A stretch of DNA of 64,000 nucleotides from Melioribacteraceae bacterium (GTDB lineage Bacteria; Bacteroidota; Ignavibacteria; Ignavibacteriales; Melioribacteraceae). The stretch covers positions 1 to 64,000 of the forward strand of contig JAKIUC010000004.1 of assembly GCA_021647785.1 (NCBI GenBank), written 5' to 3'. Below are positions 1 to 64,000 of this stretch, piece after piece. The notes below the pieces were generated by a model. The model saw only the letters and a list, made by a program, of their open reading frames with translations. It was not told the DNA's origin and made no database searches. The position numbers were made by a program, and so were the translations under genes. Numbering within the stretch: position 1 is the stretch's first letter; the number at the start of each line of letters is the position of its first letter.

Positions 1-480
1 CCAATAGTAAGAGGAAAGCAAGGCAAAAAGGTTGAGTTTGGTTCTAAACTTGGTCTTTCACTTGCCAATGGTTTTGTTAAAGGAGATACTTTAAGCTGGG
101 ATGCTTACAATGAAAGTAGAGACTTAAAGATACAAGCAGAGGCATACAAAACACTTTATGGTTACTATCCTGAACTAATACTTGCCGATAAAATTTATGC
201 TACTAACGAAAATAGAAATTGGTGCAAGGACAACAATATTAGATTATCTGCAACTCCAAAAGGGAAACCAAAAAAGTTATCAGCATATCAAAAAGCTAAA
301 CGCAAAAAAGAGTATGGAAGACGTAATCAGATAGAGGGTAAAATTGGACAAGCCAAACAAGGCTACGGATTGAATCAAATTAAAGCTAAACTAAAAAATA
401 CTTCAGAAACTTGGATTGGTTTAACGCTGTTCGTCGCGAACATTGTGAAGTTTGCTGAAATCAAAAATTTCTACATCTGA
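1..480 (+). CDS. IS5-family transposase, C-terminal 159 residues (5' partial)
   Basis: The frame is open from base 1 to a TGA at 478-480. The protein resembles the C-terminal half of IS5-type DDE transposases. It has the RGK(Q/A)G..VEFG..L segment, an LSWDAYNES motif, a second catalytic Asp in LADKIYATNENRNWC, and the catalytic Glu in a RNQIEGKIGQAKQGYGL segment. That last motif is the usual N-x-I-E-G-K-x-G-Q-x-K-R signature of the family. The C-terminus (ETWIGLTLFVANIVKF) is also typical, so the 3' end looks intact. The N-terminal half and first Asp lie outside the window, so activity cannot be judged. Confidence 0.88.
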   Translation, partial: PIVRGKQGKKVEFGSKLGLSLANGFVKGDTLSWDAYNESRDLKIQAEAYKTLYGYYPELILADKIYATNENRNWCKDNNIRLSATPKGKPKKLSAYQKAKRKKEYGRRNQIEGKIGQAKQGYGLNQIKAKLKNTSETWIGLTLFVANIVKFAEIKNFYI

Positions 481-500
481 CTTTCTGAGGATACCCTACT
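1..500 (+). mobile_element. 3' end of an IS5-type insertion sequence (left part outside window)
   Basis: The window opens inside a transposase gene that ends at 480. Immediately beyond it, homology to a minus-strand ABC permease resumes at about 500-505. The element therefore ends between 481 and about 505. I cannot define the terminal inverted repeat because the other end lies outside the window. The insertion truncates the permease gene at 471-740. Confidence 0.7.
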
Positions 501-740
501 TATTGGTAGTAGTGAAAGAAATCTAATTTGATTTTCCTTCATTCTGTTTTGGTATATAGTGATAATGAAGAAAAAAATTAATAGAAACAGTAAATTATTA
601 CTATTAATAAATAGCTTTGGATTTGAATGATTTAGTACTTTTTGAATTATTTCTATCCCTTGAATAATAATAACTATAATAGAAAATACTAAAAAAGATA
701 ATCGATTATATTTTAATTCTGCTTTAATTAGATTCCACAT
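471..740 (-). pseudogene. ABC exporter permease subunit, truncated by an IS element
   Basis: The start MWNLIKAELKYN matches the MWQIIKAEY start of the two neighbouring permease genes, and two hydrophobic segments follow. Homology with the paralogues runs to the LPIS tetrapeptide (LPVS/LPVT in the others), about residue 80. The remaining residues (RVSSESQM) are encoded by the adjoining IS sequence and end at a stop inside the transposase gene. Intact relatives here are 204-209 aa, so more than half of this protein is lost. It starts directly after the 741-1355 gene stops and was probably the third permease of the same operon. Confidence 0.78.
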
Positions 741-1355
741 CTATTTTTTCTCCTTTACAACTACTTGTTCTTTCGCTTCAAATATTTTAACCGACACATA
801 AGCTAATACGGGGATTAAACTATATGATAGAATCATAATAGCAGTATTCATATATATTGTTTTAAAATAAATTGAAGTGACATAAATAAATGCAAAAATA
901 ATAGGTATTATAAGAAGTGCTAATCGAAAAAGCAGAACCCTCCTTTTCTTTGGAAAACATCCAGAGATAACATCTGCTATAAATTGTGAAACTAACCTTG
1001 CATTATAGAGCAAACCAAATAGAAGGAAGATTTGTGAAATTGTTTTTGGAAATCCAACTGAAAAATAGAGAATATATGGAGAAACAAATAATAATAAAAC
1101 ACATAAGTTAATTGTAAGCATTAATATCCGTGCTATTGCAATTTGTTTTGGAGTAACTGGAAGAATTTGAAAAATATAAAATCGATTATCATCATGGAAA
1201 GATAATACTGTACCTCCAAGTAATATGTAAAATATGAAACCTGAAGAATTTGGGAAAATGTAAATAACTAATAATGCAATTATTAAGATTGTAAGAATTT
1301 GCATTTTATTTCCAAATAGAGTGTGCTGATACTCAGCTTTAATAATTTGCCACAT
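741..1355 (-). CDS. ABC exporter permease subunit (paralogue 2)
   Basis: A 204-residue integral membrane protein with five to six hydrophobic segments. It has a short cytosolic N-terminus (MWQIIKAEYQH) and a conserved DD-R-(F/I)-Y-I-F..LPV(T/S) segment at about residues 55-70. It shares layout and motifs with the genes at 1358-1987 and 471-740, so the three are tandem duplicates. The gene is two bases from its upstream neighbour and directly abuts the next, which implies one transcript with the ATPase at 2100-2966. Substrate is unknown. YtrA-type clusters in other bacteria handle cell-envelope stress or antibiotics, but nothing here fixes the substrate. Confidence 0.7.
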   Translation of the reverse strand: MWQIIKAEYQHTLFGNKMQILTILIIALLVIYIFPNSSGFIFYILLGGTVLSFHDDNRFYIFQILPVTPKQIAIARILMLTINLCVLLLFVSPYILYFSVGFPKTISQIFLLFGLLYNARLVSQFIADVISGCFPKKRRVLLFRLALLIIPIIFAFIYVTSIYFKTIYMNTAIMILSYSLIPVLAYVSVKIFEAKEQVVVKEKK

Positions 1356-1357
1356 AA

Positions 1358-1987
1358 TTATTTCTCCCTAACAGTAATTTTTTCTTTTGAAGTAAATGTT
1401 TTAATTGATATGTATGATAATATTGGAATTGCAATAATGGAAATAATTAGAGCAATATTTTGTATTCCATATTTATTAGATATAAATGCAAAAATTACAA
1501 ACGGCATAACAAAAGGAATAATAAAAACTATAATGAAACTAAAAAATAAGAGGAGCTTCTTTTTTATTGAAATAACACCAATTGCTATATCGCTTAAACA
1601 ATACGTTATTAATCTTACTACTGCCGCTACCATAAAAAGATTTATAAATACCAAATTTGATTTAAATGGTTGAATTAGTCCGAAAGAAAATAAAAGGAAA
1701 GATACAACCAATACAACAGATAGATTAATTATTAGCATTAGCAAACGGGCAAATGCAATTTCTGTTAAAGAAACGGGTAATTTAGAAAAGATATAAATTC
1801 TAATATCATCGTGCAAAGTAAATGTAATCCCCATAAATAATAATGCAATTATCCACAACTCAGTATGCCCACTTAAGTTTCCAAATAATTTTGCTCCAGC
1901 AATAATTAAAAATGGCATTAACCACTGCAAGTTTTTTGTATCCTTTGAAAAAATATATGAATATTCCGCCTTAATAATTTGCCACAT
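1358..1987 (-). CDS. ABC exporter permease subunit (paralogue 1)
   Basis: A 209-residue membrane protein with about six transmembrane segments. It opens with MWQIIKAEYSYIF and carries LHDDIRIYIFSKLPVS, the motif shared with the two downstream paralogues. It lies next to the ATPase gene, from which it is separated only by a ~100 bp repeat, and two bases before the next permease. The three near-equal permeases probably arose by tandem duplication and may form a hetero-oligomer with the single ATPase. The family assignment rests on the ATPase neighbour and topology. No substrate-binding residues are recognisable. Confidence 0.7.
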   Translation of the reverse strand: MWQIIKAEYSYIFSKDTKNLQWLMPFLIIAGAKLFGNLSGHTELWIIALLFMGITFTLHDDIRIYIFSKLPVSLTEIAFARLLMLIINLSVVLVVSFLLFSFGLIQPFKSNLVFINLFMVAAVVRLITYCLSDIAIGVISIKKKLLLFFSFIIVFIIPFVMPFVIFAFISNKYGIQNIALIISIIAIPILSYISIKTFTSKEKITVREK

Positions 1988-2000
1988 AAAAAATCCTCAT

Positions 2001-2100
2001 TTTTTCTTTGCGTTCTTTGCGAGTTTTTCTCAGCGAACTTTGCGTGAAACCATTGCACGCAGAGATGCAGAGAAGTCGCAGAGACCGCAAAGATTTTTTT
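2001..2100. repeat. ~100 bp intergenic repeat with short terminal inverted repeats
   Basis: The sequence TCTTTGCG at 2005-2012 is inverted at 2086-2093 (CGCAAAGA), each flanked by T/A runs. The inside is built of 'tttgcg' and 'gcagaga' words. It sits between the ATPase and first permease and touches the ATPase stop codon. Folded RNA from this stretch would form a long imperfect stem in the operon message. Similar CTTTGCG...GCAGAG interspersed repeats are common in FCB genomes. A role in transcript processing is only a guess. Confidence 0.5.
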
Positions 2101-2966
2101 TATTTTCTCTTCAAAATTTGAACAGCAATTTCATCAATGCTCATTCTTGTTTCAGTAATGTTTTCTGCTCCAAGTTTTATTAGTTCACTTAATGTTGTAT
2201 CAAAACTATTACTTATTATTTTATAACTATTTCTTTCATTTTCAATCAATTCGGTATTAACAAAATCTGTTTTTGTTTCTGAGTACTTGAATGAAATTCG
2301 TCTCCAATTTTCCGTTAAATTCTCTTTTGGAGTTGTGAGCATAATTTGTCCATTCTTGAGGAATGTAAGTTCATCTGCAATTCTGCTTATATCCGACAAA
2401 ATATGGGTGGAATAAAATATTGAACGTTCGCCATCCTCTACAACCTCAAAGAGAATATCCAATAATTCGGTACGTACTACAGGGTCAAGTCCTGCTGTTG
2501 GTTCATCAAGTATTAACAATTTTGGACGGTGTGCTAATGCACCAATTAAAGAGAGTTTTACTCTGTTACCTGTTGAGAGCTCCTTTGCTTTTTTTTCTAT
2601 CGGAATTTCAAAACGCTTTATTAATTCATTGGTAAACTGATTGTCCCAATCTGGATAGAATTGACGAAGGAATTCTAAATTCTTTTGCCCTGTCCAATTC
2701 TCGTAAAAGACGTGTTTATCGCCAACGTAACCAATATCTAATTTCCAATCAGTTTTGTTTGGGTCATTCTTATTACCAAAGATTTTCACTTCACCTTCAT
2801 CAGGTTTTATAAGTCCTACCATACAATGCATAGTTGTAGTTTTGCCAGAACCATTTGGACCAATATAACCCATCACACTCCCTGGCTCTAATTCTAAGTT
2901 TAAGGGACCAAGTTGGAATTCGTAAAGTGATTTTGAAATTCCACTAATTTTGAATGCGCTTTTCAT
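2100..2966 (-). CDS. ABC transporter ATP-binding protein (YtrB/CcmA-type exporter ATPase)
   Basis: A 288-residue cytoplasmic ATPase that would power the adjacent permeases. It shows Walker A GPNGSGKTT (about residues 37-45), a Q-loop region, an ABC signature in the form LSTGNRVKLSLIGAL (about 130-145), Walker B LLILDEPTAGLDP, and a switch His in YSTHIL. Length and C-terminal extension fit the exporter ATPases that pair with YtrA-type GntR regulators. The regulator gene lies upstream at 3633-4007 on the same strand, with only a damaged four-helix-bundle gene between them. It is probably the first structural gene of the operon. Confidence 0.93.
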   Translation of the reverse strand: MKSAFKISGISKSLYEFQLGPLNLELEPGSVMGYIGPNGSGKTTTMHCMVGLIKPDEGEVKIFGNKNDPNKTDWKLDIGYVGDKHVFYENWTGQKNLEFLRQFYPDWDNQFTNELIKRFEIPIEKKAKELSTGNRVKLSLIGALAHRPKLLILDEPTAGLDPVVRTELLDILFEVVEDGERSIFYSTHILSDISRIADELTFLKNGQIMLTTPKENLTENWRRISFKYSETKTDFVNTELIENERNSYKIISNSFDTTLSELIKLGAENITETRMSIDEIAVQILKRK

Positions 2967-2999
2967 TTTGCTCTCGTATTTATTATTTAATTATTCACT

Positions 3000-3515
3000 T
3001 TAAAAAAGGTTAAGGCTTAGTTTAGCTTTTGGCTTATTTTCAATGGAAATTATCAGAGCATCTAATTCATCAATTATTGCTTTAGTATTAATAATTAGTT
3101 CTTCCGATTTTTTTTTATTACTCACAAAGTTTAATGCTGTTGCAATTAAAAGTTGACTTATATACACAACACAAATTGGTTTTCCTTCCGAAAACCAATT
3201 TTGTTGTTATATACCGACAACTTTCAACTTTAAAATCCGAAAACCTCTGTAAGAGTCTCACAGACATTTCATTGTCGGTATAATTTCATATGCACTACCA
3301 CGAGAAATTTTATAAAATCTTGTTTTATCTCTTGCTTCAAATCTTCCAAATCCTTCAGTAATATTTTGTGTAATGGAGTTTGCAGCCCTTCTCATATCTG
3401 AAATCATCCCAAAACGTTCATCAGATGGAAATAGTTTCGTAATCGGGTATATTTTTTTTATTAATTGAAATCCTTTCTGCCACACACTCATTTGAGTAAA
3501 ATCTTTGTAACTCAT
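3000..3515 (-). pseudogene. Four-helix-bundle (23S rRNA IVS-type) protein, split by a MITE-like insertion
   Basis: The 5' part (MSYKDFTQMSVWQKG...RGSAYEI) is a normal four-helix-bundle start (TIGR02436-like) with a strong AGGAGGT ribosome site before ATG 3515. After SAYEI the frame runs into foreign DNA and stops at 3258. The missing end reappears at 3000-3158 as SQLLIATALNFVSNKKK..., ending at TAA 3002-3000. Removing about 3159-3282 joins ...AYEI to SQLLIATAL..., matching the family's '(E)xxQLLIA' helix. The gene is therefore interrupted by a small mobile repeat. The intact protein would be about 130 residues. The function of this family is not well established. Confidence 0.85.
3159..3282. 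mobile_element. MITE-like element (copy 1) inserted in a four-helix-bundle gene
   Basis: About 124 bp bounded by TATATACACAACACAAATT at one end and ATTGTCGGTATA at the other. The same two ends recur at 33282-33437, 59731-59858 and 63228-63298. Inside is a perfect hairpin (AAATTGGTTTTC / GAAAACCAATTT, about 3174-3203) and a second inverted copy of the 'tgtcggtatata' end. It encodes nothing. The exact boundary and target duplication are uncertain by a few bases. Confidence 0.7.
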
Positions 3516-3632
3516 AAGTTTACCTCCTAAAATATTTTACTTTGTTTCGCTTTACAAACCTGGAATAAGTAAAAGGTTATGTTTTTCTAAATCTTCGCCT
3601 TCGCCTCTGCCTTTCCCTTCTTTTCATTCCTT

Positions 3633-4007
3633 TCAATTTTTCTTTAAAATATTTGTCACAATTTTTCCTATTTCTTTCCTACTCATACCTTCATTTTGTG
3701 CTACTTTAATAATTGGTTCAAGTTTTTCTACCAATCTATGTTCTATCAATTCTTTCTTTTTATTAGTGTGTAAATCAGATACAAAAAATCCTTTCCCTCT
3801 GCGAGAAAGAATCAATCCTTCTTTTTCCAAAATTTCATACCCGCGCTGTACAGTAATTACACTCACTTTTTCCTCTCGTGCCAATCTTCTAATAGATGGA
3901 AGCATTGTCCCAGCTTGCAAATCACCAGAAAGAATCATAGCTCTAATCTGTTGATAGATTTGGCTTTGAAGCGGCTCGTTTGATAAATCTGTTAGGTTTA
4001 GTAGCAT
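3633..4007 (-). CDS. GntR-family regulator, YtrA subfamily
   Basis: A 124-residue transcription factor. Residues about 8-75 form the GntR winged helix (PLQSQIYQQIRAMILSGDLQAG, then LPSIRRLA and VITVQRGYEILEKEGLI). They are followed only by a short helical tail instead of an effector domain, which defines the YtrA type. I place the start at ATG 4007 (MLLNLTDLSNEP). The frame stays open to 4043, but the extra residues (FNIRNSFFKN) are translated from the adjacent repeat. YtrA proteins usually autoregulate and repress a linked ABC transporter, which fits the ATPase and permeases downstream. Confidence 0.88.
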   Translation of the reverse strand: MLLNLTDLSNEPLQSQIYQQIRAMILSGDLQAGTMLPSIRRLAREEKVSVITVQRGYEILEKEGLILSRRGKGFFVSDLHTNKKKELIEHRLVEKLEPIIKVAQNEGMSRKEIGKIVTNILKKN

Positions 4008-4016
4008 AATATTCTT

Positions 4017-4405
4017 AAAAAATGAATTACGAATGTTGAACACGGAATAGCGAATATCGAAGGATTAAAAACTTCGTGATTCCTTGTTCGATATTCTTTA
4101 TTCTATATTCTATTTTTTTATTCTTTTAAGCAAACTTTCATTTTGCAATTTCTTTAGTTTAAAAAATGAATTACGAATGCTGAACACGGAATAACGAATA
4201 TCGAAGGATTAAAAACTTCGTGATTCCTTGTTCGATATTCATTATTCAAGATTCTATTTTCCTTAATCTTTTAAGCAAGCTTTCGTTTTGCAATTTCTTT
4301 AGTTTAAAAAATGAATTACAAATACTGAACATGGAATAGCGAATATCGAAGGATTAAAAACTTCGTGATTCCTTGTTCGATATTCTTTATTCTATATTCT
4401 ATTTT
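4017..4405. repeat. Three tandem copies of a ~100 bp repeat in 144-145 bp units
   Basis: Near-identical blocks start at 4017, 4161 and 4306, each opening AAAAAATGAATTACGAAT and ending near TTCGATATTC. A fourth copy lies at 4786. Each block is itself a large imperfect palindrome (GAATATCGAA ... TTCGATATTC). The 44 bp spacers (about 4118-4160 and 4263-4305) read 'cttttaag-caa(a/g)ctttc(a/g)ttttg'. This resembles codons for KMKVCLKEL of the neighbouring four-helix gene, as if a piece of that gene was amplified with the repeat. Copy 1 overlaps the upstream edge of the GntR gene and copy 3 overlaps the end of the 4392-4763 gene. No CRISPR logic: units are too long and spacers nearly identical. Confidence 0.85.
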
Positions 4406-4763
4406 TATTGTTTTTTGCAGTTTTAATACTTGTTACAAAAATTGAGATTAATTCGTTATTCTCTATCATTATGTTTTCCAGCAAATTGCTTTTATCTACC
4501 ATTGTTTTTCGTTTAACCAATTTCAATCCAATAAATGTTTCTCTTAATTCTTTTAAACAAACTTTCATTTTGTGTATAAAATCGGCTTGTGATTCTGCAC
4601 TTTGTGCCTCGCCATAATTAAGTGCAGGTGATGTTCCAGAACGAATCATTTGTCCTGCTAAGTAATTTCCTAAACGTGTATTTGGGAGAGTATCAACAAT
4701 ATCACTTATTTTAGATGCATATTCAATTAGTCTATCCTCTAAATCATATTTCCTTTGTTCCAT
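4392..4763 (-). CDS. Four-helix-bundle protein (23S rRNA IVS-type family)
   Basis: A 123-residue helical protein, intact, with ribosome site AGAGGTAG ahead of ATG 4763. The pattern 'LEDRLIEYASKISDI...LPNT..GNYLAGQMIRSGTSPALNYGEAQSAESQADFIHKMKVCLKELRET' is the four-helix-bundle family (PF05635/TIGR02436), including the R(S/A)xTSxxxNxxEA turn. It is a distant relative of the broken gene at 3000-3515. Its last residues (NKNRI) are encoded by the tandem repeat, so the natural C-terminus may have been replaced. Family members occur in rRNA intervening sequences and as free genes near DNA-mobility loci. The molecular role is unsettled. Confidence 0.85.
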   Translation of the reverse strand: MEQRKYDLEDRLIEYASKISDIVDTLPNTRLGNYLAGQMIRSGTSPALNYGEAQSAESQADFIHKMKVCLKELRETFIGLKLVKRKTMVDKSNLLENIMIENNELISIFVTSIKTAKNNKNRI

Positions 4764-4785
4764 TTTACTACCTCTTTTGTTTTAT

Positions 4786-4880
4786 AAAAAATGAATTACG
4801 AATGTTGAACACGTAATAGCGAATATCGATTTTTTTTTAACTTCGATATTCCTTGTTCGATATTCATTATTCTATATTCC
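4786..4880. repeat. Fourth copy of the GAATATCGAA...TTCGATATTC repeat
   Basis: It begins AAAAAATGAATTACGAATG and carries the central T-rich variant 'tcgatttttttttaac' in place of the 'ggattaaaaacttcgtg' of copies 1-3. It ends TTCGATATTCATTATTC. It is an inverted-repeat-rich intergenic block upstream of the MerR promoter and downstream of the start of the 4392-4763 gene. Confidence 0.8.
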
Positions 4881-4946
4881 TCTCAACTGTTCTAACTGTA
4901 CAGATGCAATATATACAGTTAAATTTAATTTGTCAAGAAAAAAAAC

Positions 4947-4977
4947 TTGACTCTCCCCCAAGGGTAGTGCTTATATT
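4947..4977 (+). promoter_or_regulatory. MerR-type promoter with 19-bp spacer
   Basis: The -35 TTGACT is at 4947-4952 and the -10 TATATT at 4972-4977, so the spacer is 19 bp. Its centre carries the partial dyad ACTCTCCC..AGGGTAGT. A 19-bp spacer with a dyad between the boxes is the hallmark of promoters activated by MerR-family DNA distortion. It reads into the MerR gene at 5029, so autoregulation is likely. No other gene follows in the same direction. Confidence 0.72.
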
Positions 4978-5028
4978 TGTAATCATAAAAGAGTAGCTAC
5001 TTTTTAATAACAAATAACGAGTGAATTT

Positions 5029-5838
5029 ATGAAGTTTAGTATTGGACAATTTTCAAGTATTACATCACTTTCAATAAAAACACTAAGGCTTTATCACGAA
5101 AAAGGAATTCTTGTTCCAGAATCTGTAGATGAGTTTACAAAGTATAGATATTACAGTGATGCAAATTTTGAAACAGCAAGAATAATACGAATTCTTAAAA
5201 ATTTTGATTTCACACTGGCAGAGATAAAAGCAATACTTGAGGAGTGTAATGAAGAATCTGATTTGTTAGAACAGTTGCAGAATAAATTCAAAGAGATTCA
5301 ATCAAAAATTAACCGATATGAGCTAACACTAAATTCACTTGAAACAACTATTAAAATTGAAAAGGAGAATAAAATGGAGAAGGAACAATCATTTGAAATT
5401 GAAGAAAAAACTATTGACACAGTTCTAATTGCCGGCTACAGAATGAAAGGGAAGTATCAAGATATTGGGGAAGGTTTTTCGATACTTGGCAAAAAATTTG
5501 GACGACATGCAAACGGAAAACCTCTTGCACTCTATTATGATGGAGAATACAAAGAAGATAATGCAGATTTTGAAGCGTGCTTTCCAATTCGTAAAGGAGT
5601 TGAAACTGATGAAGTATCAGTACGCGAATTGAAAGGAGGTAAGTGTTTAAGCCTTATCCACAAAGGCTCGTACGATTTTCTTACGGAAACGTATAAAAAA
5701 ATTTTCGAGCATATTAATAAAACTGGAGTTAAAACAAAGTTACCAACAAGAGAAGTTTATTTGAAAGGACCTGGAATGATATTTAAAGGAAATCCTAAAA
5801 ATTATTTAACAGAAATTCAAATATTTATTGAAGAATAG
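5029..5838 (+). CDS. MerR-family regulator with GyrI-like ligand-binding domain (BltR/BmrR type)
   Basis: A 269-residue regulator. Residues 1-70 are a MerR winged helix (FSIGQFSSITSLSIKTLRLYHEKGIL, then KYRYYSD and FTLAEIKAIL). About 75-110 is the dimerising coiled coil. About 120-268 is a GyrI-like/effector domain typical of BmrR/BltR drug-sensing activators. The aromatic-rich strands and the Glu in 'YLKGPGMIF' fit a hydrophobic cation pocket. Its own promoter at 4947-4977 has the right MerR architecture. No efflux pump is adjacent on the same strand. The regulated target may be itself only or lie elsewhere. Confidence 0.9.
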   Translation: MKFSIGQFSSITSLSIKTLRLYHEKGILVPESVDEFTKYRYYSDANFETARIIRILKNFDFTLAEIKAILEECNEESDLLEQLQNKFKEIQSKINRYELTLNSLETTIKIEKENKMEKEQSFEIEEKTIDTVLIAGYRMKGKYQDIGEGFSILGKKFGRHANGKPLALYYDGEYKEDNADFEACFPIRKGVETDEVSVRELKGGKCLSLIHKGSYDFLTETYKKIFEHINKTGVKTKLPTREVYLKGPGMIFKGNPKNYLTEIQIFIEE

Positions 5839-5874
5839 ATGCAAAATTAAATTTGGTTTTAGTAAATAATAACT

Positions 5875-5910
5875 TGAGATGTTATGTGTAAAAGGATAAC
5901 ATCTCAAAAA
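5875..5910 (+). terminator. Hairpin terminator after the MerR-family gene
   Basis: Perfect 11-bp stem TGAGATGTTAT (5875-5885) / ATAACATCTCA (5896-5906) with a 10-nt loop, followed by AAAA then TTTT. It lies 37 bases after the stop. The U-tract is weak, so efficiency is uncertain. Confidence 0.6.
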
Positions 5911-6037
5911 TTTTAAGGAAGTCTTTGTATAGTAGAGGCTCCCGAGGTTTCTATATTCCCCAACGTAGGATTTCCGTGATAATAAAGGCTTGATGCACCA
6001 CTTAGGTTTGCATTTAGCAAGCCGCTATTATTTTATG

Positions 6038-6625
6038 TTACCAAGCATAACCGACATCGAATCTAACTGCAGGTACAAATCCATCATAATTACTAAAATC
6101 GTTATATTCATCTTTTTTAGAGCCAGTATAATAGTCTAAACCAATTCCAAGTCCCAAAGCAAATTCATCTGTTGGGAACCATTGCCAACCTGCCAACCCC
6201 CCAAAAGAAAATAGATTTGTATCACTTCCAGATTTATTTGAAATTGAGTTAAACGAAATATTTGGTGCAATATAAAAGCCACGCATATTTTTTCCTGTTG
6301 GATAAAAACGTACTTCAGCGTTTATTCCAAATCCGGATAAGTCCTCCATAGTAGGAGTTTGCACCCCACCACCAACAATTACTGATTCTGATACTTTATG
6401 AAAATATGAGATATTATAGAAGAGAAAAAACTTAAGCGGGTTAACTACAAACATATGATTGCGAGGTGTAATATCTTCGCTTTCCGAAATTATTATTGAT
6501 TCGGTGTAAGTTGTATCGCCAGTAGCTTTGTTAATTGTAATAGTTTTTTCATCTGTTTTTACCTGGGCTAATGAAACTGATGATAGAATAAATAATGCAA
6601 ATAGTAAATAAAATAGGTTTTTCAT
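6038..6625 (-). CDS. Outer-membrane beta-barrel protein of unknown function
   Basis: A 195-residue protein. The start is ATG 6625 (ribosome site AACGAGGAAAA); an open extension upstream to 6658 lacks a signal. Residues 1-20 (KNLFYLLFALFILSSVSLAQ) are a signal peptide. A short linker is followed by alternating amphipathic strands (FFLFYNISYFHKV, FGINAEVRFYPTG, GFYIAPNISFNS, FALGLGIGLDYY) ending in aromatic-terminated VRFDVGYAW. This matches small OmpA/W-like barrels of FCB bacteria. There is no peptidoglycan-binding or enzymatic domain. It stands alone. Function unknown. Confidence 0.65.
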   Translation of the reverse strand: MKNLFYLLFALFILSSVSLAQVKTDEKTITINKATGDTTYTESIIISESEDITPRNHMFVVNPLKFFLFYNISYFHKVSESVIVGGGVQTPTMEDLSGFGINAEVRFYPTGKNMRGFYIAPNISFNSISNKSGSDTNLFSFGGLAGWQWFPTDEFALGLGIGLDYYTGSKKDEYNDFSNYDGFVPAVRFDVGYAW

Positions 6626-6719
6626 TTTTTCCTCGTTAATTATTAAGCTCACCCACAATTACATAATTTGTGCCAAACTTATTCTCTTATTTTTATTATG
6701 CAATTTAATACTTTTATTT

Positions 6720-6910
6720 TATTACCATCAATTCCTTTTTGATTTTATAGAGAGTTGTTCAATTCAATAGACATTAGAATAGTTCATTCAAATTGTATTT
6801 ATTAAAATTGGCGTAGCATAGATTGGTAATCTGTGCTAAAAAATATTTGACTCTCAATTGTAATTAGAATAGTTCGTTATACAGATAATTTGTGTTGTCT
6901 ATATTTTTTG
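6720..6910. repeat. Intergenic repeat remnants and hairpin upstream of the phosphoesterase
   Basis: The 330-base gap holds an imperfect hairpin at 6814-6838 (TAGCATAGATT / AATCTGTGCTA, 10 of 11 pairs). It also holds two copies of 'ttagaatagttc' (about 6774 and 6863) and a remnant of the MITE-like family's right end (ATAATTTGTGTTGTCTATATT, about 6885-6905). I see no gene or clear promoter. The copy is too decayed to define its other end. Confidence 0.45.
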
Positions 6911-6957
6911 GTATCTATAATAACTGTTTTTTACAAATTATTTTTCCCGGATAACAA

Positions 6958-8250
6958 ATGCGACAGACACCATATATAGCACTAATGATTTTTAGTTTAA
7001 TTATTTTACTTATCGATTTCTACTCCTACAAAGGGCTTAAGAAGATTAAACTAAATTTAAATAGTTCAACTAAGAAAGTTTTCTCCATTCTTTTTTGGAC
7101 CATTCCTCTATTAATAATAGCTACTCTATTCTTTTTGTTTACATTCAGAGAGAAAGCAGACCCACGTTACGCTATGGTCTATTTTCACTATTTTAGCGGG
7201 TCATTTTTACTGCTCTATATTCCAAAACTACTTTTTGTTCTATTTAACTTGTTTGATGATTTATTCCATTTTGGAAAGTATTTAGTACTGAAGATTAATA
7301 AAGCAAAATTGAATAACAGCGAGGGTGATAAAATTTCGAGAAGCACGTTTTTAACTCGAGTCGGATTTGTAATTGCAGGAATTCCATTTCTCTCAATTGC
7401 TTATGGAATTGGCTGGGGCAGGTTTAATTTTATTATTCGAAAATCGAATCTATATTATTCAAATTTACCAAAAGAGTTTAACGGATTTAAGATTGCACAG
7501 ATATCAGATTTTCATCTCGGAAGCTATGCCGGTAATATTGATAAAGTTGAAGAAGTTGTAAATTTAATTAATGAACATAATCCGGATCTAATTGTTTTTA
7601 CTGGGGACTTAGTTAACAACCTTGCCTCAGAAATAGAACCTTATTTACCAGTTCTTTCAAAATTAAAAGCGAAATATGGAATGTATTCCATTCTTGGAAA
7701 TCACGATTATGGTGAATATGTTCGTTGGTCTTCGCCAGTAAAGAAGCGGGAAAACATTGAACAACTTATCAAAAATGAAGAAGAAATTGGATTTGAAATG
7801 CTGATGAATTCCGCTGCAAAAATTACTATCGGTAAGAGTTCCATTTCCATAATTGGAGTAGAGAATTGGGGACTCCCTCCATTTCCGCAATATGGCAATT
7901 TGAATAAAGCCCTACAAAACATTGATGATTCAGAATTTAAAATTCTACTATCTCACGACCCAACTCATTGGGATGCAGAAGTTGTGAGCAAAACTAATAT
8001 CGATTTAACTTTATCGGGGCATACACACGGTGCGCAATTTGGAATTGAAATACCTGGCTGGCGTTGGTCTCCAGTAAATTTACGCTACAAACAATGGGGT
8101 GGAGTTTATAGAAATGGGAAGCAAGTTCTAAACGTCAATACTGGCATAGGTTTTATCGGTTTTCCCGGCAGGATTGGAATGCCTCCGGAAGTTGGGTTAA
8201 TTACATTGAAAAACAGTAATACAAAAATCATTAAATCTGGGTTCTTATAA
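6958..8250 (+). CDS. Membrane-anchored metallophosphoesterase (YkuE/YaeI-like)
   Basis: A 430-residue protein. Residues 1-160 contain four hydrophobic helices. Residues about 175-420 are a calcineurin-like phosphoesterase domain with all five motif blocks: QISDFHLGS (D-x-H), FTGDLVNN (G-D), ILGNHDYGE (G-N-H-D), LLSHDPTHWD, and LTLSGHTHGAQFG (G-H-T-H). In B. subtilis YkuE and E. coli YaeI the comparable domain acts on cell-wall components or UDP-diacylglucosamine. E. coli LpxH replacements belong to the same superfamily, so a role in lipid A or envelope metabolism is possible but unproven. It is monocistronic and convergent with the gene at 8319-11591. Confidence 0.85.
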   Translation: MRQTPYIALMIFSLIILLIDFYSYKGLKKIKLNLNSSTKKVFSILFWTIPLLIIATLFFLFTFREKADPRYAMVYFHYFSGSFLLLYIPKLLFVLFNLFDDLFHFGKYLVLKINKAKLNNSEGDKISRSTFLTRVGFVIAGIPFLSIAYGIGWGRFNFIIRKSNLYYSNLPKEFNGFKIAQISDFHLGSYAGNIDKVEEVVNLINEHNPDLIVFTGDLVNNLASEIEPYLPVLSKLKAKYGMYSILGNHDYGEYVRWSSPVKKRENIEQLIKNEEEIGFEMLMNSAAKITIGKSSISIIGVENWGLPPFPQYGNLNKALQNIDDSEFKILLSHDPTHWDAEVVSKTNIDLTLSGHTHGAQFGIEIPGWRWSPVNLRYKQWGGVYRNGKQVLNVNTGIGFIGFPGRIGMPPEVGLITLKNSNTKIIKSGFL

Positions 8251-8318
8251 GTCTCTAAATAATTTTCAAGATTTTAATAATTAAACCACTCTAAAATGGC
8301 TTTCACCATCAACTTTAA

Positions 8319-11300
8319 TTAAAAATCGAAACCAATTGAGAAATAATATTTAGGTTTTGAGAAGCCTTCAAAATCGTAAGCCCAAGCAACATCGAACCTA
8401 AGTAGGAAGAAAATAACGTAAGACCTTGCACCAAATCCAGTTCCAATAAGCATTCCTTTTGATAAATCTTTTACATCACGCTTATAGCCAATATTGAAAT
8501 CTTCATTCTTAGTCCATGCTGTACCCGCATCAATAAATGCAGTACCAATTACATTTTGGAAGAAGAGGGGAATGATAGGTCCAGCAACCAAATATCGGAT
8601 AATTGGCAATCTTAACTCTAAGTTAAGAAGTAAATATTTTGTTCCAACTTGCTGTGCATAATTGTATCCTCTAAGGGGCATAGCAGGGGATAGGAATGCA
8701 AAGTCAGAAGCATTTTCAATTGGTACAGTACCGGTTTCGAATGTGCGGTTTATCCAATTATCTGTTCCGCCAAGCATAAATCTTTGCGGGTTATTTCCGC
8801 CAGAGTAACCACCTGAAAATCTGAAAACTACAGAGTTATCAAAAAGAAAGCGGACATACTTTCTGTAATCCCAAGTAACTGAATAGAAACTTCTGCGTGG
8901 GTCATCAAATCCAAAATTCCCGAATACTGTTGCCTTATAACGCGAGCCTTGAATTGGGGAATAGTAACCCCACATTGTGTTATCGTGAATAAAACTAACG
9001 GAAGGAATTGTATAAAAAAGTTTCTCCATTGGTTCTGCAAAAGTATCAAGGTTTTCGGAAGATGTAAGAATAGCAGTGAATGATGTTTCAAATCTATTAA
9101 ATCTGCTTAGTGGAATACTTGTAGAAATTGAACCTCCATAATTTCTAAATCTAAAAAGATTATAACTCATTCCTCTATTTAAGTATACAAAACGAGCAGT
9201 ATGAAATAAGTCAATTCCAAAATTAACTTTTTTGGCTAAGTAATAATATGATAAACCATAGTCACTATTTTTTAGATCAACTTGAAAACCAGTAATTCCA
9301 ATTAATCTATGGTTTCCAAGCATGTCGCTAAAAGACATTACAGTTGTACCAATTAAACCATAGAAAGTGCTGAAGCCAGCATTGGCATATATTAAATCGG
9401 GGGTAAAATTAACTTTGTATCTGTTCACCAAGTAGTTCCCATTTTCATCTAACTTTTGAATAAATAGGTTCTCATCTTTCTCACCTTCTCCTTCGGTGGC
9501 AAATTGCGAACTTCCGGTTGGAGAGAAAACGTAACTGCTGTAATCTTTTGAAGTATTTGTTGAATCTTGTTCATCGTCAGCACCACTATCTACAACAAGA
9601 TCGCCAGTAAAAATAAAATTTCGTTTTCCTTCTTTTTTCTTCTCTTTATCTGCAAGAAAAATAGGTTTTTCAGCAGTACTAATTTGTGTTGTATCGGGTA
9701 ATTCCGAATCGGCTAAAAATGCAACTTCAGAATCTAAGCCATAAGCAGCATTTGCATAAACGCTTGCCATAAACCCTGTCATTTCAAGTGAATCTAATTC
9801 TTCAGAAAGATTAAATGGGTCATTAATTAGAAAAATGTTATATCCCTTTTTAAATAGCGTGGTGTATATAAGTTTCATTCCATCTTGCGAAAGGGATAGT
9901 TGCTCTAATTGATTTAATGAATTTGTAATTGGTTTTGCAAAGTCACTTGGGGTAGTATTATCAGCACTTTTTGAAATATCACTAATTGACATTTTATAAA
10001 TATTTATAATTCCATTTTTATCTGAAACAAAAAGAATAGCATCCCCTTTGGGTGAAACTACTACAGATTTTTCATCGCTAAACTCCCAATCTGTAAGTCG
10101 TGTAATTCTATTTGTGTTTAAATCTGTTTGATATAAATCGAGTTGTTTGTAGTTATGTTCAAAAATAGTAAAGTTTTCAGGTAGCATAAATGGAGTTAAA
10201 TATTCTCCTCTATCGGATGAGAAATATATTTTTTCACTATTAGGACCCCACGAAGGCTGCGAATCTGTAAAAATATCATTAGTAACATTAGTAACTTTTT
10301 TTGTATCAAAATTATAAATGTATATGTCCGATTGAGCAGCATTGTGAGCAGCAAAAGCAATTTTCTTTCCGTCTGGCGACCAACTTACTGAACCAATGCC
10401 TCCAAAGTTAAATGGTAGGCTGCTAAACTCTTTAGTTTCAACATTGATAATTGTAATTACATCGTTGCCACCTTTTTTTAATGCAAGAGCAATGTGTTCG
10501 TTATCTGGCGACCAAGTTAAAGTTGGATGAAGTACATTCAATTCTTCAAACTCAAAAGTAGTTCCACTACTAACAACTTTTTCAATTTCATCTTTATCTC
10601 TAAGGTCTCTCACATATACATCAAGAAAAATATCTCTATCAGAAATAAAAGCCATCTTATCACCAATTGGAGATATTGCTGGACTTGTGTTGTAAAAACC
10701 AATTGATTTTTTAGTATCAGTCAACCGTTTTGAAAACTCATCTGGTTCTTCTCGTGTTGCAATATCGGGCCAGAAATGAACTTTAATATCTTTCTTCCAT
10801 TTTTCACTTAGCTCTTCGAGAGTAATTCCGAGAGTAGCTTTTAAGCCTCGCTCAAAGTCTCCAACATCATTTATCCGAGTTAGTAACTCACCAACTTTCT
10901 CTTTCCCATATTTATCTGCAATATATTTGAAAATAGATTGACCGCCACGATACCCAAAATACCCGCTAAGCTGCGGGATATCGGGAAGAAAATCATTTAT
11001 AATTGCATTTCTAATAAACATATCGGAGTTTGTTTCCCAATTGCTCGAAAGATACTCAGCCATACCTTCGTGAAACCAATGAGGAAGCTGCAAAGTAATT
11101 CCGCGCGATACAATATTTTGGATTGTTCCACCGTAGAGCATATCGCGCATAACTGCATGAACTAATTCGTGATGTATTACATGGCGGTATTTTTTGTAAT
11201 CTCCCTCAAAAGGGAATACAACTCTATTTTTAAATGGTTCAGTAAAACCGCCAGTTCCTTGCCCAAGGTATCCGTCAGTAGTATTTGTCTCTTGAAAATC

Positions 11301-11591
11301 GTTATGAGAGTTATAAATTATTAATGAAATTCTATTATTGATTTGATAATCTAATCTCTCTTGTAAATCTTCCAATGCATCTTCAGCCGCAGCCGCAGCA
11401 AACTCAGCATTTACTTTCCCATCTTCCGAGTAATATAAATCAAAGTGTTTGGTTTGTATGTAGAACCAAGCGTACTCTTTATACTGCACTTTGTTTTGCC
11501 CAAATTGCGCAAATACTTCAACAGAGTTCAGCACAAGTATTGAAGATGTTAAAAAAAGAGATGCCAAATAGTATTTAAATAATTTATACAT
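8319..11591 (-). CDS. Secreted metallopeptidase-like / TolB-propeller / outer-membrane barrel protein
   Basis: A 1090-residue three-part protein. Residues 1-29 are a signal peptide. About 35-270 form a peptidase-MA-type gluzincin domain with HELVH (141-145) and downstream EGMAEY (Glu about 180), a complete zinc site. About 295-600 are WD40/PD40 TolB-like propeller repeats (SPDNEHIAL, SPDGKKIAFAA, GPNSEKIYFSSDRG). About 700-1090 are a BamA/D15-like 16-strand barrel, including GFGARSYVIFFLLRFDVAWAYDF near the end. The last residue is Phe, as in BAM substrates. It follows rnr by 8 bases. The architecture recurs in Ignavibacteria and Bacteroidetes but I know of no characterised member. A surface protease sensing outer-membrane state is conceivable. 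Confidence 0.8.
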   Translation of the reverse strand: MYKLFKYYLASLFLTSSILVLNSVEVFAQFGQNKVQYKEYAWFYIQTKHFDLYYSEDGKVNAEFAAAAAEDALEDLQERLDYQINNRISLIIYNSHNDFQETNTTDGYLGQGTGGFTEPFKNRVVFPFEGDYKKYRHVIHHELVHAVMRDMLYGGTIQNIVSRGITLQLPHWFHEGMAEYLSSNWETNSDMFIRNAIINDFLPDIPQLSGYFGYRGGQSIFKYIADKYGKEKVGELLTRINDVGDFERGLKATLGITLEELSEKWKKDIKVHFWPDIATREEPDEFSKRLTDTKKSIGFYNTSPAISPIGDKMAFISDRDIFLDVYVRDLRDKDEIEKVVSSGTTFEFEELNVLHPTLTWSPDNEHIALALKKGGNDVITIINVETKEFSSLPFNFGGIGSVSWSPDGKKIAFAAHNAAQSDIYIYNFDTKKVTNVTNDIFTDSQPSWGPNSEKIYFSSDRGEYLTPFMLPENFTIFEHNYKQLDLYQTDLNTNRITRLTDWEFSDEKSVVVSPKGDAILFVSDKNGIINIYKMSISDISKSADNTTPSDFAKPITNSLNQLEQLSLSQDGMKLIYTTLFKKGYNIFLINDPFNLSEELDSLEMTGFMASVYANAAYGLDSEVAFLADSELPDTTQISTAEKPIFLADKEKKKEGKRNFIFTGDLVVDSGADDEQDSTNTSKDYSSYVFSPTGSSQFATEGEGEKDENLFIQKLDENGNYLVNRYKVNFTPDLIYANAGFSTFYGLIGTTVMSFSDMLGNHRLIGITGFQVDLKNSDYGLSYYYLAKKVNFGIDLFHTARFVYLNRGMSYNLFRFRNYGGSISTSIPLSRFNRFETSFTAILTSSENLDTFAEPMEKLFYTIPSVSFIHDNTMWGYYSPIQGSRYKATVFGNFGFDDPRRSFYSVTWDYRKYVRFLFDNSVVFRFSGGYSGGNNPQRFMLGGTDNWINRTFETGTVPIENASDFAFLSPAMPLRGYNYAQQVGTKYLLLNLELRLPIIRYLVAGPIIPLFFQNVIGTAFIDAGTAWTKNEDFNIGYKRDVKDLSKGMLIGTGFGARSYVIFFLLRFDVAWAYDFEGFSKPKYYFSIGFDF

Positions 11592-11599
11592 TAATAAAT

Positions 11600-13696
11600 T
11601 TACTCTATTATTAAGAAGTCAACTTCACGTTTATCTTCATCAACTCTAATTAGTTTAACTGTTACTCTATCACCAAGTCTGAATATGCGTTTAGTTCTTC
11701 TGCCAACAAGTGAATGTTTTTTTTCATCAAATTCGTAGTAGTCATCATCTAAGTCACTAATCCTAACAAGACCATCAGCAAGATTCTCACTCAATTCAAC
11801 AAAAAGACCAAAGTTTGTAACACCAGAAACTATACCTTCAAAATCGGAGCCAAGTTTCTCTTTCAAAAATTCCATCTGCTTTAGTTTAACTGATAATCTT
11901 TCAGCATCTGTAGCTATTTTTTCGCGAGTAGAAGTATGTTCACAAATATCATTTAATTCGACTATAGAATATAAATGATTATCATTATTTTCAAGGTAAT
12001 TATACGTCAACAAATGAACAATTAAATCGGGAAATCTTCTGATAGGTGAAGTGAAATGTGAGTAGTGATTGAAACTCAATCCGTAATGCCCAATGTTTCT
12101 CGGGGAGTAGATAGCCTTTGCCATTGTTCTTATTGCAGTTTCGTTTAAGACGGCTTCTTCCTTTGTACCCTCGGCTTCTGTTAAAAGATTCTGAAATTCT
12201 TTGGAGAGATTTTTACTTGAAACATTAAATTTATACCCAAGTGATTTTACAAATTGAACAAACTCAAAAAGTTTTGTTTCATCTGGTTTATCATGTATGC
12301 GATATACAAATGGTTTAGGATTTTTTCTATCACCTTTGTTGAAATGCCCAGCTACAATTCTGTTTGCGAGAAGCATCAACTCTTCAACTAACTGGTTGCT
12401 CTCTTTCATCTCTTTAATATTAATTGCAGTTGGTTTTCCGTTTGCATCAAGTTCAAATTTTATTTCCGGACGTGTAAAATTTATACTTCCGGTTCTGCTT
12501 CTCTCACTTCGCAAATGTTTTGCTATTTTATTTAATTGAATTATTTCTTTTTGGAAATCACCTTTCTCATTCTCTAAAATCTCTTGCACTTCTTCATAGG
12601 TAAATCTCCGCTTGCTGTTGATAATAGATTTTTTAATTTGATATTTTTTGATTTTCATTTTAGAATCAAATTCAACAATCACAGAGTAAGTTAGTCTATC
12701 TTTGTTGGGTACTAAAGAACAAAGGTTGTTTGATAGTCTCTCGGGAAGCATAGGAATAACTTTACCAACAAGATATACAGATGTACCTCGCTTTAATGCT
12801 TCATTAAATATTTTACTATTGCGAGTAACATAGTGACTTACATCAGCAATATGAATTCCGACAGATAAATTTCCGTTCTTTAAAGTTTTTACTGAAACTG
12901 CATCGTCAAAATCTCTAGCATCAATTGGGTCAATAGTAAAAACATTTTCACTACGTAAATCCAAACGCTTTGCAACTTCATTATCACTTATTTCTGATGA
13001 GATTTTACTTAACTCAGTTTCAACTTGTTCAGGAAATTCTGTATCAATTTCAAACTCACGAGCTATAGAAGCTATATCAGCATCGAACGATCCTGCTTTG
13101 CCAAAATTATTTCCAACAACACCTTCGGGATGAGATGAGCGATTCGATTGTAGTATATCAACCACTTCAACTAAATCTCCAACCTTTGCACCATTTAAAT
13201 CTTTTACATCTATAAATATATTTCGATGAATTGATTTCTCTTTTGGCTTCACAAAGTAAAGACTTTTTTGTTTTATTATTGTACCAATAATTTTATCAAA
13301 TTTGCGGTCAACAATTTTTACAACTTTTCCTTCAAGGTTTTTTCCTTTTTTATTTGAAAGGAGTTTTACTTCAACAGTATCGCCATGAAATGCAATTCCA
13401 AAATATTTTTCGGGAATAAAAATATCGTTTAATTTCGAGTTCTTTAAAATTACAAATGCGTACGTTCCTTCTTTAGAAAGCTGGAATGTACCAACTAACT
13501 TCTTTGTAGCACTTTTAACTTTCTCGAATCTTTTTCCCCTTCTAACAATAAATTCATCTTTTGAAAGAAAGTAGATAGCTTCTTTTAGTTCAGCATATTT
13601 CTTTGCACTATTGGCATTTAGCTTATTTGCTAATTCTTTAACTTTTATTTTTGCACCTGGGTGCTGATTAAAATATGTTTTTACTTTTTCTTGCAT
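11600..13696 (-). CDS. rnr: Ribonuclease R
   Basis: A 698-residue 3'-5' exoribonuclease (RNase II/R family). It has an N-terminal winged helix (residues 1-60), a cold-shock domain (about 65-215), then the RNB catalytic domain. The signature IDPIDARDFDDAVSV carries the metal-binding aspartates. FTSPIRRFPDLIVH is the conserved C-terminal RNB motif. An S1 RNA-binding domain ends the protein (about 615-695, GSDFEGIVSGVTNFGLFVEL). The ribosome site AAGGAG lies 7 bases before ATG 13696. It degrades structured RNA. The barrel gene at 8319-11591 follows after 8 bases, so the two are likely cotranscribed. Confidence 0.95.
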   Translation of the reverse strand: MQEKVKTYFNQHPGAKIKVKELANKLNANSAKKYAELKEAIYFLSKDEFIVRRGKRFEKVKSATKKLVGTFQLSKEGTYAFVILKNSKLNDIFIPEKYFGIAFHGDTVEVKLLSNKKGKNLEGKVVKIVDRKFDKIIGTIIKQKSLYFVKPKEKSIHRNIFIDVKDLNGAKVGDLVEVVDILQSNRSSHPEGVVGNNFGKAGSFDADIASIAREFEIDTEFPEQVETELSKISSEISDNEVAKRLDLRSENVFTIDPIDARDFDDAVSVKTLKNGNLSVGIHIADVSHYVTRNSKIFNEALKRGTSVYLVGKVIPMLPERLSNNLCSLVPNKDRLTYSVIVEFDSKMKIKKYQIKKSIINSKRRFTYEEVQEILENEKGDFQKEIIQLNKIAKHLRSERSRTGSINFTRPEIKFELDANGKPTAINIKEMKESNQLVEELMLLANRIVAGHFNKGDRKNPKPFVYRIHDKPDETKLFEFVQFVKSLGYKFNVSSKNLSKEFQNLLTEAEGTKEEAVLNETAIRTMAKAIYSPRNIGHYGLSFNHYSHFTSPIRRFPDLIVHLLTYNYLENNDNHLYSIVELNDICEHTSTREKIATDAERLSVKLKQMEFLKEKLGSDFEGIVSGVTNFGLFVELSENLADGLVRISDLDDDYYEFDEKKHSLVGRRTKRIFRLGDRVTVKLIRVDEDKREVDFLIIE

Positions 13697-13747
13697 ATTA
13701 CTACTCCTTCGTTGTCAATTATTAATGGACAATATTTAAATCACTAT

Positions 13748-13779
13748 TAGTAGGGACGTTGCTCGCAACGTCCCTACTA
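13748..13779. repeat. Perfect 15-bp intergenic hairpin overlapping the tamB stop codon
   Basis: TAGTAGGGACGTTGC (13748-13762) is followed after two bases by its exact complement (13765-13779). The tamB stop codon (13777-13779) is the last triplet of the structure. There is no T-tract, so it is not a standard terminator. 'GTAGGGACGTTGC..GCAACGTCCCTAC' palindromes are dispersed repeats in many bacterial genomes. It may protect or separate the tamB and rnr messages. Confidence 0.75.
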
Positions 13780-16700
13780 GAATGAAAACCTGTACATAAT
13801 ACCAAACTCGCTAATTTTTTCATTTTCAGCCGAAGATGAAATAACTGGATTTTTTCTTTCGGCTCTAATAATAAACTGTGGGCTAAAGAGATATTCTAAT
13901 TTTGCATTTGCTTGACTCCAATCGGAAATCTCTTGCATAGTTCCACCAATAGTATAGCGCACTTTTTGAACTCGACCGGAAATGTTGTATCTCGTTTGGT
14001 CTCCGGTTGTATTAATATTAACATTGTTTACAAAATCACCAAGCTGAGCATTAAGCATTGTTGTAACTACTGAGCTTGCAACCGACATTCCTGCAGATGC
14101 TGCCAGGTTTGCATTTTCAGAATCGGTGCTAAATGTTCCGAATAGAATAAAGTACATTGCATCTCTATCATTGTACTGTTGGTTTGGAATATCATAATCA
14201 ATGTTCTGTACGCCAGTATAAATTTTCATATCTAAGGGTTTCTTACCAGATGCAAGATTTTCGAGAAGGGAATTAACAGAATCATTAATTTTAATTTTAA
14301 CCGCTGTCCTTTCTGGCTCAGCTTCCCTATTTCTTGGATTAATATAGTCTGCAATATAAGTTGAAGTTAAATTAATCATAGGGTTTGCAATGTCATCCGT
14401 AAACTTAATATTTCCTTCAGCACTAAAAGTTTTATAAAATGTAAACATTGAACTTGGAAGAATATCAAATTGCCCAAGACTTGTAAATTGATTATTAATA
14501 TTTCTAATTCTTAGTTCTCCTGAAATATCTGCAAGGAGTTTCTGGTTTAAGGTTTTTGATAATACTACAGATAACTTAGCAATATCAGGAGCCTTAATTG
14601 TTATATCTAAATCAAAATTACTCGGAATTGTAGTTTCGTTTTCTTCACCTTTCTTAACTGAAATGGCTGAAAGTAGTTTCTCATACTTTAGTTTCTGCAA
14701 TTCCGATTTAGAAGAATCATTAACAAAAATATACTTAAAGTCTGAACTTGTAACAGAGTAGCTTGAGGTAGATGGGATGTAATGCAAGTTTACTTCTCCG
14801 AGAACTACGTTTCCGCTTATACTCGATTTTTCATTTTCATATTTGTAATTCCACTTATTCTCTGTTTCAATCTCTAAATCGCCATAAAAATTTGGTGAAG
14901 TTTCTCTTGAGAAAGGACTAAGTAATGCTATTTTCCCATTCATATCAATATTAATAGATTTAAGTGAAAGTCCATCAGTCAATATCTCTCCAGATAATAC
15001 CATCCTTCCTGGGAAGTGAGTTTTCTCAATATTTTTAATGTAAGTATTTCCGAGCCTAATTTTTTTATTTTCAAAAAGTAGATTAAGACTAACTGCATAA
15101 TCAAGGTTTGTTAAAGCAGAAGTAAATTTTGCATTCTTTAATGAAAGGTATCCTGAATAATTCATATCAGAAAGTTTACCTGTTATATTAATATCAGAAT
15201 TTATGAGTCCTGTTGGATTTTTGATAGTTGGTATTGCATCTCCAAATGACGCAATATTAAAATTATTTGTAATCAGTTCTAAATCCATAGTTTTGTTTGA
15301 TTCACTCATTGATTCATTGTTTGCTGAACTAAAGTTTATTGGAATATTTCCATTGAGCGTAAGAAGTTTTTCTCCTGAATTATTAAGTGTATCAATAAAT
15401 TCAATGTTAGTAAATAGGTTAAAATCCTCATATTTTATTTCACCATAAAGAGAACCGAGACTATTTTTATTGATAATAAGATTCTCGATAGAAAAATCCA
15501 AATCATAAATAGGAATTTCCGTTGTACCTTTAATTTTAGCCGTAAGATTTATATTTGAGTTTGTCTCATCAATATCAGCCCCAAATAATCTGTTGGCAAG
15601 TATTGCACCATTTGCATTCTTAATTTCTAATTGTAAATCTTGATTTAACTTTTCTGAAATAATTCCATTTATTGTTAAAGATGAATTATTATTAAATAGA
15701 TTAAAATTAGAAATATTAAAAAGGGAAGGAGTATTTTTAATTATAATTGAATCACTATTTTTCCACAAGTAATCTTTGTAAGAAAAAAACAAGTTTGAAA
15801 TATTAATACTCTCTGTCGAGTCTTTGAACTCAATAAACCCTTCTAATCCAACATCAATATCATTATCAATATTGCCTTCAATGTTAAGAAAGGCTTTGCT
15901 TTGGTTAAAGACTAAATCGCTCGAAATATTATTAATATTTATATCTGAAACCATTTCCTCTGAAACGAAGGATAAAGAACCAAAAATGTTATCGAAAGAA
16001 TATTTATGATTATCAACACCAATGTCTATATTACTTTCAACTCCGGAAATATAAAAAACTTCTTTTCCCTTAAAGAGAAACAACCAGTCGAGATCAAGGG
16101 TTGTACTTATCGAAAAGTTATCTAAATCATTCTCCACATATCCATATCCTTTCCCGGAAATTTCAACTTTATCTCTATTCAATAGTGCAGCAATTAATTT
16201 GAAATCCTTAAAGTTAAAGTCATAGTCGAGGTATAATTCATTTTGTAGATAATCTTTTTCTAAAATAAGTTCTGTTAGAATATGTGTAGTATCTATATCT
16301 ATTTCAACAGGATTCATTTCTTCCAATTTCTCTGATATTGCATACCCAATTTTTTTTGATTGGTAACTTAAAAGATTGAATGTTTCAGCAATAGCGAAAT
16401 CTCCAGTAATATTAAAATCAAGAATATCTGAGCTAAAACTTATTAGTCTTGTGCTATCTATCTTTGATAAGTTTATATCAAAATGGATACTATCAAAATG
16501 GTTTGAGCCAATCTGAGAATCGAAGAAATGTAGAATGAACTCTCCTTCCGTTTCGTCCAAATCGAGAGAGTGTCCATTCACATCAAAATTGAAATTTAGA
16601 GAAGATGTTAAAGTAGTATCTTCAACTAAATTTGCGATGTTAAGATTTCCAATTTTCCCTCTTAAATTATAAATTGGTTTTTCGGTTGAAGCTAAATCAA

Positions 16701-18267
16701 GTTTTCCAGATACTTCAGAGAGCATACTATCAATTTTTGAAAAGACAATTAGATCTATCATCTTATCAACAGTTTGCAACTTCACATTTACCGAATCAAT
16801 ATTGTGTCCTTCAACAATCGAGTTTTTAATAATAAAATCCATATTGGAGTTTGATTCTTCCGGATCGAAACCTTTACCGGAGAGACTCCCTTTTGCATTA
16901 AGATTACTAACAATACCAAGTGTTGAATTAAGATTAACATTTTCTGCATCAATTTTATAATCGTACTCAATCAATTCCGGATATAGATTCATAAAGGCAG
17001 AAAATGTAAGCTCACCACTATCAACAGAAGCACTGCCGCTTGTATTAAATTTAAGAGGTTCGCCAGCGTAATTAATATTTATATCTTCAACAAAAAGATT
17101 TGGATATTTTGGTAATTCTAGCCCGCTTAAAAAAGAATTTACTTCGCTATAATCCACTTGTGAATTTGTAAATTGGGCTTTTACAAATAAGTGTTCCGGA
17201 GTATGTAGTTTAGTTAGGTTTCCTGTTAAATTAATATTTGTTCTATCCACTTCTATTAGTGCTGAAAAATCGAAATCCCCAAATTTCCCTTCACCGTCAA
17301 AATTGAAAGAGATAGGTCCGTGCATAAAATCAACCGGTTCAATGAATGAACTCAAATCACTTGCACCAAAGGGTAGTGCATCTAAACTTAATTTTATTGG
17401 ATAATTTTTAAAATTGCTTAATGTAAGTGGGTTAAAGAGATTTATACTATCTAATTTTGCAGAGAAATTTATCATTGAACTATCGGTTAGTAAAGTTATA
17501 TTTTTAACCTCAGCAAAATTTTCAGAAACATTAATTTCCCCACTCAAATTATGTAATTTAAACCTATTTAGGTTTGGCAAAAAGGAGAGGGAAGATATAT
17601 CAATTTGAAAATCATTTTCATTAATATCAGCTACTATATCAATACTTAAATTGAAATTAGTGATGTGTATATCATCATAATTCATAATATCGTAGCTATT
17701 ATTTGTTCCTCTATATTGAAATTTTTTAGATAGAAAAGTTATGTTGCTTAATTCAAAATTTGAGATGTCGAATAAAAATGGGAATTGTTTTTGAGTTTTC
17801 TCTTCAACAATAGTTGCACTTGTTTCAGATAGAATTGTAGATGAATCTGTTTTTACAATATTCCCAATATTCCAAGTTTCATCTTCGTTTTCGAGCAAAT
17901 TAAACTGAGCATCTTTTATTTCAAACTTTGTAACTTTTATCCGTTTAACCAATATATAAAAGGGGTTAAGGGCTATTTCAATTTTCTTTGCTGTTAAAAT
18001 TGTATCGGCATCTTTCTTAAAAGAGATATCTTTTAAGACGAGATGAGTTATTAAAGTACCCTCAACTTTTCCAATGTTTAACTCGCCATTTAATGAATTT
18101 TTAGATAGTTCAAGAATTTCATCCTTTAACATATTTCTGAATGTGGATGTCTGCGAAAATCCGAAGAAGATTGCCACAATAAAAAATATTGATAAAAAGA
18201 ACCCAATAATTCCATTACTAATTTTTCTTGTGATAGACCTTTTAACGATATTTTTTCTAAAAATCAT
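13777..18267 (-). CDS. tamB: TamB-like translocation and assembly module protein
   Basis: A 1496-residue envelope protein. One N-terminal transmembrane segment (about residues 17-38) is followed by a very long beta-rich, AsmA/TamB-like repeat region and a C-terminal DUF490/TamB domain (about 1150-1496). The domain shows 'SLGQFDILPSSMFTFYKTFSAEGNIKFTDD..NP', 'YFILFG' and a final beta signature ending YRFSF. TamB bridges the inner and outer membranes and works with TamA in barrel assembly or phospholipid transport. No TamA lies beside it; BamA is encoded at 26351-28846. Its start overlaps the hldE2 stop by one base (TAATG), so they are translationally coupled. Confidence 0.88.
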   Translation of the reverse strand: MIFRKNIVKRSITRKISNGIIGFFLSIFFIVAIFFGFSQTSTFRNMLKDEILELSKNSLNGELNIGKVEGTLITHLVLKDISFKKDADTILTAKKIEIALNPFYILVKRIKVTKFEIKDAQFNLLENEDETWNIGNIVKTDSSTILSETSATIVEEKTQKQFPFLFDISNFELSNITFLSKKFQYRGTNNSYDIMNYDDIHITNFNLSIDIVADINENDFQIDISSLSFLPNLNRFKLHNLSGEINVSENFAEVKNITLLTDSSMINFSAKLDSINLFNPLTLSNFKNYPIKLSLDALPFGASDLSSFIEPVDFMHGPISFNFDGEGKFGDFDFSALIEVDRTNINLTGNLTKLHTPEHLFVKAQFTNSQVDYSEVNSFLSGLELPKYPNLFVEDININYAGEPLKFNTSGSASVDSGELTFSAFMNLYPELIEYDYKIDAENVNLNSTLGIVSNLNAKGSLSGKGFDPEESNSNMDFIIKNSIVEGHNIDSVNVKLQTVDKMIDLIVFSKIDSMLSEVSGKLDLASTEKPIYNLRGKIGNLNIANLVEDTTLTSSLNFNFDVNGHSLDLDETEGEFILHFFDSQIGSNHFDSIHFDINLSKIDSTRLISFSSDILDFNITGDFAIAETFNLLSYQSKKIGYAISEKLEEMNPVEIDIDTTHILTELILEKDYLQNELYLDYDFNFKDFKLIAALLNRDKVEISGKGYGYVENDLDNFSISTTLDLDWLFLFKGKEVFYISGVESNIDIGVDNHKYSFDNIFGSLSFVSEEMVSDININNISSDLVFNQSKAFLNIEGNIDNDIDVGLEGFIEFKDSTESINISNLFFSYKDYLWKNSDSIIIKNTPSLFNISNFNLFNNNSSLTINGIISEKLNQDLQLEIKNANGAILANRLFGADIDETNSNINLTAKIKGTTEIPIYDLDFSIENLIINKNSLGSLYGEIKYEDFNLFTNIEFIDTLNNSGEKLLTLNGNIPINFSSANNESMSESNKTMDLELITNNFNIASFGDAIPTIKNPTGLINSDINITGKLSDMNYSGYLSLKNAKFTSALTNLDYAVSLNLLFENKKIRLGNTYIKNIEKTHFPGRMVLSGEILTDGLSLKSINIDMNGKIALLSPFSRETSPNFYGDLEIETENKWNYKYENEKSSISGNVVLGEVNLHYIPSTSSYSVTSSDFKYIFVNDSSKSELQKLKYEKLLSAISVKKGEENETTIPSNFDLDITIKAPDIAKLSVVLSKTLNQKLLADISGELRIRNINNQFTSLGQFDILPSSMFTFYKTFSAEGNIKFTDDIANPMINLTSTYIADYINPRNREAEPERTAVKIKINDSVNSLLENLASGKKPLDMKIYTGVQNIDYDIPNQQYNDRDAMYFILFGTFSTDSENANLAASAGMSVASSVVTTMLNAQLGDFVNNVNINTTGDQTRYNISGRVQKVRYTIGGTMQEISDWSQANAKLEYLFSPQFIIRAERKNPVISSSAENEKISEFGIMYRFSF

Positions 18268-18743
18268 TAATAACTTTCTTTTATTTTCTCAACAATTTTT
18301 GAAGTAGATTGAGTTACAACAAAATCAATAGGTTCAACACTTCCGCCATTTCGGATAACAATATCTCCGCCAACAATATTCTCAATTTCCCAGTCGGAAC
18401 CTTTTACTAAAATATCAGGAATAATTGTAGAAATCAATTCAAGTGGAGTATCTTCATCAAAAAGTGTAACATAATCCACAGAGCGTAAATTACTTAAAAT
18501 AAATGCTCGTTCTTTCTCGTTAATAATTGGTCGCAGCTTCCCTTTTATTCTTGAAGTGGATGCATCAGAGTTTAATCCAACCACTAAAATATCACCTTTC
18601 TCTTTTGCCTTTGCAAGATAATCGACATGCCCAGCGTGGAGTATATCGAAACAGCCATTTGTAAAGACAATTGTTTTGCCGTCATCTTTTAACGATTGTA
18701 CAATATTTTTTAATTCTTCTCTTGTGGTTAAAACATTCTTCAT
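18267..18743 (-). CDS. rfaE2: D-glycero-beta-D-manno-heptose 1-phosphate adenylyltransferase
   Basis: A 158-residue cytidylyltransferase-fold enzyme that makes ADP-D-glycero-beta-D-manno-heptose for LPS core. It has the nucleotidyltransferase motif TNGCFDILHAGHVDYL (HxGH, residues about 30-45) and the late motif 'STSKIVEKIK' (ISTT-like). It corresponds to the C-terminal half of E. coli HldE and is encoded here as a separate gene. It overlaps the kinase gene upstream by four bases (ATGA) and tamB by one, so the three are one transcript. Confidence 0.93.
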   Translation of the reverse strand: MKNVLTTREELKNIVQSLKDDGKTIVFTNGCFDILHAGHVDYLAKAKEKGDILVVGLNSDASTSRIKGKLRPIINEKERAFILSNLRSVDYVTLFDEDTPLELISTIIPDILVKGSDWEIENIVGGDIVIRNGGSVEPIDFVVTQSTSKIVEKIKESY

Positions 18744-19735
18744 TTTATTTCTGATAGTAAGTGATTAAATAATTTATCAAATTCAATTGGAACAACACCA
18801 GCCTCTGCACATACTAATCCGCCAGCATAGTTGGCAAAACAAGTTGCTTCAGAAATTGATGCACCAGCAAGCAAGGAAATTGTTAAAGTTGAAATTACAG
18901 TATCGCCAGCACCGGAAACATCTAAAACCTTTCGTGCTTTTGTAGGAATTAATTTAATCTCTTTATCTTTTTCAAAAATTGCCATTCCATCGGCACCAAG
19001 AGTGAGCAGTAAGTATTTGCAATTAATTTTTTCTAATAACTTGAAGCCAATATTTTCTATCTCTTTTTTTGAATTTAATTTTACTCCAAACGCATCTTCA
19101 GTCTCTTTAAGGTTTGGCTTAAATACAGTAGCATTTTTATAAGAGAAAAAATTATCGAACTTGGGGTCAACAGTAACAATTTTCTCTTTCTCATTAGCCA
19201 ATGTAATTATACTCTCTATTAACGAAGCAGAAAGCACACCTTTATTATAATCTTCTAAAATTATTCCATCAATATTTTCTATGTTTAATTTAAGTGATGT
19301 AAATAATTGCTCCTCAATTTCATTCGATATTCTTTGCTTACTCTCTTTATCAATTCTTACAATTTGCTGGTCGGATGATATTACTCTGGTTTTAGTTGTA
19401 GTTGCTCGTGAGGAATCATTTATTAGTAATTCAGAATTCATATTTTCGTTATGCAATAATTCCTTGAAAATATTACCATTACGATCATCCCCAATAACAC
19501 CAATGGGAATTGCGTTACATCCAAGCTTAGAAATATTTAGTGCAACATTTGCCGCTCCTCCAAAACGGAAGAACTCATTATCTATTTCAACTATTGGTAC
19601 TGGTGCTTCAGGCGAAATTCTTTTCACATCACCCCATAGATATCCATCAAGCATCATATCACCAATAACTGCAATATTAAAATTTTTGAAATTTTCTTTT
19701 ATTTCATTCAATCTTTTTTCTGTTAAATTAGTCAT
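18740..19735 (-). CDS. rfaE1: D-glycero-beta-D-manno-heptose-7-phosphate kinase
   Basis: A 331-residue PfkB/ribokinase-family kinase corresponding to the N-terminal half of HldE. It phosphorylates C1 of heptose 7-phosphate. It shows the N-terminal 'IGDMMLDGYLWGDVKRISPEAPVPIVE' segment, an FGGAANVALN glycine motif, and the C-terminal anion-hole/catalytic motif DVSGAGDTVIS. It is four-base coupled to rfaE2 and overlaps the upstream propeller gene by eight bases. Splitting of the HldE halves occurs in several non-enteric phyla. Confidence 0.93.
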   Translation of the reverse strand: MTNLTEKRLNEIKENFKNFNIAVIGDMMLDGYLWGDVKRISPEAPVPIVEIDNEFFRFGGAANVALNISKLGCNAIPIGVIGDDRNGNIFKELLHNENMNSELLINDSSRATTTKTRVISSDQQIVRIDKESKQRISNEIEEQLFTSLKLNIENIDGIILEDYNKGVLSASLIESIITLANEKEKIVTVDPKFDNFFSYKNATVFKPNLKETEDAFGVKLNSKKEIENIGFKLLEKINCKYLLLTLGADGMAIFEKDKEIKLIPTKARKVLDVSGAGDTVISTLTISLLAGASISEATCFANYAGGLVCAEAGVVPIEFDKLFNHLLSEIK

Positions 19736-20807
19736 TTATTTCCTTCGTAAAATTCTCAACAAATTTATTAACTAAATTAATAGTGAATATGCCATCGTTA
19801 GTTCCAAGCCAAAGTTTAGTTCCATCAAAATGAATTGAGTTAATAGTTTTGGGTACTTCATCAATCTGAACCATTTCTACTTTTTTTGTAATTCTATTAA
19901 TTAGTGCTAAACCTCTTCCGAATACATCTTTGGTATTTTTACTAAATTGATAAAGTGAAACCCAGATGTAATCACCAGTTATTTCTAAATCGTAAATTCC
20001 ATTCCCCTTTAATCCGTTGCGAGAATCGAAGCGAGTCCAATCATTTTTCCTATCATATTTATAAACTCCACCTAAATTATAATTTGGGTTATTCCTTGTT
20101 ATAAACTCATCTAAACCAATCCAAATGTTATTTTGCTCCACTAATAATGCAGAGATTGATACTGCATCACCATCACCATTAAAATAATTTAGATCATTAT
20201 TATAAAATGAGAGTGCAGACTGGTCAGAAATACTTTTAGATTTATCATACTTATGGAGACCAGATTCACTTCCAAACCAAACTAAACTATCTCCATCAAC
20301 TTTAATAACTTTAATGGTGTTGGTCTTCATATCTTTATTCATTGTTAAATCGTAGTCGGTAAATCGTCTTTTCTTTAGGTCGTATTTTGTAAGGTATTTG
20401 AACCTACCAATCCAAACTGCATTAATGTAAGGGTCATACTCCACATCTCTAATCCAGTTACTTAGTTGCCCACCTTTCCCAAATTTTCTTTTACTCCACC
20501 GTTTGCGCTTTTTATTGAAAATAAATAAACCATCAGGAGAGCCAGCCCAGACAAAATCTTTATTAGCAGTAATTGTATAAAAAAGGTCGAGTTTTAATTT
20601 TTCATTTTTTGTAGAGTAACTATACCACTCTTGCATTCTGTAATTATATTGAAAAATACCGCTGCCGTTTGTTGCCACCCAAATATTATTTCCATCATCA
20701 CAAATATCTCGCACATCTTTTCCTGGAAGATAATGCTCAATCTTTAACTCATCTTGTGCAAATATTAGATTAGTTAATATTAGTAATAGTATTATTAAGT
20801 ATTTCAT
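19728..20807 (-). CDS. Periplasmic two-component-regulator-type propeller protein
   Basis: A 359-residue protein. The signal peptide is residues 1-18 (KYLIILLLILTNLIFAQ). It is followed by propeller blades with the W-x-(A/G)-(T/S)-x-x-G pattern: IWVATNGSGIFQYN, VWAGSPDGLFIFNK, VWIGRFKYLTKYD, VWFGSESGLHKYD, IWIGLDEF, LWLGTNDGIF. These match Reg_prop repeats found in the sensor part of hybrid histidine kinases, but no transmembrane or kinase domain follows, so it is a free propeller. It overlaps rfaE1 by eight bases and heads the rfaE1-rfaE2-tamB run. Its role in envelope assembly, if any, is unknown. Confidence 0.75.
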   Translation of the reverse strand: MKYLIILLLILTNLIFAQDELKIEHYLPGKDVRDICDDGNNIWVATNGSGIFQYNYRMQEWYSYSTKNEKLKLDLFYTITANKDFVWAGSPDGLFIFNKKRKRWSKRKFGKGGQLSNWIRDVEYDPYINAVWIGRFKYLTKYDLKKRRFTDYDLTMNKDMKTNTIKVIKVDGDSLVWFGSESGLHKYDKSKSISDQSALSFYNNDLNYFNGDGDAVSISALLVEQNNIWIGLDEFITRNNPNYNLGGVYKYDRKNDWTRFDSRNGLKGNGIYDLEITGDYIWVSLYQFSKNTKDVFGRGLALINRITKKVEMVQIDEVPKTINSIHFDGTKLWLGTNDGIFTINLVNKFVENFTKEIND

Positions 20808-20869
20808 TATTTCTGCTTTATATTATGAGATGCAAGGTTGTTTTTTTATTTTTCATCTGTTTATAATTT

Positions 20870-21160
20870 ATGAAGCCTGTCATTTCGATAAACTCAATGC
20901 ACCGCATTCCGTCATGCTCTTAGACGGAATCTATTTTGTATCTTTTAGATTCCGTCTAAAAAATTGCCGGAATGACCTTCGCTTTTATAATCTCCGAAGC
21001 TCTGTAAGAATCCCTTTGGGAGAGTCACACAGACATCTGTTTTATAATTTGTAGAGTGCCAACCTTCAAGGTTAAAATTAAAACAAAGTATATTGGAAGT
21101 AATAATTTTCTGTTGAGTAAATCACATTTATCTCTGATAACCTTGAAGGTTTTAATCATA
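20870..21160. repeat. Cluster of inverted repeats between the propeller gene and the lipoate ligase gene
   Basis: The 390-base gap contains no gene. TTAGACGGAATCTA (20920-20933) and its exact complement (20946-20959) form a 14-bp stem, nested in outer 'gtcat/attccg...cggaatgac' arms. 20993-21040 carries the 'ctctgtaagaatccc...gagagtcacacagacatctg' module also seen near 33.7 and 50.8 kb. Palindromes AACCTTCAAGGTT (about 21062) and AACCTTGAAGGTT (about 21140) bound a further ~90 bp unit. The stretch looks like several small non-coding repeats inserted side by side. Confidence 0.6.
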
Positions 21161-21197
21161 TTATGAAAGTTTCATGTGTTCATATGTTTAAAAAATA

Positions 21198-21980
21198 TTA
21201 TTCTTGGAAAAATCTCGTTTTTTCAACTTTAAATTTACTAATAAATAAATTTGTAGAATCATTTAAAGTCATATCCCAATCATTTTGGAATTGTTCCTTA
21301 ATTATGTTTGATAAAGATTTATAGTCAACCTTTGCATTAATAATTTTCTCAATCTCTATAGTTTTATCAGACAATTCCTTTTTCAGTATTGCGGTATTAG
21401 TTTTATCAAAAAGGTAAGTAGGTAGTTCGGAATGCTTTTTACCACAAAGTATTGAGCCATGTTGAAGTACAACATTCCTCATTCTTCTTTGGGCACTCCC
21501 TATAAGTTTTTTCCCTTTATATTTAACTTCGCTTTCTGCGGTGCTTGCAAAGCAGAGAGAACCAGAGGGGTTGTTGAGTAGTTCCTTAAAATTTGGTTGG
21601 ATATTTTCCAATTCAACAGATGAAAGTTTTGGGTGATACTCTGCTAATGCTGAAGATAAAGTGATTGAAACTTTATCGTAAATATCTCTCGCAGAAAGTC
21701 CGAAACTAAGTGGAAGTATAAGAGAATAAGTTAGCTCATCTGCATGTAAAATTGCTCTACCGCCTGTTGGTCTTTTTACAATACCAATGTTATCTGTTTT
21801 ACATTTTTCTAAATCAATTTCATCAATGTTTTGGTTAGCTCCAAGTGAAATTGTGTGCGGGTCCCAACGGTATAGTCTAAAAAATGCCTCACCTTCCGTG
21901 CAAATTTTGGATAAAAAAATATCCAGTTCCATATTAAACTCACCGGAACTGGATCCACTATCAATAAAGTGCCAAATCAT
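21198..21980 (-). CDS. Lipoate-protein ligase A / octanoyltransferase (LipM-like)
   Basis: A 260-residue BPL_LplA_LipB-fold enzyme for lipoylation of 2-oxoacid dehydrogenase and GcvH domains. Motifs: the glycine loop VKRPTGGRAILHADELTYSLILP (about residues 73-95), the lysine motif GKKLIGSAQRRMRNVVLQHGSIL, and a Cys in SLCFASTAESEV just before it. A Cys at that place is the acyl-accepting residue in LipM octanoyltransferases, whereas LplA ligases lack it, so octanoyl transfer is a real alternative to lipoate ligation. It overlaps lpxA by four bases and is the last gene of the lipid A operon. Confidence 0.8.
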   Translation of the reverse strand: MIWHFIDSGSSSGEFNMELDIFLSKICTEGEAFFRLYRWDPHTISLGANQNIDEIDLEKCKTDNIGIVKRPTGGRAILHADELTYSLILPLSFGLSARDIYDKVSITLSSALAEYHPKLSSVELENIQPNFKELLNNPSGSLCFASTAESEVKYKGKKLIGSAQRRMRNVVLQHGSILCGKKHSELPTYLFDKTNTAILKKELSDKTIEIEKIINAKVDYKSLSNIIKEQFQNDWDMTLNDSTNLFISKFKVEKTRFFQE

Positions 21981-22753
21981 TTTTTTAAAATACTTCGCTT
22001 TGCTTTATCTAAAAATTCAATAATTTTATCAACATAGCTATTATTAAATTTATTGGTTAGAGCAATTTTTGCATCAGATACATTTAAGCCAGAATGGTAC
22101 AAAGTTTTGTATGCTTCCTTAATTATTTCTATATCATCATTGCTAAATCCGCGGCGCCTTAATCCAACAACATTAAGTCCGCTATATTTCATAGGAAGAC
22201 TTGCAGCCAAAACGTAAGGAGGTACATCATGTGCAACTTGCAACCCACCCTGAATCATTGCATGTTGTCCAATAATTCCAAATTGATGTACTAAACATCC
22301 GCCGCCAATAATTACCCAATCTTCAACAACAACATGCCCGGCAATTTGAACTGAGTTAGCAATTATACAATTGTTTCCAATAACACAATCGTGAGCAATG
22401 TGAGCATAAGCCATTATAAGGCAATCGTTTCCAATTCGTGAATTATTTGTATCGATAGTGCCTCGATGAAGTGTAGCAAACTCGCGTATTACAGTATTAT
22501 CGCCTACATGGAAGTATGTTTTTTCACCGGCATATTTTAAGTCCTGCGGTGCGTTTGATACAGCAGCCGATTGGAAGATTTTTACATTATTCCCAATTCG
22601 TGCTCCATCGTAAATACAAGCATGCGGACCAACAATTGTTCCATCTCCAATTTCAACATCGGCTTCAATTATTGCATAGGTGGCAACTTGAACATTATCT
22701 CCGAGTTTTGCTTTCGGAGAGACTATTGCAGTTGGATGAATTTTATTTGACAT
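21977..22753 (-). CDS. lpxA: Acyl-ACP-UDP-N-acetylglucosamine O-acyltransferase
   Basis: A 258-residue left-handed beta-helix enzyme that starts lipid A synthesis by 3-O-acylation of UDP-GlcNAc. It has hexapeptide repeats (residues 1-180) and the family's 'IREFATLHRGT' and 'NCLIMAYAHIAHDCVIGNNCIIAN' segments with the catalytic His. It also has 'GGGCLVHQFGIIGQHAMIQGG' and a C-terminal helical domain beginning LNVVGLRRRGFS. It lies 26 bases after lpxC-fabZ and overlaps the lipoylation gene by four bases. The acyl-length-determining residue is not assessed. Confidence 0.96.
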   Translation of the reverse strand: MSNKIHPTAIVSPKAKLGDNVQVATYAIIEADVEIGDGTIVGPHACIYDGARIGNNVKIFQSAAVSNAPQDLKYAGEKTYFHVGDNTVIREFATLHRGTIDTNNSRIGNDCLIMAYAHIAHDCVIGNNCIIANSVQIAGHVVVEDWVIIGGGCLVHQFGIIGQHAMIQGGLQVAHDVPPYVLAASLPMKYSGLNVVGLRRRGFSNDDIEIIKEAYKTLYHSGLNVSDAKIALTNKFNNSYVDKIIEFLDKAKRSILKK

Positions 22754-22779
22754 AATTTATTCCATCTTCATAAGTGAAT

Positions 22780-24180
22780 TTATTTATCAACTATTGCAGC
22801 CATCATTTCAGCTTCACAGACGAGCTTGCCTTCAACAAATGCTTTTGTTTTCATACTAACGTAACGTCCGCCAGTTTTGCCAACTAATTCTGCTTCAAGT
22901 ATTAACTGATCGCCAGGTACAACTGGTTTTCGGAATTTTGCTTTATCTATTTTCATAAAATAGACAAGTTTCTTTTTAATTTCTTCTTCGTCTAATGAGT
23001 TCAACATTAGAATTCCACCAGTCTGTGCAAGGGCTTCAAGTATTAATACTCCTGGCATAATACGCTGTTCAGGGAAGTGCCCCTGGAAAAAGAGTTCGTT
23101 AAATGTTACTGATTTAACACCACGCACACTTTTGTCAAATTCTAAATCAATAATTTTATCAACCAATAAAAATGGATATCTGTGAGGAAGAATTTTTTGA
23201 ATTGCTTCAATATCAAAAACAACTCCCTGCTTCTTCACGTTTTGATATTTTTTTTCAATTTTCTTTTGTTGATATAGTTTCCGAATTTTTTTAGCAAACT
23301 CAACGTTAGCTTTATGACCTGGACGAGCAGCAAGAATTTGTGCTTTAATTGGTGCACCTATTAATGCCATATCACCAAGCATATCAAGTAGTTTATGACG
23401 TACTGGTTCATTCTTAAACCGTAAAGAGCCTTCGTTGAAGATACCTGTAGTGCCAATTTTAACATCACTTTTAACACCAAGTTTATCTTTTATTTCAAGA
23501 ACTTTATCTTCGTCCATATCGTGGTCAACAATTACTACAGCATTATCTATGTTGCCTCCCTTAATCAAACCTTGATCAATTAGAGGTTCAAGTTCGCTTA
23601 AAAAGCAGAATGTTCTTGCCGGTGCAAACTCTTTTACAAACTCTTGAATATCGAACATACCAGTATGTTGGCTGCCAAGTGCAGGGTTGTGATAATCTAC
23701 CAATACCGTCATTCTATAATTATCAGAAGGAAGTGCAACAAACTCAACCTGTTCATCTTCATTTTTGTATGTAATTGTTTCATCAATAATTAAATAGTCT
23801 TTGTTAGCTTCTTGCTGAATAAATCCAACCTCTTGAAGTTTTTCAACAAAAGACATTGCACTACCATCCATCACAGGAGGTTCAATTCCATCAATTTCAA
23901 TTGCAATGTTGTCTATTTGTAATCCAACAATTGCAGCAAGAACATGCTCAACCGTATGAACCTTAGCATCACCAATGCCAATAGTCGTTCCTCTCGAAAC
24001 ATCCACAACATAATCGGTTGTTGCAGGTATTTCTGGTTTATCACCTAAATCTACTCTAATAAATTTTATTCCATAATTATCAGGTGCTGGTTTAAATGTT
24101 ATTTTAGATGATGTTCCTGTATGTAAACCCATTCCCTTAATTGATATTTCTTTCTCAATAGTTCGTTGTTTTTCTAACAT
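22780..24180 (-). CDS. lpxC/fabZ: Bifunctional UDP-3-O-acyl-GlcNAc deacetylase / 3-hydroxyacyl-ACP dehydratase
   Basis: A 466-residue fusion. Residues 1-305 are LpxC, the zinc deacetylase that commits lipid A synthesis: GMGLHTGTSSKITFKPA, the Zn ligand His in KVHTVEHVLAAI, HKLLDMLGDMALIG (His and Asp ligands), and catalytic His in RPGHKANVEFAKKI. After a linker, about 320-466 are FabZ: IQKILPHRYPFLLVDKI with the catalytic His, then FQGHFPEQRIMPGVLILEALAQTGG with the catalytic Glu. This fusion is typical of the Bacteroidetes/Chlorobi/Ignavibacteria lineage and helps place the organism. It sits between lpxD and lpxA, ten bases after lpxD. Confidence 0.97.
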   Translation of the reverse strand: MLEKQRTIEKEISIKGMGLHTGTSSKITFKPAPDNYGIKFIRVDLGDKPEIPATTDYVVDVSRGTTIGIGDAKVHTVEHVLAAIVGLQIDNIAIEIDGIEPPVMDGSAMSFVEKLQEVGFIQQEANKDYLIIDETITYKNEDEQVEFVALPSDNYRMTVLVDYHNPALGSQHTGMFDIQEFVKEFAPARTFCFLSELEPLIDQGLIKGGNIDNAVVIVDHDMDEDKVLEIKDKLGVKSDVKIGTTGIFNEGSLRFKNEPVRHKLLDMLGDMALIGAPIKAQILAARPGHKANVEFAKKIRKLYQQKKIEKKYQNVKKQGVVFDIEAIQKILPHRYPFLLVDKIIDLEFDKSVRGVKSVTFNELFFQGHFPEQRIMPGVLILEALAQTGGILMLNSLDEEEIKKKLVYFMKIDKAKFRKPVVPGDQLILEAELVGKTGGRYVSMKTKAFVEGKLVCEAEMMAAIVDK

Positions 24181-24190
24181 TAAATATTCC

Positions 24191-25225
24191 TTATATCTTG
24201 CTTTCTAATTCAGTAATTTTTCTTTGTAACTCTTTAATTTGCTTGCTGTAGTTTTCAAGATTTCTGATGTGGGCTTCTTCTTTGAATGCAGTTCGGAGTT
24301 CCTTTGTTGGAGTACCAAAATATTTACCCGATTTAGTGATTGATTTTGAAACTCCAGATTGTGCACCAATCATTACATTATTGGTAATTTCTATGTGACC
24401 AGCTAAACCTACTTGACCACCAAATATACAATTTGCTCCAATCTTTGTACTTCCTGCAATTCCTACTTGACCAGAAAGGGAGGTGTTATTGCCAATTTCA
24501 ACATTGTGTGCAATCTGTACCAGATTATCTATCTTTGCTCCTTTTTTAATAATAGTTGAACCCATTGCTGCACGGTCAACTGAAACATTTGAGCCAAGTT
24601 CAACATTGTCTTCAATAATTACATTCCCAATTTGCGGCACTTTGGTATATTCACCTTTTTCATTTGGGAAATATCCAAAACCATCAGAGCCAACAACAGT
24701 TCCAGAATGGATTATTACATTGTTACCAATAATATTATTATGAGTAATAGTCACATTCGGATAAATCAAAACATTTGTACCAATTGTAGTCTTCTCTAAA
24801 ATTACTGAATTATGATAAATCACAGAATCATTTCCAATAGTACAATTCTTAGAAATTACAACATTTTTCCCAATTGTTACGTTATTGCCAAGCGTAGCTG
24901 TTGGATCAATTGAAGCTGAATCATCTATTCCGGAAAAAGGAATTGGAGAGGTGAAGTATTTTATAACAACTTTTTGCAATGCAATATCGGGTTTATCAAC
25001 CTCAATATAAATTAAATTATCCCGAGTTTTTTTTATAGATGGTTTAATTAAAACTACTGATGCTTTTGTTGTTAATAAGTGCTTTTCATAAGAGGCAAGG
25101 TAGAGGAACGATAAATCGTTCTCTTTCGATTCGAACAAACGAGAAACATTTGAGATAGTAAATGTTTCATCTCCAAATATTTTTCCGCCAACAAAATCGG
25201 CAATTTCTTTTACTGTTATCTGCAT
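24191..25225 (-). CDS. lpxD: UDP-3-O-acylglucosamine N-acyltransferase
   Basis: A 344-residue trimeric acyltransferase for the third step of lipid A synthesis. An N-terminal uridine-binding domain (residues 1-100) is followed by hexapeptide repeats (about 105-290). The family segment GTVVGSDGFGYFPNEKGEYTKVPQIG precedes the catalytic His region DNLVQIAHNVEIGNNT. A C-terminal helical tail follows (RNLENYSKQIKELQRKITELE). It is nine bases downstream of an ompH gene and ten bases upstream of lpxC-fabZ. The order bamA-skp-lpxD matches many Gram-negatives. Confidence 0.96.
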   Translation of the reverse strand: MQITVKEIADFVGGKIFGDETFTISNVSRLFESKENDLSFLYLASYEKHLLTTKASVVLIKPSIKKTRDNLIYIEVDKPDIALQKVVIKYFTSPIPFSGIDDSASIDPTATLGNNVTIGKNVVISKNCTIGNDSVIYHNSVILEKTTIGTNVLIYPNVTITHNNIIGNNVIIHSGTVVGSDGFGYFPNEKGEYTKVPQIGNVIIEDNVELGSNVSVDRAAMGSTIIKKGAKIDNLVQIAHNVEIGNNTSLSGQVGIAGSTKIGANCIFGGQVGLAGHIEITNNVMIGAQSGVSKSITKSGKYFGTPTKELRTAFKEEAHIRNLENYSKQIKELQRKITELESKI

Positions 25226-25234
25226 AGTTTATAA

Positions 25235-25747
25235 TTATTCAAGTTTTTCTAAAACTTTAGCAGTAATGTCATACTCTTCTTTTGCATAAAGAAAAATAAT
25301 ATCACCACTCTTATCAAAAACATAATCTAGATCTTCATCTTCTGCAACATCTTCAATAGCATTAAAAATTTTATTCTGAATTGGTTTCATAATTTCTTCT
25401 TGTTGGGTATATAGCTCTCCTTTATAACCAAATTTACTTTGTCTGAAGGCAGAAATATCATCACCCATTTTTGCAATTTCTTTCTCAATTACAACTCGTT
25501 TGTTATCGCTCATTACAAGTTTTCGTTTTTCAAAATCTGTATTTTTAGTTTCCAACTCTCTTTCCATTTTTGTAATTTCTTCTTTCCACTCTTGAATAAT
25601 AGCATCTAATTTTTTTTGAGCATCTTGAGCATCAGGAAGTGATTTAATAATGGCTTCGGAGTTTACATAACCTATCTGCAATTGCCCAAATGAGAGGGAT
25701 TGAAGAATTAAAAATAAGCTAATTAATATAAATGATAACTTTTTCAT
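25235..25747 (-). CDS. OmpH/Skp-family periplasmic chaperone (second copy)
   Basis: A 170-residue protein with signal peptide MKKLSFILISLFLILQSLSFG. A short strand (LQIGYVNSEAIIKSLPDAQ) precedes long coiled-coil helices (about residues 45-115, EEITKMERELETKNTDFEKRK) and a C-terminal strand region (DLDYVFDKSGDIIFLYA). This is the Skp 'jellyfish' layout. Skp-type trimers hold unfolded barrel proteins for BamA. It lies in tandem with its paralogue at 25818-26318, with a 70-base gap containing a hairpin. Confidence 0.88.
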   Translation of the reverse strand: MKKLSFILISLFLILQSLSFGQLQIGYVNSEAIIKSLPDAQDAQKKLDAIIQEWKEEITKMERELETKNTDFEKRKLVMSDNKRVVIEKEIAKMGDDISAFRQSKFGYKGELYTQQEEIMKPIQNKIFNAIEDVAEDEDLDYVFDKSGDIIFLYAKEEYDITAKVLEKLE

Positions 25748-25779
25748 GATGATATTTCCTATATTAAATTTTATAGGGT

Positions 25780-25810
25780 ACTCACATGCAAAGTTATTTT
25801 ACATGTGAGT
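25780..25810. repeat. Hairpin between the two skp genes
   Basis: ACTCACATG (25780-25788) pairs perfectly with CATGTGAGT (25802-25810) across a 13-base loop. It is not followed by a T-tract on the minus strand. It could stabilise or attenuate the operon message between skp copies, but this is inference. Confidence 0.55.
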
Positions 25811-25817
25811 TAATAAT

Positions 25818-26318
25818 CTATTTACTTTTTAGTTGGTCTAAAACTTTGTATGTCATATCATATTGTGAATCGGCAAAATGCAGAATATTAACAACACCTT
25901 CAACACCTTTATCAAATATAAAAGCCATTTTTTGATCTTTAGCAACGCTTGCTATTGCATCATTAACAGCATCTCTTATTGGCTTCATTACACTTTGCCC
26001 TTTTTGCATAATAAGTTGTTCCTGCTGGATAATTGTGTTTTGTTCCATCATTAATTGCTGCTCTGTCTCCTGCTGTTTCTGCGGAGTCATCATAGCTCTT
26101 TGGTTTTGATATGCTTGAACATTAACTTGAAATACTTGTGTTAAACTGTCGCGTGTTCTAGTCCAGTTTTGTTGAAGAGCTTGTAAATCCTGCTGAGCTT
26201 TTATTGCAGGAGCATAGTTTTGATACAATACTTGTGAATCGACAAAACCAATTTTCTGACTTTGTGCATGCAGACTAAGTCCGCTAATTAATAATAGAGC
26301 AAATAATAACTTTTTCAT
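25818..26318 (-). CDS. OmpH/Skp-family periplasmic chaperone (first copy)
   Basis: A 166-residue protein starting at ATG 26318 after ribosome site TGAGGTAA. The frame is open to 26387, but that part overlaps the end of bamA and lacks a signal peptide. Signal peptide: MKKLLFALLLISGLSLHAQ. The segment QKIGFVDSQVLYQNYAPAIKAQQDLQALQQNW leads into a Gln-rich coiled coil (about residues 45-110), and the end repeats the 'MAFIFDKGVEGVVNILHFADSQYD' fold seen in its paralogue. It is a partner of BamA in outer-membrane protein assembly. Confidence 0.88.
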   Translation of the reverse strand: MKKLLFALLLISGLSLHAQSQKIGFVDSQVLYQNYAPAIKAQQDLQALQQNWTRTRDSLTQVFQVNVQAYQNQRAMMTPQKQQETEQQLMMEQNTIIQQEQLIMQKGQSVMKPIRDAVNDAIASVAKDQKMAFIFDKGVEGVVNILHFADSQYDMTYKVLDQLKSK

Positions 26319-26350
26319 GATTACCTCATAATTTATATATGTTAAAATAA

Positions 26351-28846
26351 TTAAAATCCTTGACCAAATTGGAAGTGGAACACCCACTGTGGGTCCCTTC
26401 CATCAACTAAACGTCTGTCAAAACCATATCCATAATCAAATCCAATTAAACCAATTGGATTTATTAAAATTCTTGCACCAACTCCAACCGATCTTCTTAA
26501 ATCGTAAAAATCGGTATTTCTTAAATCTTTATAAACATTACCAGCCTCAGCAAACAGAATAAAATAGATAGGCATTGGGTCTAATGTTAAAGCAGCCCTA
26601 AGTTCAAGAACATATCTACTTAATACACTACCACCAATAATTTGTCCTCTATCCTTAGGTCCTACTGTACGATCATCATAACCGCGAAGTGGTGTTGTTG
26701 CAATAACTAATCCGTTACCTCCCATAAAGAAATATTCAAACGGATTAATATTAGTATTTGCAGTAAGTTCTTCCAGATAACCCATATGAATTCCTGCATA
26801 GAAAACTAATCTATTTGAATTAAATAATCTACGGTAAAAATCTGTCTTAAATTCCATTTTGAAATAATCAACTTCACCAGGTAGAAAAGGTCCGCCACTA
26901 ATCTCAGCATTTAAAGAGAGCTTAGAACCACGAGATGGGAATATTGGATTATCAATATCTGTTCTTGTTATTGTAGCACCTAATGTGAACTGATTGTACT
27001 CACCTTCTTCATAATAACTTCCACCATCTTTAATATCATTGTATTGATATTTTAATCTTCCTTGAACATAGAAGAATTTATCGGGCCAACGTAATCTTCG
27101 TCCAACTCTAAAAGTAATACCAGATTGTTGAAGGTCATAAAAATAACGTTGACGAGTATCAAAAATATCAAAACCAACCATAGTTGGAGTATCTAAAAAC
27201 CAAGGTTCAGTAAAACCAATATTAAATGTTTGATAATAACTGCCAACACCAAATTGCCAGTTGAAGTTTAATATCTGTCCGCCACCAAGAGAAAATGGAT
27301 GCAAGATATCGAAGTTTGTTAAAGTTACTCCAATTGAGCCACTAAAACCGTAACTTCCACTATACCCAACAGATGCATTTAAATAATCGCTCGAGCGTTC
27401 TTCAACTGAATATGTAAGATTTACTGTACTATCATTAACTGGTTTGTAATCAATACCTTTTGTGTATAAACCTTCAACATTAAAATATTTTAAATTAGCT
27501 AACTGCTGTAACGAGGTAAAAATTGTTGAACGGCTAAAATAATCGCCAGGAATGGTATAAAGTTCTCTACGTATTACTTTATCTTTTGTTTTCGTGTTTC
27601 CATCAATATTCACTTCACCAATTCTAAACCTCTGACTTTCTCTAATTGTAATGTGTATATCAATTGAATCCTCAGCAACTCGTTCTTCTCTTGTCTGAAG
27701 ATTAAACCCTAAATACCCATTATCTTGATAAACAGATGAAACATCGGTCTGTTTTTCATTAAATCTTAGATTTTGGTTAAAACGGTCTAAATCAAAAACA
27801 TCTCCTTTTTTGAAATCTAAACGTGCGTTTAATATATTATCGTTATAAACAGTGTTGCCTTCCCATATTATATCGCGAACAACTATTTGAGGACCTTCAT
27901 AAAGATTGAGAACAACTTCCACCTCAGTCATATCATCATTATAAATTAGAGAGTCGCTAAGTATTTCAAAGTCTCTATAACCTTTCGAGTTATAGAATGA
28001 TTTAAGTAATTCTTTATCAGTTTTATATTCTTCCCTATTAAAGGTATTATCAGCCCAAAATTTCCACCATACGGGTTCAGAAGTTTCTTCAAATTCAGAT
28101 TTCAAATCCATACTTTCAAATTTACTATTGTTCTTAAAAGTAATTTTAACTACTTCAACCTCTTCACCTTCTTCAATAGTGTAAACCAATAATAATCGTT
28201 TTTTTATTCTTCTAATAATATCACGTCTGCTATCAGGGTCAAAATCATAAACAACTTCTTCTGTTATTGAGTTATCATCTTTATTTGTCCAAGTAACGGT
28301 AATTTCATCATAGTCGGTTGTATCAGCTTTAGTAAATGTGTATAGAGAAGTTTTAATCGTAGCGTTCATCAATCCTTCTTCTATATATAATTTATTCATC
28401 TCTCTAACTGTTTTGTATATGGCTTGCGGTTTTAAGATTTGACCAGAAACAAATGAAACAGCTTTATCTAAATCTTCCTCATCAAGTTCATCATTGCCCT
28501 TAAAAATATATTTTTCAATTCTTGGGTGTTCATTTACTTTAATAACAATAAAAACTCCGTTACCAACCTTCTTTTCAATTTCAATAATAATATCAGAAGT
28601 AAAAAGTCCTAACTTCCATAAACGCTTAATTGCATTTAATGTTTGGTCTCCGGGTATCTCTATTTCATCCCCAATTTTTAATCCACTATTTGCAATCACT
28701 GTAGCGGGGTCTGCTGTTGTGTTACCTTTTACAGTAATTCCTAAAATCTTATAATTTACTCTACTAACTTGAGAAAAAATAGTAGTTGTAAAAAATAGAA
28801 TAAGTATTATGCCGTATAAAAGTGATTTATTGGGAAAGTTCTTCAT
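26351..28846 (-). CDS. bamA: Outer membrane protein assembly factor BamA
   Basis: An 831-residue Omp85 protein. I choose ATG 28846 (MKNFPNKSLLYGIILILFFTTTIFSQ, a signal peptide). The open frame upstream to 28924 only re-reads uppS. Five POTRA domains (about residues 35-430) include 'GNTTADPATVIANSGLKIGDEI', 'GNTVYNDNILNARLDFKKGDVF' and 'INIDGNTKTKDKVIRRELYTIPGD'-like repeats. They are followed by a 16-strand barrel. The loop-6 motif appears as 'LRGYDDRTVGP' and the protein ends in HFQFGQGF. It inserts barrel proteins in the outer membrane. It overlaps uppS by 20 bases. Confidence 0.95.
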   Translation of the reverse strand: MKNFPNKSLLYGIILILFFTTTIFSQVSRVNYKILGITVKGNTTADPATVIANSGLKIGDEIEIPGDQTLNAIKRLWKLGLFTSDIIIEIEKKVGNGVFIVIKVNEHPRIEKYIFKGNDELDEEDLDKAVSFVSGQILKPQAIYKTVREMNKLYIEEGLMNATIKTSLYTFTKADTTDYDEITVTWTNKDDNSITEEVVYDFDPDSRRDIIRRIKKRLLLVYTIEEGEEVEVVKITFKNNSKFESMDLKSEFEETSEPVWWKFWADNTFNREEYKTDKELLKSFYNSKGYRDFEILSDSLIYNDDMTEVEVVLNLYEGPQIVVRDIIWEGNTVYNDNILNARLDFKKGDVFDLDRFNQNLRFNEKQTDVSSVYQDNGYLGFNLQTREERVAEDSIDIHITIRESQRFRIGEVNIDGNTKTKDKVIRRELYTIPGDYFSRSTIFTSLQQLANLKYFNVEGLYTKGIDYKPVNDSTVNLTYSVEERSSDYLNASVGYSGSYGFSGSIGVTLTNFDILHPFSLGGGQILNFNWQFGVGSYYQTFNIGFTEPWFLDTPTMVGFDIFDTRQRYFYDLQQSGITFRVGRRLRWPDKFFYVQGRLKYQYNDIKDGGSYYEEGEYNQFTLGATITRTDIDNPIFPSRGSKLSLNAEISGGPFLPGEVDYFKMEFKTDFYRRLFNSNRLVFYAGIHMGYLEELTANTNINPFEYFFMGGNGLVIATTPLRGYDDRTVGPKDRGQIIGGSVLSRYVLELRAALTLDPMPIYFILFAEAGNVYKDLRNTDFYDLRRSVGVGARILINPIGLIGFDYGYGFDRRLVDGRDPQWVFHFQFGQGF

Positions 28847-29639
28847 CTTTCCTAATCTTTTTGTAGTCTTTTGAAATTTGTTCACTAACAAGTCCAAATC
28901 TTCTCTCTCTGCGTTGGAATTCATTTATTGCTTCAATTAGATTAACTGTTTTGAATTTAGGCCAAAGAACATTTGTGACAAAAATTTCAGAATATGCTAC
29001 TTGCCAGAGAAGAAAATTACTAATTCTCATTTCACCACCACTTCTAATTAGTAGCTCAGGGTCTGGCATTTCAGATGTATCTAAATAGTCGGAAATCATT
29101 TTTTCATTAATATTTTCAATTTCCGTTTTACCATTCAAAACATCAGCACTTATTCTCTTTACTACATTAGTGAGTTCCCATCTTCCACTATAACTAAGTG
29201 CTAAATTCAATGTCATCTTTGTATTCTTACATGTTTTTTCAAATGCTTCATTAAGTTCTTCACGAACCTCTGTAGGAAGCATCTCTGAATTCCCAATTGA
29301 AGTTAATCTGATATTATTTTTATGGAGTTGGTCTGTTTCATCTTTTAGGCTTTTAACAATTAGTCTCATTAAGGTTGAAACTTCATTTTTAGGTCGCTGC
29401 CAGTTCTCGGTAGAAAAAGTATAAAGTGTTAAAAATTCTACTCCAAGATTTGCACATGCTTCAACAATTTCACGAACAGTTTTAATTCCCCGTCGGTGTC
29501 CTGCTGCTCTTGGTAAACCTTTTTGTTTTGCCCATCTACCATTGCCATCCATAATGATAGCAATGTGTTTGGGGATTACACCCGAGTTTTTAACCTCGTT
29601 AATTCTCTCAAAATCTTTGTCGGATAAGACCTTCTTCAC
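28827..29639 (-). CDS. uppS: Isoprenyl transferase (undecaprenyl diphosphate synthase)
   Basis: A 270-residue cis-prenyltransferase making the C55 lipid carrier for peptidoglycan and O-antigen. Motifs: HIAIIMDGNGRWAKQKGLPRAAGHRRG with the catalytic Asp (about residues 25-50), LTLYTFSTENWQRP, and the C-terminal DPELLIRSGGEMRISNFLLWQVAYSE with the family Arg and Glu. It is the first gene of the bamA-lipid A operon, driven by a strong promoter at 29672-29700. Confidence 0.96.
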   Translation of the reverse strand: MKKVLSDKDFERINEVKNSGVIPKHIAIIMDGNGRWAKQKGLPRAAGHRRGIKTVREIVEACANLGVEFLTLYTFSTENWQRPKNEVSTLMRLIVKSLKDETDQLHKNNIRLTSIGNSEMLPTEVREELNEAFEKTCKNTKMTLNLALSYSGRWELTNVVKRISADVLNGKTEIENINEKMISDYLDTSEMPDPELLIRSGGEMRISNFLLWQVAYSEIFVTNVLWPKFKTVNLIEAINEFQRRERRFGLVSEQISKDYKKIRKDEELSQ

Positions 29640-29671
29640 AAACTTCCAAATTATTTTAAAACAGACTTACC

Positions 29672-29700
29672 AAGATAGGTGGCAGTCCTCTAAATGTCAA
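29672..29700 (-). promoter_or_regulatory. Sigma70-type promoter of the uppS-bamA-lpx operon
   Basis: On the minus strand, TTGACA (29700-29695) and TATCTT (29677-29672) are separated by exactly 17 bp, 33 bases before the uppS start. It is a near-consensus housekeeping promoter, with no Bacteroidetes TAnnTTTG box in the usual place. Confidence 0.75.
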
Positions 29701-29813
29701 GATTGATTGAAGTTAACAAAACCTAACTAATCAATTAACGGAAATTTATACAAAGGGAACTCTCTTTTGTGCCAAGAAATTTTTGGAAAAATTTTTGACT
29801 AATTTTTTTAGAA

Positions 29814-30215
29814 TTATTTAAATAAATCTAAATCATCGGATGGGGAAGTACTTACAATTTTAATATGTTTCTGAATTTCTTCCTCAAGCTCAGAAAGTAT
29901 TTTTTTTGCTTGCGGAATTAAACTATTGGGAACACCGAGGAATAAAGTTACTGGACGTGTGGAATACTTGTTACGCTGGTTTGCTAAGAACTTAATTTTT
30001 CTTAAAATATTCGGATTTTTAATATCAGTTTCAGAGAGTGTAAGCCCAAGTACAATTTTTTTATTTAACTTACCTACAGCGTCAACTTCAAACTCTCCAA
30101 CCTTGGATGGATTAGGAAGATATTTGCCATGTTTTCTACTTAATGTTAAGTATCCATTTTTCCAAAAATGCTGGATTAAAGAATCTACTCTATCTTTTTC
30201 TGTTATTCGTACCAT
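29814..30215 (-). CDS. Small protein of unknown function in the lexA operon, possible nuclease-like fold
   Basis: A 133-residue soluble protein. Residues 1-38 look like a small helical or winged-helix segment (DRVDSLIQHFWKNGYLTLSRKHGKYLPNP). Residues 40-60 (GEFEVDAVGKLNKKIVLGLTLS) have the strand-turn-strand pattern of PD-(D/E)xK nuclease cores, with E41/E43 and D45 as candidate acids, but the expected second-strand lysine is not evident. The C-terminus is helical and acidic. It lies seven bases behind the 30223-30462 gene and is the last gene of the SOS-regulated lexA run. DNA-damage linkage is inferred from that position only. Confidence 0.6.
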   Translation of the reverse strand: MVRITEKDRVDSLIQHFWKNGYLTLSRKHGKYLPNPSKVGEFEVDAVGKLNKKIVLGLTLSETDIKNPNILRKIKFLANQRNKYSTRPVTLFLGVPNSLIPQAKKILSELEEEIQKHIKIVSTSPSDDLDLFK

Positions 30216-30222
30216 TTTAATT

Positions 30223-30462
30223 CTAATTTAATATTGGAATTATTGGGGAGAAATGAGAATAATCTAAAACTTTTATATTCATTATCTTTTTATATTCAAT
30301 CATTTTAACTTCATGGGAATGGTTAAGTCTTCCGAATACTACTTTTTCACCATTACTATCAAGACTTAGATAGTATGGTTCAAATACTTTTTCTTCATAT
30401 TCGTATAAAATTTGTATTCTATTTCTATTCAAAATTGCTTTCGAAAAAATTTCAGTTTTCAT
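30223..30462 (-). CDS. Small WYL-like domain protein in the lexA operon
   Basis: A 79-residue protein. The pattern 'FSKAILNRNRIQILYEYEEKVFEPYYLSLDSNGEKVVFGRLN...IEYKKIMNIKVLDYSHFSP' resembles a minimal WYL domain: basic helix, strand with 'I.Y', 'PYYL', and the final I..I.VL. It has no DNA-binding domain of its own. WYL domains bind nucleic acids or nucleotides in DNA-damage and phage-defence regulators. It is eight bases downstream of lexA and seven upstream of the 29814-30215 gene. The domain call is moderate; the function is unknown. Confidence 0.65.
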   Translation of the reverse strand: MKTEIFSKAILNRNRIQILYEYEEKVFEPYYLSLDSNGEKVVFGRLNHSHEVKMIEYKKIMNIKVLDYSHFSPIIPILN

Positions 30463-30470
30463 AATAATCC

Positions 30471-31106
30471 TTAATTATACCATCTAAATACACCAAGTGC
30501 TTTACCAATTATCGAAAAGTTATCCGATTTGTTTATAACAATTGGGTTATACTTATCATTTTCCGGTAGCAGCAAAATATTTCCATTTATTCTTTTAAAA
30601 CGTTTAAGGGTTGCTTCATTGTCTAAAAGTGCAACAATTATCTCTCCATTGTTTGCCTCTTTTTGAGGGTTAATAATTACAACATCACCCTCAAAAATTC
30701 CTGCATTTACCATACTGTCACCTTTAACTTTTAGAGCAAAGCAATTGGCTTTACCCTGGATTAAACTTGATTGTATGTTAAAAGTTCCTTCTATGTTTTC
30801 TTCTGCAAGAATAGGCTGCCCGGCTGCAACTCTACCAATTATTGGAATTTCAATAGTATCGGATTGAATTGGTTTAGAATTTTCATTAAAATTATTTGTA
30901 ATTGAAATTGTACGACTCGAATTTTCACCAATATTAAGGAAACCCTTTTTAATTAATGCATCAATATGACGCTTTACACCAAATGTGCTGGCAATTCCAA
31001 AATGAGTTCCTATTTCACGATAGGTTGGAGGGTAACTGTTAAAATCAATAAATTCTTTAATAAATTGATAAATACTGTTTTGTCTTTCGGTTAATTCATT
31101 TTTCAT
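30471..31106 (-). CDS. lexA: LexA repressor / SOS response autopeptidase
   Basis: A 211-residue repressor starting at ATG 31106 (MKNELTERQNSIYQFIKE). The frame is open further to 31181, but that would cross its own promoter and operator. Residues 1-70 are the LexA winged helix (PPTYREIGTHFGIASTFGVKRHIDALIKKG). The cleavage site Ala-Gly lies in IIGRVAAGQPILAEE, the catalytic Ser in VKGDSMVNAGI, and the catalytic Lys in LLDNEATLKRF. Upstream, a perfect palindrome overlaps the -10 region, indicating autoregulation. It is followed closely by two small genes. Confidence 0.95.
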   Translation of the reverse strand: MKNELTERQNSIYQFIKEFIDFNSYPPTYREIGTHFGIASTFGVKRHIDALIKKGFLNIGENSSRTISITNNFNENSKPIQSDTIEIPIIGRVAAGQPILAEENIEGTFNIQSSLIQGKANCFALKVKGDSMVNAGIFEGDVVIINPQKEANNGEIIVALLDNEATLKRFKRINGNILLLPENDKYNPIVINKSDNFSIIGKALGVFRWYN

Positions 31107-31120
31107 TATAGTGTTCCAAT

Positions 31121-31142
31121 GTTCACTACTAAGATAGTGAAC
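31121..31142. promoter_or_regulatory. LexA operator (SOS box)
   Basis: A perfect palindrome GTTCACTA-N6-TAGTGAAC lies 15 bases before the lexA start codon and covers the -10 box of the promoter. It resembles neither the E. coli CTGT-N8-ACAG nor the B. subtilis GAAC-N4-GTTC box exactly, but has GTTC...GAAC outer half-sites. Recognition by LexA is inferred from position and symmetry. Confidence 0.8.
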
Positions 31143-31159
31143 AGAAAAGCACTTGTCAA
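31131..31159 (-). promoter_or_regulatory. Sigma70-type promoter of lexA
   Basis: The minus strand carries TTGACA (31159-31154), a 17-bp spacer and TATCTT (31136-31131). These are the same two hexamers and spacing as the uppS promoter. The -10 box lies inside the palindrome at 31121-31142, so bound repressor would block RNA polymerase. Confidence 0.78.
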
Positions 31160-31178
31160 GAAAAAAATGATTTAAAAG

Positions 31179-31210
31179 CAAAAAAGTGAATCTACAGATT
31201 CACTTTTTTG
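31179..31210. terminator. Terminator between the amidase gene and lexA
   Basis: CAAAAAAGTGAATC (31179-31192) pairs perfectly with GATTCACTTTTTTG (31197-31210) around a TACA loop, 14 bp. On the minus strand it is 20 bases after the amidase stop, with a T-run in the 3' arm, which suits a Rho-independent terminator separating the amidase from lexA. Confidence 0.8.
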
Positions 31211-31230
31211 TAATACTATTTTGCTTATCT

Positions 31231-33240
31231 CTATTTCGTTAATAACAGTTTAATTGTCTTAACATCTGTATTTGTAACTATCTGAGAAAAATAAACTCCG
31301 GATGGCAATCCGCCAGTGGTGGAGTTTGCATCAAATGATATTTTATAAGTACCTGCCTTTACATTTCCATTTACGAGGGTGGTAATAAGATTTCCAATTA
31401 TATCATACACTTTTATTGATACATGCGAACTCTGTTTAAGCTGATATTCTAAAATAGTTGTCGGATTAAACGGATTTGGATAAGCTGAAATTAAACGATA
31501 AGTCTCCGGATTATTAAAATCATCTACCGAAGTAATAGACCTTGTAGTGAAGTTGATAGTCTCTATTTTTCCAAAACTATAACCATCTGTTGTAGAGATT
31601 CCATCCTTAAGAATAATTGAGTAGAGTTTATTATCTTCTAACGGACTGGTGGGTTCAAACTCAATTATCCCATCAGAATAGCCACCTGTTGTAACTCTAA
31701 TCTCTACTGGATTCTCTTCACTATCAAGAAAAAGTACATTTCCGCCGAGTGAGGATGGGTTTAAGTATCCATCAAATTGTACCATAATTGTAACGTCAGT
31801 TTCAATATCAACATCATTGTTTTGCGGATAATTTACAATTAATGACAGATTATCACTTGTCTTTGTTACAAAGTCCAATTCAATATCTTCTGTGAGTGGA
31901 ACATCCCAATTACTCATTGCAGACTTTCCAATCTTCACACTATAATTAGTTTGTTTAGCAAGGGTTGATGAAGGTTGAAAGTAAATAATATTTCCATCAC
32001 TATTCCAACTTGTTGTTCCAAAAGCACTTGGAGTAATAGAAAATGCACTCTCAACGGAAGTTTGATTCATAGGGTGTGAAAATTTAATTGAAATCCTTTT
32101 TGATAAATAAGCACTATCAACTTCAGCGTTCGGATATGTTAACAAAACTTCCGGAGCTGCAGTTATATCAATGATTTTAGAGAAAGTTAGCTCTCTAATT
32201 GATTGCATTCTATTAATCATTTGTGTGCCAGGGCATGCAGTGCCGCCGCCGCTCTGACCATGCCCTGTAATATTATCATTAGTTCTGCCAATGGCGTTAT
32301 GATAACTTTCACCCACCGGATCAATCCCATATTTATCAGATAAAAATGCTGAAATAGATGCAAGTTTATTTAAACCACTATCGCTTGGAATAGCAGACAT
32401 ATAATTACCAATTAAACAAATTCCTGATGTGTTACTGTTTTTTCCCGAATTATGTGCACCCCTTACATTTTCTTCTGTTGCACTTTTCCAGGCTCTACCT
32501 TTATAAAGTACTCCGTTTGGATCTACCAACCAATTATATCCAATATCATCCCATCCATTTCCATTTACATGGTAGCTCCAATAAGCTAAAACAACTGCTG
32601 CAAAATCATTTGAAACAGTATTACCAGCACTATGGTGAATAATAAGGTGTGTAACATCGGTTAAACTACGAGAACTTACATTTTCATCCTGTGGGCATCC
32701 CCAATCTTTTCTACTTACAAATTCCGGTCTTTCAATGCCATCAAGGGTTTTGCTTAATTTCGATTGTGCAATTCTCTTTTCAATTGTACTTTTATCGGTT
32801 TTTCCAGGGCTAATAAAATTAAAAGTTAAATCTTCTAAATCGGAGAGAGCATTAGTTCTGAATTGCATAAATCTTGAATTTTTATCAAAGAAGGCGAGGG
32901 TTCCAAAATATTTATTATCAATTTTGCCAACCTCAATGTCATTTTCAATTAGCATCCAGCTATTCCAACTATCTCCATTTTCTGAAACACGAATATAAAA
33001 ATGTATGTTTCCGTTTTCATTTGAAAGCGTTGCATTTAAACCAATTGCTATAAATGGTTCCGGGTTTTTAATTGGTATTTCAATTACTTCTGATAAAAAT
33101 TCGGAAGGTTCAGCTTGTAATAAATTTCCGAGTGGACTATATTCCAGTTTTTTATGTTGAATTGATTGACCATTTGCATTAATTGTAAACACAAATAATA
33201 AAACAGTCATTAAAATTTTAATTTGGTAATGTAATTTCAC
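31231..33240 (-). CDS. Secreted PGRP-type N-acetylmuramoyl-L-alanine amidase with T9SS sorting domain
   Basis: About 669 residues. I choose GTG 33240 because a GGAG ribosome site sits six bases upstream; the alternative TTG at 33252 lies over that site. A signal peptide precedes a beta domain (about 25-160). Then comes an Amidase_2/PGRP domain (about 185-340) with zinc-type His in LIIHHSAGNT and GHGQSGGGTACPG (His and Cys). Two Big_5/Ig-like domains follow (about 360-560), and finally the T9SS type A signal 'AYPNPFNPTT...GVYFSQIVT..IKLLLTK' (about 575-669). It would cleave peptidoglycan stem peptides outside the cell. It is a single-gene unit ended by a hairpin. Confidence 0.9.
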   Translation of the reverse strand: MKLHYQIKILMTVLLFVFTINANGQSIQHKKLEYSPLGNLLQAEPSEFLSEVIEIPIKNPEPFIAIGLNATLSNENGNIHFYIRVSENGDSWNSWMLIENDIEVGKIDNKYFGTLAFFDKNSRFMQFRTNALSDLEDLTFNFISPGKTDKSTIEKRIAQSKLSKTLDGIERPEFVSRKDWGCPQDENVSSRSLTDVTHLIIHHSAGNTVSNDFAAVVLAYWSYHVNGNGWDDIGYNWLVDPNGVLYKGRAWKSATEENVRGAHNSGKNSNTSGICLIGNYMSAIPSDSGLNKLASISAFLSDKYGIDPVGESYHNAIGRTNDNITGHGQSGGGTACPGTQMINRMQSIRELTFSKIIDITAAPEVLLTYPNAEVDSAYLSKRISIKFSHPMNQTSVESAFSITPSAFGTTSWNSDGNIIYFQPSSTLAKQTNYSVKIGKSAMSNWDVPLTEDIELDFVTKTSDNLSLIVNYPQNNDVDIETDVTIMVQFDGYLNPSSLGGNVLFLDSEENPVEIRVTTGGYSDGIIEFEPTSPLEDNKLYSIILKDGISTTDGYSFGKIETINFTTRSITSVDDFNNPETYRLISAYPNPFNPTTILEYQLKQSSHVSIKVYDIIGNLITTLVNGNVKAGTYKISFDANSTTGGLPSGVYFSQIVTNTDVKTIKLLLTK

Positions 33241-33281
33241 ATTAATCTCCAATCAATTACTTAATATCTCAAACTTTAACA

Positions 33282-33437
33282 TATACCGACAATAGAATGG
33301 TTTTCGGAATTTCCACAGTAGATGTTGTACTTCAGCAAGTTCAGCAACCATCGGTATATAACATCAATCCCGCCATGCGGGATCAAAACCGAAAACCTCT
33401 TTAAGAGTCTCACAGACAATTTGTGTTGTGTATATAT
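33282..33437. mobile_element. MITE-like element (copy 2)
   Basis: About 156 bp with ends TATACCGACAATAG and CAATTTGTGTTGTGTATATA. The middle holds the inverted end 'accatcggtatataacatc', the palindrome ATCCCGCCATGCGGGAT and the 'gagtctcacagac' word. It lies 41 bases upstream of the amidase start, in the opposite orientation to copy 1 at 3159-3282. It encodes nothing. Confidence 0.7.
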
Positions 33438-33530
33438 CTTTTTATTTTGTTTCCTAAGTTATTAAAATAATTCTAATAACTGAAATTATAAACATGCAAA
33501 CTCTCAAAAAGAATCTTTTATTGTTTTCAT

Positions 33531-33850
33531 ATGTTTACCTGTTCTGCTCTTTTGCGGAATAATTTGTAGAGCGAATCTCCTGATTCGCTCTTGCTATTAG
33601 AAGAAACGAAATCCACAAGGGACAGGAAGGACTTTCGTTCTACAATTGTTTTTTATAATCTCCGTAGCTCCGTAGGTCTGTAAGACTCTTACAGAGAATC
33701 CCCTTGGGAGAGTCACATGCTGTAAGCATCCTCTGTCCTGTAAGGATGCCCTCGGCATAAGAGTCTCACAGACTTACAGGACAGTCATCCCCTTTACCAA
33801 AGGCATTCCTTCGGAAGTGTGTTTAAAAATCAATAATGACGGTTTCATCT
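33531..33850. repeat. Mosaic intergenic repeat (left copy)
   Basis: Within a 770-base gap lacking genes, blocks recur elsewhere. 33533-33600 has the hairpin GAGCGAATC-tcct-GATTCGCTC, and 33632-33659 reads 'ggactttcgttctacaattgt...'. 33660-33790 has 'ctgtaagactcttacagag..gagagtcac', and 33820-33845 reads 'tgtttaaaaatcaataatgacggttt'. The first, second and last blocks occur in reverse order and orientation at 50839-51016. The third is related to 50735-50830 and 20993-21040. No ORF or consistent start codon supports coding. Confidence 0.75.
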
Positions 33851-34026
33851 GAAATAAATTCTGGTATCTGTTCCATGTTGCGTGCAGATAGGGACTAAAT
33901 TTGACCTTAATTTGTGAAATCTTTTTTACTTATATTCAAAAGTACAAATAAAATTTTCTATTGTGCGATTCCAAAGTAGTTAGCATAATTGAAAACTATA
34001 TCACTTAATAACAAAACTTTTATTTT

Positions 34027-34752
34027 ATGGACCAGCTTAAAACAATAATTGTTGACGATTCAAAGAATATTAGAACAGAACTTAAATTTTTACTTTCTGA
34101 ATTTTCTGAACTATTAGTAACAGGAGAAGCTGCTAATGTAACTCAGGCAATAAGATTGATTGAACAACAAAAGCCAGATGTAATTTTTTTAGATATTCAA
34201 TTGCAAAATGAAACTGGTTTTGACCTTCTTGAGAAAACTGATGTAACTGCTCAGATTATTTTTATTACTGCACATGATAAGTATGCAATTAGGGCATTTG
34301 AAGTTAATGCAATTGATTACTTATTAAAACCAATTAAAAAAGATAGATTAAAAAAAGCTATTGATAGATTGATACCTGAAAATAAAAATGGAGATGAACC
34401 TCATAACAAGGTAACTTATGACGATGTAGTTTATTTAATGATTAATAGGTCGTTAAAATTTATTAAGGTTGCATCAATAAAATCGATTGTAGCAGAGGGA
34501 AAATACTCGTTTTTGCAGCATAATGAAAAAAGAAAAAACTTAGCTTCAAAAACTTTACTTGAGTGGGAGGAAATACTTCCTGAAAAATACTTTGTGCGTA
34601 TTCACCGTTCAACAATAATTAACTTTGAGCATGTAGATAAGGTTAGAAAATGTCCGAACAATACTCATGAGGTTTTTGTAAAAGGTGTTGAAGAACCATT
34701 TATTATGAGCCGGCGTTATGCAGCCAAACTAAAAACGATGCTTAGTTTATAG
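34027..34752 (+). CDS. LytTR-family response regulator
   Basis: A 241-residue regulator. The receiver domain (1-115) has the acidic pair in IIVDDSKN, phospho-acceptor Asp in VIFLDIQL, Thr in FITAHDKYA and Lys in DYLLKPIKK. The LytTR DNA-binding domain (about 135-241) has 'IKSIVAEGKYSFLQ', 'LLEWEEILPEKYFVRIHRSTIIN' and 'FIMSRRYAAKLK'. Its stop is six bases from the convergent kinase gene. It is the obvious partner of the LytS-type kinase at 34759-37941, and its receiver is closely related to the orphan receiver at 38189-38560. Confidence 0.93.
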   Translation: MDQLKTIIVDDSKNIRTELKFLLSEFSELLVTGEAANVTQAIRLIEQQKPDVIFLDIQLQNETGFDLLEKTDVTAQIIFITAHDKYAIRAFEVNAIDYLLKPIKKDRLKKAIDRLIPENKNGDEPHNKVTYDDVVYLMINRSLKFIKVASIKSIVAEGKYSFLQHNEKRKNLASKTLLEWEEILPEKYFVRIHRSTIINFEHVDKVRKCPNNTHEVFVKGVEEPFIMSRRYAAKLKTMLSL

Positions 34753-34758
34753 ATGTTT

Positions 34759-37700
34759 TTATTTTGCCTCTTCCAGTAATCCAGTATCGGCGTGTAGTTC
34801 GGCTTTAGCTTTTATGCTTTCGGCATAATCAATTTTAATGCTTGCAATTACCCATCCCTCTTTTTCATATATCTTAAACGAAAATTTATCTTTAAACATA
34901 ATACTCAATCTTTTCTTTATGTTTTCTATAGAATTACCATGCACTTTATCTCTCTTAATACCATCATCCCATTTTCTTAATCCCCCAGTATTTGATATAT
35001 TTATTAATAGTACACCATTAACATAAGTTATTAGTAGTCTAATTTTAAATTCTTCTGCACTTGTTTGAGACCCATATTTTATAGCATTCTCAATAAGTGG
35101 TTGGAAAATAAAAGCAGGTACAATTAATTCTCTAGCTTCATCATCAACTTCATAGGTTACATCTAAGGTATCGTGGAAACAATTTTTTTGAATGCCAATA
35201 TAATTTCTGGCAGCATCAATTTCCTCATTTAATGTATCTTTTTCTCTTCTATAATTAAGAAGCACATAACGGAAGTACTCCGATAATTCAGATATCATTT
35301 CCCAAGCTCTATTTTTATCAATTAAAACTAAAGCTCTAATTGCACTAAATGCGTTTAATAAAAAATGTGGGTTCATCTGGTTTCTAAGTAACTTTAGTTG
35401 TGTTAAGTTTGCTAATGAAGTTGCCTTTAAAAGATTTCTCTTCTGTCTTTGATAATTAATAAAATGTAGAAGCCCTAATAACAGAACCGAAATAATAACT
35501 AATTTAAACCAGAGTGTATCCCAATATGGAGGTGAAATTGAAATATTAACAGATGCATCTATAGTACTCCATTGACCGGCATTATTTGCTGCTTTCACTG
35601 TGAAAGTATATTTACCGGGATTTAAGTTCGTGTAGGTAGCATATCTTCTATTTCCAACATAATTCCAGTCTTTATCAAAACCTTTCATCATATATGCATA
35701 TTTGATATTGTCGCTCATGGCATAATCCAAAGCTGCAAAAGTAAATGTAAAGGAAGTGTGTTCATAAGAGAGGGATACATTTTGAGCTTCACTAATGTGC
35801 GAAGTTAAGATAGGGTTATCGCCTCCAATTGGAACAAGTCGGTTTAATACTTTAAAATCGATGAAAGTAACTGTTGGAATAGTTAGTTCCTCTGGGATTT
35901 TTTCAGGAAAAAAAGAAATTGCACCATCTATATTTCCCAAGTAAAATTTGCCCTCCGATGTTTTAAAATGTGCTCCTGTAAATTGATTGTTTTGTAATCC
36001 ATTCTCTTTATAATAATTTATGAATTTTTTTGTTTTAATATTGTATTTTGATAGTCCGTTAAAAGTACCTATCCAAATATTATTTTGTTTATCTATAAGT
36101 AAGCTTTGAATAGTGTTATCTGGTAGTCCGTTTTTTTTTGTAAATTGTTTAAAACTCTTTTCTGTTTTATTAAACGCAAACAGTCCACCACCTGCTGTAC
36201 CAATCCATAGTATCTGCTCATCTTCAACAATTGTATTAATTATACTTAGCTCACTACCCGTTGGCAGTTTATAACTCTCTTGTTCATTAGATAACGGATT
36301 TATTTTATATAATCTGCTAGTATTACCACCTACCCAAATGTTATTTTCGCTATCTTCAAATATACATGAGATATTCTCACTTGGGTTGGAATCAATTAGA
36401 GAAAAAACTTTAAATGTTTTTTTATCCCGATTGAATATCTTTAATCCGTTTCCTGTACCAACCCACAAGATATTATTACTGCTAAACAATAAACTGCTGA
36501 TACCATCCTGATAAATTAACGGCTGATTTGGTGAAAGTTTATAGTGAAAGAAGCGGTTAGTTTTTCGGTCAAAAAAATTAAGACCGCCCTGGAATGTCCC
36601 TATCCAAAGATTACCATCTTCATTTTCAGTAATAGCATTAATATTGTTACTTGATATACTATTTATATCGTTAGGATTATGAGTGTAATAATTGAAGATT
36701 CCACTTTTTTTGTCAAGTTGATTTAGCCCTTTTTCACCTGTTGCAAACCATACATTATTATTATCTTCATATATAGCAGTAACAAAGCTATGGTTTAGGT
36801 ACCGGTTGTTTGTAGCGTCTGCCCTATAATGATTGAATTGCATATTCTCAATATTGAAAAAATTAACACCTCTTTTAGTACCGAGCCAAAAATTTCCTTT
36901 TACATCACTATAAATAACCTGAACGTTATTATTACTAATACTGTTGGGATTGTTATCATCGTGTGCATATTGAATAAACCGGTGAGTTTTCTTATTAAAT
37001 ATATAGAGTCCATTACGAGTACCTATCCATAAATTTCCATTTTTATCATCACTAATCGATTTAATAGTATAACTTTCCCGTACTTTTGTGTTTGGAATAA
37101 ATGTTCTAAAACTTTTATTCTTTCTATCAAAAAAATTAAGACCGCCATTATATGTGCCAATCCACAAATTCTTTTCTGAATCTTCATATAGTGAAATTAT
37201 TGAATTATTGCTTATGGAGTTTTCATCATTTTTGCTATGTTCAAAATACTCGAATGTTTCTAATTCAGGATCAAAGCATACAAGTCCTCCTCCGTTACTC
37301 CCAATCCAAAACTTATTATCTCTATCTTCAAGAATTATATTTAGACTATTGTTACTAAATTGTGCATTATTAAAATTACTGGAGTCATACCTAGTAATAA
37401 TGTTTGTTTCTTTATCAATTTTATTTATTGTTTGTGCAGTTACAAACCAAATGTTTTTTTTGCTATCCTCAATAATATCCTCAACATTATTGCTGCCAGG
37501 GTTAAAGTTATAGGATGAGTCTTCCTTTAATTGTCTGAATTCATTCAAAGTACCATTAAATATATTTATCCCTCCGTTACCTGTTCCTATCCACAAATTA
37601 CCCTCACTATCTTCAGTTAAAGACTTAATCCAATTATCGCTTAAGGTTTGCCCCTCATCTCCATCAAGGTTATATACAGTAAATTCATAACCATCATATT

Positions 37701-37941
37701 TATTTAGTCCGTCATTTGTCCCGAACCACATAAATCCGCGGCTATCCTGGTAAATACAATTAACAATATTTTGAGAAAGTCCTTCGTCAGTCGTTAAATG
37801 TTTAAATCTAAGTTCGGAATTCTGAGCTATCGAATTAACGATTAAAAGGAGCAGAATTAAACATGTTAATAATGGAGAGGTTGAATAAATTTTGCTAAAA
37901 AATGAATCTGATTTATTAGAGAAATAAAAATTAAACAACAT
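34759..37941 (-). CDS. Propeller-sensor histidine kinase of the LytS (His_kinase) type
   Basis: A 1060-residue membrane sensor. A signal anchor (about residues 20-40) is followed by about 12-14 Reg_prop propeller blades (LWIGTGNGGINIFNG-type, about 45-690). A Y_Y_Y Ig-like domain (about 720-795) leads to one transmembrane helix (about 806-826). The kinase core follows: His_kinase motif QMNPHFLLNAFSAI (about 852-866) with the phospho-His, and an HATPase_c domain (IENAIKYG N-box, later GNSIENIKKRL). The periplasmic part is the architecture of Bacteroidetes hybrid two-component sensors for glycans, but receiver and DNA-binding domains are on separate proteins here. It is flanked by response regulators and precedes a glycan-degradation cluster, so sensing an oligosaccharide is the best inference. 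Confidence 0.92.
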   Translation of the reverse strand: MLFNFYFSNKSDSFFSKIYSTSPLLTCLILLLLIVNSIAQNSELRFKHLTTDEGLSQNIVNCIYQDSRGFMWFGTNDGLNKYDGYEFTVYNLDGDEGQTLSDNWIKSLTEDSEGNLWIGTGNGGINIFNGTLNEFRQLKEDSSYNFNPGSNNVEDIIEDSKKNIWFVTAQTINKIDKETNIITRYDSSNFNNAQFSNNSLNIILEDRDNKFWIGSNGGGLVCFDPELETFEYFEHSKNDENSISNNSIISLYEDSEKNLWIGTYNGGLNFFDRKNKSFRTFIPNTKVRESYTIKSISDDKNGNLWIGTRNGLYIFNKKTHRFIQYAHDDNNPNSISNNNVQVIYSDVKGNFWLGTKRGVNFFNIENMQFNHYRADATNNRYLNHSFVTAIYEDNNNVWFATGEKGLNQLDKKSGIFNYYTHNPNDINSISSNNINAITENEDGNLWIGTFQGGLNFFDRKTNRFFHYKLSPNQPLIYQDGISSLLFSSNNILWVGTGNGLKIFNRDKKTFKVFSLIDSNPSENISCIFEDSENNIWVGGNTSRLYKINPLSNEQESYKLPTGSELSIINTIVEDEQILWIGTAGGGLFAFNKTEKSFKQFTKKNGLPDNTIQSLLIDKQNNIWIGTFNGLSKYNIKTKKFINYYKENGLQNNQFTGAHFKTSEGKFYLGNIDGAISFFPEKIPEELTIPTVTFIDFKVLNRLVPIGGDNPILTSHISEAQNVSLSYEHTSFTFTFAALDYAMSDNIKYAYMMKGFDKDWNYVGNRRYATYTNLNPGKYTFTVKAANNAGQWSTIDASVNISISPPYWDTLWFKLVIISVLLLGLLHFINYQRQKRNLLKATSLANLTQLKLLRNQMNPHFLLNAFSAIRALVLIDKNRAWEMISELSEYFRYVLLNYRREKDTLNEEIDAARNYIGIQKNCFHDTLDVTYEVDDEARELIVPAFIFQPLIENAIKYGSQTSAEEFKIRLLITYVNGVLLINISNTGGLRKWDDGIKRDKVHGNSIENIKKRLSIMFKDKFSFKIYEKEGWVIASIKIDYAESIKAKAELHADTGLLEEAK

Positions 37942-38070
37942 AAATTCCTTTTGGATAATTATTTAATTGCATCTTTTTATATAAAATAATAAATATATTT
38001 ACCAAATATCAATTGAATTATTAGTACACTTTTATATTTCTTCAAAAATAAAGTAAATGAATTATATCTT

Positions 38071-38099
38071 TTACCATTTGCTCCAATATCTTACCATTT
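38071..38099. promoter_or_regulatory. Direct repeat, possible LytTR regulator binding site
   Basis: TTACCATTT occurs at 38071-38079 and again at 38091-38099, exactly 20 bp apart, each preceded by 'atatc(tt)'. LytTR proteins bind pairs of ~9-bp direct repeats spaced by about two helical turns. The site lies in the 247-base gap between the divergent kinase and orphan-receiver genes, 90 bases upstream of the latter. The repeat does not match the LytTR consensus closely, so this is tentative. Confidence 0.35.
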
Positions 38100-38188
38100 A
38101 TACTTTAAAATTTGATTTAATTAGTATTTTTTTCGATTTTGAGACCAAATTTTAACAGAAATTATAATGAAGGTAGGAAAATTATTTA

Positions 38189-38560
38189 ATGCAGAAAATT
38201 AAAGCTGTTATAGTTGATGATGTTCAGCTTATTCGTGCAGAGTTAAAATCAATGCTCTTAGAATATCCAGAATTAGATGTGTTGGGGGAAGCCTCCAACG
38301 GAAAAACTGCGATAAAGGTGATAGAAAAACTAAAACCAGATGTTGTTTTTTTAGATATTCAAATGCCAGTATTTTCCGGATTTAATATGTTGGACGCATT
38401 AGATGTAAATTTCAAAATTATTTTTATATCTTCTTTCGATAAGTATATGCCCGAAGCACAAAAATATAATGCCGTAGATTTTTTGATGAAACCAATAAAT
38501 AAAGGGAAACTGGATGCAGCATTACAAAAAATTTTTAATCAATTAAACAACAATAAATAA
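38189..38560 (+). CDS. Stand-alone receiver-domain response regulator
   Basis: A 123-residue protein, a complete CheY-like receiver and nothing else: acidic residues in VIVDDVQ, phospho-acceptor Asp in VVFLDIQMP, Ser in FISSFDKY, Lys in DFLMKPIN. Along its whole length it parallels the receiver half of the 34027-34752 LytTR regulator (IRAELKSMLLEYPELDVLGEA against IRTELKFLLSEFSELLVTGEA). It probably arose by duplication with loss of the LytTR domain. It may act as a phosphate sink or competitor for the kinase it is divergently transcribed from. It lies 113 bases before the sulfatase operon. Confidence 0.9.
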   Translation: MQKIKAVIVDDVQLIRAELKSMLLEYPELDVLGEASNGKTAIKVIEKLKPDVVFLDIQMPVFSGFNMLDALDVNFKIIFISSFDKYMPEAQKYNAVDFLMKPINKGKLDAALQKIFNQLNNNK

Positions 38561-38673
38561 GATTAAAATCAGTATTCTAATATAGTTCCAATACAATAGT
38601 TAACCTTCTCCTCTTAAAAGTAAATTAAAACGTAACGTATAATTTTATCAATTTCAGAACAATAAGGAAAAAA

Positions 38674-40116
38674 ATGAATTTCAAATCCCATTCGCCGGTT
38701 ATAAAATTAACAATTAGTACTCTATTAATATTAACCTTTTTTGGATGTCAAAAAAAATCAGATAATGAAAAATCAGTAGTGGCGAAACCAAACATTATAT
38801 ACATTTTAGCGGATGATCTCGGTTATGGCGACCTTGGTAGTTATGGTCAAGAAAGAATTAAAACACCAAGGATTGATAAAATGGCAACTGAAGGTATGAG
38901 GTTTACTGACCATTATGCAGGAGCAACTGTTTGTGCACCTTCAAGATCTGTTTTGATGACGGGACTGCATACAGGACATACCTATATTAGAGGAAACCGT
39001 GAAAAAGAACCAATGGGGCAGGAACCACTTCCTGCTGAAATAAAAACTGTTGCAGAATATCTTAAAGATGCTGGATACACAACTGGACTAATTGGTAAAT
39101 GGGGGCTTGGCGGACCTGGAAGTGTTGGTATGCCTACGCGCCAGGGGTTCGATTACTTCTACGGCTACATGTGCCAACGACACGCCCATAATTATTACCC
39201 CGAATTTTTATTCAGAAATGAAGATAAAATTATGCTTGAAGGTAACAGAGTGGAGAACCCAAGACCTGATGGTGAAGGTGTTTCTGTTGATAAAGCCCAA
39301 TACACACACGACCTTTTTGCCGAAGAAGCTCTAAAATTTGTTGAAGTAAATAAAGACAATCCTTTCTTTCTATACCTTGCGTTAACAATACCTCACGCAA
39401 ATAATCGCGGTGGAGATAATGGAATGGATATAGGAATGGAAGTTCCAAGCCTTGGTCAATATGCCGATAAGGATTGGCCCTTTGCTGAAAAGGGAAAAGC
39501 TGCGATGATTACACTTATGGATAAAGATATTGGCAGATTGTTAGATAAGTTGCAAGAACTTGGTATTGCAGAAAACACACTTGTTATTTTTACAAGTGAT
39601 AACGGACCTCATGCAGAAGGCGGGGCACAGCCCGATTTTTCAAATAGCAACGGTCAGTTAAGAGGATTAAAACGTGACCTATACGAAGGAGGGATTCGTG
39701 TACCAATGATTGCTTGGCAGCCAGGTACTATTAAACCGAATACAACTTCCTCGCATATTTCTGCCTTCTGGGATTTTTTACCTACTGCTTGTGATATTGC
39801 TGGTTTGGAAACTCCAAAAAATATCGATGGCATTTCATTTCTGCCAGAATTACTCGGGAAACCTCAACCAGAGCATGAATATTTATATTGGGAGTTTTAC
39901 GGTCGTGGGTTTAAACGTGCTTTTAGAATAGGCGATTACAAATATGTTCAGGTTGGTGCAAATTCTCAGTTCGAAATGTATAATTTAGCTAATGACATTG
40001 GCGAGACAAAAGATATATCAGCCGAACATCCTGAAAAAATTGCAGAGTTAAAAAAGCTTTTAAAAACTGCACATACTGAATCTAAATTCTGGAAAATTCC
40101 TGGTGAGGAAATCTGA
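38674..40116 (+). CDS. Sulfatase (arylsulfatase A-type) lipoprotein
   Basis: A 480-residue type I sulfatase. A lipoprotein signal peptide ends at Cys in LTFFGC (about residue 26). The metal-binding start is ILADDLGYGDLGSYG. The formylglycine site is C87 in VCAPSRSVLMTG (C-x-P-S-R). Further substrate/metal residues are LIGKWGLGG, FTSDNGPHAEGG and 'EFYGRGFKRAFRIGDYKYV'. It needs a formylglycine-generating or anaerobic maturase, not seen in this window. It would remove sulfate esters from a glycan in the periplasm. Its stop overlaps the GH116 start (TGATG), so the two are translationally coupled. Confidence 0.93.
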   Translation: MNFKSHSPVIKLTISTLLILTFFGCQKKSDNEKSVVAKPNIIYILADDLGYGDLGSYGQERIKTPRIDKMATEGMRFTDHYAGATVCAPSRSVLMTGLHTGHTYIRGNREKEPMGQEPLPAEIKTVAEYLKDAGYTTGLIGKWGLGGPGSVGMPTRQGFDYFYGYMCQRHAHNYYPEFLFRNEDKIMLEGNRVENPRPDGEGVSVDKAQYTHDLFAEEALKFVEVNKDNPFFLYLALTIPHANNRGGDNGMDIGMEVPSLGQYADKDWPFAEKGKAAMITLMDKDIGRLLDKLQELGIAENTLVIFTSDNGPHAEGGAQPDFSNSNGQLRGLKRDLYEGGIRVPMIAWQPGTIKPNTTSSHISAFWDFLPTACDIAGLETPKNIDGISFLPELLGKPQPEHEYLYWEFYGRGFKRAFRIGDYKYVQVGANSQFEMYNLANDIGETKDISAEHPEKIAELKKLLKTAHTESKFWKIPGEEI

Positions 40117-42689
40117 TGGGAACTTATCTTCATGCTAACAAATTGGTTTTCGCAAGCATAATACTCCTTGTTTCTTTTTTCTATACTACAAAACTTAATG
40201 CTGAAGGTAGGGAATTTAATGGAAAATATAGTGGTGAAAATCTAAATCGGGTTGCATTCCCATTAGGAGGGATAGGTGCTGGTATGATTTGCCTCGAAGG
40301 TACTGGTGCAATTTCAAATGTATCTGTACGAAATGCTCCCAACTTATTTTATGAGCCGCTGATTTATGCTGCATTATTTGTAAAAAGTGAAACTGGTAAT
40401 ATCGCAAAAGTAATAGAAGGTCCTGTTCCTGAACATAAATATTTTGGAACTCCAATGAGCGGCGAAGGTCTTGGGTGGACAAGCTATGGCTTACCAAGAT
40501 TTGAATCGGCTTCTTTTCTCGCACGCTTTCCTTTTGGAGAAATTTCTCTTGAAGACTCTTCAGTACCAATTGATGTTTCTATTACTGGTTGGAGTCCCTT
40601 TATACCTGGGGATGCCGACAATTCCAGTTTGCCGGTTGGTGCACTTGAATATCATTTCTCAAATTCTACCGAGCAGGAACATGAAGTTGTGTTCTCATTC
40701 AACTCTCAGAATTTTATGAATATAATGGAGCCAGGAAAGTTTTCTGGGAAGGGCGGACCCATAAAGGAATTTCCGAACGGCTTTCTATTGTGGAATGATG
40801 GCGATGCTGTTAGCCCCTACAATGAAGGGGGGTTCGCTATTTTTGTTGATGATGAAAATCTAAAAGTTAATCACCAATGGTTTAGCGGTAGTCATACCGA
40901 TGTTCAAACAATTAACTGGAAAAATATATCATCCGGAAAAATTGTTGAAACCCCCGCACGTGATGGAAATGTTTATGGTGCATCACTCTCTGTTCCCTTT
41001 ACACTTAAACCTGGTGAGAAGAAAACTATAAAATTAATGTTTTGCTGGTATGTTCCTAAAACCAACTTGAAGATGGGTCCAACACCGAGTGAAAATTATA
41101 AACCATGGTACTCCGGAAAATTCAAAGATATTTATAAGGTTGCCCAATACTGGCGTACTAATTACAGCGAATTGCGTAACAATAGTAAGATGTTTACAGA
41201 AGCATTTTACAGTTCAACTTTGCCGAGTGAAGTACTTGAAGCTGTATCTGCAAATATGACAATACTTAAATCGCCAACAGTGTTGCGGCAGACTGATGGC
41301 AAACTTTGGGGATGGGAAGGCAGCGGCGATACTAACGGAAATTATGCTGGTTCGTGCTCGCATGTATGGAATTATGCACAAGCAATTCCTCATCTATTTC
41401 CAAAACTTGAACGAACTTTACGAGAAACTGAATTTATTGAAAATCAATTAGATGAAGAAGCGTATTATTCTAACGGAAAACTGAAAGGTATTGGTTTTCA
41501 AAAGTTTCGAGCTATACTTCCAATACGTGATGTTGGTCCTGGTAGATGGGCAGCTATAGATGGGCAGTTTGGCGGAATAATGAAAATTTACCGCGACTGG
41601 AGAATCTCTGGAAATAGTGATTGGCTTAAAAGTCTTTGGACTGAAATAAAATTGAGTATGGAATTTTGCATCAGTAATTGGGACCCAGAAAGAATTGGAG
41701 TTATTGCTGAACCGCAGCATAACACTTACGATATTGAGTTTTGGGGACCAACTGGCATGAGCATGAGTTTTTACGCGGGTGCTTTAAATTCCTATATAAA
41801 AATGGGAAAGTATCTCGGCGAAGATGTAACAGAGCATGAAGTATTACTGGCTAACTGCGTAGCTTATATGGAAGACTCTCTTTTCAATGGGGAGTATTTT
41901 AACCAGCAAACACGGTGGGAAGGTATGGCTGCCGGAGACCCAATTGAATATGTAGAAGGTTCGTGGAATGTTAATTATTCAGAAGACGCTCTTAAAATAT
42001 ATAAAAAGGAAGGTCCCAAGTATCAGTATGGCAATGGTGTACTTGCTGATGGAATAATGGGGCTTTGGTTATCTAAGGCATCCGGAAATGATGACGAGAT
42101 AATTAACCCTGCGTTGGTTAAGTCGCACCTAAAGGCGGTTTATAAATACAACATGAAACATGATTTATCCAAACACCCAAATCCACAAAGACCTGGCTAC
42201 GCATTGGGCAATGAAGGTGGGCTGCTCCTTTGTACATGGCCCCACAACGACGAACCAACACTCCCATTTATATATAGTAACGAAGTATGGACAGGGATTG
42301 AATACCAAGTAGCATCGCACCTTATCATGGAAGGAATGGTTGATGAAGGACTTGATATTGTAAGAACACTTCGCAAAAGATATAATGGAGAAAGGCGTAA
42401 TCCTTTTAACGAGTATGAAGCAGGCAGCTGGTATGCACGTGCAATGTCGAGCTATAGTTTGCTGCAGGCTCTTAGCGGTATCAAGTACGATGCTGTTGAT
42501 AGTACACTTTATATCGATTCAAAACTTGGTGATGATTTTTCGTGCTTCTTCTCAACGGAATCTGGCTTTGGTGTTACGGGGCTTAAAGATGGCAAACCGT
42601 TTATAGATGTAAAAATGGGGAGTGTACCAGTTAGCAAATGTATTGTATCTAACAGCGATTTAACAAGCAAATTAATTGAAAAAAAATAA
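40116..42689 (+). CDS. GH116-type glycosidase (GBA2-like beta-glucosidase/glucosylceramidase family)
   Basis: An 857-residue secreted enzyme. The signal peptide is about residues 1-29. The GBA2_N beta-sandwich (about 40-340) begins LNRVAFPLGGIGAGMICLEGTGAISNVSVRN. The (alpha/alpha)6 catalytic domain (about 380-810) has 'WGWEGSG...GSCSHVWNYAQAIPHLFPKLERTLRE', 'IGVIAEPQHNTYDIEFWGPTGMSMS' and 'LADGIMGLWLS'. These match the DUF608/GH116 family, which includes beta-glucosidases, beta-xylosidases and glucosylceramidases. The exact substrate cannot be read from sequence. It is coupled to the sulfatase and 18 bases before the GH36-like gene. Confidence 0.88.
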   Translation: MGTYLHANKLVFASIILLVSFFYTTKLNAEGREFNGKYSGENLNRVAFPLGGIGAGMICLEGTGAISNVSVRNAPNLFYEPLIYAALFVKSETGNIAKVIEGPVPEHKYFGTPMSGEGLGWTSYGLPRFESASFLARFPFGEISLEDSSVPIDVSITGWSPFIPGDADNSSLPVGALEYHFSNSTEQEHEVVFSFNSQNFMNIMEPGKFSGKGGPIKEFPNGFLLWNDGDAVSPYNEGGFAIFVDDENLKVNHQWFSGSHTDVQTINWKNISSGKIVETPARDGNVYGASLSVPFTLKPGEKKTIKLMFCWYVPKTNLKMGPTPSENYKPWYSGKFKDIYKVAQYWRTNYSELRNNSKMFTEAFYSSTLPSEVLEAVSANMTILKSPTVLRQTDGKLWGWEGSGDTNGNYAGSCSHVWNYAQAIPHLFPKLERTLRETEFIENQLDEEAYYSNGKLKGIGFQKFRAILPIRDVGPGRWAAIDGQFGGIMKIYRDWRISGNSDWLKSLWTEIKLSMEFCISNWDPERIGVIAEPQHNTYDIEFWGPTGMSMSFYAGALNSYIKMGKYLGEDVTEHEVLLANCVAYMEDSLFNGEYFNQQTRWEGMAAGDPIEYVEGSWNVNYSEDALKIYKKEGPKYQYGNGVLADGIMGLWLSKASGNDDEIINPALVKSHLKAVYKYNMKHDLSKHPNPQRPGYALGNEGGLLLCTWPHNDEPTLPFIYSNEVWTGIEYQVASHLIMEGMVDEGLDIVRTLRKRYNGERRNPFNEYEAGSWYARAMSSYSLLQALSGIKYDAVDSTLYIDSKLGDDFSCFFSTESGFGVTGLKDGKPFIDVKMGSVPVSKCIVSNSDLTSKLIEKK

Positions 42690-42707
42690 TTCTGGAGTTC
42701 AAAAATT

Positions 42708-44852
42708 ATGATGAAAAAAAATACACTAATCAAATATTTGTTTTCTGCTTTTTTAATATTAGCAGTTTATTCATGCTCAGGTGATTCGGAAAACACTAAT
42801 TACCGCATGAGCAGTGGCGTTCATACGGTTGAAACATCTGAAATGATAATTACCGTTGGAAGTACAATGCAGTTAAATGTTCTCCGTAAAGTGGGAGAGG
42901 AACAATTATCATTTATAAAGAATGGTAATGAACAACATTATGCTGTAATAAATGGTACTGCAGTAAAAGGATTTAATATTGATGAAAACGAAACTAAATG
43001 GCTTGATATTAATAATGAATTCGGACCTGGGAAAAGACTTCAATTAACAGGTTCAACTTCGGGTCCTGATAATTCGGAAATTCTTAAAATATTATATATT
43101 GATTTCTATGAACAATTTCCGAATGCAGCAGTTATTAATAGTGAGTATATAAATAAAAATTCAACACATGGTCTAATAATTGGCGGAGAAGTGAGTAATA
43201 AATTTTTGCTTGATGCCTCACTTGCGAATGATAATTCTAAACCGAATGATTTTTGGATACTCCAAGGAGGCTCATATTATTCAAGACCTGATTGGATTCT
43301 TCAGGTAACAGATACTTTTTCTTACTCCAATTACCAAGGGCGAGATATGGAAAATGAGATTACTGGCGGAGGACTTCCTGTGCTTGATGTTTGGAACAAA
43401 GAGATCGGATTCTTTATTGGCAGCATTAACGATAAGCCAATCCCAATTTCACTTCCGGCAAAAACTGATGAAAATGGGGTGTTGAATATTTCGATTGAAT
43501 ATGATAAAGTAAACACTCCTTTTGAAACTGAGCCATACAAATCAATTCCGACTGTTATTGGCGTACACTCCGGCGATTTTTATGATGGCTTAACAACATA
43601 TTCAAAACTGATGGAACGTAAAGGTTTTGAAATGATGAAAAATAATCCTGATGATCCTGTATATGATGCAATATGGTGTGCGTGGGGTTTTGGTCCCAAT
43701 TTTACACGTGAGCAGATGATTGATATGATACCATTACTTAAGGAGATGAACTATAAAGTAGTTACTGTTGATTACGGCTGGTTCTATAAACAGGGTGATT
43801 TTTCACCAAGAGATGATACTTTCCCTAATGGTGATAAGAGCATGAAAGAGTTTGTGAAAATATTTCACGACAATGGATTTAAAATAAAATTGTGGATAGT
43901 GTGGAACCTTGCAGGTCCAGTACTTGCTGAAGAACATCCCGAATGGCTCGCAAGAGATATAGATGGTAACCCATATTTACTTTCCAATCAATGGGGTGAT
44001 TCTTATTATCTATGCCCTGCTGTTAAAGAAGTACAGGAATTTCACAGGGAGTTAACCAGCAAGTATATTGGTGAATGGGGCTTTGACGGGTTTAAGGAAG
44101 ACCAGTCGTTTATGAATGTAGTGAGTGAGTGCTATGCTGAAGCACATGGACATGCTTCACCGTACGATGCTTTGGCAGCACATCCTAATCTCTCAAAGAT
44201 TGTTATGGATGAAACTTTGAAGCATAAACCTGATGCAATTCTCGAAGTATGCCCATGCGGTGCTTTTCCATCATTCTATAAAATGCCATATTACAATCAG
44301 CCAATTTCGTCTGACTTTAATACCGCATGGCAAATACGCCACCGTGGTAAAGTAATTAAAGCATTGATGGGACCTTACGCAGCATATTATGGTGACCATG
44401 CTGAACGTCACTATTCAGAGATGAATCTCCCATCTATGATTGGCGTTGGCGGCATTCCGGGTACTATGTTCGTTAAAAAACCGGAAGATAATGTTGAGTT
44501 TCTTCGTGTAAAATATCCCGGATACCTTTCGCCCGAAAGACGAAAACATTTTGATAAATGGTTTGGTTTATATAATGAATATAAACTTGGTAACGGTGCA
44601 TATGTAAATTTATATGACCTTGCTTATGACAAACCTGAAACACATGTAATTGATAAAGATGGAATTCTTTACTATTCGTTCTTCGCTGACAAATGGTCAG
44701 GCAATATCCAATTTAGAGGCTTGGATGAAAAGGAATATAAAATTATTGATTATGTAAATGGCAAAGAACTTGGAAGAATAAAAGGGAGCAGCACCCTTAA
44801 TCTAAAATTTGAAAACTATTTATTTGTAAAAGCTATACCTGTTGGAAGTTGA
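42708..44852 (+). CDS. GH36-type alpha-galactosidase-like glycosidase (lipoprotein)
   Basis: A 714-residue enzyme with a lipobox (LAVYSCSG, Cys about 23). An N-terminal beta-sandwich (about 30-290) is followed by a TIM barrel (about 310-620). 'YDAIWCAWGFGPNFTREQMIDMIPLLKEMNYKVVTVDYGWF' is the melibiase start. GFDGFKEDQSF carries the candidate nucleophile D465 in a K-x-D motif, and 'ISSDFNTAWQ' has the candidate acid/base Asp (SD-x-N/D). 'EVCPCGAFPSF' is the usual C-x-C substrate loop. A short C-terminal beta domain follows. It fits clan GH-D, probably alpha-galactosidase or a related alpha-glycosidase. A hairpin terminator follows at 45030. Confidence 0.85.
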   Translation: MMKKNTLIKYLFSAFLILAVYSCSGDSENTNYRMSSGVHTVETSEMIITVGSTMQLNVLRKVGEEQLSFIKNGNEQHYAVINGTAVKGFNIDENETKWLDINNEFGPGKRLQLTGSTSGPDNSEILKILYIDFYEQFPNAAVINSEYINKNSTHGLIIGGEVSNKFLLDASLANDNSKPNDFWILQGGSYYSRPDWILQVTDTFSYSNYQGRDMENEITGGGLPVLDVWNKEIGFFIGSINDKPIPISLPAKTDENGVLNISIEYDKVNTPFETEPYKSIPTVIGVHSGDFYDGLTTYSKLMERKGFEMMKNNPDDPVYDAIWCAWGFGPNFTREQMIDMIPLLKEMNYKVVTVDYGWFYKQGDFSPRDDTFPNGDKSMKEFVKIFHDNGFKIKLWIVWNLAGPVLAEEHPEWLARDIDGNPYLLSNQWGDSYYLCPAVKEVQEFHRELTSKYIGEWGFDGFKEDQSFMNVVSECYAEAHGHASPYDALAAHPNLSKIVMDETLKHKPDAILEVCPCGAFPSFYKMPYYNQPISSDFNTAWQIRHRGKVIKALMGPYAAYYGDHAERHYSEMNLPSMIGVGGIPGTMFVKKPEDNVEFLRVKYPGYLSPERRKHFDKWFGLYNEYKLGNGAYVNLYDLAYDKPETHVIDKDGILYYSFFADKWSGNIQFRGLDEKEYKIIDYVNGKELGRIKGSSTLNLKFENYLFVKAIPVGS

Positions 44853-45029
44853 GAATTAAACAACCAAATGGTGAAAAAAAATATAAATATTTGAAAAGTG
44901 ATAAAACTCTAATGTTAAGAAAGCACTTACACAAAAAGGAACAAGGTTTTTAAACTCCTGGATAATACTGTAAATAGATCAGTGAAAAATGAAAGTACCT
45001 CCTATTCATTTTTCCGATTAGTTGGTGAG

Positions 45030-45066
45030 GGAACTCGTGGCACAATTGCTACGAGTTCCTGTTTTA
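45030..45066 (+). terminator. Terminator after the sulfatase-GH116-GH36 genes
   Basis: GGAACTCGT (45030-45038) pairs perfectly with ACGAGTTCC (45051-45059), with a 12-base loop and GTTTT following. It lies about 180 bases after the GH36-like stop and ends the first glycosidase transcript. Confidence 0.65.
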
Positions 45067-45149
45067 AACAAGTGTCGTGTTAAGTCTGCCTCGGCGGATT
45101 AAAAATTCTATTCTGAATAATTCGATAAAATATTTCCACAAAGGTTAAT

Positions 45150-45971
45150 ATGAAAATATCAATATTCTCTAAACACCTGCACTGGCTTGGACTTAAGGAA
45201 ATGGCTGAAACCGCTGCTGCCATTGGTTTCGATGGAGTTGATTTAACAGTACGTGCCGGAGGACATGTTGATCCTGAAACTGTTGAAGATACTCTGCCAA
45301 AAGCATTTGAAGCATGCAAGAATGCTGGAGTAGAAATTACAATGCTTTGTACTGATATTCAGGATGCATCACTTCCTACAACAGAAAAAGTACTGAAAGC
45401 AGCGAGCAGTTTGGGAATAAAACATTACAGACTTGGCTGGTTTTTTTATGATGATAAAAAAAGTCTTGCAGCTAACCTATCAGATATTAAAAACAAACTC
45501 GAAAATATTGAAGCTATTAGCAGAGAATATGGAATTAAGGCGTGTTACCAGAACCACGAGGGCAACTGGTTTGGTTCGCCCGTGTGGGACCTCGGTATAA
45601 TTCTACAACAAATTAATTCCGAATGGCTTGGCAGCCAGTATGATATTTTGAATGCAACTCTGGAAGGAATTTATTCATGGCAGCTCGGATTAGAATTATT
45701 AGCCCCATACATACATACAATTGATATTAAGGATGGGTACTGGAATTTTGAAAATGGCAAACCCAAATTACATTACACCCCACTGGGGAATGGGATGGTT
45801 GATTTCAAAGAGTTTTTCAGATTAACAAAAAAGTTTAACATTAATGCACCATTGTCAGTGCATTACGAGTACCCGCTTGGTGGTTGCGAAACCGGTTCAA
45901 GTAAACTTTCGGTACCCGAAAAAGAGGTAATAACAGCAATTAAAAACGACTTGCAGAAACTAAGAGAATAA
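45150..45971 (+). CDS. Sugar phosphate isomerase/epimerase family protein (TIM barrel)
   Basis: A 273-residue xylose-isomerase-like TIM-barrel protein without a signal peptide, therefore cytoplasmic. Family features: 'FSKHLHWLGLKEMAETAAAIGFDGVDLTVRAGGHVDPE', the metal-ligand Glu in ACYQNHEGNWFG, 'SQYDILNAT', 'IHTIDIKDGYW' and 'LSVHYEYPLGG'. Relatives include hydroxypyruvate isomerase, inosose dehydratase/isomerase and 3-keto-sugar-processing proteins. Its presence with an SSS transporter and a Gfo/Idh/MocA dehydrogenase suggests intracellular oxidation or isomerisation of an imported sugar. Confidence 0.85.
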   Translation: MKISIFSKHLHWLGLKEMAETAAAIGFDGVDLTVRAGGHVDPETVEDTLPKAFEACKNAGVEITMLCTDIQDASLPTTEKVLKAASSLGIKHYRLGWFFYDDKKSLAANLSDIKNKLENIEAISREYGIKACYQNHEGNWFGSPVWDLGIILQQINSEWLGSQYDILNATLEGIYSWQLGLELLAPYIHTIDIKDGYWNFENGKPKLHYTPLGNGMVDFKEFFRLTKKFNINAPLSVHYEYPLGGCETGSSKLSVPEKEVITAIKNDLQKLRE

Positions 45972-46025
45972 GTCAAATAATCTGCATGATTTCTTGTTAT
46001 AATTTAGTTTTCGTAAAGATGATTT

Positions 46026-46263
46026 TTACTGATGGTCGGAAATTTCGGTTACTATAAAAATATTATTTTCAATATACCCTATCGCTCGATATTTCTTGTC
46101 AATTTTGAAATATAACAAATTGGCGTTTTTGGGTTTCCTTTTGCGTAAATCAACCAACTCGTAAAAACCGCTTTCCATATATTTTTTGGCTTTGAGATAG
46201 GGTTTCACCAAATTTCTTTTTTTTGATATAAGAAACTATGCCATCTTCTTCAAGAATTTTCAT
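46026..46263 (-). pseudogene. RelE/HigB-like toxin gene with a frameshift in an A8 tract
   Basis: An ATG at 46263 overlaps the antitoxin stop (ATGA) and reads MKILEEDGIVSYIKKKK. It then hits an eight-A run (46224-46217 on the plus-strand T-run) and leaves frame. The -1 frame continues as NLVKPYLKAKKYMESGFYELVDLRKRKP...YFKIDKKYRAIGYIENNIFIVTEISDHQ to the stop at 46026. With seven A's the two parts join into one ~78-residue protein of RelE/ParE-like character. Either the gene is broken, the homopolymer is phase-variable or misread, or slippage makes the full product. The in-frame part alone would have to start at TTG 46211. Confidence 0.65.
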
Positions 46264-46469
46264 CCTTGAAAATCAGTGAGCTTTTTATCTGAATTGGTAC
46301 GTGATTTTTCAATTTTTTCTAAAGAATCTTCCGAAAGTGAATCCTCATCAATTTGATACAATTTTATCGGTGATAATTTTTCCCTTAAATAAATAAAAAG
46401 TTCGCGAGCAGTTTCAAACTCTGTTTTCGGATTTTTTTTGAAGCCTTTTTTTATTGTGAATGTTGTCAT
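46260..46469 (-). CDS. Small antitoxin-like protein
   Basis: A 69-residue charged protein (MTTFTIKKGFKKNPKTEFETARELFIYLREKL..., acidic Ser/Glu-rich C-terminus). It has the size and gene order of a type II antitoxin: it precedes the toxin-like gene and its TGA overlaps the toxin ATG by four bases. No ribbon-helix-helix or HTH motif is evident, so the call is mostly from context. It lies on the minus strand inside the plus-strand carbohydrate cluster, suggesting later insertion. Confidence 0.6.
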   Translation of the reverse strand: MTTFTIKKGFKKNPKTEFETARELFIYLREKLSPIKLYQIDEDSLSEDSLEKIEKSRTNSDKKLTDFQG

Positions 46470-46707
46470 AGTTTTTCTGTTTTATAAAACAAATTTTATT
46501 TAAATATAATAAATCGCGTAAAAAAATCAAACATAGTTTATTACTTGTTTACCACGTATTGCATATTAATCAAACAGCAGTATTATCTAACCGTTTAATA
46601 CGTAAACAAGCCGTTAAGGTTTAACCCTTTGTACTTAAAAAATCTAAAAATTATTTTTGAAATTAATATCATTTAAAATTGGTTAATATAAATAGGAGTC
46701 GCTCTCT

Positions 46708-48441
46708 ATGAAGTCTGTTGAAATGTTAGATTATTTTGTTATTGTACTTTACCTCCTAATTTCACTTGGTGTCGGCTTTTATTTTATGAAGTTCAACAAG
46801 GGTGCGTCAGATTTCTTTAAAGGTGGTAATAAAATTCCTTGGCTTGTTTCTGGCTTAAGTGCATTCATGACTGGTTTCAGTGCCTGGACGTTTACCGGAG
46901 CAGCGGGCATTGCATATACTGATGGCATTATAATCATCCTACTCTATGTTGGTAATGCAGCAACCTTCCTACTTGGTTACTGGATTTTTGCAGTACGCTG
47001 GCGAAGGTCGCGAATATCATCCCCGATGGAATATCTCTCCGAACGTTTTGACCAGCCTACTCGACAAACTTTTTCATGGTCAACAGTTTTCTTTGACCTC
47101 TTTATGGTAGCGGTGTGGCTCTTTGCTCTTGGGCAATTTGTATCGGTTGCTATTGGTGTTCCTGTTTATGTGGTTATTCTTGTTTCCAGCGTTTTGATTC
47201 TTTTCTACTGTCTGTTAGGTGGTTTGTGGGCAGTGGTAATAACAGATTTTATACAGGGTATAATATTACTTCCATTTACAATTATACTTGCCTATGCTGC
47301 AATAAGTAAATTAGGCGGATTTTCTGAATTTATAGCAGCCCTTCCTCCCGAAATGCTCGAGATTGGAAATACAGAATATTCGAGTTGGATGTTTCTTTTA
47401 TCGTGGGTTGTCATGGTAATATTTGGGTACAATACACGTGCCCATGCCCAACGGTACTATAGCGTTGATAACGAATCATCAGCAAAAAAAATATCTCTAC
47501 TTAATTTTGTCCTTTTTCTGTTTGGAGCATTTATCTGGTTTATTCCTCCAATGGCTGCACGTGTGCTGTATCCTGATATTGCCGAACTGTGGCCCAACCA
47601 AAGCAACCCTCATGAAGGAGCTTATGCAGTTATAAGTCTGGAGTTGCTGCCGCATGGCTTAATCGGTATTATGCTGGCTGCTCTGTTTAGTGCAAGTATG
47701 TCGAGTGTATCAAGTTATTACAATATGTTTTCTGCAATTATAACAAACGATATTATTCCTCGTTTCCGAAAGGAAGAGATGTCTGAAAAGAAAATGCTTT
47801 CAGTCGGTCGTATATCAACGCTTGTCATTGGCATAGTTGTACCGGTGATTGCATTTGGAATGTATATGAGTGGTAAAAGTGCTTTCGGACTCCTTCTAAC
47901 CTTTAGCTCAATTATAGCAATAGCTTATGGTCCCCCCGCATTAATTGGATTGATTTCCAAGTATAGTTCACATTGGTCAGGACTAGCCTATTTTATAGTA
48001 GCAATGTTTTTGGGTTGCCTCGGTTGGTTTGCATTAGGGTGGGGACTAAATGAAAACGTACTTTATGTAATTCCACTATGTCCGGTAATTATGTTTGGAG
48101 GCACATGGCTTTATAACCAATTCTCGAAAGAGCCAGAACATTATGTGCAGCGGCGCGAAAAGTTTTTTGAAAAATTGGATACACCAATTAATATGGATAC
48201 AGAAGTTGAAGATTCTGGAAATATTGAATCTGTAGTTTTTGTTTTTCTTGCAAGTGTTACAACCTTTATGGCTGCATTAAGCCTTGTGTTCCTTCTGTTT
48301 AATGAACCTGAAGATTATTTTATTATAACTCTTTATTCAGGAATTACCTTTTTTCTTGCACTAATATTTTTCTGGTTGAGCAAAAGAAGTAAAACGGTGA
48401 TAGTGAACACTAATGATAGTACAGGAAAAATTTATGAGTAA
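46708..48441 (+). CDS. Sodium:solute symporter (SSS family)
   Basis: A 577-residue inner-membrane transporter with about 14 transmembrane segments. SSS features are the early 'GASDFFKGGNKIPWLVSGLSAFMTGFSAWTFTGAAGIAYTDG' segment (Na2-site and substrate-loop region) and the later 'LLPHGLIGIMLAALFSASMSSVSSYYNMFSAIITNDI' segment with the Ser-rich Na+ site. The C-terminal extension includes two further helices. It is probably the sugar uptake step of the cluster, because no SusC/SusD or ABC sugar porter is present. It overlaps the following dehydrogenase by eight bases. Confidence 0.92.
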   Translation: MKSVEMLDYFVIVLYLLISLGVGFYFMKFNKGASDFFKGGNKIPWLVSGLSAFMTGFSAWTFTGAAGIAYTDGIIIILLYVGNAATFLLGYWIFAVRWRRSRISSPMEYLSERFDQPTRQTFSWSTVFFDLFMVAVWLFALGQFVSVAIGVPVYVVILVSSVLILFYCLLGGLWAVVITDFIQGIILLPFTIILAYAAISKLGGFSEFIAALPPEMLEIGNTEYSSWMFLLSWVVMVIFGYNTRAHAQRYYSVDNESSAKKISLLNFVLFLFGAFIWFIPPMAARVLYPDIAELWPNQSNPHEGAYAVISLELLPHGLIGIMLAALFSASMSSVSSYYNMFSAIITNDIIPRFRKEEMSEKKMLSVGRISTLVIGIVVPVIAFGMYMSGKSAFGLLLTFSSIIAIAYGPPALIGLISKYSSHWSGLAYFIVAMFLGCLGWFALGWGLNENVLYVIPLCPVIMFGGTWLYNQFSKEPEHYVQRREKFFEKLDTPINMDTEVEDSGNIESVVFVFLASVTTFMAALSLVFLLFNEPEDYFIITLYSGITFFLALIFFWLSKRSKTVIVNTNDSTGKIYE

Positions 48442-49486
48442 TGATAATGAAATAAAAGTGTTGCGTACTGCTGTTGTGGGTTTAGGACGAGCAGGCTGGT
48501 ACATGCACATTCCTGAAATAATTAGGAATGAAAAATATTTGCTTGTTGCAGTTGCTGACCCTTTAGAGGAGCGACTAACAGAAGCGAAATCAGAATTCGG
48601 TGTAAATGTTTATAAAAGCTGTGAGGAATTGTTAGACGGTGAAAATTTGGACTTATTAGTTATTGCCTCGCCAACTCACTTTCACGTATTGCAAGCTAAA
48701 GTTGCATTTGAAAAAGGTGTTGATGTTTTATGCGATAAACCAATCGCTTCATCATACGAAGAAGCAGAAGAAATGGTTGCAGCAATGAAAAAGCACAATC
48801 GCAAACTCACAGTCTATATGCCTAACAGAACTTATCCTGAAACCGTTGCACTAAAAGAGATACTTGCAATGAATTTGATTGGCTCGGTTTATATGATAAA
48901 AAGGGGCTGGACTCGATACAGAATTAGGGTGGATTGGCAGGCTTTCCTCAAGTATGGTGGTGGTGAGTTAAGCAATTCAGGTGCACATTTTATTGATCAG
49001 CTCTTATATCTTTCTGGTTCAAAGATTAAAAATTTTTATTGCAAATTAAAAAAAATTGCGAGTAAAGGTGATGCAGAGGATATGGCAAAAATAGTTATGG
49101 AAACAGAAAACGGAATAATACTTGACCTCGATATTAATAATGCAGCAGCATACCCTGTAACGCCCTGGCAAATACTCGGAGAGAGAGGCAGTATTCTTAA
49201 AGATGATGAAAATGAAACTTGGAAAGTAAAATATTTTAATGAAGATGGTGATGCTGGTATTCAATTGCAGAACAACCTTGCAGCAAATGGAAGGTCATAC
49301 TGTGACAATCAGGATATTCCCTGGCAGGAAAAAATATTTCATGTTTCTGATTTCAAACCAGTTAGCTATTACGATTTATGCCACGATTATTTTGCATTAG
49401 ATAAGAAGCCATTTGTACCCGCTTCTGAATCTGCTGAGCTTATGAAAATTATTGAAACATTTAGGCAGAGTGGAGAAGATAAATAG
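48434..49486 (+). CDS. Gfo/Idh/MocA-family oxidoreductase
   Basis: About 350 residues. I place the start at ATG 48434 (MSNDNEIKVLRTAVVGLGRAGW), preceded by AGGAAAAA, rather than at 48413 inside the symporter gene. The Rossmann domain has GLGRAG (G-x-G-x-x-G); then 'LLVIASPTHFHVLQAKVAFEKGVDVLCDKPIA' with the family Lys of the EKP/DKP motif. The C-terminal domain contains 'GGGELSNSGAHFIDQLLYLSG' with a His in the substrate pocket. It is an NAD(P)-dependent sugar or cyclitol dehydrogenase, cytoplasmic. It is cotranscribed with the symporter. Confidence 0.9.
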   Translation: MSNDNEIKVLRTAVVGLGRAGWYMHIPEIIRNEKYLLVAVADPLEERLTEAKSEFGVNVYKSCEELLDGENLDLLVIASPTHFHVLQAKVAFEKGVDVLCDKPIASSYEEAEEMVAAMKKHNRKLTVYMPNRTYPETVALKEILAMNLIGSVYMIKRGWTRYRIRVDWQAFLKYGGGELSNSGAHFIDQLLYLSGSKIKNFYCKLKKIASKGDAEDMAKIVMETENGIILDLDINNAAAYPVTPWQILGERGSILKDDENETWKVKYFNEDGDAGIQLQNNLAANGRSYCDNQDIPWQEKIFHVSDFKPVSYYDLCHDYFALDKKPFVPASESAELMKIIETFRQSGEDK

Positions 49487-49532
49487 TGCTACGTACTAAT
49501 AGAATTTTTAGAAATAATTTAAGGAGTTGAGT

Positions 49533-50681
49533 ATGACAAATTTATCCAAACAATTATTTGTACCTCTTATTTTTGCATTGCTATTAACAGTCGTTGAAAA
49601 AAGCAATGCACAACTGGACTACTTGATGTCCATAAAAAAGATTGACATACATACACACATCAATAATGATGCACCATTTCTTAGAAAATTCCTTGATGAT
49701 TATAATATGAAAGTTAACACACTCTCTACTGGCGGGCTTGATACAGCACGTATGAATTTTCGCATAAACGGTGCAACGGAGTTCACCAATGAGCAGCCTC
49801 GCTATTATTCTTGGGTAACTACCTTCGAGTTAGTTAACCGAGATGACCCGAACTGGACGAAGAATGTAATAAAAAAGCTTAAGAATGATTTTGAACATGG
49901 AGCAGTTGGTGTAAAAATCTGGAAAGATATTGGAATGGATATTAAAAATTCTGATGGAGAATTCATACAGGTAAATGACCCCATGTTCAAACCGATTTTT
50001 GAGTTTATTGAGGAGCAAGGAAAAACATTGATTGCTCATATTGGTGAACCAATTCAAGCATGGATGCCGACATATCCGATATCAAAAGATAAACCAGGAA
50101 TCTATTGGGCTAAACATCCGCAATTTAGTTTTTGGGATAAAGCTGACCGTCCCTCTTACAGTGATATTATGGCAGCACGCGACAACTTAATTGCTAAACA
50201 TCCCAATCTCCGCGTTGTCGGTGCTCATCTTGCCAGTTTAGAATTTGATGTTAATGAAATTGCGAAACGCTTGGAGAGTTATCCAAACTTTGCAGTTGAG
50301 ATCGGTGGTCGTATGCGGTACCTTATGTGGCAGGCACATGGCAAAGTGCGCGAGTTCTTTATAAAGTACCAAGATAGGATTATGTATGGCACAGATTTAT
50401 CTGGCGGTGATATAAAATGGAAAAATAATTTGGAACGCAAAGCAACTAATGAAGAGATTGAAAAGATGAATGAAAGATTGCACTATAGGCATGACCTCTT
50501 TTTCCGCTATTTAGCTACGGATGATGATATCCCTTGTGGAAATTACATAATTGGAGATATGCCATTGCCTGAGCCAACATACACAGTTAAGGGGTTAGCT
50601 CTTCCTAAAAAAGTACTCGATAAAATCTTTTATGAAAATGCAGTGAAGTGGTTCCCCGGAGTTGAAAAAGGATTTAAGTAA
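49533..50681 (+). CDS. Secreted amidohydrolase-family protein (Amidohydro_2 type)
   Basis: 382 residues from ATG 49533, six bases after AAGGAG; a TTG at 49527 is an unlikely start. The signal peptide is about residues 1-26. Metal-binding pattern: KIDIHTHIN (H-x-H) near residue 37, 'GVKIWKDIG' at the usual Lys position, 'TLIAHIGEP', 'RVVGAHLAS' and 'IMYGTDLSGG' (Asp). These fit the PF04909 metal-dependent hydrolase family. Substrate unknown; family members include lactonases and decarboxylases. It is related to the 53487-54749 protein. It is the third gene of the symporter-dehydrogenase run. Confidence 0.82.
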   Translation: MTNLSKQLFVPLIFALLLTVVEKSNAQLDYLMSIKKIDIHTHINNDAPFLRKFLDDYNMKVNTLSTGGLDTARMNFRINGATEFTNEQPRYYSWVTTFELVNRDDPNWTKNVIKKLKNDFEHGAVGVKIWKDIGMDIKNSDGEFIQVNDPMFKPIFEFIEEQGKTLIAHIGEPIQAWMPTYPISKDKPGIYWAKHPQFSFWDKADRPSYSDIMAARDNLIAKHPNLRVVGAHLASLEFDVNEIAKRLESYPNFAVEIGGRMRYLMWQAHGKVREFFIKYQDRIMYGTDLSGGDIKWKNNLERKATNEEIEKMNERLHYRHDLFFRYLATDDDIPCGNYIIGDMPLPEPTYTVKGLALPKKVLDKIFYENAVKWFPGVEKGFK

Positions 50682-50734
50682 ATCTACCTCCGATGTAGAG
50701 CGTGAAACATTCGTAACTCTTTGAGACATACACG

Positions 50735-51030
50735 TAGATATGCAAAGTCATGTAAGTCTGTGAAACTCTTATGCCGAGGGCATCCTTACAGGACAGAGGA
50801 TTCTCCGCGGGAGTCTCACAGGCCTACGGAGCTTCGGAGAAACCGTCATTATTGATTTTTAAATACACACCTGTCCCCCTCTTTTTGTGGGAAGGGGATG
50901 ATTATAAAAAACAATTGTAGAACGAAAGTCCCCTTTCGTTTCTATCTAATAGCAAGAGCGAATCAGGAGATTCGCTCTACAAATTATTCCGCAAAAGAGC
51001 GGAATAGGTAAACAGATGTCTGTGAGACTC
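50735..51030. repeat. Mosaic intergenic repeat (right copy, inverted)
   Basis: The 477-base gap has no gene. 50839-50870, 50901-50930 and 50946-51016 are the reverse complements of blocks at 33819-33845, 33632-33659 and 33533-33600. They include the hairpin of 'gagcgaatc' and the 'aattgtagaacgaaag' block. 50735-50838 holds the 'tgtgaaactcttatgccgagggcatccttacagg' module, also present near 33730-33790. The copies are in opposite orientation and about 17 kb apart. Confidence 0.75.
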
Positions 51031-51158
51031 CTTCGGAGAAACATTCATCCCGCGGTACAGGTTTTTATTCCACCCCCTAAACAGAATTAGGTTTATCAGT
51101 GGTAGCAAAATAAATGAAGTATCTATTTTGATTTTAGCAATATTGGAGTTTTAGAAAA

Positions 51159-53471
51159 ATGAAAAAAAATTATATTTCTCTATTTATATTATTCTCCTTT
51201 CTCTTCGTGCAATCTCATTGTTTAATTGCAGAAGAGCGTGGAGTAATTAACTTATCTGGCGAATGGGATTTTGAACAAACAGATAAAGCCTGGCCTCCCT
51301 CACTATTTACAAGGGTTATTTCAGTTCCTGGGTTAATTGACCTTGCTATCCCAAAAATTGAAAAATATAATGAATTGTTTCTCGGAGACCAAGATCCAAA
51401 GTATAGTTGGTATCGCAAAACTTTTACAGTTCCCCAAAAGTACTTAGACAAAAAAGTAATTCTTACTATTCTTAAAAGCCGTTTCAACACACAAGTAATT
51501 ATTAACGGTATTGATGTTGGCACATATTTAGAAACCAGCACTCCAATTGAATGTGATTTAACAAAATTTATTAAACCTAACGAAGAAAATACGCTGCTTG
51601 TAAGGGTTGATGATATTAACCGTAACCCTGTGCAGTCAGCATACTCAAAGGATATTGAACAGTTCACATATATTCCGGGAATTTGGGATGAAGTATTCAT
51701 TTCATTTACAGGACCCGTAAGGGTTGCACGTTCTCTTAGCTTGCCAAATGTTAAAGAGAAAAAAGTAACAGTAAAGCTGCAATTACAAAACCATGACGAT
51801 AAAATAAAACATGAATTTTCACTTCTCGATTACGACACAGAAGTTTCAATATTTATCAAAGAGAAAAAAAGTGGAAAGAGAGTTAGTGCCATTCATAAGA
51901 TAAACACAAAAGTAAAATGTTTGAATCGTAAAGAAGCTGCAATAGATATTCCACTTGATGAAGTAAATTTATGGTCGCCAGATAGTCCGTTTCTTTACGA
52001 GGCTGTTATTGAAGTTACAACACAAGGGGAAGTATCGGATTATATTACTGACACTTTTGGTATGCGTGATTTTGGAACTGCAAACCGTAAGTTTGTTTTG
52101 AATGGAGAGGAAGTAGTTCTGCTTGGCTCAAATATTAGTCTTGCTCGATTCTTTGGTGATAGAGAACGGAGCAACTTGCCGTGGGATAAGGAGTGGGTTA
52201 AGAAATTACTAATCGATATACCTAAATCACTCCGATGGAATTCCTTTAGGAATACAATAGGGCTGCTGCCAGATTTCTGGTACAGTTTGGCAGATGAATA
52301 TGGTATTATGATTCAAGATGAGTGGCCTATGTGGAAGAACAGAGGATGGAATAATCAGATTGAAAAAGAATATACTGACTGGGTTTGGGTAAACGGCAGT
52401 CACCCTAGTATTATTATCTGGGATGCGATGAACGAATCGAGACATGAGTACATAGGCAAGGTTGTAATCCCAAAACTGAAAAAATTAGACCCAACACGTA
52501 TATGGGATGCGGGGCATATGGATGCATCTAACATGGCACTCTATGAAATGGGTGAGCCTCACTATTATCCGTTTTTATTTAGCCAAAGAACGACAAAGGA
52601 AAAGCTTAATAAATCCCGCAGCGACTATAGGTTTGGCAGACTAATATATGACGACAAAAAACTTTATAAAGCAAAGTATTCAACCGTGCCTCAAGTTGCA
52701 AATGAGTATTGCTGGGTATGGCTTAATAGAGACGGCTCTCCTGCGTTTATTTCCAAAGGGGAAACGGATGAAAATGATTTGCTACCAAAAAAACATTACT
52801 TCCGCCCTTTAAATATTGAAGGGAGTGATAAAGAAAAAACACCCGGACTTTTTAAATTCTATTTAGGAAGTAACACAAACGCAAGTGCTAACAGAGAATT
52901 CCAGGCGTACATTCTTCAACTTCAAACCGAAGCTCTGCGGTCTCAGAGTTATATAAATGGAGTACAGAGTTTTACTTACCTCACAAATGATAAGGGCTAT
53001 ACAGGGGATTGGTTTCTAAATCCCATAAAAGATTTACTACCTTCACCAACGCTGGTTTGGCAGTTCCACAGTTTTTCACCGTTTGCTGTTTTTATTGATG
53101 AAGAGGATGGAAAGTACCTCAAGAACCCGCAGAGTTTTGAACCTGGAAAGATTCAGCCAATAAGACTTATCGGAATCAATGATACAGGAACTGAAATGGA
53201 AGGTGAGTTAAACCTTAAAATAATTGATATCAATAATGAAACTATTGTAAGCGAAAGGCTAAGTATTAAACTCGCACCTCACTTTAAAGAATTTATTGCA
53301 GCAAATATTAAAATGCCCTCCAACAGTGGTGGGTACATACTCGTATCTGAGCTAACAGATAAGGATGGCGTTGTACAGATTAGCAGAAGGTATATAAGAG
53401 TTGGCGATACCAGCGAAAGTGTTTCGTTTCCAAATTTAAAATTAGATTTACCTGAAAATTGGCCAAAATAA
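51159..53471 (+). CDS. Glycoside hydrolase family 2 protein
   Basis: A 770-residue secreted enzyme (signal peptide about 1-25). It has a sugar-binding jelly roll (LSGEWDFEQTD...YSWYRKTFTVP, about 30-195), an Ig-like domain (about 200-305) and a TIM barrel (about 310-600). The catalytic acid/base is the Glu of IIWDAMNESRHEY (about 424), and the VNGSHPSIIIWD strand is typical. The nucleophile may be the Glu in ANEYCWVW (about 515). Family activities include beta-galactosidase, beta-glucuronidase and beta-mannosidase; the specificity is not determined. It starts a transcript that continues with the 53487 amidohydrolase 15 bases later. Confidence 0.88.
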   Translation: MKKNYISLFILFSFLFVQSHCLIAEERGVINLSGEWDFEQTDKAWPPSLFTRVISVPGLIDLAIPKIEKYNELFLGDQDPKYSWYRKTFTVPQKYLDKKVILTILKSRFNTQVIINGIDVGTYLETSTPIECDLTKFIKPNEENTLLVRVDDINRNPVQSAYSKDIEQFTYIPGIWDEVFISFTGPVRVARSLSLPNVKEKKVTVKLQLQNHDDKIKHEFSLLDYDTEVSIFIKEKKSGKRVSAIHKINTKVKCLNRKEAAIDIPLDEVNLWSPDSPFLYEAVIEVTTQGEVSDYITDTFGMRDFGTANRKFVLNGEEVVLLGSNISLARFFGDRERSNLPWDKEWVKKLLIDIPKSLRWNSFRNTIGLLPDFWYSLADEYGIMIQDEWPMWKNRGWNNQIEKEYTDWVWVNGSHPSIIIWDAMNESRHEYIGKVVIPKLKKLDPTRIWDAGHMDASNMALYEMGEPHYYPFLFSQRTTKEKLNKSRSDYRFGRLIYDDKKLYKAKYSTVPQVANEYCWVWLNRDGSPAFISKGETDENDLLPKKHYFRPLNIEGSDKEKTPGLFKFYLGSNTNASANREFQAYILQLQTEALRSQSYINGVQSFTYLTNDKGYTGDWFLNPIKDLLPSPTLVWQFHSFSPFAVFIDEEDGKYLKNPQSFEPGKIQPIRLIGINDTGTEMEGELNLKIIDINNETIVSERLSIKLAPHFKEFIAANIKMPSNSGGYILVSELTDKDGVVQISRRYIRVGDTSESVSFPNLKLDLPENWPK

Positions 53472-53486
53472 AAAAAGGAAAAAATT

Positions 53487-54749
53487 ATGTTTAAGAAAAT
53501 TTCATTATTAATTATGTTTTTATTTTTATTAAATAACCTTGCATTTGCCCAGCAGCAAAAGTTATATGAACTTTCTGAAATACCAATTGTTGATATGCAC
53601 ACCCACCTTAACGGGAAAGAGGAATTTAAACATGCTGTAAAAGTTATGGACGAATGGGGAGGCACAATAAGCGTTTCGGTAAATACTAATGAAAAAGAAC
53701 TTATGCAATTCATTGCAGATTCGTTGGATAGCCGAATTCTTTTAAGCCATAGAGGGAAAGAGTTTACACCGGAAGAAGTTGTTGAAATGAAAAAGCAAAA
53801 TTATTCTGGTATTAAGACACACCTTCGCTATCATACTTTGGCTTCTACATTATCGCACGAGCAGATTGACAAAATGGGCGAAGTTGGACTTCCATTTATT
53901 GCAATGCACGTAGCAGACCCGCCAGAAGATATCTACTACGTTCCTGAAAAATTTATGGTTCACCAATTAGATGCAGAACAATTAGCACGCCGGCACCCGA
54001 AAACTAATTTTATTTTTGCTCACGGCTTCTACCTTACAAATAGGAATTCCGATATAGATACACTCCGCAAAATATTTGATAGGAACCCGAATATTTATGC
54101 TGATATTTGCTGTTCAAAATGGTGGGATGAGCCAGAGCCGAGCTTTACCAAAATAAGAAATCTGCTAATTGATTATAAAGATAGATTTATGTTTGGTACT
54201 GATTATGGTGTTAATCGTACAGCTGATGGTTTGAAGTTTTTACGCGAAAGACTTGAAACTAACAAAGCCCTTGCGTTCGGAAACAATGGTGGTCCTGGTC
54301 CTGGGTTTGCTCTTCCACTTGATGTATTGAACCACATTTATTACTGGAACGCTGCCAAAGTTATTCCCGGTGTTAAAGAAGCATTAGAAATAAATGGATT
54401 TGAAATTGGAAGTGAACCCCCTGCACCGCAACCTGATAAATACGGCAGAGATTATAACCCACAACAGTATGAGGTTATTCAACACAACTCTGTTGTGAAA
54501 ATATCAGAAAAATTTGAAATTAAAATTAACCTGGCACCTTATGGTCGTGCAGTAGAAGGAACATTGGAGATTTTGAGTTGGAAGAAAAAAGTTGTGAACA
54601 TACCTTTCTCTGGTAAATTTGAAGGTGAGCAAGTTTTTACTTGGGACCCCGCTGGCGAAAATGAACTTAAAATAGAGCCTGGTAAATACCGTGCATGGCT
54701 TATACTTGAAAATATGAAATGTGCTGAAACAGTATTTGTGGTTGAATGA
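53487..54749 (+). CDS. Secreted amidohydrolase with C-terminal beta domain
   Basis: A 420-residue protein. Signal peptide about 1-22. The metal-dependent hydrolase domain (about 30-300) has IVDMHTHLNG (H-x-H), 'GIKTHLRYH', 'FIAMHVADP', 'TNFIFAHGFYL' and 'FMFGTDYGVNR' (Asp). After a Pro-rich linker (EPPAPQPDKYG) a ~90-residue beta-sandwich follows, with strands such as FEIKINLAPYG and KYRAWLILENM, perhaps Ig-like. It follows the GH2 gene by 15 bases and is related to the amidohydrolase at 49533-50681, suggesting paired roles in the pathway. Substrate unknown. Confidence 0.8.
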   Translation: MFKKISLLIMFLFLLNNLAFAQQQKLYELSEIPIVDMHTHLNGKEEFKHAVKVMDEWGGTISVSVNTNEKELMQFIADSLDSRILLSHRGKEFTPEEVVEMKKQNYSGIKTHLRYHTLASTLSHEQIDKMGEVGLPFIAMHVADPPEDIYYVPEKFMVHQLDAEQLARRHPKTNFIFAHGFYLTNRNSDIDTLRKIFDRNPNIYADICCSKWWDEPEPSFTKIRNLLIDYKDRFMFGTDYGVNRTADGLKFLRERLETNKALAFGNNGGPGPGFALPLDVLNHIYYWNAAKVIPGVKEALEINGFEIGSEPPAPQPDKYGRDYNPQQYEVIQHNSVVKISEKFEIKINLAPYGRAVEGTLEILSWKKKVVNIPFSGKFEGEQVFTWDPAGENELKIEPGKYRAWLILENMKCAETVFVVE

Positions 54750-54806
54750 TATACTGAGCTTAAAATGTCTCTCTGTAGTTGAAGACTCTTTTAAGGAGTA
54801 GCTTGC

Positions 54807-54944
54807 AGAAACCTTCTCCCATAGGGATTCTATGAAGAGGTTTGTAGTATTAAATGTTGTTATATTTATTGCATAATAATCAATACTAATAATTATGATT
54901 AGTAGAAAGCCTCTTCCATAGGAATCCTTATGGGAGAAGGTTCT
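54807..54944. repeat. Long inverted repeat (~38-bp arms) between amidohydrolase and esterase genes
   Basis: The left arm 54807-54843 ('agaaaccttctcccataggg...gaagaggttt') is complemented, with a few mismatches, by the right arm 54906-54944 ('aaagcctcttcc...gggagaaggttct'). The inner 62 bp is AT-rich. It looks like a small palindromic insertion or MITE. Folded RNA would make a stable stem that could end the GH2 transcript, but there is no T-tract. Confidence 0.7.
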
Positions 54945-55010
54945 AAATCTGAATTATGCAATTGAACTAAAATAAACAAGTTGAAAAAATAAATGAACTG
55001 GAAGAATAAA

Positions 55011-56312
55011 ATGAAAAAACAATTATTTCTGCAAAAAATATTTTTTGTATTTCTTTTTGTATCCATCTCTTATGCTCAGCCGCGAGTTGAGTTTGTTGAA
55101 GTTCTTGTAGCCCCTCACCATGTTGATTGGCAATACAAAACAGGGGAGAATGTTACGTTTAATATTCAAGTACTGCAAGCTGGAAATCCGATTGAGAATG
55201 TAAAACTTAAGTACGAAATCCGGCATGAAAAAATGGAAATACTAAAATCTGATGAAATGGTTTTGAAGTCAGGTAAAATTTCAGTTGATGGCGGTACGAT
55301 GAATAGACCAGGCTTCTTGCGGTGTAAAGCAATTGTTTGGGTTAATGACAAAATGTATTCTGGAATTGGTACAGCTGGTTTTGATGTTGAAAAAATAGAA
55401 CCAACCACAACACTACCTGCTGATTTCAATCAGTTTTGGGAGAACGCTAAACATGAAGCATCAAAAATTCCGTTAGATATAAGAATGACTCTATTACCAG
55501 AGCAAAGTACTGAAACTGTAAATGTTTATCATATCTCCTTTCAAAATTATAAGAAAGATAGTAGAATATATGGCATGTTAGCGAGACCCAAAACTGATGG
55601 GAAATACCCCGCAGTACTTAAAGTCCCGGGTGCTGGCGTAAGGTCTTATAAAGCTCTGATATCTATGGCTGAAAAGGGGATTGTAACATTGACAATTGGA
55701 ATTCATGGAATCCCAGTTAATATGGAGCGGCGTGTTTATGATAATTTACGTAAAGCTGGTTTGGATCATTACTGGTTTTACAATTTGGATGATAGAGATA
55801 GATACTATTATAAACGTGTTTATTTAGGATGTGTTCGTGCAATTGATTTCATATTCTCTTTACCTGAATTTGATGGAGAAAACTTGGCAGTAACAGGTGC
55901 AAGTCAGGGTGGTGCTTTATCAATAGTAACAGCAGCTTTAGATTCCAGAGTAAAATGGTTGGGTTCTGTTTATCCTGCTTTGAGTGATTTAACTGGTTAT
56001 CTCAATAATAGGGCGGGCGGATGGCCTCACATGTTTAATAAGGCTAACGCTGATTTTAATAACAAAAAGGAAAAAATTGAAACTTCGAAATATTATGATG
56101 TCGTAAATTTTGCCAAACAATTAAAAATTCCCGGATTTTATACTTGGGGGTTTAACGATACTACTTGTCCCCCTACATCAATGTACTCTGCATACAACAG
56201 TATTACTGCACCTAAGGAGTTATTTCTCGCTCTGGATACTGGGCATTGGACTTATCCTGAACAAAGGGAAAAAATGGAAGATTGGTTGGTAAAAAAACTG
56301 TTGGGTAATTAA
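55011..56312 (+). CDS. Acetylxylan-esterase/cephalosporin-deacetylase-like alpha/beta hydrolase (AXE1)
   Basis: About 433 residues from ATG 55011, which has a GGAAG ribosome site; ATG 54993 is possible. The signal peptide is about 1-22. An N-terminal Ig-like domain (about 25-135) precedes the AXE1 hydrolase (about 150-433). Catalytic Ser lies in TGASQGGALS (about 298), Asp in GFNDTTCPP (about 381), and His in DTGHWTYPE (about 410). 'FQNYKKDSRIYGMLARPK' and 'VLKVPGAGVRSY' are typical of the family. It would deacetylate oligosaccharides outside the cytoplasm. Confidence 0.9.
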   Translation: MKKQLFLQKIFFVFLFVSISYAQPRVEFVEVLVAPHHVDWQYKTGENVTFNIQVLQAGNPIENVKLKYEIRHEKMEILKSDEMVLKSGKISVDGGTMNRPGFLRCKAIVWVNDKMYSGIGTAGFDVEKIEPTTTLPADFNQFWENAKHEASKIPLDIRMTLLPEQSTETVNVYHISFQNYKKDSRIYGMLARPKTDGKYPAVLKVPGAGVRSYKALISMAEKGIVTLTIGIHGIPVNMERRVYDNLRKAGLDHYWFYNLDDRDRYYYKRVYLGCVRAIDFIFSLPEFDGENLAVTGASQGGALSIVTAALDSRVKWLGSVYPALSDLTGYLNNRAGGWPHMFNKANADFNNKKEKIETSKYYDVVNFAKQLKIPGFYTWGFNDTTCPPTSMYSAYNSITAPKELFLALDTGHWTYPEQREKMEDWLVKKLLGN

Positions 56313-56411
56313 AGAGTGATATTTTTTAATAAATAGATATTACCATAATCCGCCGTGGCGAATCGTTCCTCTGGAGTTTGTAGTACAGTAGGTACGTTAT
56401 AGTGGTAAATT

Positions 56412-57989
56412 TTGGAAAACAAAAAAAGTGAGACAAAAATGAAATCGATATACTTCATATTAATATCAATACTAATGCTTTTGAGTAGCACGGAAAAAGT
56501 AGTAGCACAAACGGATAGCTGGCAGACTCTTAAAAATGAAACAAGCCAATTAGGTAAAAAAGAATGGCAGCCGATGTTAAAATATGTAGCTGATTTACAC
56601 GAAAGAAGCACACATCCAGCCACTTATCCATTTGATTATGAATGGGAGGAGATTGGACCTGGTTATGTGTATGGTCCTGCCTTTGGTCATTGGGATGTTG
56701 TACATCAAATAATTGATGTGCTCCCTTCATACCCTACACACGCCTTACATCAGTTGTATAAAACGGGAACAATTCGAATAAGCGAAATAAATGAAAAAGA
56801 ATTAAAGATAGGCACTAAAACTATTGCCATTATCGGGGCTACTATTATTGATGGTAATGGTAGTCAACCGTTACAAAACGCGACCGTCATTATTAAAAAC
56901 AATGTGATACACAGTGTTGGAAAAGTTGAAAACATCTCAATACCAAAGGATGCCGAGATTATCGAGGCAAAGGGTTTGACTCTTTTACCGGGTTTCATCG
57001 ATCCTCACTTTCACTATGATTTTGTTAAAGAGTTACCAACAAAATTTTTAAGAAATGGTGTTACTTCGGTAAGAGATCCGGGTGAATGGGTAGAGTCGTA
57101 TCAGGAAGAACGAGACTCCGGCTTACCTTTACCACGATTATTTCTTACTGGGCCGCACATAGAGATGCCACCAGCCGCCTATCCGGAAGATGCTTATATC
57201 GTCCGGGACAAAAAGGAGGCACGTACTGCTGTAAATGTGTTAGCTGATAGCGGTGTTTCGGCGATTAAGATTTACTTCCGTTTGTCCCTTGGACTGATAG
57301 AGGAAGTATGTGCCGTAGCACGTGAACGGGGTCTTCCGGTTACAGCTCACTTGGAAATTACCGATGCCAGAGAAGCCATCCTTGCAGGACTGGATGGCAT
57401 TGAACATGTTACTTCATTCAGAACGGCTTTATTGCCGCCTCTGGAAGCACAAAAATATCGCCAAGAAGTAATGAAGGACAACAAAGCCCGTACAAAAGGT
57501 CTCTATAAAATGTGGAATGAGCTAGATATTAATAGCCCGACAGTTGACTCACTCATCCGGTTTTTGGCTAAGCATAAAACATTTGTAACACCGACATTAG
57601 CGGCATTCGAGTATCGCATTGATGAGAATAAAAAAGATAGTGTTAAGTTGAATGGGTTTAAAAAGATGATGGCTTTTATTGGTAAAGCCTTCAAAGGGGG
57701 TGTGGAAATTGTGGTCGGTTCACACGGTGCTTGGGTGGGCTATGCCGAGAGAGGATGGTCTTTTCAACGGGAAATGGAATTGTTGGTTGAAAGTGGTATG
57801 AGTCCGATGGATGTTATTGTTAGTGCTACAATAAAAGGTGCCCGTTTCCTTCGTATTCAGGATCGTTTAGGAAGCATAGAAAAAGGAAAGCAGGCAGATA
57901 TTGTCCTGGTCGAGGGCGATCCATTAAAAGATATCAAAGCCCTATATAATATTAAATGGGTTATATTGAATGGAGTCTGGATTCGATAA
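56412..57989 (+). CDS. Chimeric protein: N-terminus of the GH63-like neighbour fused to an amidohydrolase
   Basis: A 525-residue protein. Residues 1-24 are a signal peptide. Residues about 25-116 (DSWQTLKNETSQLG...PSYPTHALHQLY) are nearly identical to residues 23-105 of the 58104-59408 protein. At base 56760 the match stops abruptly. From about residue 135 to the end it is an imidazolonepropionase/prolidase-type amidohydrolase (IIGATIIDGNGSQPLQNATVIIKNN, LLPGFIDPHFHYD, VTAHLEITDAREAILAGLDGIEHV, 'VGSHGAWVG', 'ADIVLVEGDPLKDI'). The H-x-H and later His are present. Its base composition is visibly richer in G+C than its neighbours. It is probably an acquired amidohydrolase joined to a duplicated leader. 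Confidence 0.82.
   Translation: MENKKSETKMKSIYFILISILMLLSSTEKVVAQTDSWQTLKNETSQLGKKEWQPMLKYVADLHERSTHPATYPFDYEWEEIGPGYVYGPAFGHWDVVHQIIDVLPSYPTHALHQLYKTGTIRISEINEKELKIGTKTIAIIGATIIDGNGSQPLQNATVIIKNNVIHSVGKVENISIPKDAEIIEAKGLTLLPGFIDPHFHYDFVKELPTKFLRNGVTSVRDPGEWVESYQEERDSGLPLPRLFLTGPHIEMPPAAYPEDAYIVRDKKEARTAVNVLADSGVSAIKIYFRLSLGLIEEVCAVARERGLPVTAHLEITDAREAILAGLDGIEHVTSFRTALLPPLEAQKYRQEVMKDNKARTKGLYKMWNELDINSPTVDSLIRFLAKHKTFVTPTLAAFEYRIDENKKDSVKLNGFKKMMAFIGKAFKGGVEIVVGSHGAWVGYAERGWSFQREMELLVESGMSPMDVIVSATIKGARFLRIQDRLGSIEKGKQADIVLVEGDPLKDIKALYNIKWVILNGVWIR
56515..56760 (+). repeat. Duplicated ~250 bp coding segment (matches 58166-58419)
   Basis: DNA of the two genes aligns almost base for base, mostly with third-position differences. 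The last ~40 bases (ctcccttcat...cagttgtata) are identical before divergence at 56761 / 58420. The source is the GH63-like gene, where the segment is part of a continuous enzyme. Confidence 0.85.
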
Positions 57990-58103
57990 TAAGAAGCCTA
58001 AATTGTCTGCTAAGGCACATTGGGGATCCTTTTTATCCGTTGTGTAGCAAGGGCATTATAGGAATATAGATGTGATTTAAAAAACTAAATAAACGAGGAA
58101 AAA

Positions 58104-59408
58104 ATGAGAAAGATTTATATTTTTTTGATGTTAATACTTTTATTTAACTTGGATTTTGTGCAAGCACAATCGGATAGCTGGGCGGGGCTAAAAGATGAAG
58201 CTGGGCAGTTAGGCAAGGAAGAATGGCACCCCATGTTAAAATATGTAGCTGATTTACACGAAAGAAGCACACATCCAGCCACTTATCCGTTTGATTATGA
58301 ATGGGAAGAAATTGGACCTGGCTATGTTTATGGTCCAGCTTTTGGGCATTGGGATATTGTACACCAGATACTTGATGTACTCCCTTCATACCCTACACAC
58401 GCCTTACATCAGTTGTATAATGATGTAAAGAATCAGGAGCCAAGTGGTCTTTTGCCAGGTTCAATTTGGATGATTGGTGGAGAGGATGTTCCTAATATGT
58501 CTGTTAAAAGAGACAAAGTAGATTGGAGTAAAAAGGATGCTGGGCATCCGCCGGTGTGGGTGGTTGCTGTTCAAGATTATATTGAATTGACTGGTGATAA
58601 AGAGGTTCTAAAAACATTCTACACTCCGCTTGTTCGTCAAATTACGTGGTTCGAGAATGAAAGAAAAGCAGAAGGCGAAGGATTTTATTACAATGATATT
58701 TTAATCAAAAAATGGGAAAGCGGTGTTGACCAAGGAATCCGTTTTGATGATGTTGATATGGGTGCTTGGGCTTGTATTGACGCTACCTCGCATGTTTATT
58801 GGCTTTATAAAATGGCTAACCTTTGGGGTAAAGAATTGGGCATGACTAATGATTATTTTGAAAATCGGGAAAGTGAATTATTACAGTTTATTCAAGAAGA
58901 TATGTACTCTTCCGAAGATGGTATGTTTTATGATATTTGGGCTACCAAAGATACAACCTTAAAACAAACCGCATTTGAAAATATGTGGCCCCTTGTAGTG
59001 GGTGCAGCAACTCAAGAACAGGCAGACCGCTTTATTGATGACTATTTGTTAAACCCTGATGTTTTTTACACAGAGCATCCTATTGCTACTGTTGGAGTTA
59101 AAGACCCTAAGTTTGAATTAAGAATGTGGCGCGGACCTGCTTGGAACAGTATGACGTACTGGGCTGCACGTGGATGCTTAAATTATGGACGCAAAGATGC
59201 CGCTGCAAAAATACTTGAAAGAGCTTTAGATGCTACTGCAAAAGTCTTTGATGAAACAGGTACAATTTGGGAATTTTATCATCCTCTCGGCGGCAGCCCA
59301 AAAGATTTAGAGCGCAAACCGCACACTGAATACAACGTACCTTGTAAAGATTATTTGGGGCATAACCCTATGATTGCTATGGCACGGATGTATGAAGCAG
59401 CAAAATAG
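58104..59408 (+). CDS. GH63/trehalase-like (alpha/alpha)6-barrel glycosidase
   Basis: A 434-residue secreted enzyme. Signal peptide about 1-21 (ends FVQAQ). The rest is a single (alpha/alpha) barrel: 'PPVWVVAVQDYIELTGDKEVLKTFYTPL', 'WESGVDQGIRFDD' (candidate Asp acid), 'DMGAWACIDATSHVYWLYKMANL', 'MFYDIWATKD' and 'LRMWRGPAWNSMTYWAARGCL', then 'TIWEFYHPLGG' with a candidate Glu base. This fits MGH1-like/GH63 or GH37 families, which cleave alpha-glucosides or alpha-mannosyl-glycerate types. Specificity unknown. Residues 23-105 are duplicated into the preceding gene. It is the last gene of the carbohydrate region. Confidence 0.82.
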   Translation: MRKIYIFLMLILLFNLDFVQAQSDSWAGLKDEAGQLGKEEWHPMLKYVADLHERSTHPATYPFDYEWEEIGPGYVYGPAFGHWDIVHQILDVLPSYPTHALHQLYNDVKNQEPSGLLPGSIWMIGGEDVPNMSVKRDKVDWSKKDAGHPPVWVVAVQDYIELTGDKEVLKTFYTPLVRQITWFENERKAEGEGFYYNDILIKKWESGVDQGIRFDDVDMGAWACIDATSHVYWLYKMANLWGKELGMTNDYFENRESELLQFIQEDMYSSEDGMFYDIWATKDTTLKQTAFENMWPLVVGAATQEQADRFIDDYLLNPDVFYTEHPIATVGVKDPKFELRMWRGPAWNSMTYWAARGCLNYGRKDAAAKILERALDATAKVFDETGTIWEFYHPLGGSPKDLERKPHTEYNVPCKDYLGHNPMIAMARMYEAAK

Positions 59409-59730
59409 AATAAAAATTTAGGTCTATAATCCTAAAGTATTTAATGAAATATAATTGAGGATAAATAATGAATCTTTAAAAGGGAAAATTTCATATTTTA
59501 TTTCTATTGATGATGTTGCTAATTAAATAGTATCAAATGTAAAATAGTTTAATACAAACTCATTTTAAACGCAATTTTCTTGTTGTGGAAAGTTGGGTTA
59601 TGCTCTCTCCCAGATATGGTCTCGACATTAGAGTCCCACGGGCAAGGCTTCTATTTTAGAGTAAATTATTAATCTCTGAATCACTACTTCCCGTTCATCT
59701 TCTTCCAAATATCACAAAAAAAAAGTAAAT
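59409..59730. other. Gap without recognised gene
   Basis: About 320 bases downstream of the GH63-like gene. I see scattered stop codons in all frames, no stable hairpin terminator, and no repeat until the MITE-like copy at 59731. A stretch 'ctctcccagatatggtctcgac' has the word composition of the intergenic repeats but no clear partner. Confidence 0.5.
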
Positions 59731-59858
59731 TATACCGACAATATAATAGTTTACGGAATTTCTCTCGCATGGCGGGATTGTGTTTCGGCAAAGTTCAACA
59801 ACCTTCGGTATATAACATCAAAATTGTCTCGCAGAGAAGGATAATTTGTGTTGTATAT
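59731..59858. mobile_element. MITE-like element (copy 3)
   Basis: About 128 bp, starting TATACCGACAATATAATAG and ending ATAATTTGTGTTGTATAT. It contains the inverted end 'ccttcggtatataacatc' and the 'gcatggcggga' word as in copy 2. It lies 35 bases before the ferredoxin start and could carry the promoter for it. It encodes nothing. Confidence 0.68.
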
Positions 59859-59893
59859 CTATTCCGATTAAGCATAAAAATGAAAGTAATAAA

Positions 59894-60214
59894 ATGAGTA
59901 AAATTAAACGACACATATTTGTGTGTGAAAACATTAGAGATAAATCTAATTCTAAACAAAGTTGTGGAAGGCTTGGTGGTATTGAAAATAGAGAGGAATT
60001 AAAGAGAAGATTGCGAGAGTTAGGTTTAAGTAAAAATATTAGGGCAAATAAATCTGGTTGTCTCGGTGCTTGTCATCATGGACCCGTTGCTGTTGTTTAT
60101 CCCGAGGGAAGATGGTATGGTGAAATAGAGTTAGATGATATTGAGGAGATTATTCAGAAAGATTTAATTAATAATGAAGTAGTTAAAAGATTAGAAATTG
60201 AAGATGACTATTAA
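59894..60214 (+). CDS. Thioredoxin-like [2Fe-2S] ferredoxin
   Basis: 106 residues from ATG 59894 (MSKIKRHIFVCENIRD). An open frame upstream comes from the MITE-like element. Four Cys suit the thioredoxin-like 2Fe-2S fold: HIFVCEN, KQSCGRLGG, and KSGCLGACHHGPVAVVYPEG. 'GRWYGEIELDDIEEIIQKDLI' is the usual C-terminal helix. It is a cytoplasmic electron carrier or sensor domain similar to the NuoE/HoxE C-terminal fold. It overlaps nth by 11 bases, so the two are cotranscribed. Confidence 0.88.
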   Translation: MSKIKRHIFVCENIRDKSNSKQSCGRLGGIENREELKRRLRELGLSKNIRANKSGCLGACHHGPVAVVYPEGRWYGEIELDDIEEIIQKDLINNEVVKRLEIEDDY

Positions 60215-60845
60215 AAAAGAGAAAGATAGAATTATAAAAATAACAGAAATTCTGATTAAAGAATATCCACTTATTAAAATTGCATTAGACCATGAATCAC
60301 CATTCGAGTTATTAATTGCTACTATGCTCTCTGCACAATGTACAGATGCACGAGTGAATATTGTTACCAAAGATTTATTTCAAAAATATAAATCGCCGAG
60401 AGATTATCTGAATGTTACTCAGGAAGAATTAGGTAAAGATATTTTTTCAACCGGATTTTATAATCAAAAATCGAAAAGCATTCAAGCATGCTGCACGCAG
60501 CTAATTGAGAAACACAGTGGTGAAGTTCCCGCAGATTTTGAAGCACTTACAAAACTTTCGGGAGTTGGAAGAAAAACTGCATCGGTAGTTGCTGGTAATG
60601 CGTTTGGAATTCCCGCAATTGCTGTGGATACTCACGTAATTAGAATTACAAATCTATTGGGTTTTGTTAACACAAAAGATGCAAAAAAAATTGAAGTAAA
60701 ATTAAAGGAATTATTATCAGAAAAGTATTGGGTTAACTTCACTCATTGGATAATATCGCATGGTAGAAAAATCTGCATTGCAAGGCGCCCGAAATGTTTA
60801 GAGTGTGTTCTGATTAATTATTGTCCCAATAGAAAAAATGAGTAG
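60204..60845 (+). CDS. nth: Endonuclease III
   Basis: 213 residues from ATG 60204; a TTG at 60198 is less likely. It is a DNA glycosylase/AP lyase for oxidised pyrimidines. Helix-hairpin-helix LSGVGRKTASVV holds the catalytic Lys, and VDTHVIRITN the catalytic Asp. The C-terminal 4Fe-4S loop C-x6-C-x2-C-x5-C is seen in CIARRPKCLECVLINYC. 'MLSAQCTDARVN' is typical of the N-terminus. Length is normal. Confidence 0.96.
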   Translation: MTIKKEKDRIIKITEILIKEYPLIKIALDHESPFELLIATMLSAQCTDARVNIVTKDLFQKYKSPRDYLNVTQEELGKDIFSTGFYNQKSKSIQACCTQLIEKHSGEVPADFEALTKLSGVGRKTASVVAGNAFGIPAIAVDTHVIRITNLLGFVNTKDAKKIEVKLKELLSEKYWVNFTHWIISHGRKICIARRPKCLECVLINYCPNRKNE

Positions 60846-60875
60846 GGTGGATATTTTTTTTACTTTTAAGTAATT

Positions 60876-61014
60876 GAAGGCTTTGCATAACCTAAAAACA
60901 AATGTCATTCCAAATGTTTTTGTTGGGAATCCCCCTCAAAAGTATAGATTCCGTCCCGCCTCCTATGCGGGATCACGGACAATGACAAACTTTAGAGGGT
61001 TATGCAAAGGCTTC
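60876..61014. mobile_element. Small inverted-repeat element (second MITE-like family)
   Basis: GAAGGCTTTGCATAACC (60876-60892) and GGTTATGCAAAGGCTTC (60998-61014) are inverted with one mismatch, enclosing 105 bases. A nested 'tgtcatt...aatgaca' pair and 'cccgcctcctatgcggga' lie inside. No coding potential. It fills the gap between nth and the HD-domain gene. Confidence 0.8.
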
Positions 61015-61038
61015 TAATATCAATAATGGGTTATAAAA

Positions 61039-61602
61039 ATGGATAAAGAATTAAGTAGAGAAGAGTGTTTTAAAATATTGAAAGAATATACAAAGAGTGA
61101 GTCTTTGCTAAAGCATGCCTATGCTGTAGAAACATGCCTTGTGGCTTATGCTAAAAAATTTGGAGAAGATGAAAAATATTGGGGAAATATTGGGCTACTT
61201 CATGATTTCGATTACGAAAAATTTCCAACTGCAGAGGAGCATCCGTATAAAGGGAATGAGATATTAAAAGAGTTAGGGTTCTCGGTAGAATTTAGGAATA
61301 CAATAATGTCTCATGCAGAATATACTGGAATTCCACGGGAGACTAAACTTCAAAAAACTCTCTTTGCTTGCGATGAGCTTACATGGTTTATTACAGCTGT
61401 AACTTATGTTCGTCCAAGTAAATCGATAGAAGAAGTAAAAGTTAAATCGGTTAAAAAGAAATTAAAAGATAAAGGATTTGCACGTGCAGTAAATAGGGAG
61501 GAGATATTTAAAGGCACTGAGGAGTTAGGCATTCCACTTGATGAACATATCCAATTCTGCATAGATGCAATGAAGGGTAACAAAGAATTACTTGGATTAT
61601 GA
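61039..61602 (+). CDS. HD-domain (HDIG-type) phosphohydrolase
   Basis: A 187-residue cytoplasmic protein. Metal ligands of the HD family: LLKHAYAVETCL (H), GNIGLLHDFDYEKFP (HD), and 'EFRNTIMSHAEYTG' (H), with a later Asp in ACDELTWFITA. HDIG proteins of this size act on nucleotides or are of unknown specificity. The stop overlaps the next gene by four bases (ATGA). Confidence 0.85.
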   Translation: MDKELSREECFKILKEYTKSESLLKHAYAVETCLVAYAKKFGEDEKYWGNIGLLHDFDYEKFPTAEEHPYKGNEILKELGFSVEFRNTIMSHAEYTGIPRETKLQKTLFACDELTWFITAVTYVRPSKSIEEVKVKSVKKKLKDKGFARAVNREEIFKGTEELGIPLDEHIQFCIDAMKGNKELLGL

Positions 61603-62729
61603 CCAGTAAAAAAAAACACATACTAATTCTTTTGCTTCTCACTATTTTCTCAATCTTTCTTTCCGGCTCCATTGATTACAAAAATAGTTCTTATTCAAAT
61701 ATGGATATGAATAAATATATTTCAATGGCTGAGGCATCTCCCGGAATTGAGACAAATATAATTAGACCATTTGTTTACAGAATTGCAGTACCTTGGTTAG
61801 CTGGTTTGCTTCCGTTTTCAATAGCAGTAAGTTTTTTGATACTTAATTCCGTTTCCTTGTTCTTACTTTCAATTGTTTTTTATCTGTTTCTGTTGGAGTA
61901 TAAAACGGATGAAAAATTAGCTTTAGTAATAACTATTATTTTTCAGTTTAATAGATATTTTTTTCAGTTTTTAGGTTGGAATTATTTTCAAGTAAGTGAT
62001 ACCCTTTCACTTACCTTGCTCTTTTATTCGTTTATTTTACTGCGGCACAGAAGTTTTGTTCAATTATTTTTTGTAATGGTTTTTGGAGTTTTAGTAAAAG
62101 AATATATATTGATATTTATCCCCGCGGGCTTTGCACTACTATTTGAAAGAAAATTAATTAAAAAGGAATTACTTTCTTTCTCGGTTGTAAGTTTTGTATC
62201 AGTTTTAACTTTTTGGGGTATTCGGAAACTAATACCAACAGAGGCAGGGGAGAGTTTATTTATTCAATACACAACTCAACTTATTTATTATTCGGAACCA
62301 ATTTTATTAATAAAGAGATTTATTATTCCATCCTTACCATTTGGTTTACTTCCACTTCTTTTTTATAAAGATTTATTTTACTTTTTTGAAAAAAACAAAC
62401 ACCTTTTTATATATTCGTTAACCGTAGTTATTCTATCCTTTTTTGGAGAGTCTGAAAGATTAATGGCTCCCTTAGCACCAATATATTTTTTATTTATTGC
62501 TGAGTTGATAACTAAATATTTTATAACAGAACCAGAAAAAACATTTAAAAACAATCTAATAATTTCTCTAATTATTATAGCTTTTCTTACATCATTCTAC
62601 CATTTGTGGGGTGTGCTAAAATTACCAAATGAGTACTATTCTATGATTTCCACTTTTGTTTTTACAATTGCAGTAACATTGGTTTTTTTGAGTAAACGAA
62701 TTGCTAACAATTCTGCCATGCGGGACTAA
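61599..62729 (+). CDS. Polytopic membrane protein of unknown function
   Basis: 376 residues with about nine transmembrane segments starting at residue 8. A conserved-looking early loop 'NKYISMAEASPGIETNIIRPFVYRIAVPWLAGLL' and 'VKEYILIFIPAGFALLFERK' recall GT-C glycosyltransferase-like proteins (undecaprenyl-sugar users), but no catalytic Asp-Glu pair is clear. It is translationally coupled to the HD protein. The C-terminal residues SAMRD are encoded by an intergenic repeat (tgccatgcggga), so the native tail may be truncated or extended. Confidence 0.6.
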   Translation: MTSKKKHILILLLLTIFSIFLSGSIDYKNSSYSNMDMNKYISMAEASPGIETNIIRPFVYRIAVPWLAGLLPFSIAVSFLILNSVSLFLLSIVFYLFLLEYKTDEKLALVITIIFQFNRYFFQFLGWNYFQVSDTLSLTLLFYSFILLRHRSFVQLFFVMVFGVLVKEYILIFIPAGFALLFERKLIKKELLSFSVVSFVSVLTFWGIRKLIPTEAGESLFIQYTTQLIYYSEPILLIKRFIIPSLPFGLLPLLFYKDLFYFFEKNKHLFIYSLTVVILSFFGESERLMAPLAPIYFLFIAELITKYFITEPEKTFKNNLIISLIIIAFLTSFYHLWGVLKLPNEYYSMISTFVFTIAVTLVFLSKRIANNSAMRD

Positions 62730-62755
62730 ATAATTCGGGAAAGTTAATCCCGCCC
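62714..62755. repeat. 'cccgccatgcgggat'-type repeat overlapping a stop codon
   Basis: 'tctgccatgcgggactaaataattcgggaaagttaatcccgcccctg' contains the GCATGCGGGA word seen in three other intergenic repeats here. It forms the last codons and stop of the preceding membrane protein gene, then continues into the gap to 62924, which otherwise shows no feature. Confidence 0.5.
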
Positions 62756-62924
62756 CTGCAAGCATTGTTTAGTATGCTTATTTTTATATCTACTTTTGCT
62801 TGTTATGCAAAACCGTCTCCAAGGGAATTCCATCAGCACTAATTTGTGCCTCAGTAGTTTTTTTTTGATTTTTTTATCAATCTAAGTAACTTTGCAAGTT
62901 AAAATTAAAAAAGGATTGAGATTT

Positions 62925-63197
62925 ATGCCAACGTATGATTATAAATGTAAAGAGTGTGGAATTACTTTTGAGTTATTTCAAAAAATGACGGATGAACATA
63001 TAAAGAATTGCATTGAGTGTGGTGGTGAAGTTAAGAGATTAATTGGGAGCGGAATGACACCAATATTTAAGGGTAGTGGGTTTTATGAAACAGATTATAA
63101 AGCGAAAAAGTCTCCATCTAAAGAGACAGAAAAACCTACAGCTAAAACCCCTGAAAAGAAAGAGAGTAAAAAAGTAGAAACTAAGAAATCTGCTTAA
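62925..63197 (+). CDS. FmdB-family zinc ribbon protein
   Basis: 90 residues from ATG 62925 with AAGGATTGAG ribosome region; an open frame from 62892 lacks family similarity. MPTYDYKCKECGITFELFQKM... CIECGGEVKRLIGSGMTPIFKGSGFYETDY is the FmdB/CxxC_CxxC_SSSS regulatory zinc ribbon (two C-x-x-C pairs). A lysine-rich low-complexity tail follows (about 65-90). Role unknown; family members are putative regulators. Confidence 0.88.
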   Translation: MPTYDYKCKECGITFELFQKMTDEHIKNCIECGGEVKRLIGSGMTPIFKGSGFYETDYKAKKSPSKETEKPTAKTPEKKESKKVETKKSA

Positions 63198-63227
63198 ATT
63201 AGTTTTTTATTAGAAAATGATGAAGAT

Positions 63228-63298
63228 TATACACAACACAAATTGTCAGTAAGAGTCATTCTACAGACTTACATGACTGATATTTCATTATCGGTATA
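63228..63298. mobile_element. MITE-like element (copy 4, short)
   Basis: 71 bp between TATACACAACACAAATTGTC and CATTATCGGTATA, the same pair of ends as copy 1, with the middle reduced. It lies 28 bases upstream of the truncated DUF418-type gene. Confidence 0.65.
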
Positions 63299-63326
63299 GT
63301 ATTAAGTTGAAATTTACGAAAGCTAA

Positions 63327-63577
63327 ATGACAAATAGATTAGTAGGTATTGATGTTGCACGAGCATTAGCAATTATGGGGATGATAATTGTTAATTTCAA
63401 AATTGCTTTCGGTGAGAATGGAAACGAAGTTTATAAATTATTTGCAAGTCTCTTTGAAGGTAAGGCTGCCGCCACTTTTGTACTCCTTGCTGGCGTTGGT
63501 ATTGCATTTATCTCTAATAATGCAATTAGAAACAATGATGAATTAAAACTTATTCGTTATAAACGTTTTGGAGTAAG
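63327..63577 (+). pseudogene. DUF418/HGSNAT-like membrane acyltransferase, N-terminal fragment
   Basis: The start TNRLVGIDVARALAIMGMIIVNFKIAF and 'FEGKAAATFVLLAGVGIAFISN' are the first helices of DUF418 / heparan-alpha-glucosaminide N-acetyltransferase-like proteins (usually 350-400 aa). After about residue 83 (RYKRFGVS) homology is lost; the remaining 36 residues read through antisense of the restriction endonuclease gene. The gene is broken at about 63575, next to that gene's stop codon. Confidence 0.78.
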
Positions 63578-64000
63578 TTATTGTTTTTTCTTTTCAGAAT
63601 TATACTCTACTAATTTTTCCCAATTGATTTTGCCATTGTCATCGCAAAACTCAATTGTAAATTCTTTTGTAAACTTATTTAAAATTTGAGAGTGTGATTT
63701 TAAAAATTCATCGTTCCTTTCTTTTGCTTTATGTCCCAAAGGTTCAATGATTTTTGTGTATAAATCAGATTCGTCTGAAATAAAGGCCCAAAACTCTTGT
63801 CCGCAATATTTAAAATAATCTCCTTTGTCATGATTATTGTCGATACCATAGCAACACCCATTTACAGATACAATATTCAATTTGGAATTACTTGTTCTTA
63901 ATGTCTTTTTTGCTATTTTGAAATCGGACACCATTTTTTTTACTTGACTGCTATTTCCCCAATTCGGACCAGATTTGATATTTACTATATATCTTACGTT
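63578..64000 (-). CDS. Type II restriction endonuclease (PmeII-like), C-terminal part (5' partial at window edge)
   Basis: The frame is open without interruption from the right edge (64000) to the stop at 63578, 140 residues. It reads YIVNIKSGPNWGNSSQVKKM at the edge, then KKTLRTSNSKLNIVSVNGCCYG, KGDYFKYCGQEFWAFISDESDLYTKIIEPLGHKAKERNDEF. The 'VNIKSGPNWGNSSQ' segment holds the Lys of a PD-(D/E)xK core. An ATG at 63934 (MVSDFKIAK) is internal, not the start. From memory this pattern matches the PmeII-family type II endonucleases. The methyltransferase, if present, is outside the window. Confidence 0.72.
   Translation of the reverse strand, partial: NVRYIVNIKSGPNWGNSSQVKKMVSDFKIAKKTLRTSNSKLNIVSVNGCCYGIDNNHDKGDYFKYCGQEFWAFISDESDLYTKIIEPLGHKAKERNDEFLKSHSQILNKFTKEFTIEFCDDNGKINWEKLVEYNSEKKKQ

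Follow-up and report, generated by a model that had tools for sequence, protein, structure and literature searches.

A candidate fusion of a glycosidase start with an exported amidohydrolase in a Melioribacteraceae glycan-degradation island

How does a complete amidohydrolase come to carry the beginning of the glycosidase encoded beside it? This question is raised by a gene in a 64,000-nucleotide stretch of a Melioribacteraceae genome (hereafter the window). Positions 56412-57989 form one open frame, and taking the ATG at 56439 as the start gives a protein of 516 residues. ORF 56439-57989 comprises residues 1-107 of a GH63-like glycosidase followed by a complete Amidohydro_1 enzyme. An earlier reading of the DNA (the original prediction) described a young fusion through which an acquired, cytosolic-type amidohydrolase gained export. 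Judged from sequence comparisons, the fusion looks real, natural and mechanistically ordinary, with both parents known. Our results lead to a different account of its age and of the origin of its export.

Parts of the fusion gene

The features of the locus are collected in Table 1. A gapless DNA repeat with 84% identity connects 56473-56761 with 58132-58420, which bears out the predicted joining of the amidohydrolase to a duplicated N-terminal piece of its neighbor. Both parents are identifiable, and one of them is adjacent. Over an 80-codon core (56517-56756), the leader and the neighbor share 88.8% of their amino acids and 87.5% of their nucleotides. The nucleotide identity of the leader to this neighbor exceeds that to any of nine further glycosidase starts we compared (at most 78.3%). 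Similarity stops at 56761/58420, directly after 41 identical base pairs, so the abrupt break that had been noticed after about 40 bp of identity is confirmed.

Table 1. Coordinates of features at the fusion locus, numbered from the first letter of the window
Feature	Position	Strand	Basis
Glycan-degradation island	34759..59408		Pfam
Acetyl xylan esterase-like gene directly upstream of fusion	54993..56312	+	Pfam AXE1, E 9.9e-48
Signal peptide of fusion, 24 residues to likely cleavage site	56439..56510	+	Translation; hydropathy
Leader from GH63-like N-terminus, 83 residues + 2 nt	56511..56761	+	Gapless match to 58170-58420
56-bp run identical to 58233-58288	56574..56629	+	Sequence comparison of leader copies
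41-bp run identical to 58380-58420, ending at break	56721..56761	+	Sequence comparison of leader copies
Mature amidohydrolase including stop codon	56762..57989	+	78.6-79% amino acid identity to L046; Pfam PF01979
Intact GH63/MGH1-like glycosidase, second parent	58104..59408	+	Pfam PF22422, E 7.8e-31; Foldseek

The intact glycosidase (58104-59408) has both the GH63-like catalytic domain and the fold; its AlphaFold model (pLDDT 86.7) matches Escherichia coli YgjK (GH63) in a Foldseek search (E 3.8e-14). At E 0.001 it matched 39 of 97 relatives, counting its own genome, and its best identity elsewhere was 34%. Remote relatives at or below this identity are present in the family and order. The neighbor shares the fold of GH63 and mannosylglycerate hydrolase-like enzymes (PF22422; YgjK), and the leader of the fusion is its start, but the fusion retains just the first helices. 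The glycosidase model places helices near the start at residues 26-33, 39-54, 83-92, and 97-109, and the break falls inside the last of these barrel helices, away from any domain edge. In this model the borrowed segment covers the first barrel helices and stops within helix 97-109, so it is not a domain. Pfam detected no glycosidase domain in the fusion protein, and a complete catalytic barrel is absent.

Behind the break, the amidohydrolase is complete, as predicted. The Amidohydro_1 profile is covered from position 1 to 344 of 345 (E 1.6e-26). The predicted model of the fusion, built on an alignment of 16 rows, has a mean pLDDT of 64.6. Its pLDDT falls below 50 at leader residues 57-125 and likewise at residues 190-253 inside the amidohydrolase; because the latter are equally low, the values in the leader are uninformative on its folding. 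The original prediction also saw clearly higher G+C after the break. The amidohydrolase part has 41.9% G+C, the leader 38.0%, and the remainder of the glycosidase 39.9%, but there is no step at the break, after which the first 204 nt have only 34.8%. The two corresponding genes of a Calditrichota relative show a comparably small difference (46.5 vs 44.4%).

Unfused relatives and export signals

We compared the fusion to loci in which its parents are separate. Scanning 84,980 species genomes for the pattern yielded 18 stretches and 9 confirmed loci. One of these, in a Calditrichota MAG (L046; JAJRVW010000204.1), carries both parents unfused, the glycosidase at 83% and the amidohydrolase at 79% identity. 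Its gene order is glycosidase, DUF6259 homolog, amidohydrolase, with the glycosidase and amidohydrolase on the same strand. The sulfatase, DUF6259, and xylose isomerase-like genes are also common to L046 and the window, at 48.8-54.8% identity, so the two fusion parents clearly stand out as the most similar pair. Both stand at an equal distance from L046 (dS 1.80 for the part of the glycosidase after its start and 1.81 for the amidohydrolase). The unfused state is seen in L046, L056, L057, and L070.

The L046 amidohydrolase begins with a Sec-type signal peptide and can be aligned to the fusion from roughly residue 27 of its own sequence. Signal or lipoprotein signal sequences begin the homologs in L056, L057, and L070, giving export signals in all four unfused homologs whose starts were read (judged by eye and hydropathy). 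Because the unfused L046 ortholog and three further homologs carry signals of their own, export was not newly created by the fusion, contrary to the proposal that a cytosolic-type amidohydrolase had gained it. We rejected a cytosolic origin on these grounds. The comparisons indicate that one export leader took the place of another and that the amidohydrolase's own signal peptide was lost.

The fusion product is probably exported via a glycosidase-type signal peptide, whose highest 11-residue hydropathy is 2.91. The original prediction called this signal different from the donor's. It has diverged, but homology to the glycosidase continues through the cleavage site (A-Q-x-D-S). The signal-peptide codons of the two genes scored above 500 of 500 shuffles, although 2 of the 62 control gene starts equaled or exceeded their score. 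In 62 control comparisons of the DNA before the ATG, the best score was 7.0 over either length, against 10.0 for the 40 nt and 8.0 for the 98 nt upstream of the fusion and the glycosidase.

The L046 locus also bears on whether the junction is an assembler's error linking the amidohydrolase to the beginning of a second glycosidase gene. The assembly is a draft of 99 contigs with 3.51% contamination, and the leader copies are identical over runs of 56 and 41 bp, which could invite such an error. We nevertheless consider an assembly chimera improbable. The identical 41 bp are found in both glycosidase copies and are absent before the unfused L046 amidohydrolase. The longest word that 56721-56800 shares with the 5' region of that gene is 13 bases, and with the remainder of the window, leaving out the glycosidase copy, it is 11, so a repeat-driven misjoin would be without visible cause. 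In addition, the reading frame is preserved, the join lies just past an L046-type signal peptide, 12.5% of core bases distinguish the leader from the copy downstream, and the site is 56 kb inside a 120-kb contig.

We searched for the same fusion in six overlapping genome sets: 97 relatives, 9 locus genomes, 79 genomes of the family, 395 of the phylum, 40 of the L046 phylum, and 391 of the class. The relative, family, phylum, and class sets include the fusion's own genome, and the phylum and class searches scored three candidates for each genome. Among the matches listed, none from another genome joins both parts in any set. The longest reach into the leader among listed matches was 8 residues (G280:C70 in the phylum set, query 109-524). 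The fusion protein matched 0 of 78 other family genomes at E 1e-20 and 0 of 390 other class genomes at E 1e-35, a cut-off that picks up close relatives of the amidohydrolase but could miss weak or remote glycosidase starts. A plasmid search at E 1e-20 returned 6 records, none spanning both parts, and a literature search found no paper on a GH63-amidohydrolase fusion. The matchless family and class genomes, together with the presence of only distant relatives of both enzymes nearby, agree with the original prediction that the locus was acquired.

Age and origin of the fusion

The fusion had been called young. The leader and the intact copy have a dS of 0.53 (95% interval 0.29-0.93), which, with their 12.5% base divergence, makes a young duplication doubtful; the fusion step itself may be later than the duplication. 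Pairwise omega is 0.12 (95% interval 0.04-0.27), and the leader retains all 46 columns that are invariant among seven intact glycosidases (L050, L054, and L063 were left out of this set). By our own estimate, a leader unconstrained since the duplication would give a pairwise omega near 0.5, above the interval found. Unique changes in the leader and the neighbor, counted against four outgroups, were 13:11, 9:14, 10:13, and 11:9, with no consistent excess on either side. In a tree of the leader region (240 bp, 10 rows), a clade of eight lacks internal resolution, and the leader branch measures 0.098 versus 0.008 for the neighbor. The low omega and the kept columns suggest that the leader was until recently part of a working glycosidase, is useful in the fusion, or has been repaired by conversion.

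Under the last of these explanations, gene conversion from the intact copy keeps overwriting parts of the leader, and the fusion would be older than it appears. The differences between the copies are clustered: the longest run of identical codons is 18 of 80 (shuffle P 0.012), and the sum of squared runs gives P 0.004. dS also drops toward the break, from 1.9 in codons 1-18 to 0.47 and then 0.27. The falling divergence and clustered identical codons give a weak hint of conversion, but without the first 15 codons the test yields P 0.058 for the run and 0.033 for the squares, on few sites. We regard continued conversion as a tentative, rather unlikely explanation; it would fit either of the routes to the fusion considered below. 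Usefulness in the fusion could take the form of selection for the 83-residue leader as a docking or targeting piece that associates the amidohydrolase with the glycosidase outside the cytoplasm. We hold little expectation that this is so. If it were true, a slice of a glycosidase barrel and the duplication of a gene fragment would have led to a two-enzyme assembly.

The course of events that we consider probable combines an acquired island, a duplicated glycosidase, and a deletion that joined one copy to an already exported amidohydrolase. A horizontally acquired glycan-degradation island would have held a GH63-like glycosidase gene and the gene for the exported amidohydrolase. The glycosidase gene would then have been duplicated, as the two copies of its start suggest. 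In one copy, a deletion from codon 107 to just past the amidohydrolase signal peptide would have removed the 3' three quarters of the gene, joining the glycosidase start and the amidohydrolase in frame. The resulting protein would carry an 83-residue non-catalytic glycosidase remnant and probably acts as an amidohydrolase. Given a second glycosidase copy, such a deletion is possible in one step because L046 has the glycosidase before the amidohydrolase on the same strand. Apart from a 12-residue chance match (E 1.7), the three neighboring intergenic regions contained no remains of another amidohydrolase or glycosidase, so a deletion would have left no visible scar beside the fusion.

A tandem duplication could have produced the same joint. 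If the ancestral order was amidohydrolase then glycosidase, a duplication from the 5' end of the amidohydrolase to glycosidase codon 107 would in a single event yield the observed arrangement, a fusion with an intact glycosidase behind it, with later loss of the intact upstream amidohydrolase. The resemblance of the two genes over the 40 and 98 nt before their starts, which exceeds that in any of the 62 control comparisons, speaks for this route. It requires a gene order opposite to that of L046 plus the later loss, however, and a remnant of the upstream amidohydrolase was looked for and not found. It also accounts for the leader omega of 0.12 only with a leader that is useful or converted. 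Sequence does not distinguish the two routes, and we view the tandem duplication as possible but the less probable of them.

The amidohydrolase and its glycan island

The amidohydrolase resembles Xaa-Pro dipeptidase and prolidase-like Amidohydro_1 enzymes (PDB 2qs8, 2p9b) in its complete domain and in its best sequence and fold matches. It differs in that its score of 115.6 bits lies far below the NCBI cut-off of 500 for Xaa-Pro dipeptidase and in that its own signal peptide has been replaced in the fusion. Metal ligands and catalytic residues of Amidohydro_1 enzymes comprise HxH, Lys, His, His, and Asp. The motifs HFH, IKIY, AHLE, and EHVTS are present, and GSH takes the place of the GTD of 2qs8. 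This Gly-Ser-His (57717-57725) is conserved in homologs, including the L046 ortholog, where 2qs8 has Gly-Thr-Asp. A catalytic residue may have changed in this subfamily.

Amidohydrolases of the same type (43-45% identity) are fused to an esterase in three other genomes (G280, G234, and G431; loci L067-L069). In these frames of 1204-1224 amino acids, the amidohydrolase lies behind an alpha/beta-hydrolase esterase-like part (Pfam was run on L067 only). The alpha/beta-hydrolase domain is retained there, whereas the present fusion has only its partner's N-terminal scrap. An AXE1-like gene follows the amidohydrolase in L070 and precedes it in the window. The L070 homolog (1324-2694) is broken by a stop codon and is either a pseudogene or a sequence error.

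The surrounding island encodes a sensor kinase, a sulfatase, GH116, DUF6259, and xylose isomerase-like proteins, an SSF transporter, an oxidoreductase, two Amidohydro_2 proteins, GH2, AXE1, the fusion, and the GH63-like glycosidase. In this setting, the amidohydrolase seems to work in glycan breakdown. The AXE1 gene upstream of the fusion had no match in 75 other family genomes at E 1e-30. In the two congeners we read (of four others), the ferredoxin, endonuclease III, and HD genes are direct neighbors, and none of the island genes occurs in about 18 kb upstream. We take the island as acquired.

Several repeats were also observed here. A short dispersed element (about 75-90 bp) whose ends are inverted (TATACCGA...TCGGTATA) occurs at 33282-33367, 59731-59821, and 3210-3282, and two direct-orientation copies flank the island. 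A query with 59700-59840 found at least 47 matches in its own genome, mostly partial, among the best 40 of 108 candidates scored. An inverted repeat upstream of the AXE1 gene (54810-54942) has 21-nt arms that are 95% complementary and separated by 91 nt.

At this locus both parents of a bacterial fusion are in place, a relative shows the unfused state, and the age of the duplication can be measured. The locus cautions that a new leader need not mean a gain of export, and suggests that an export leader, along with a scrap of the donor enzyme, can take the place of another.
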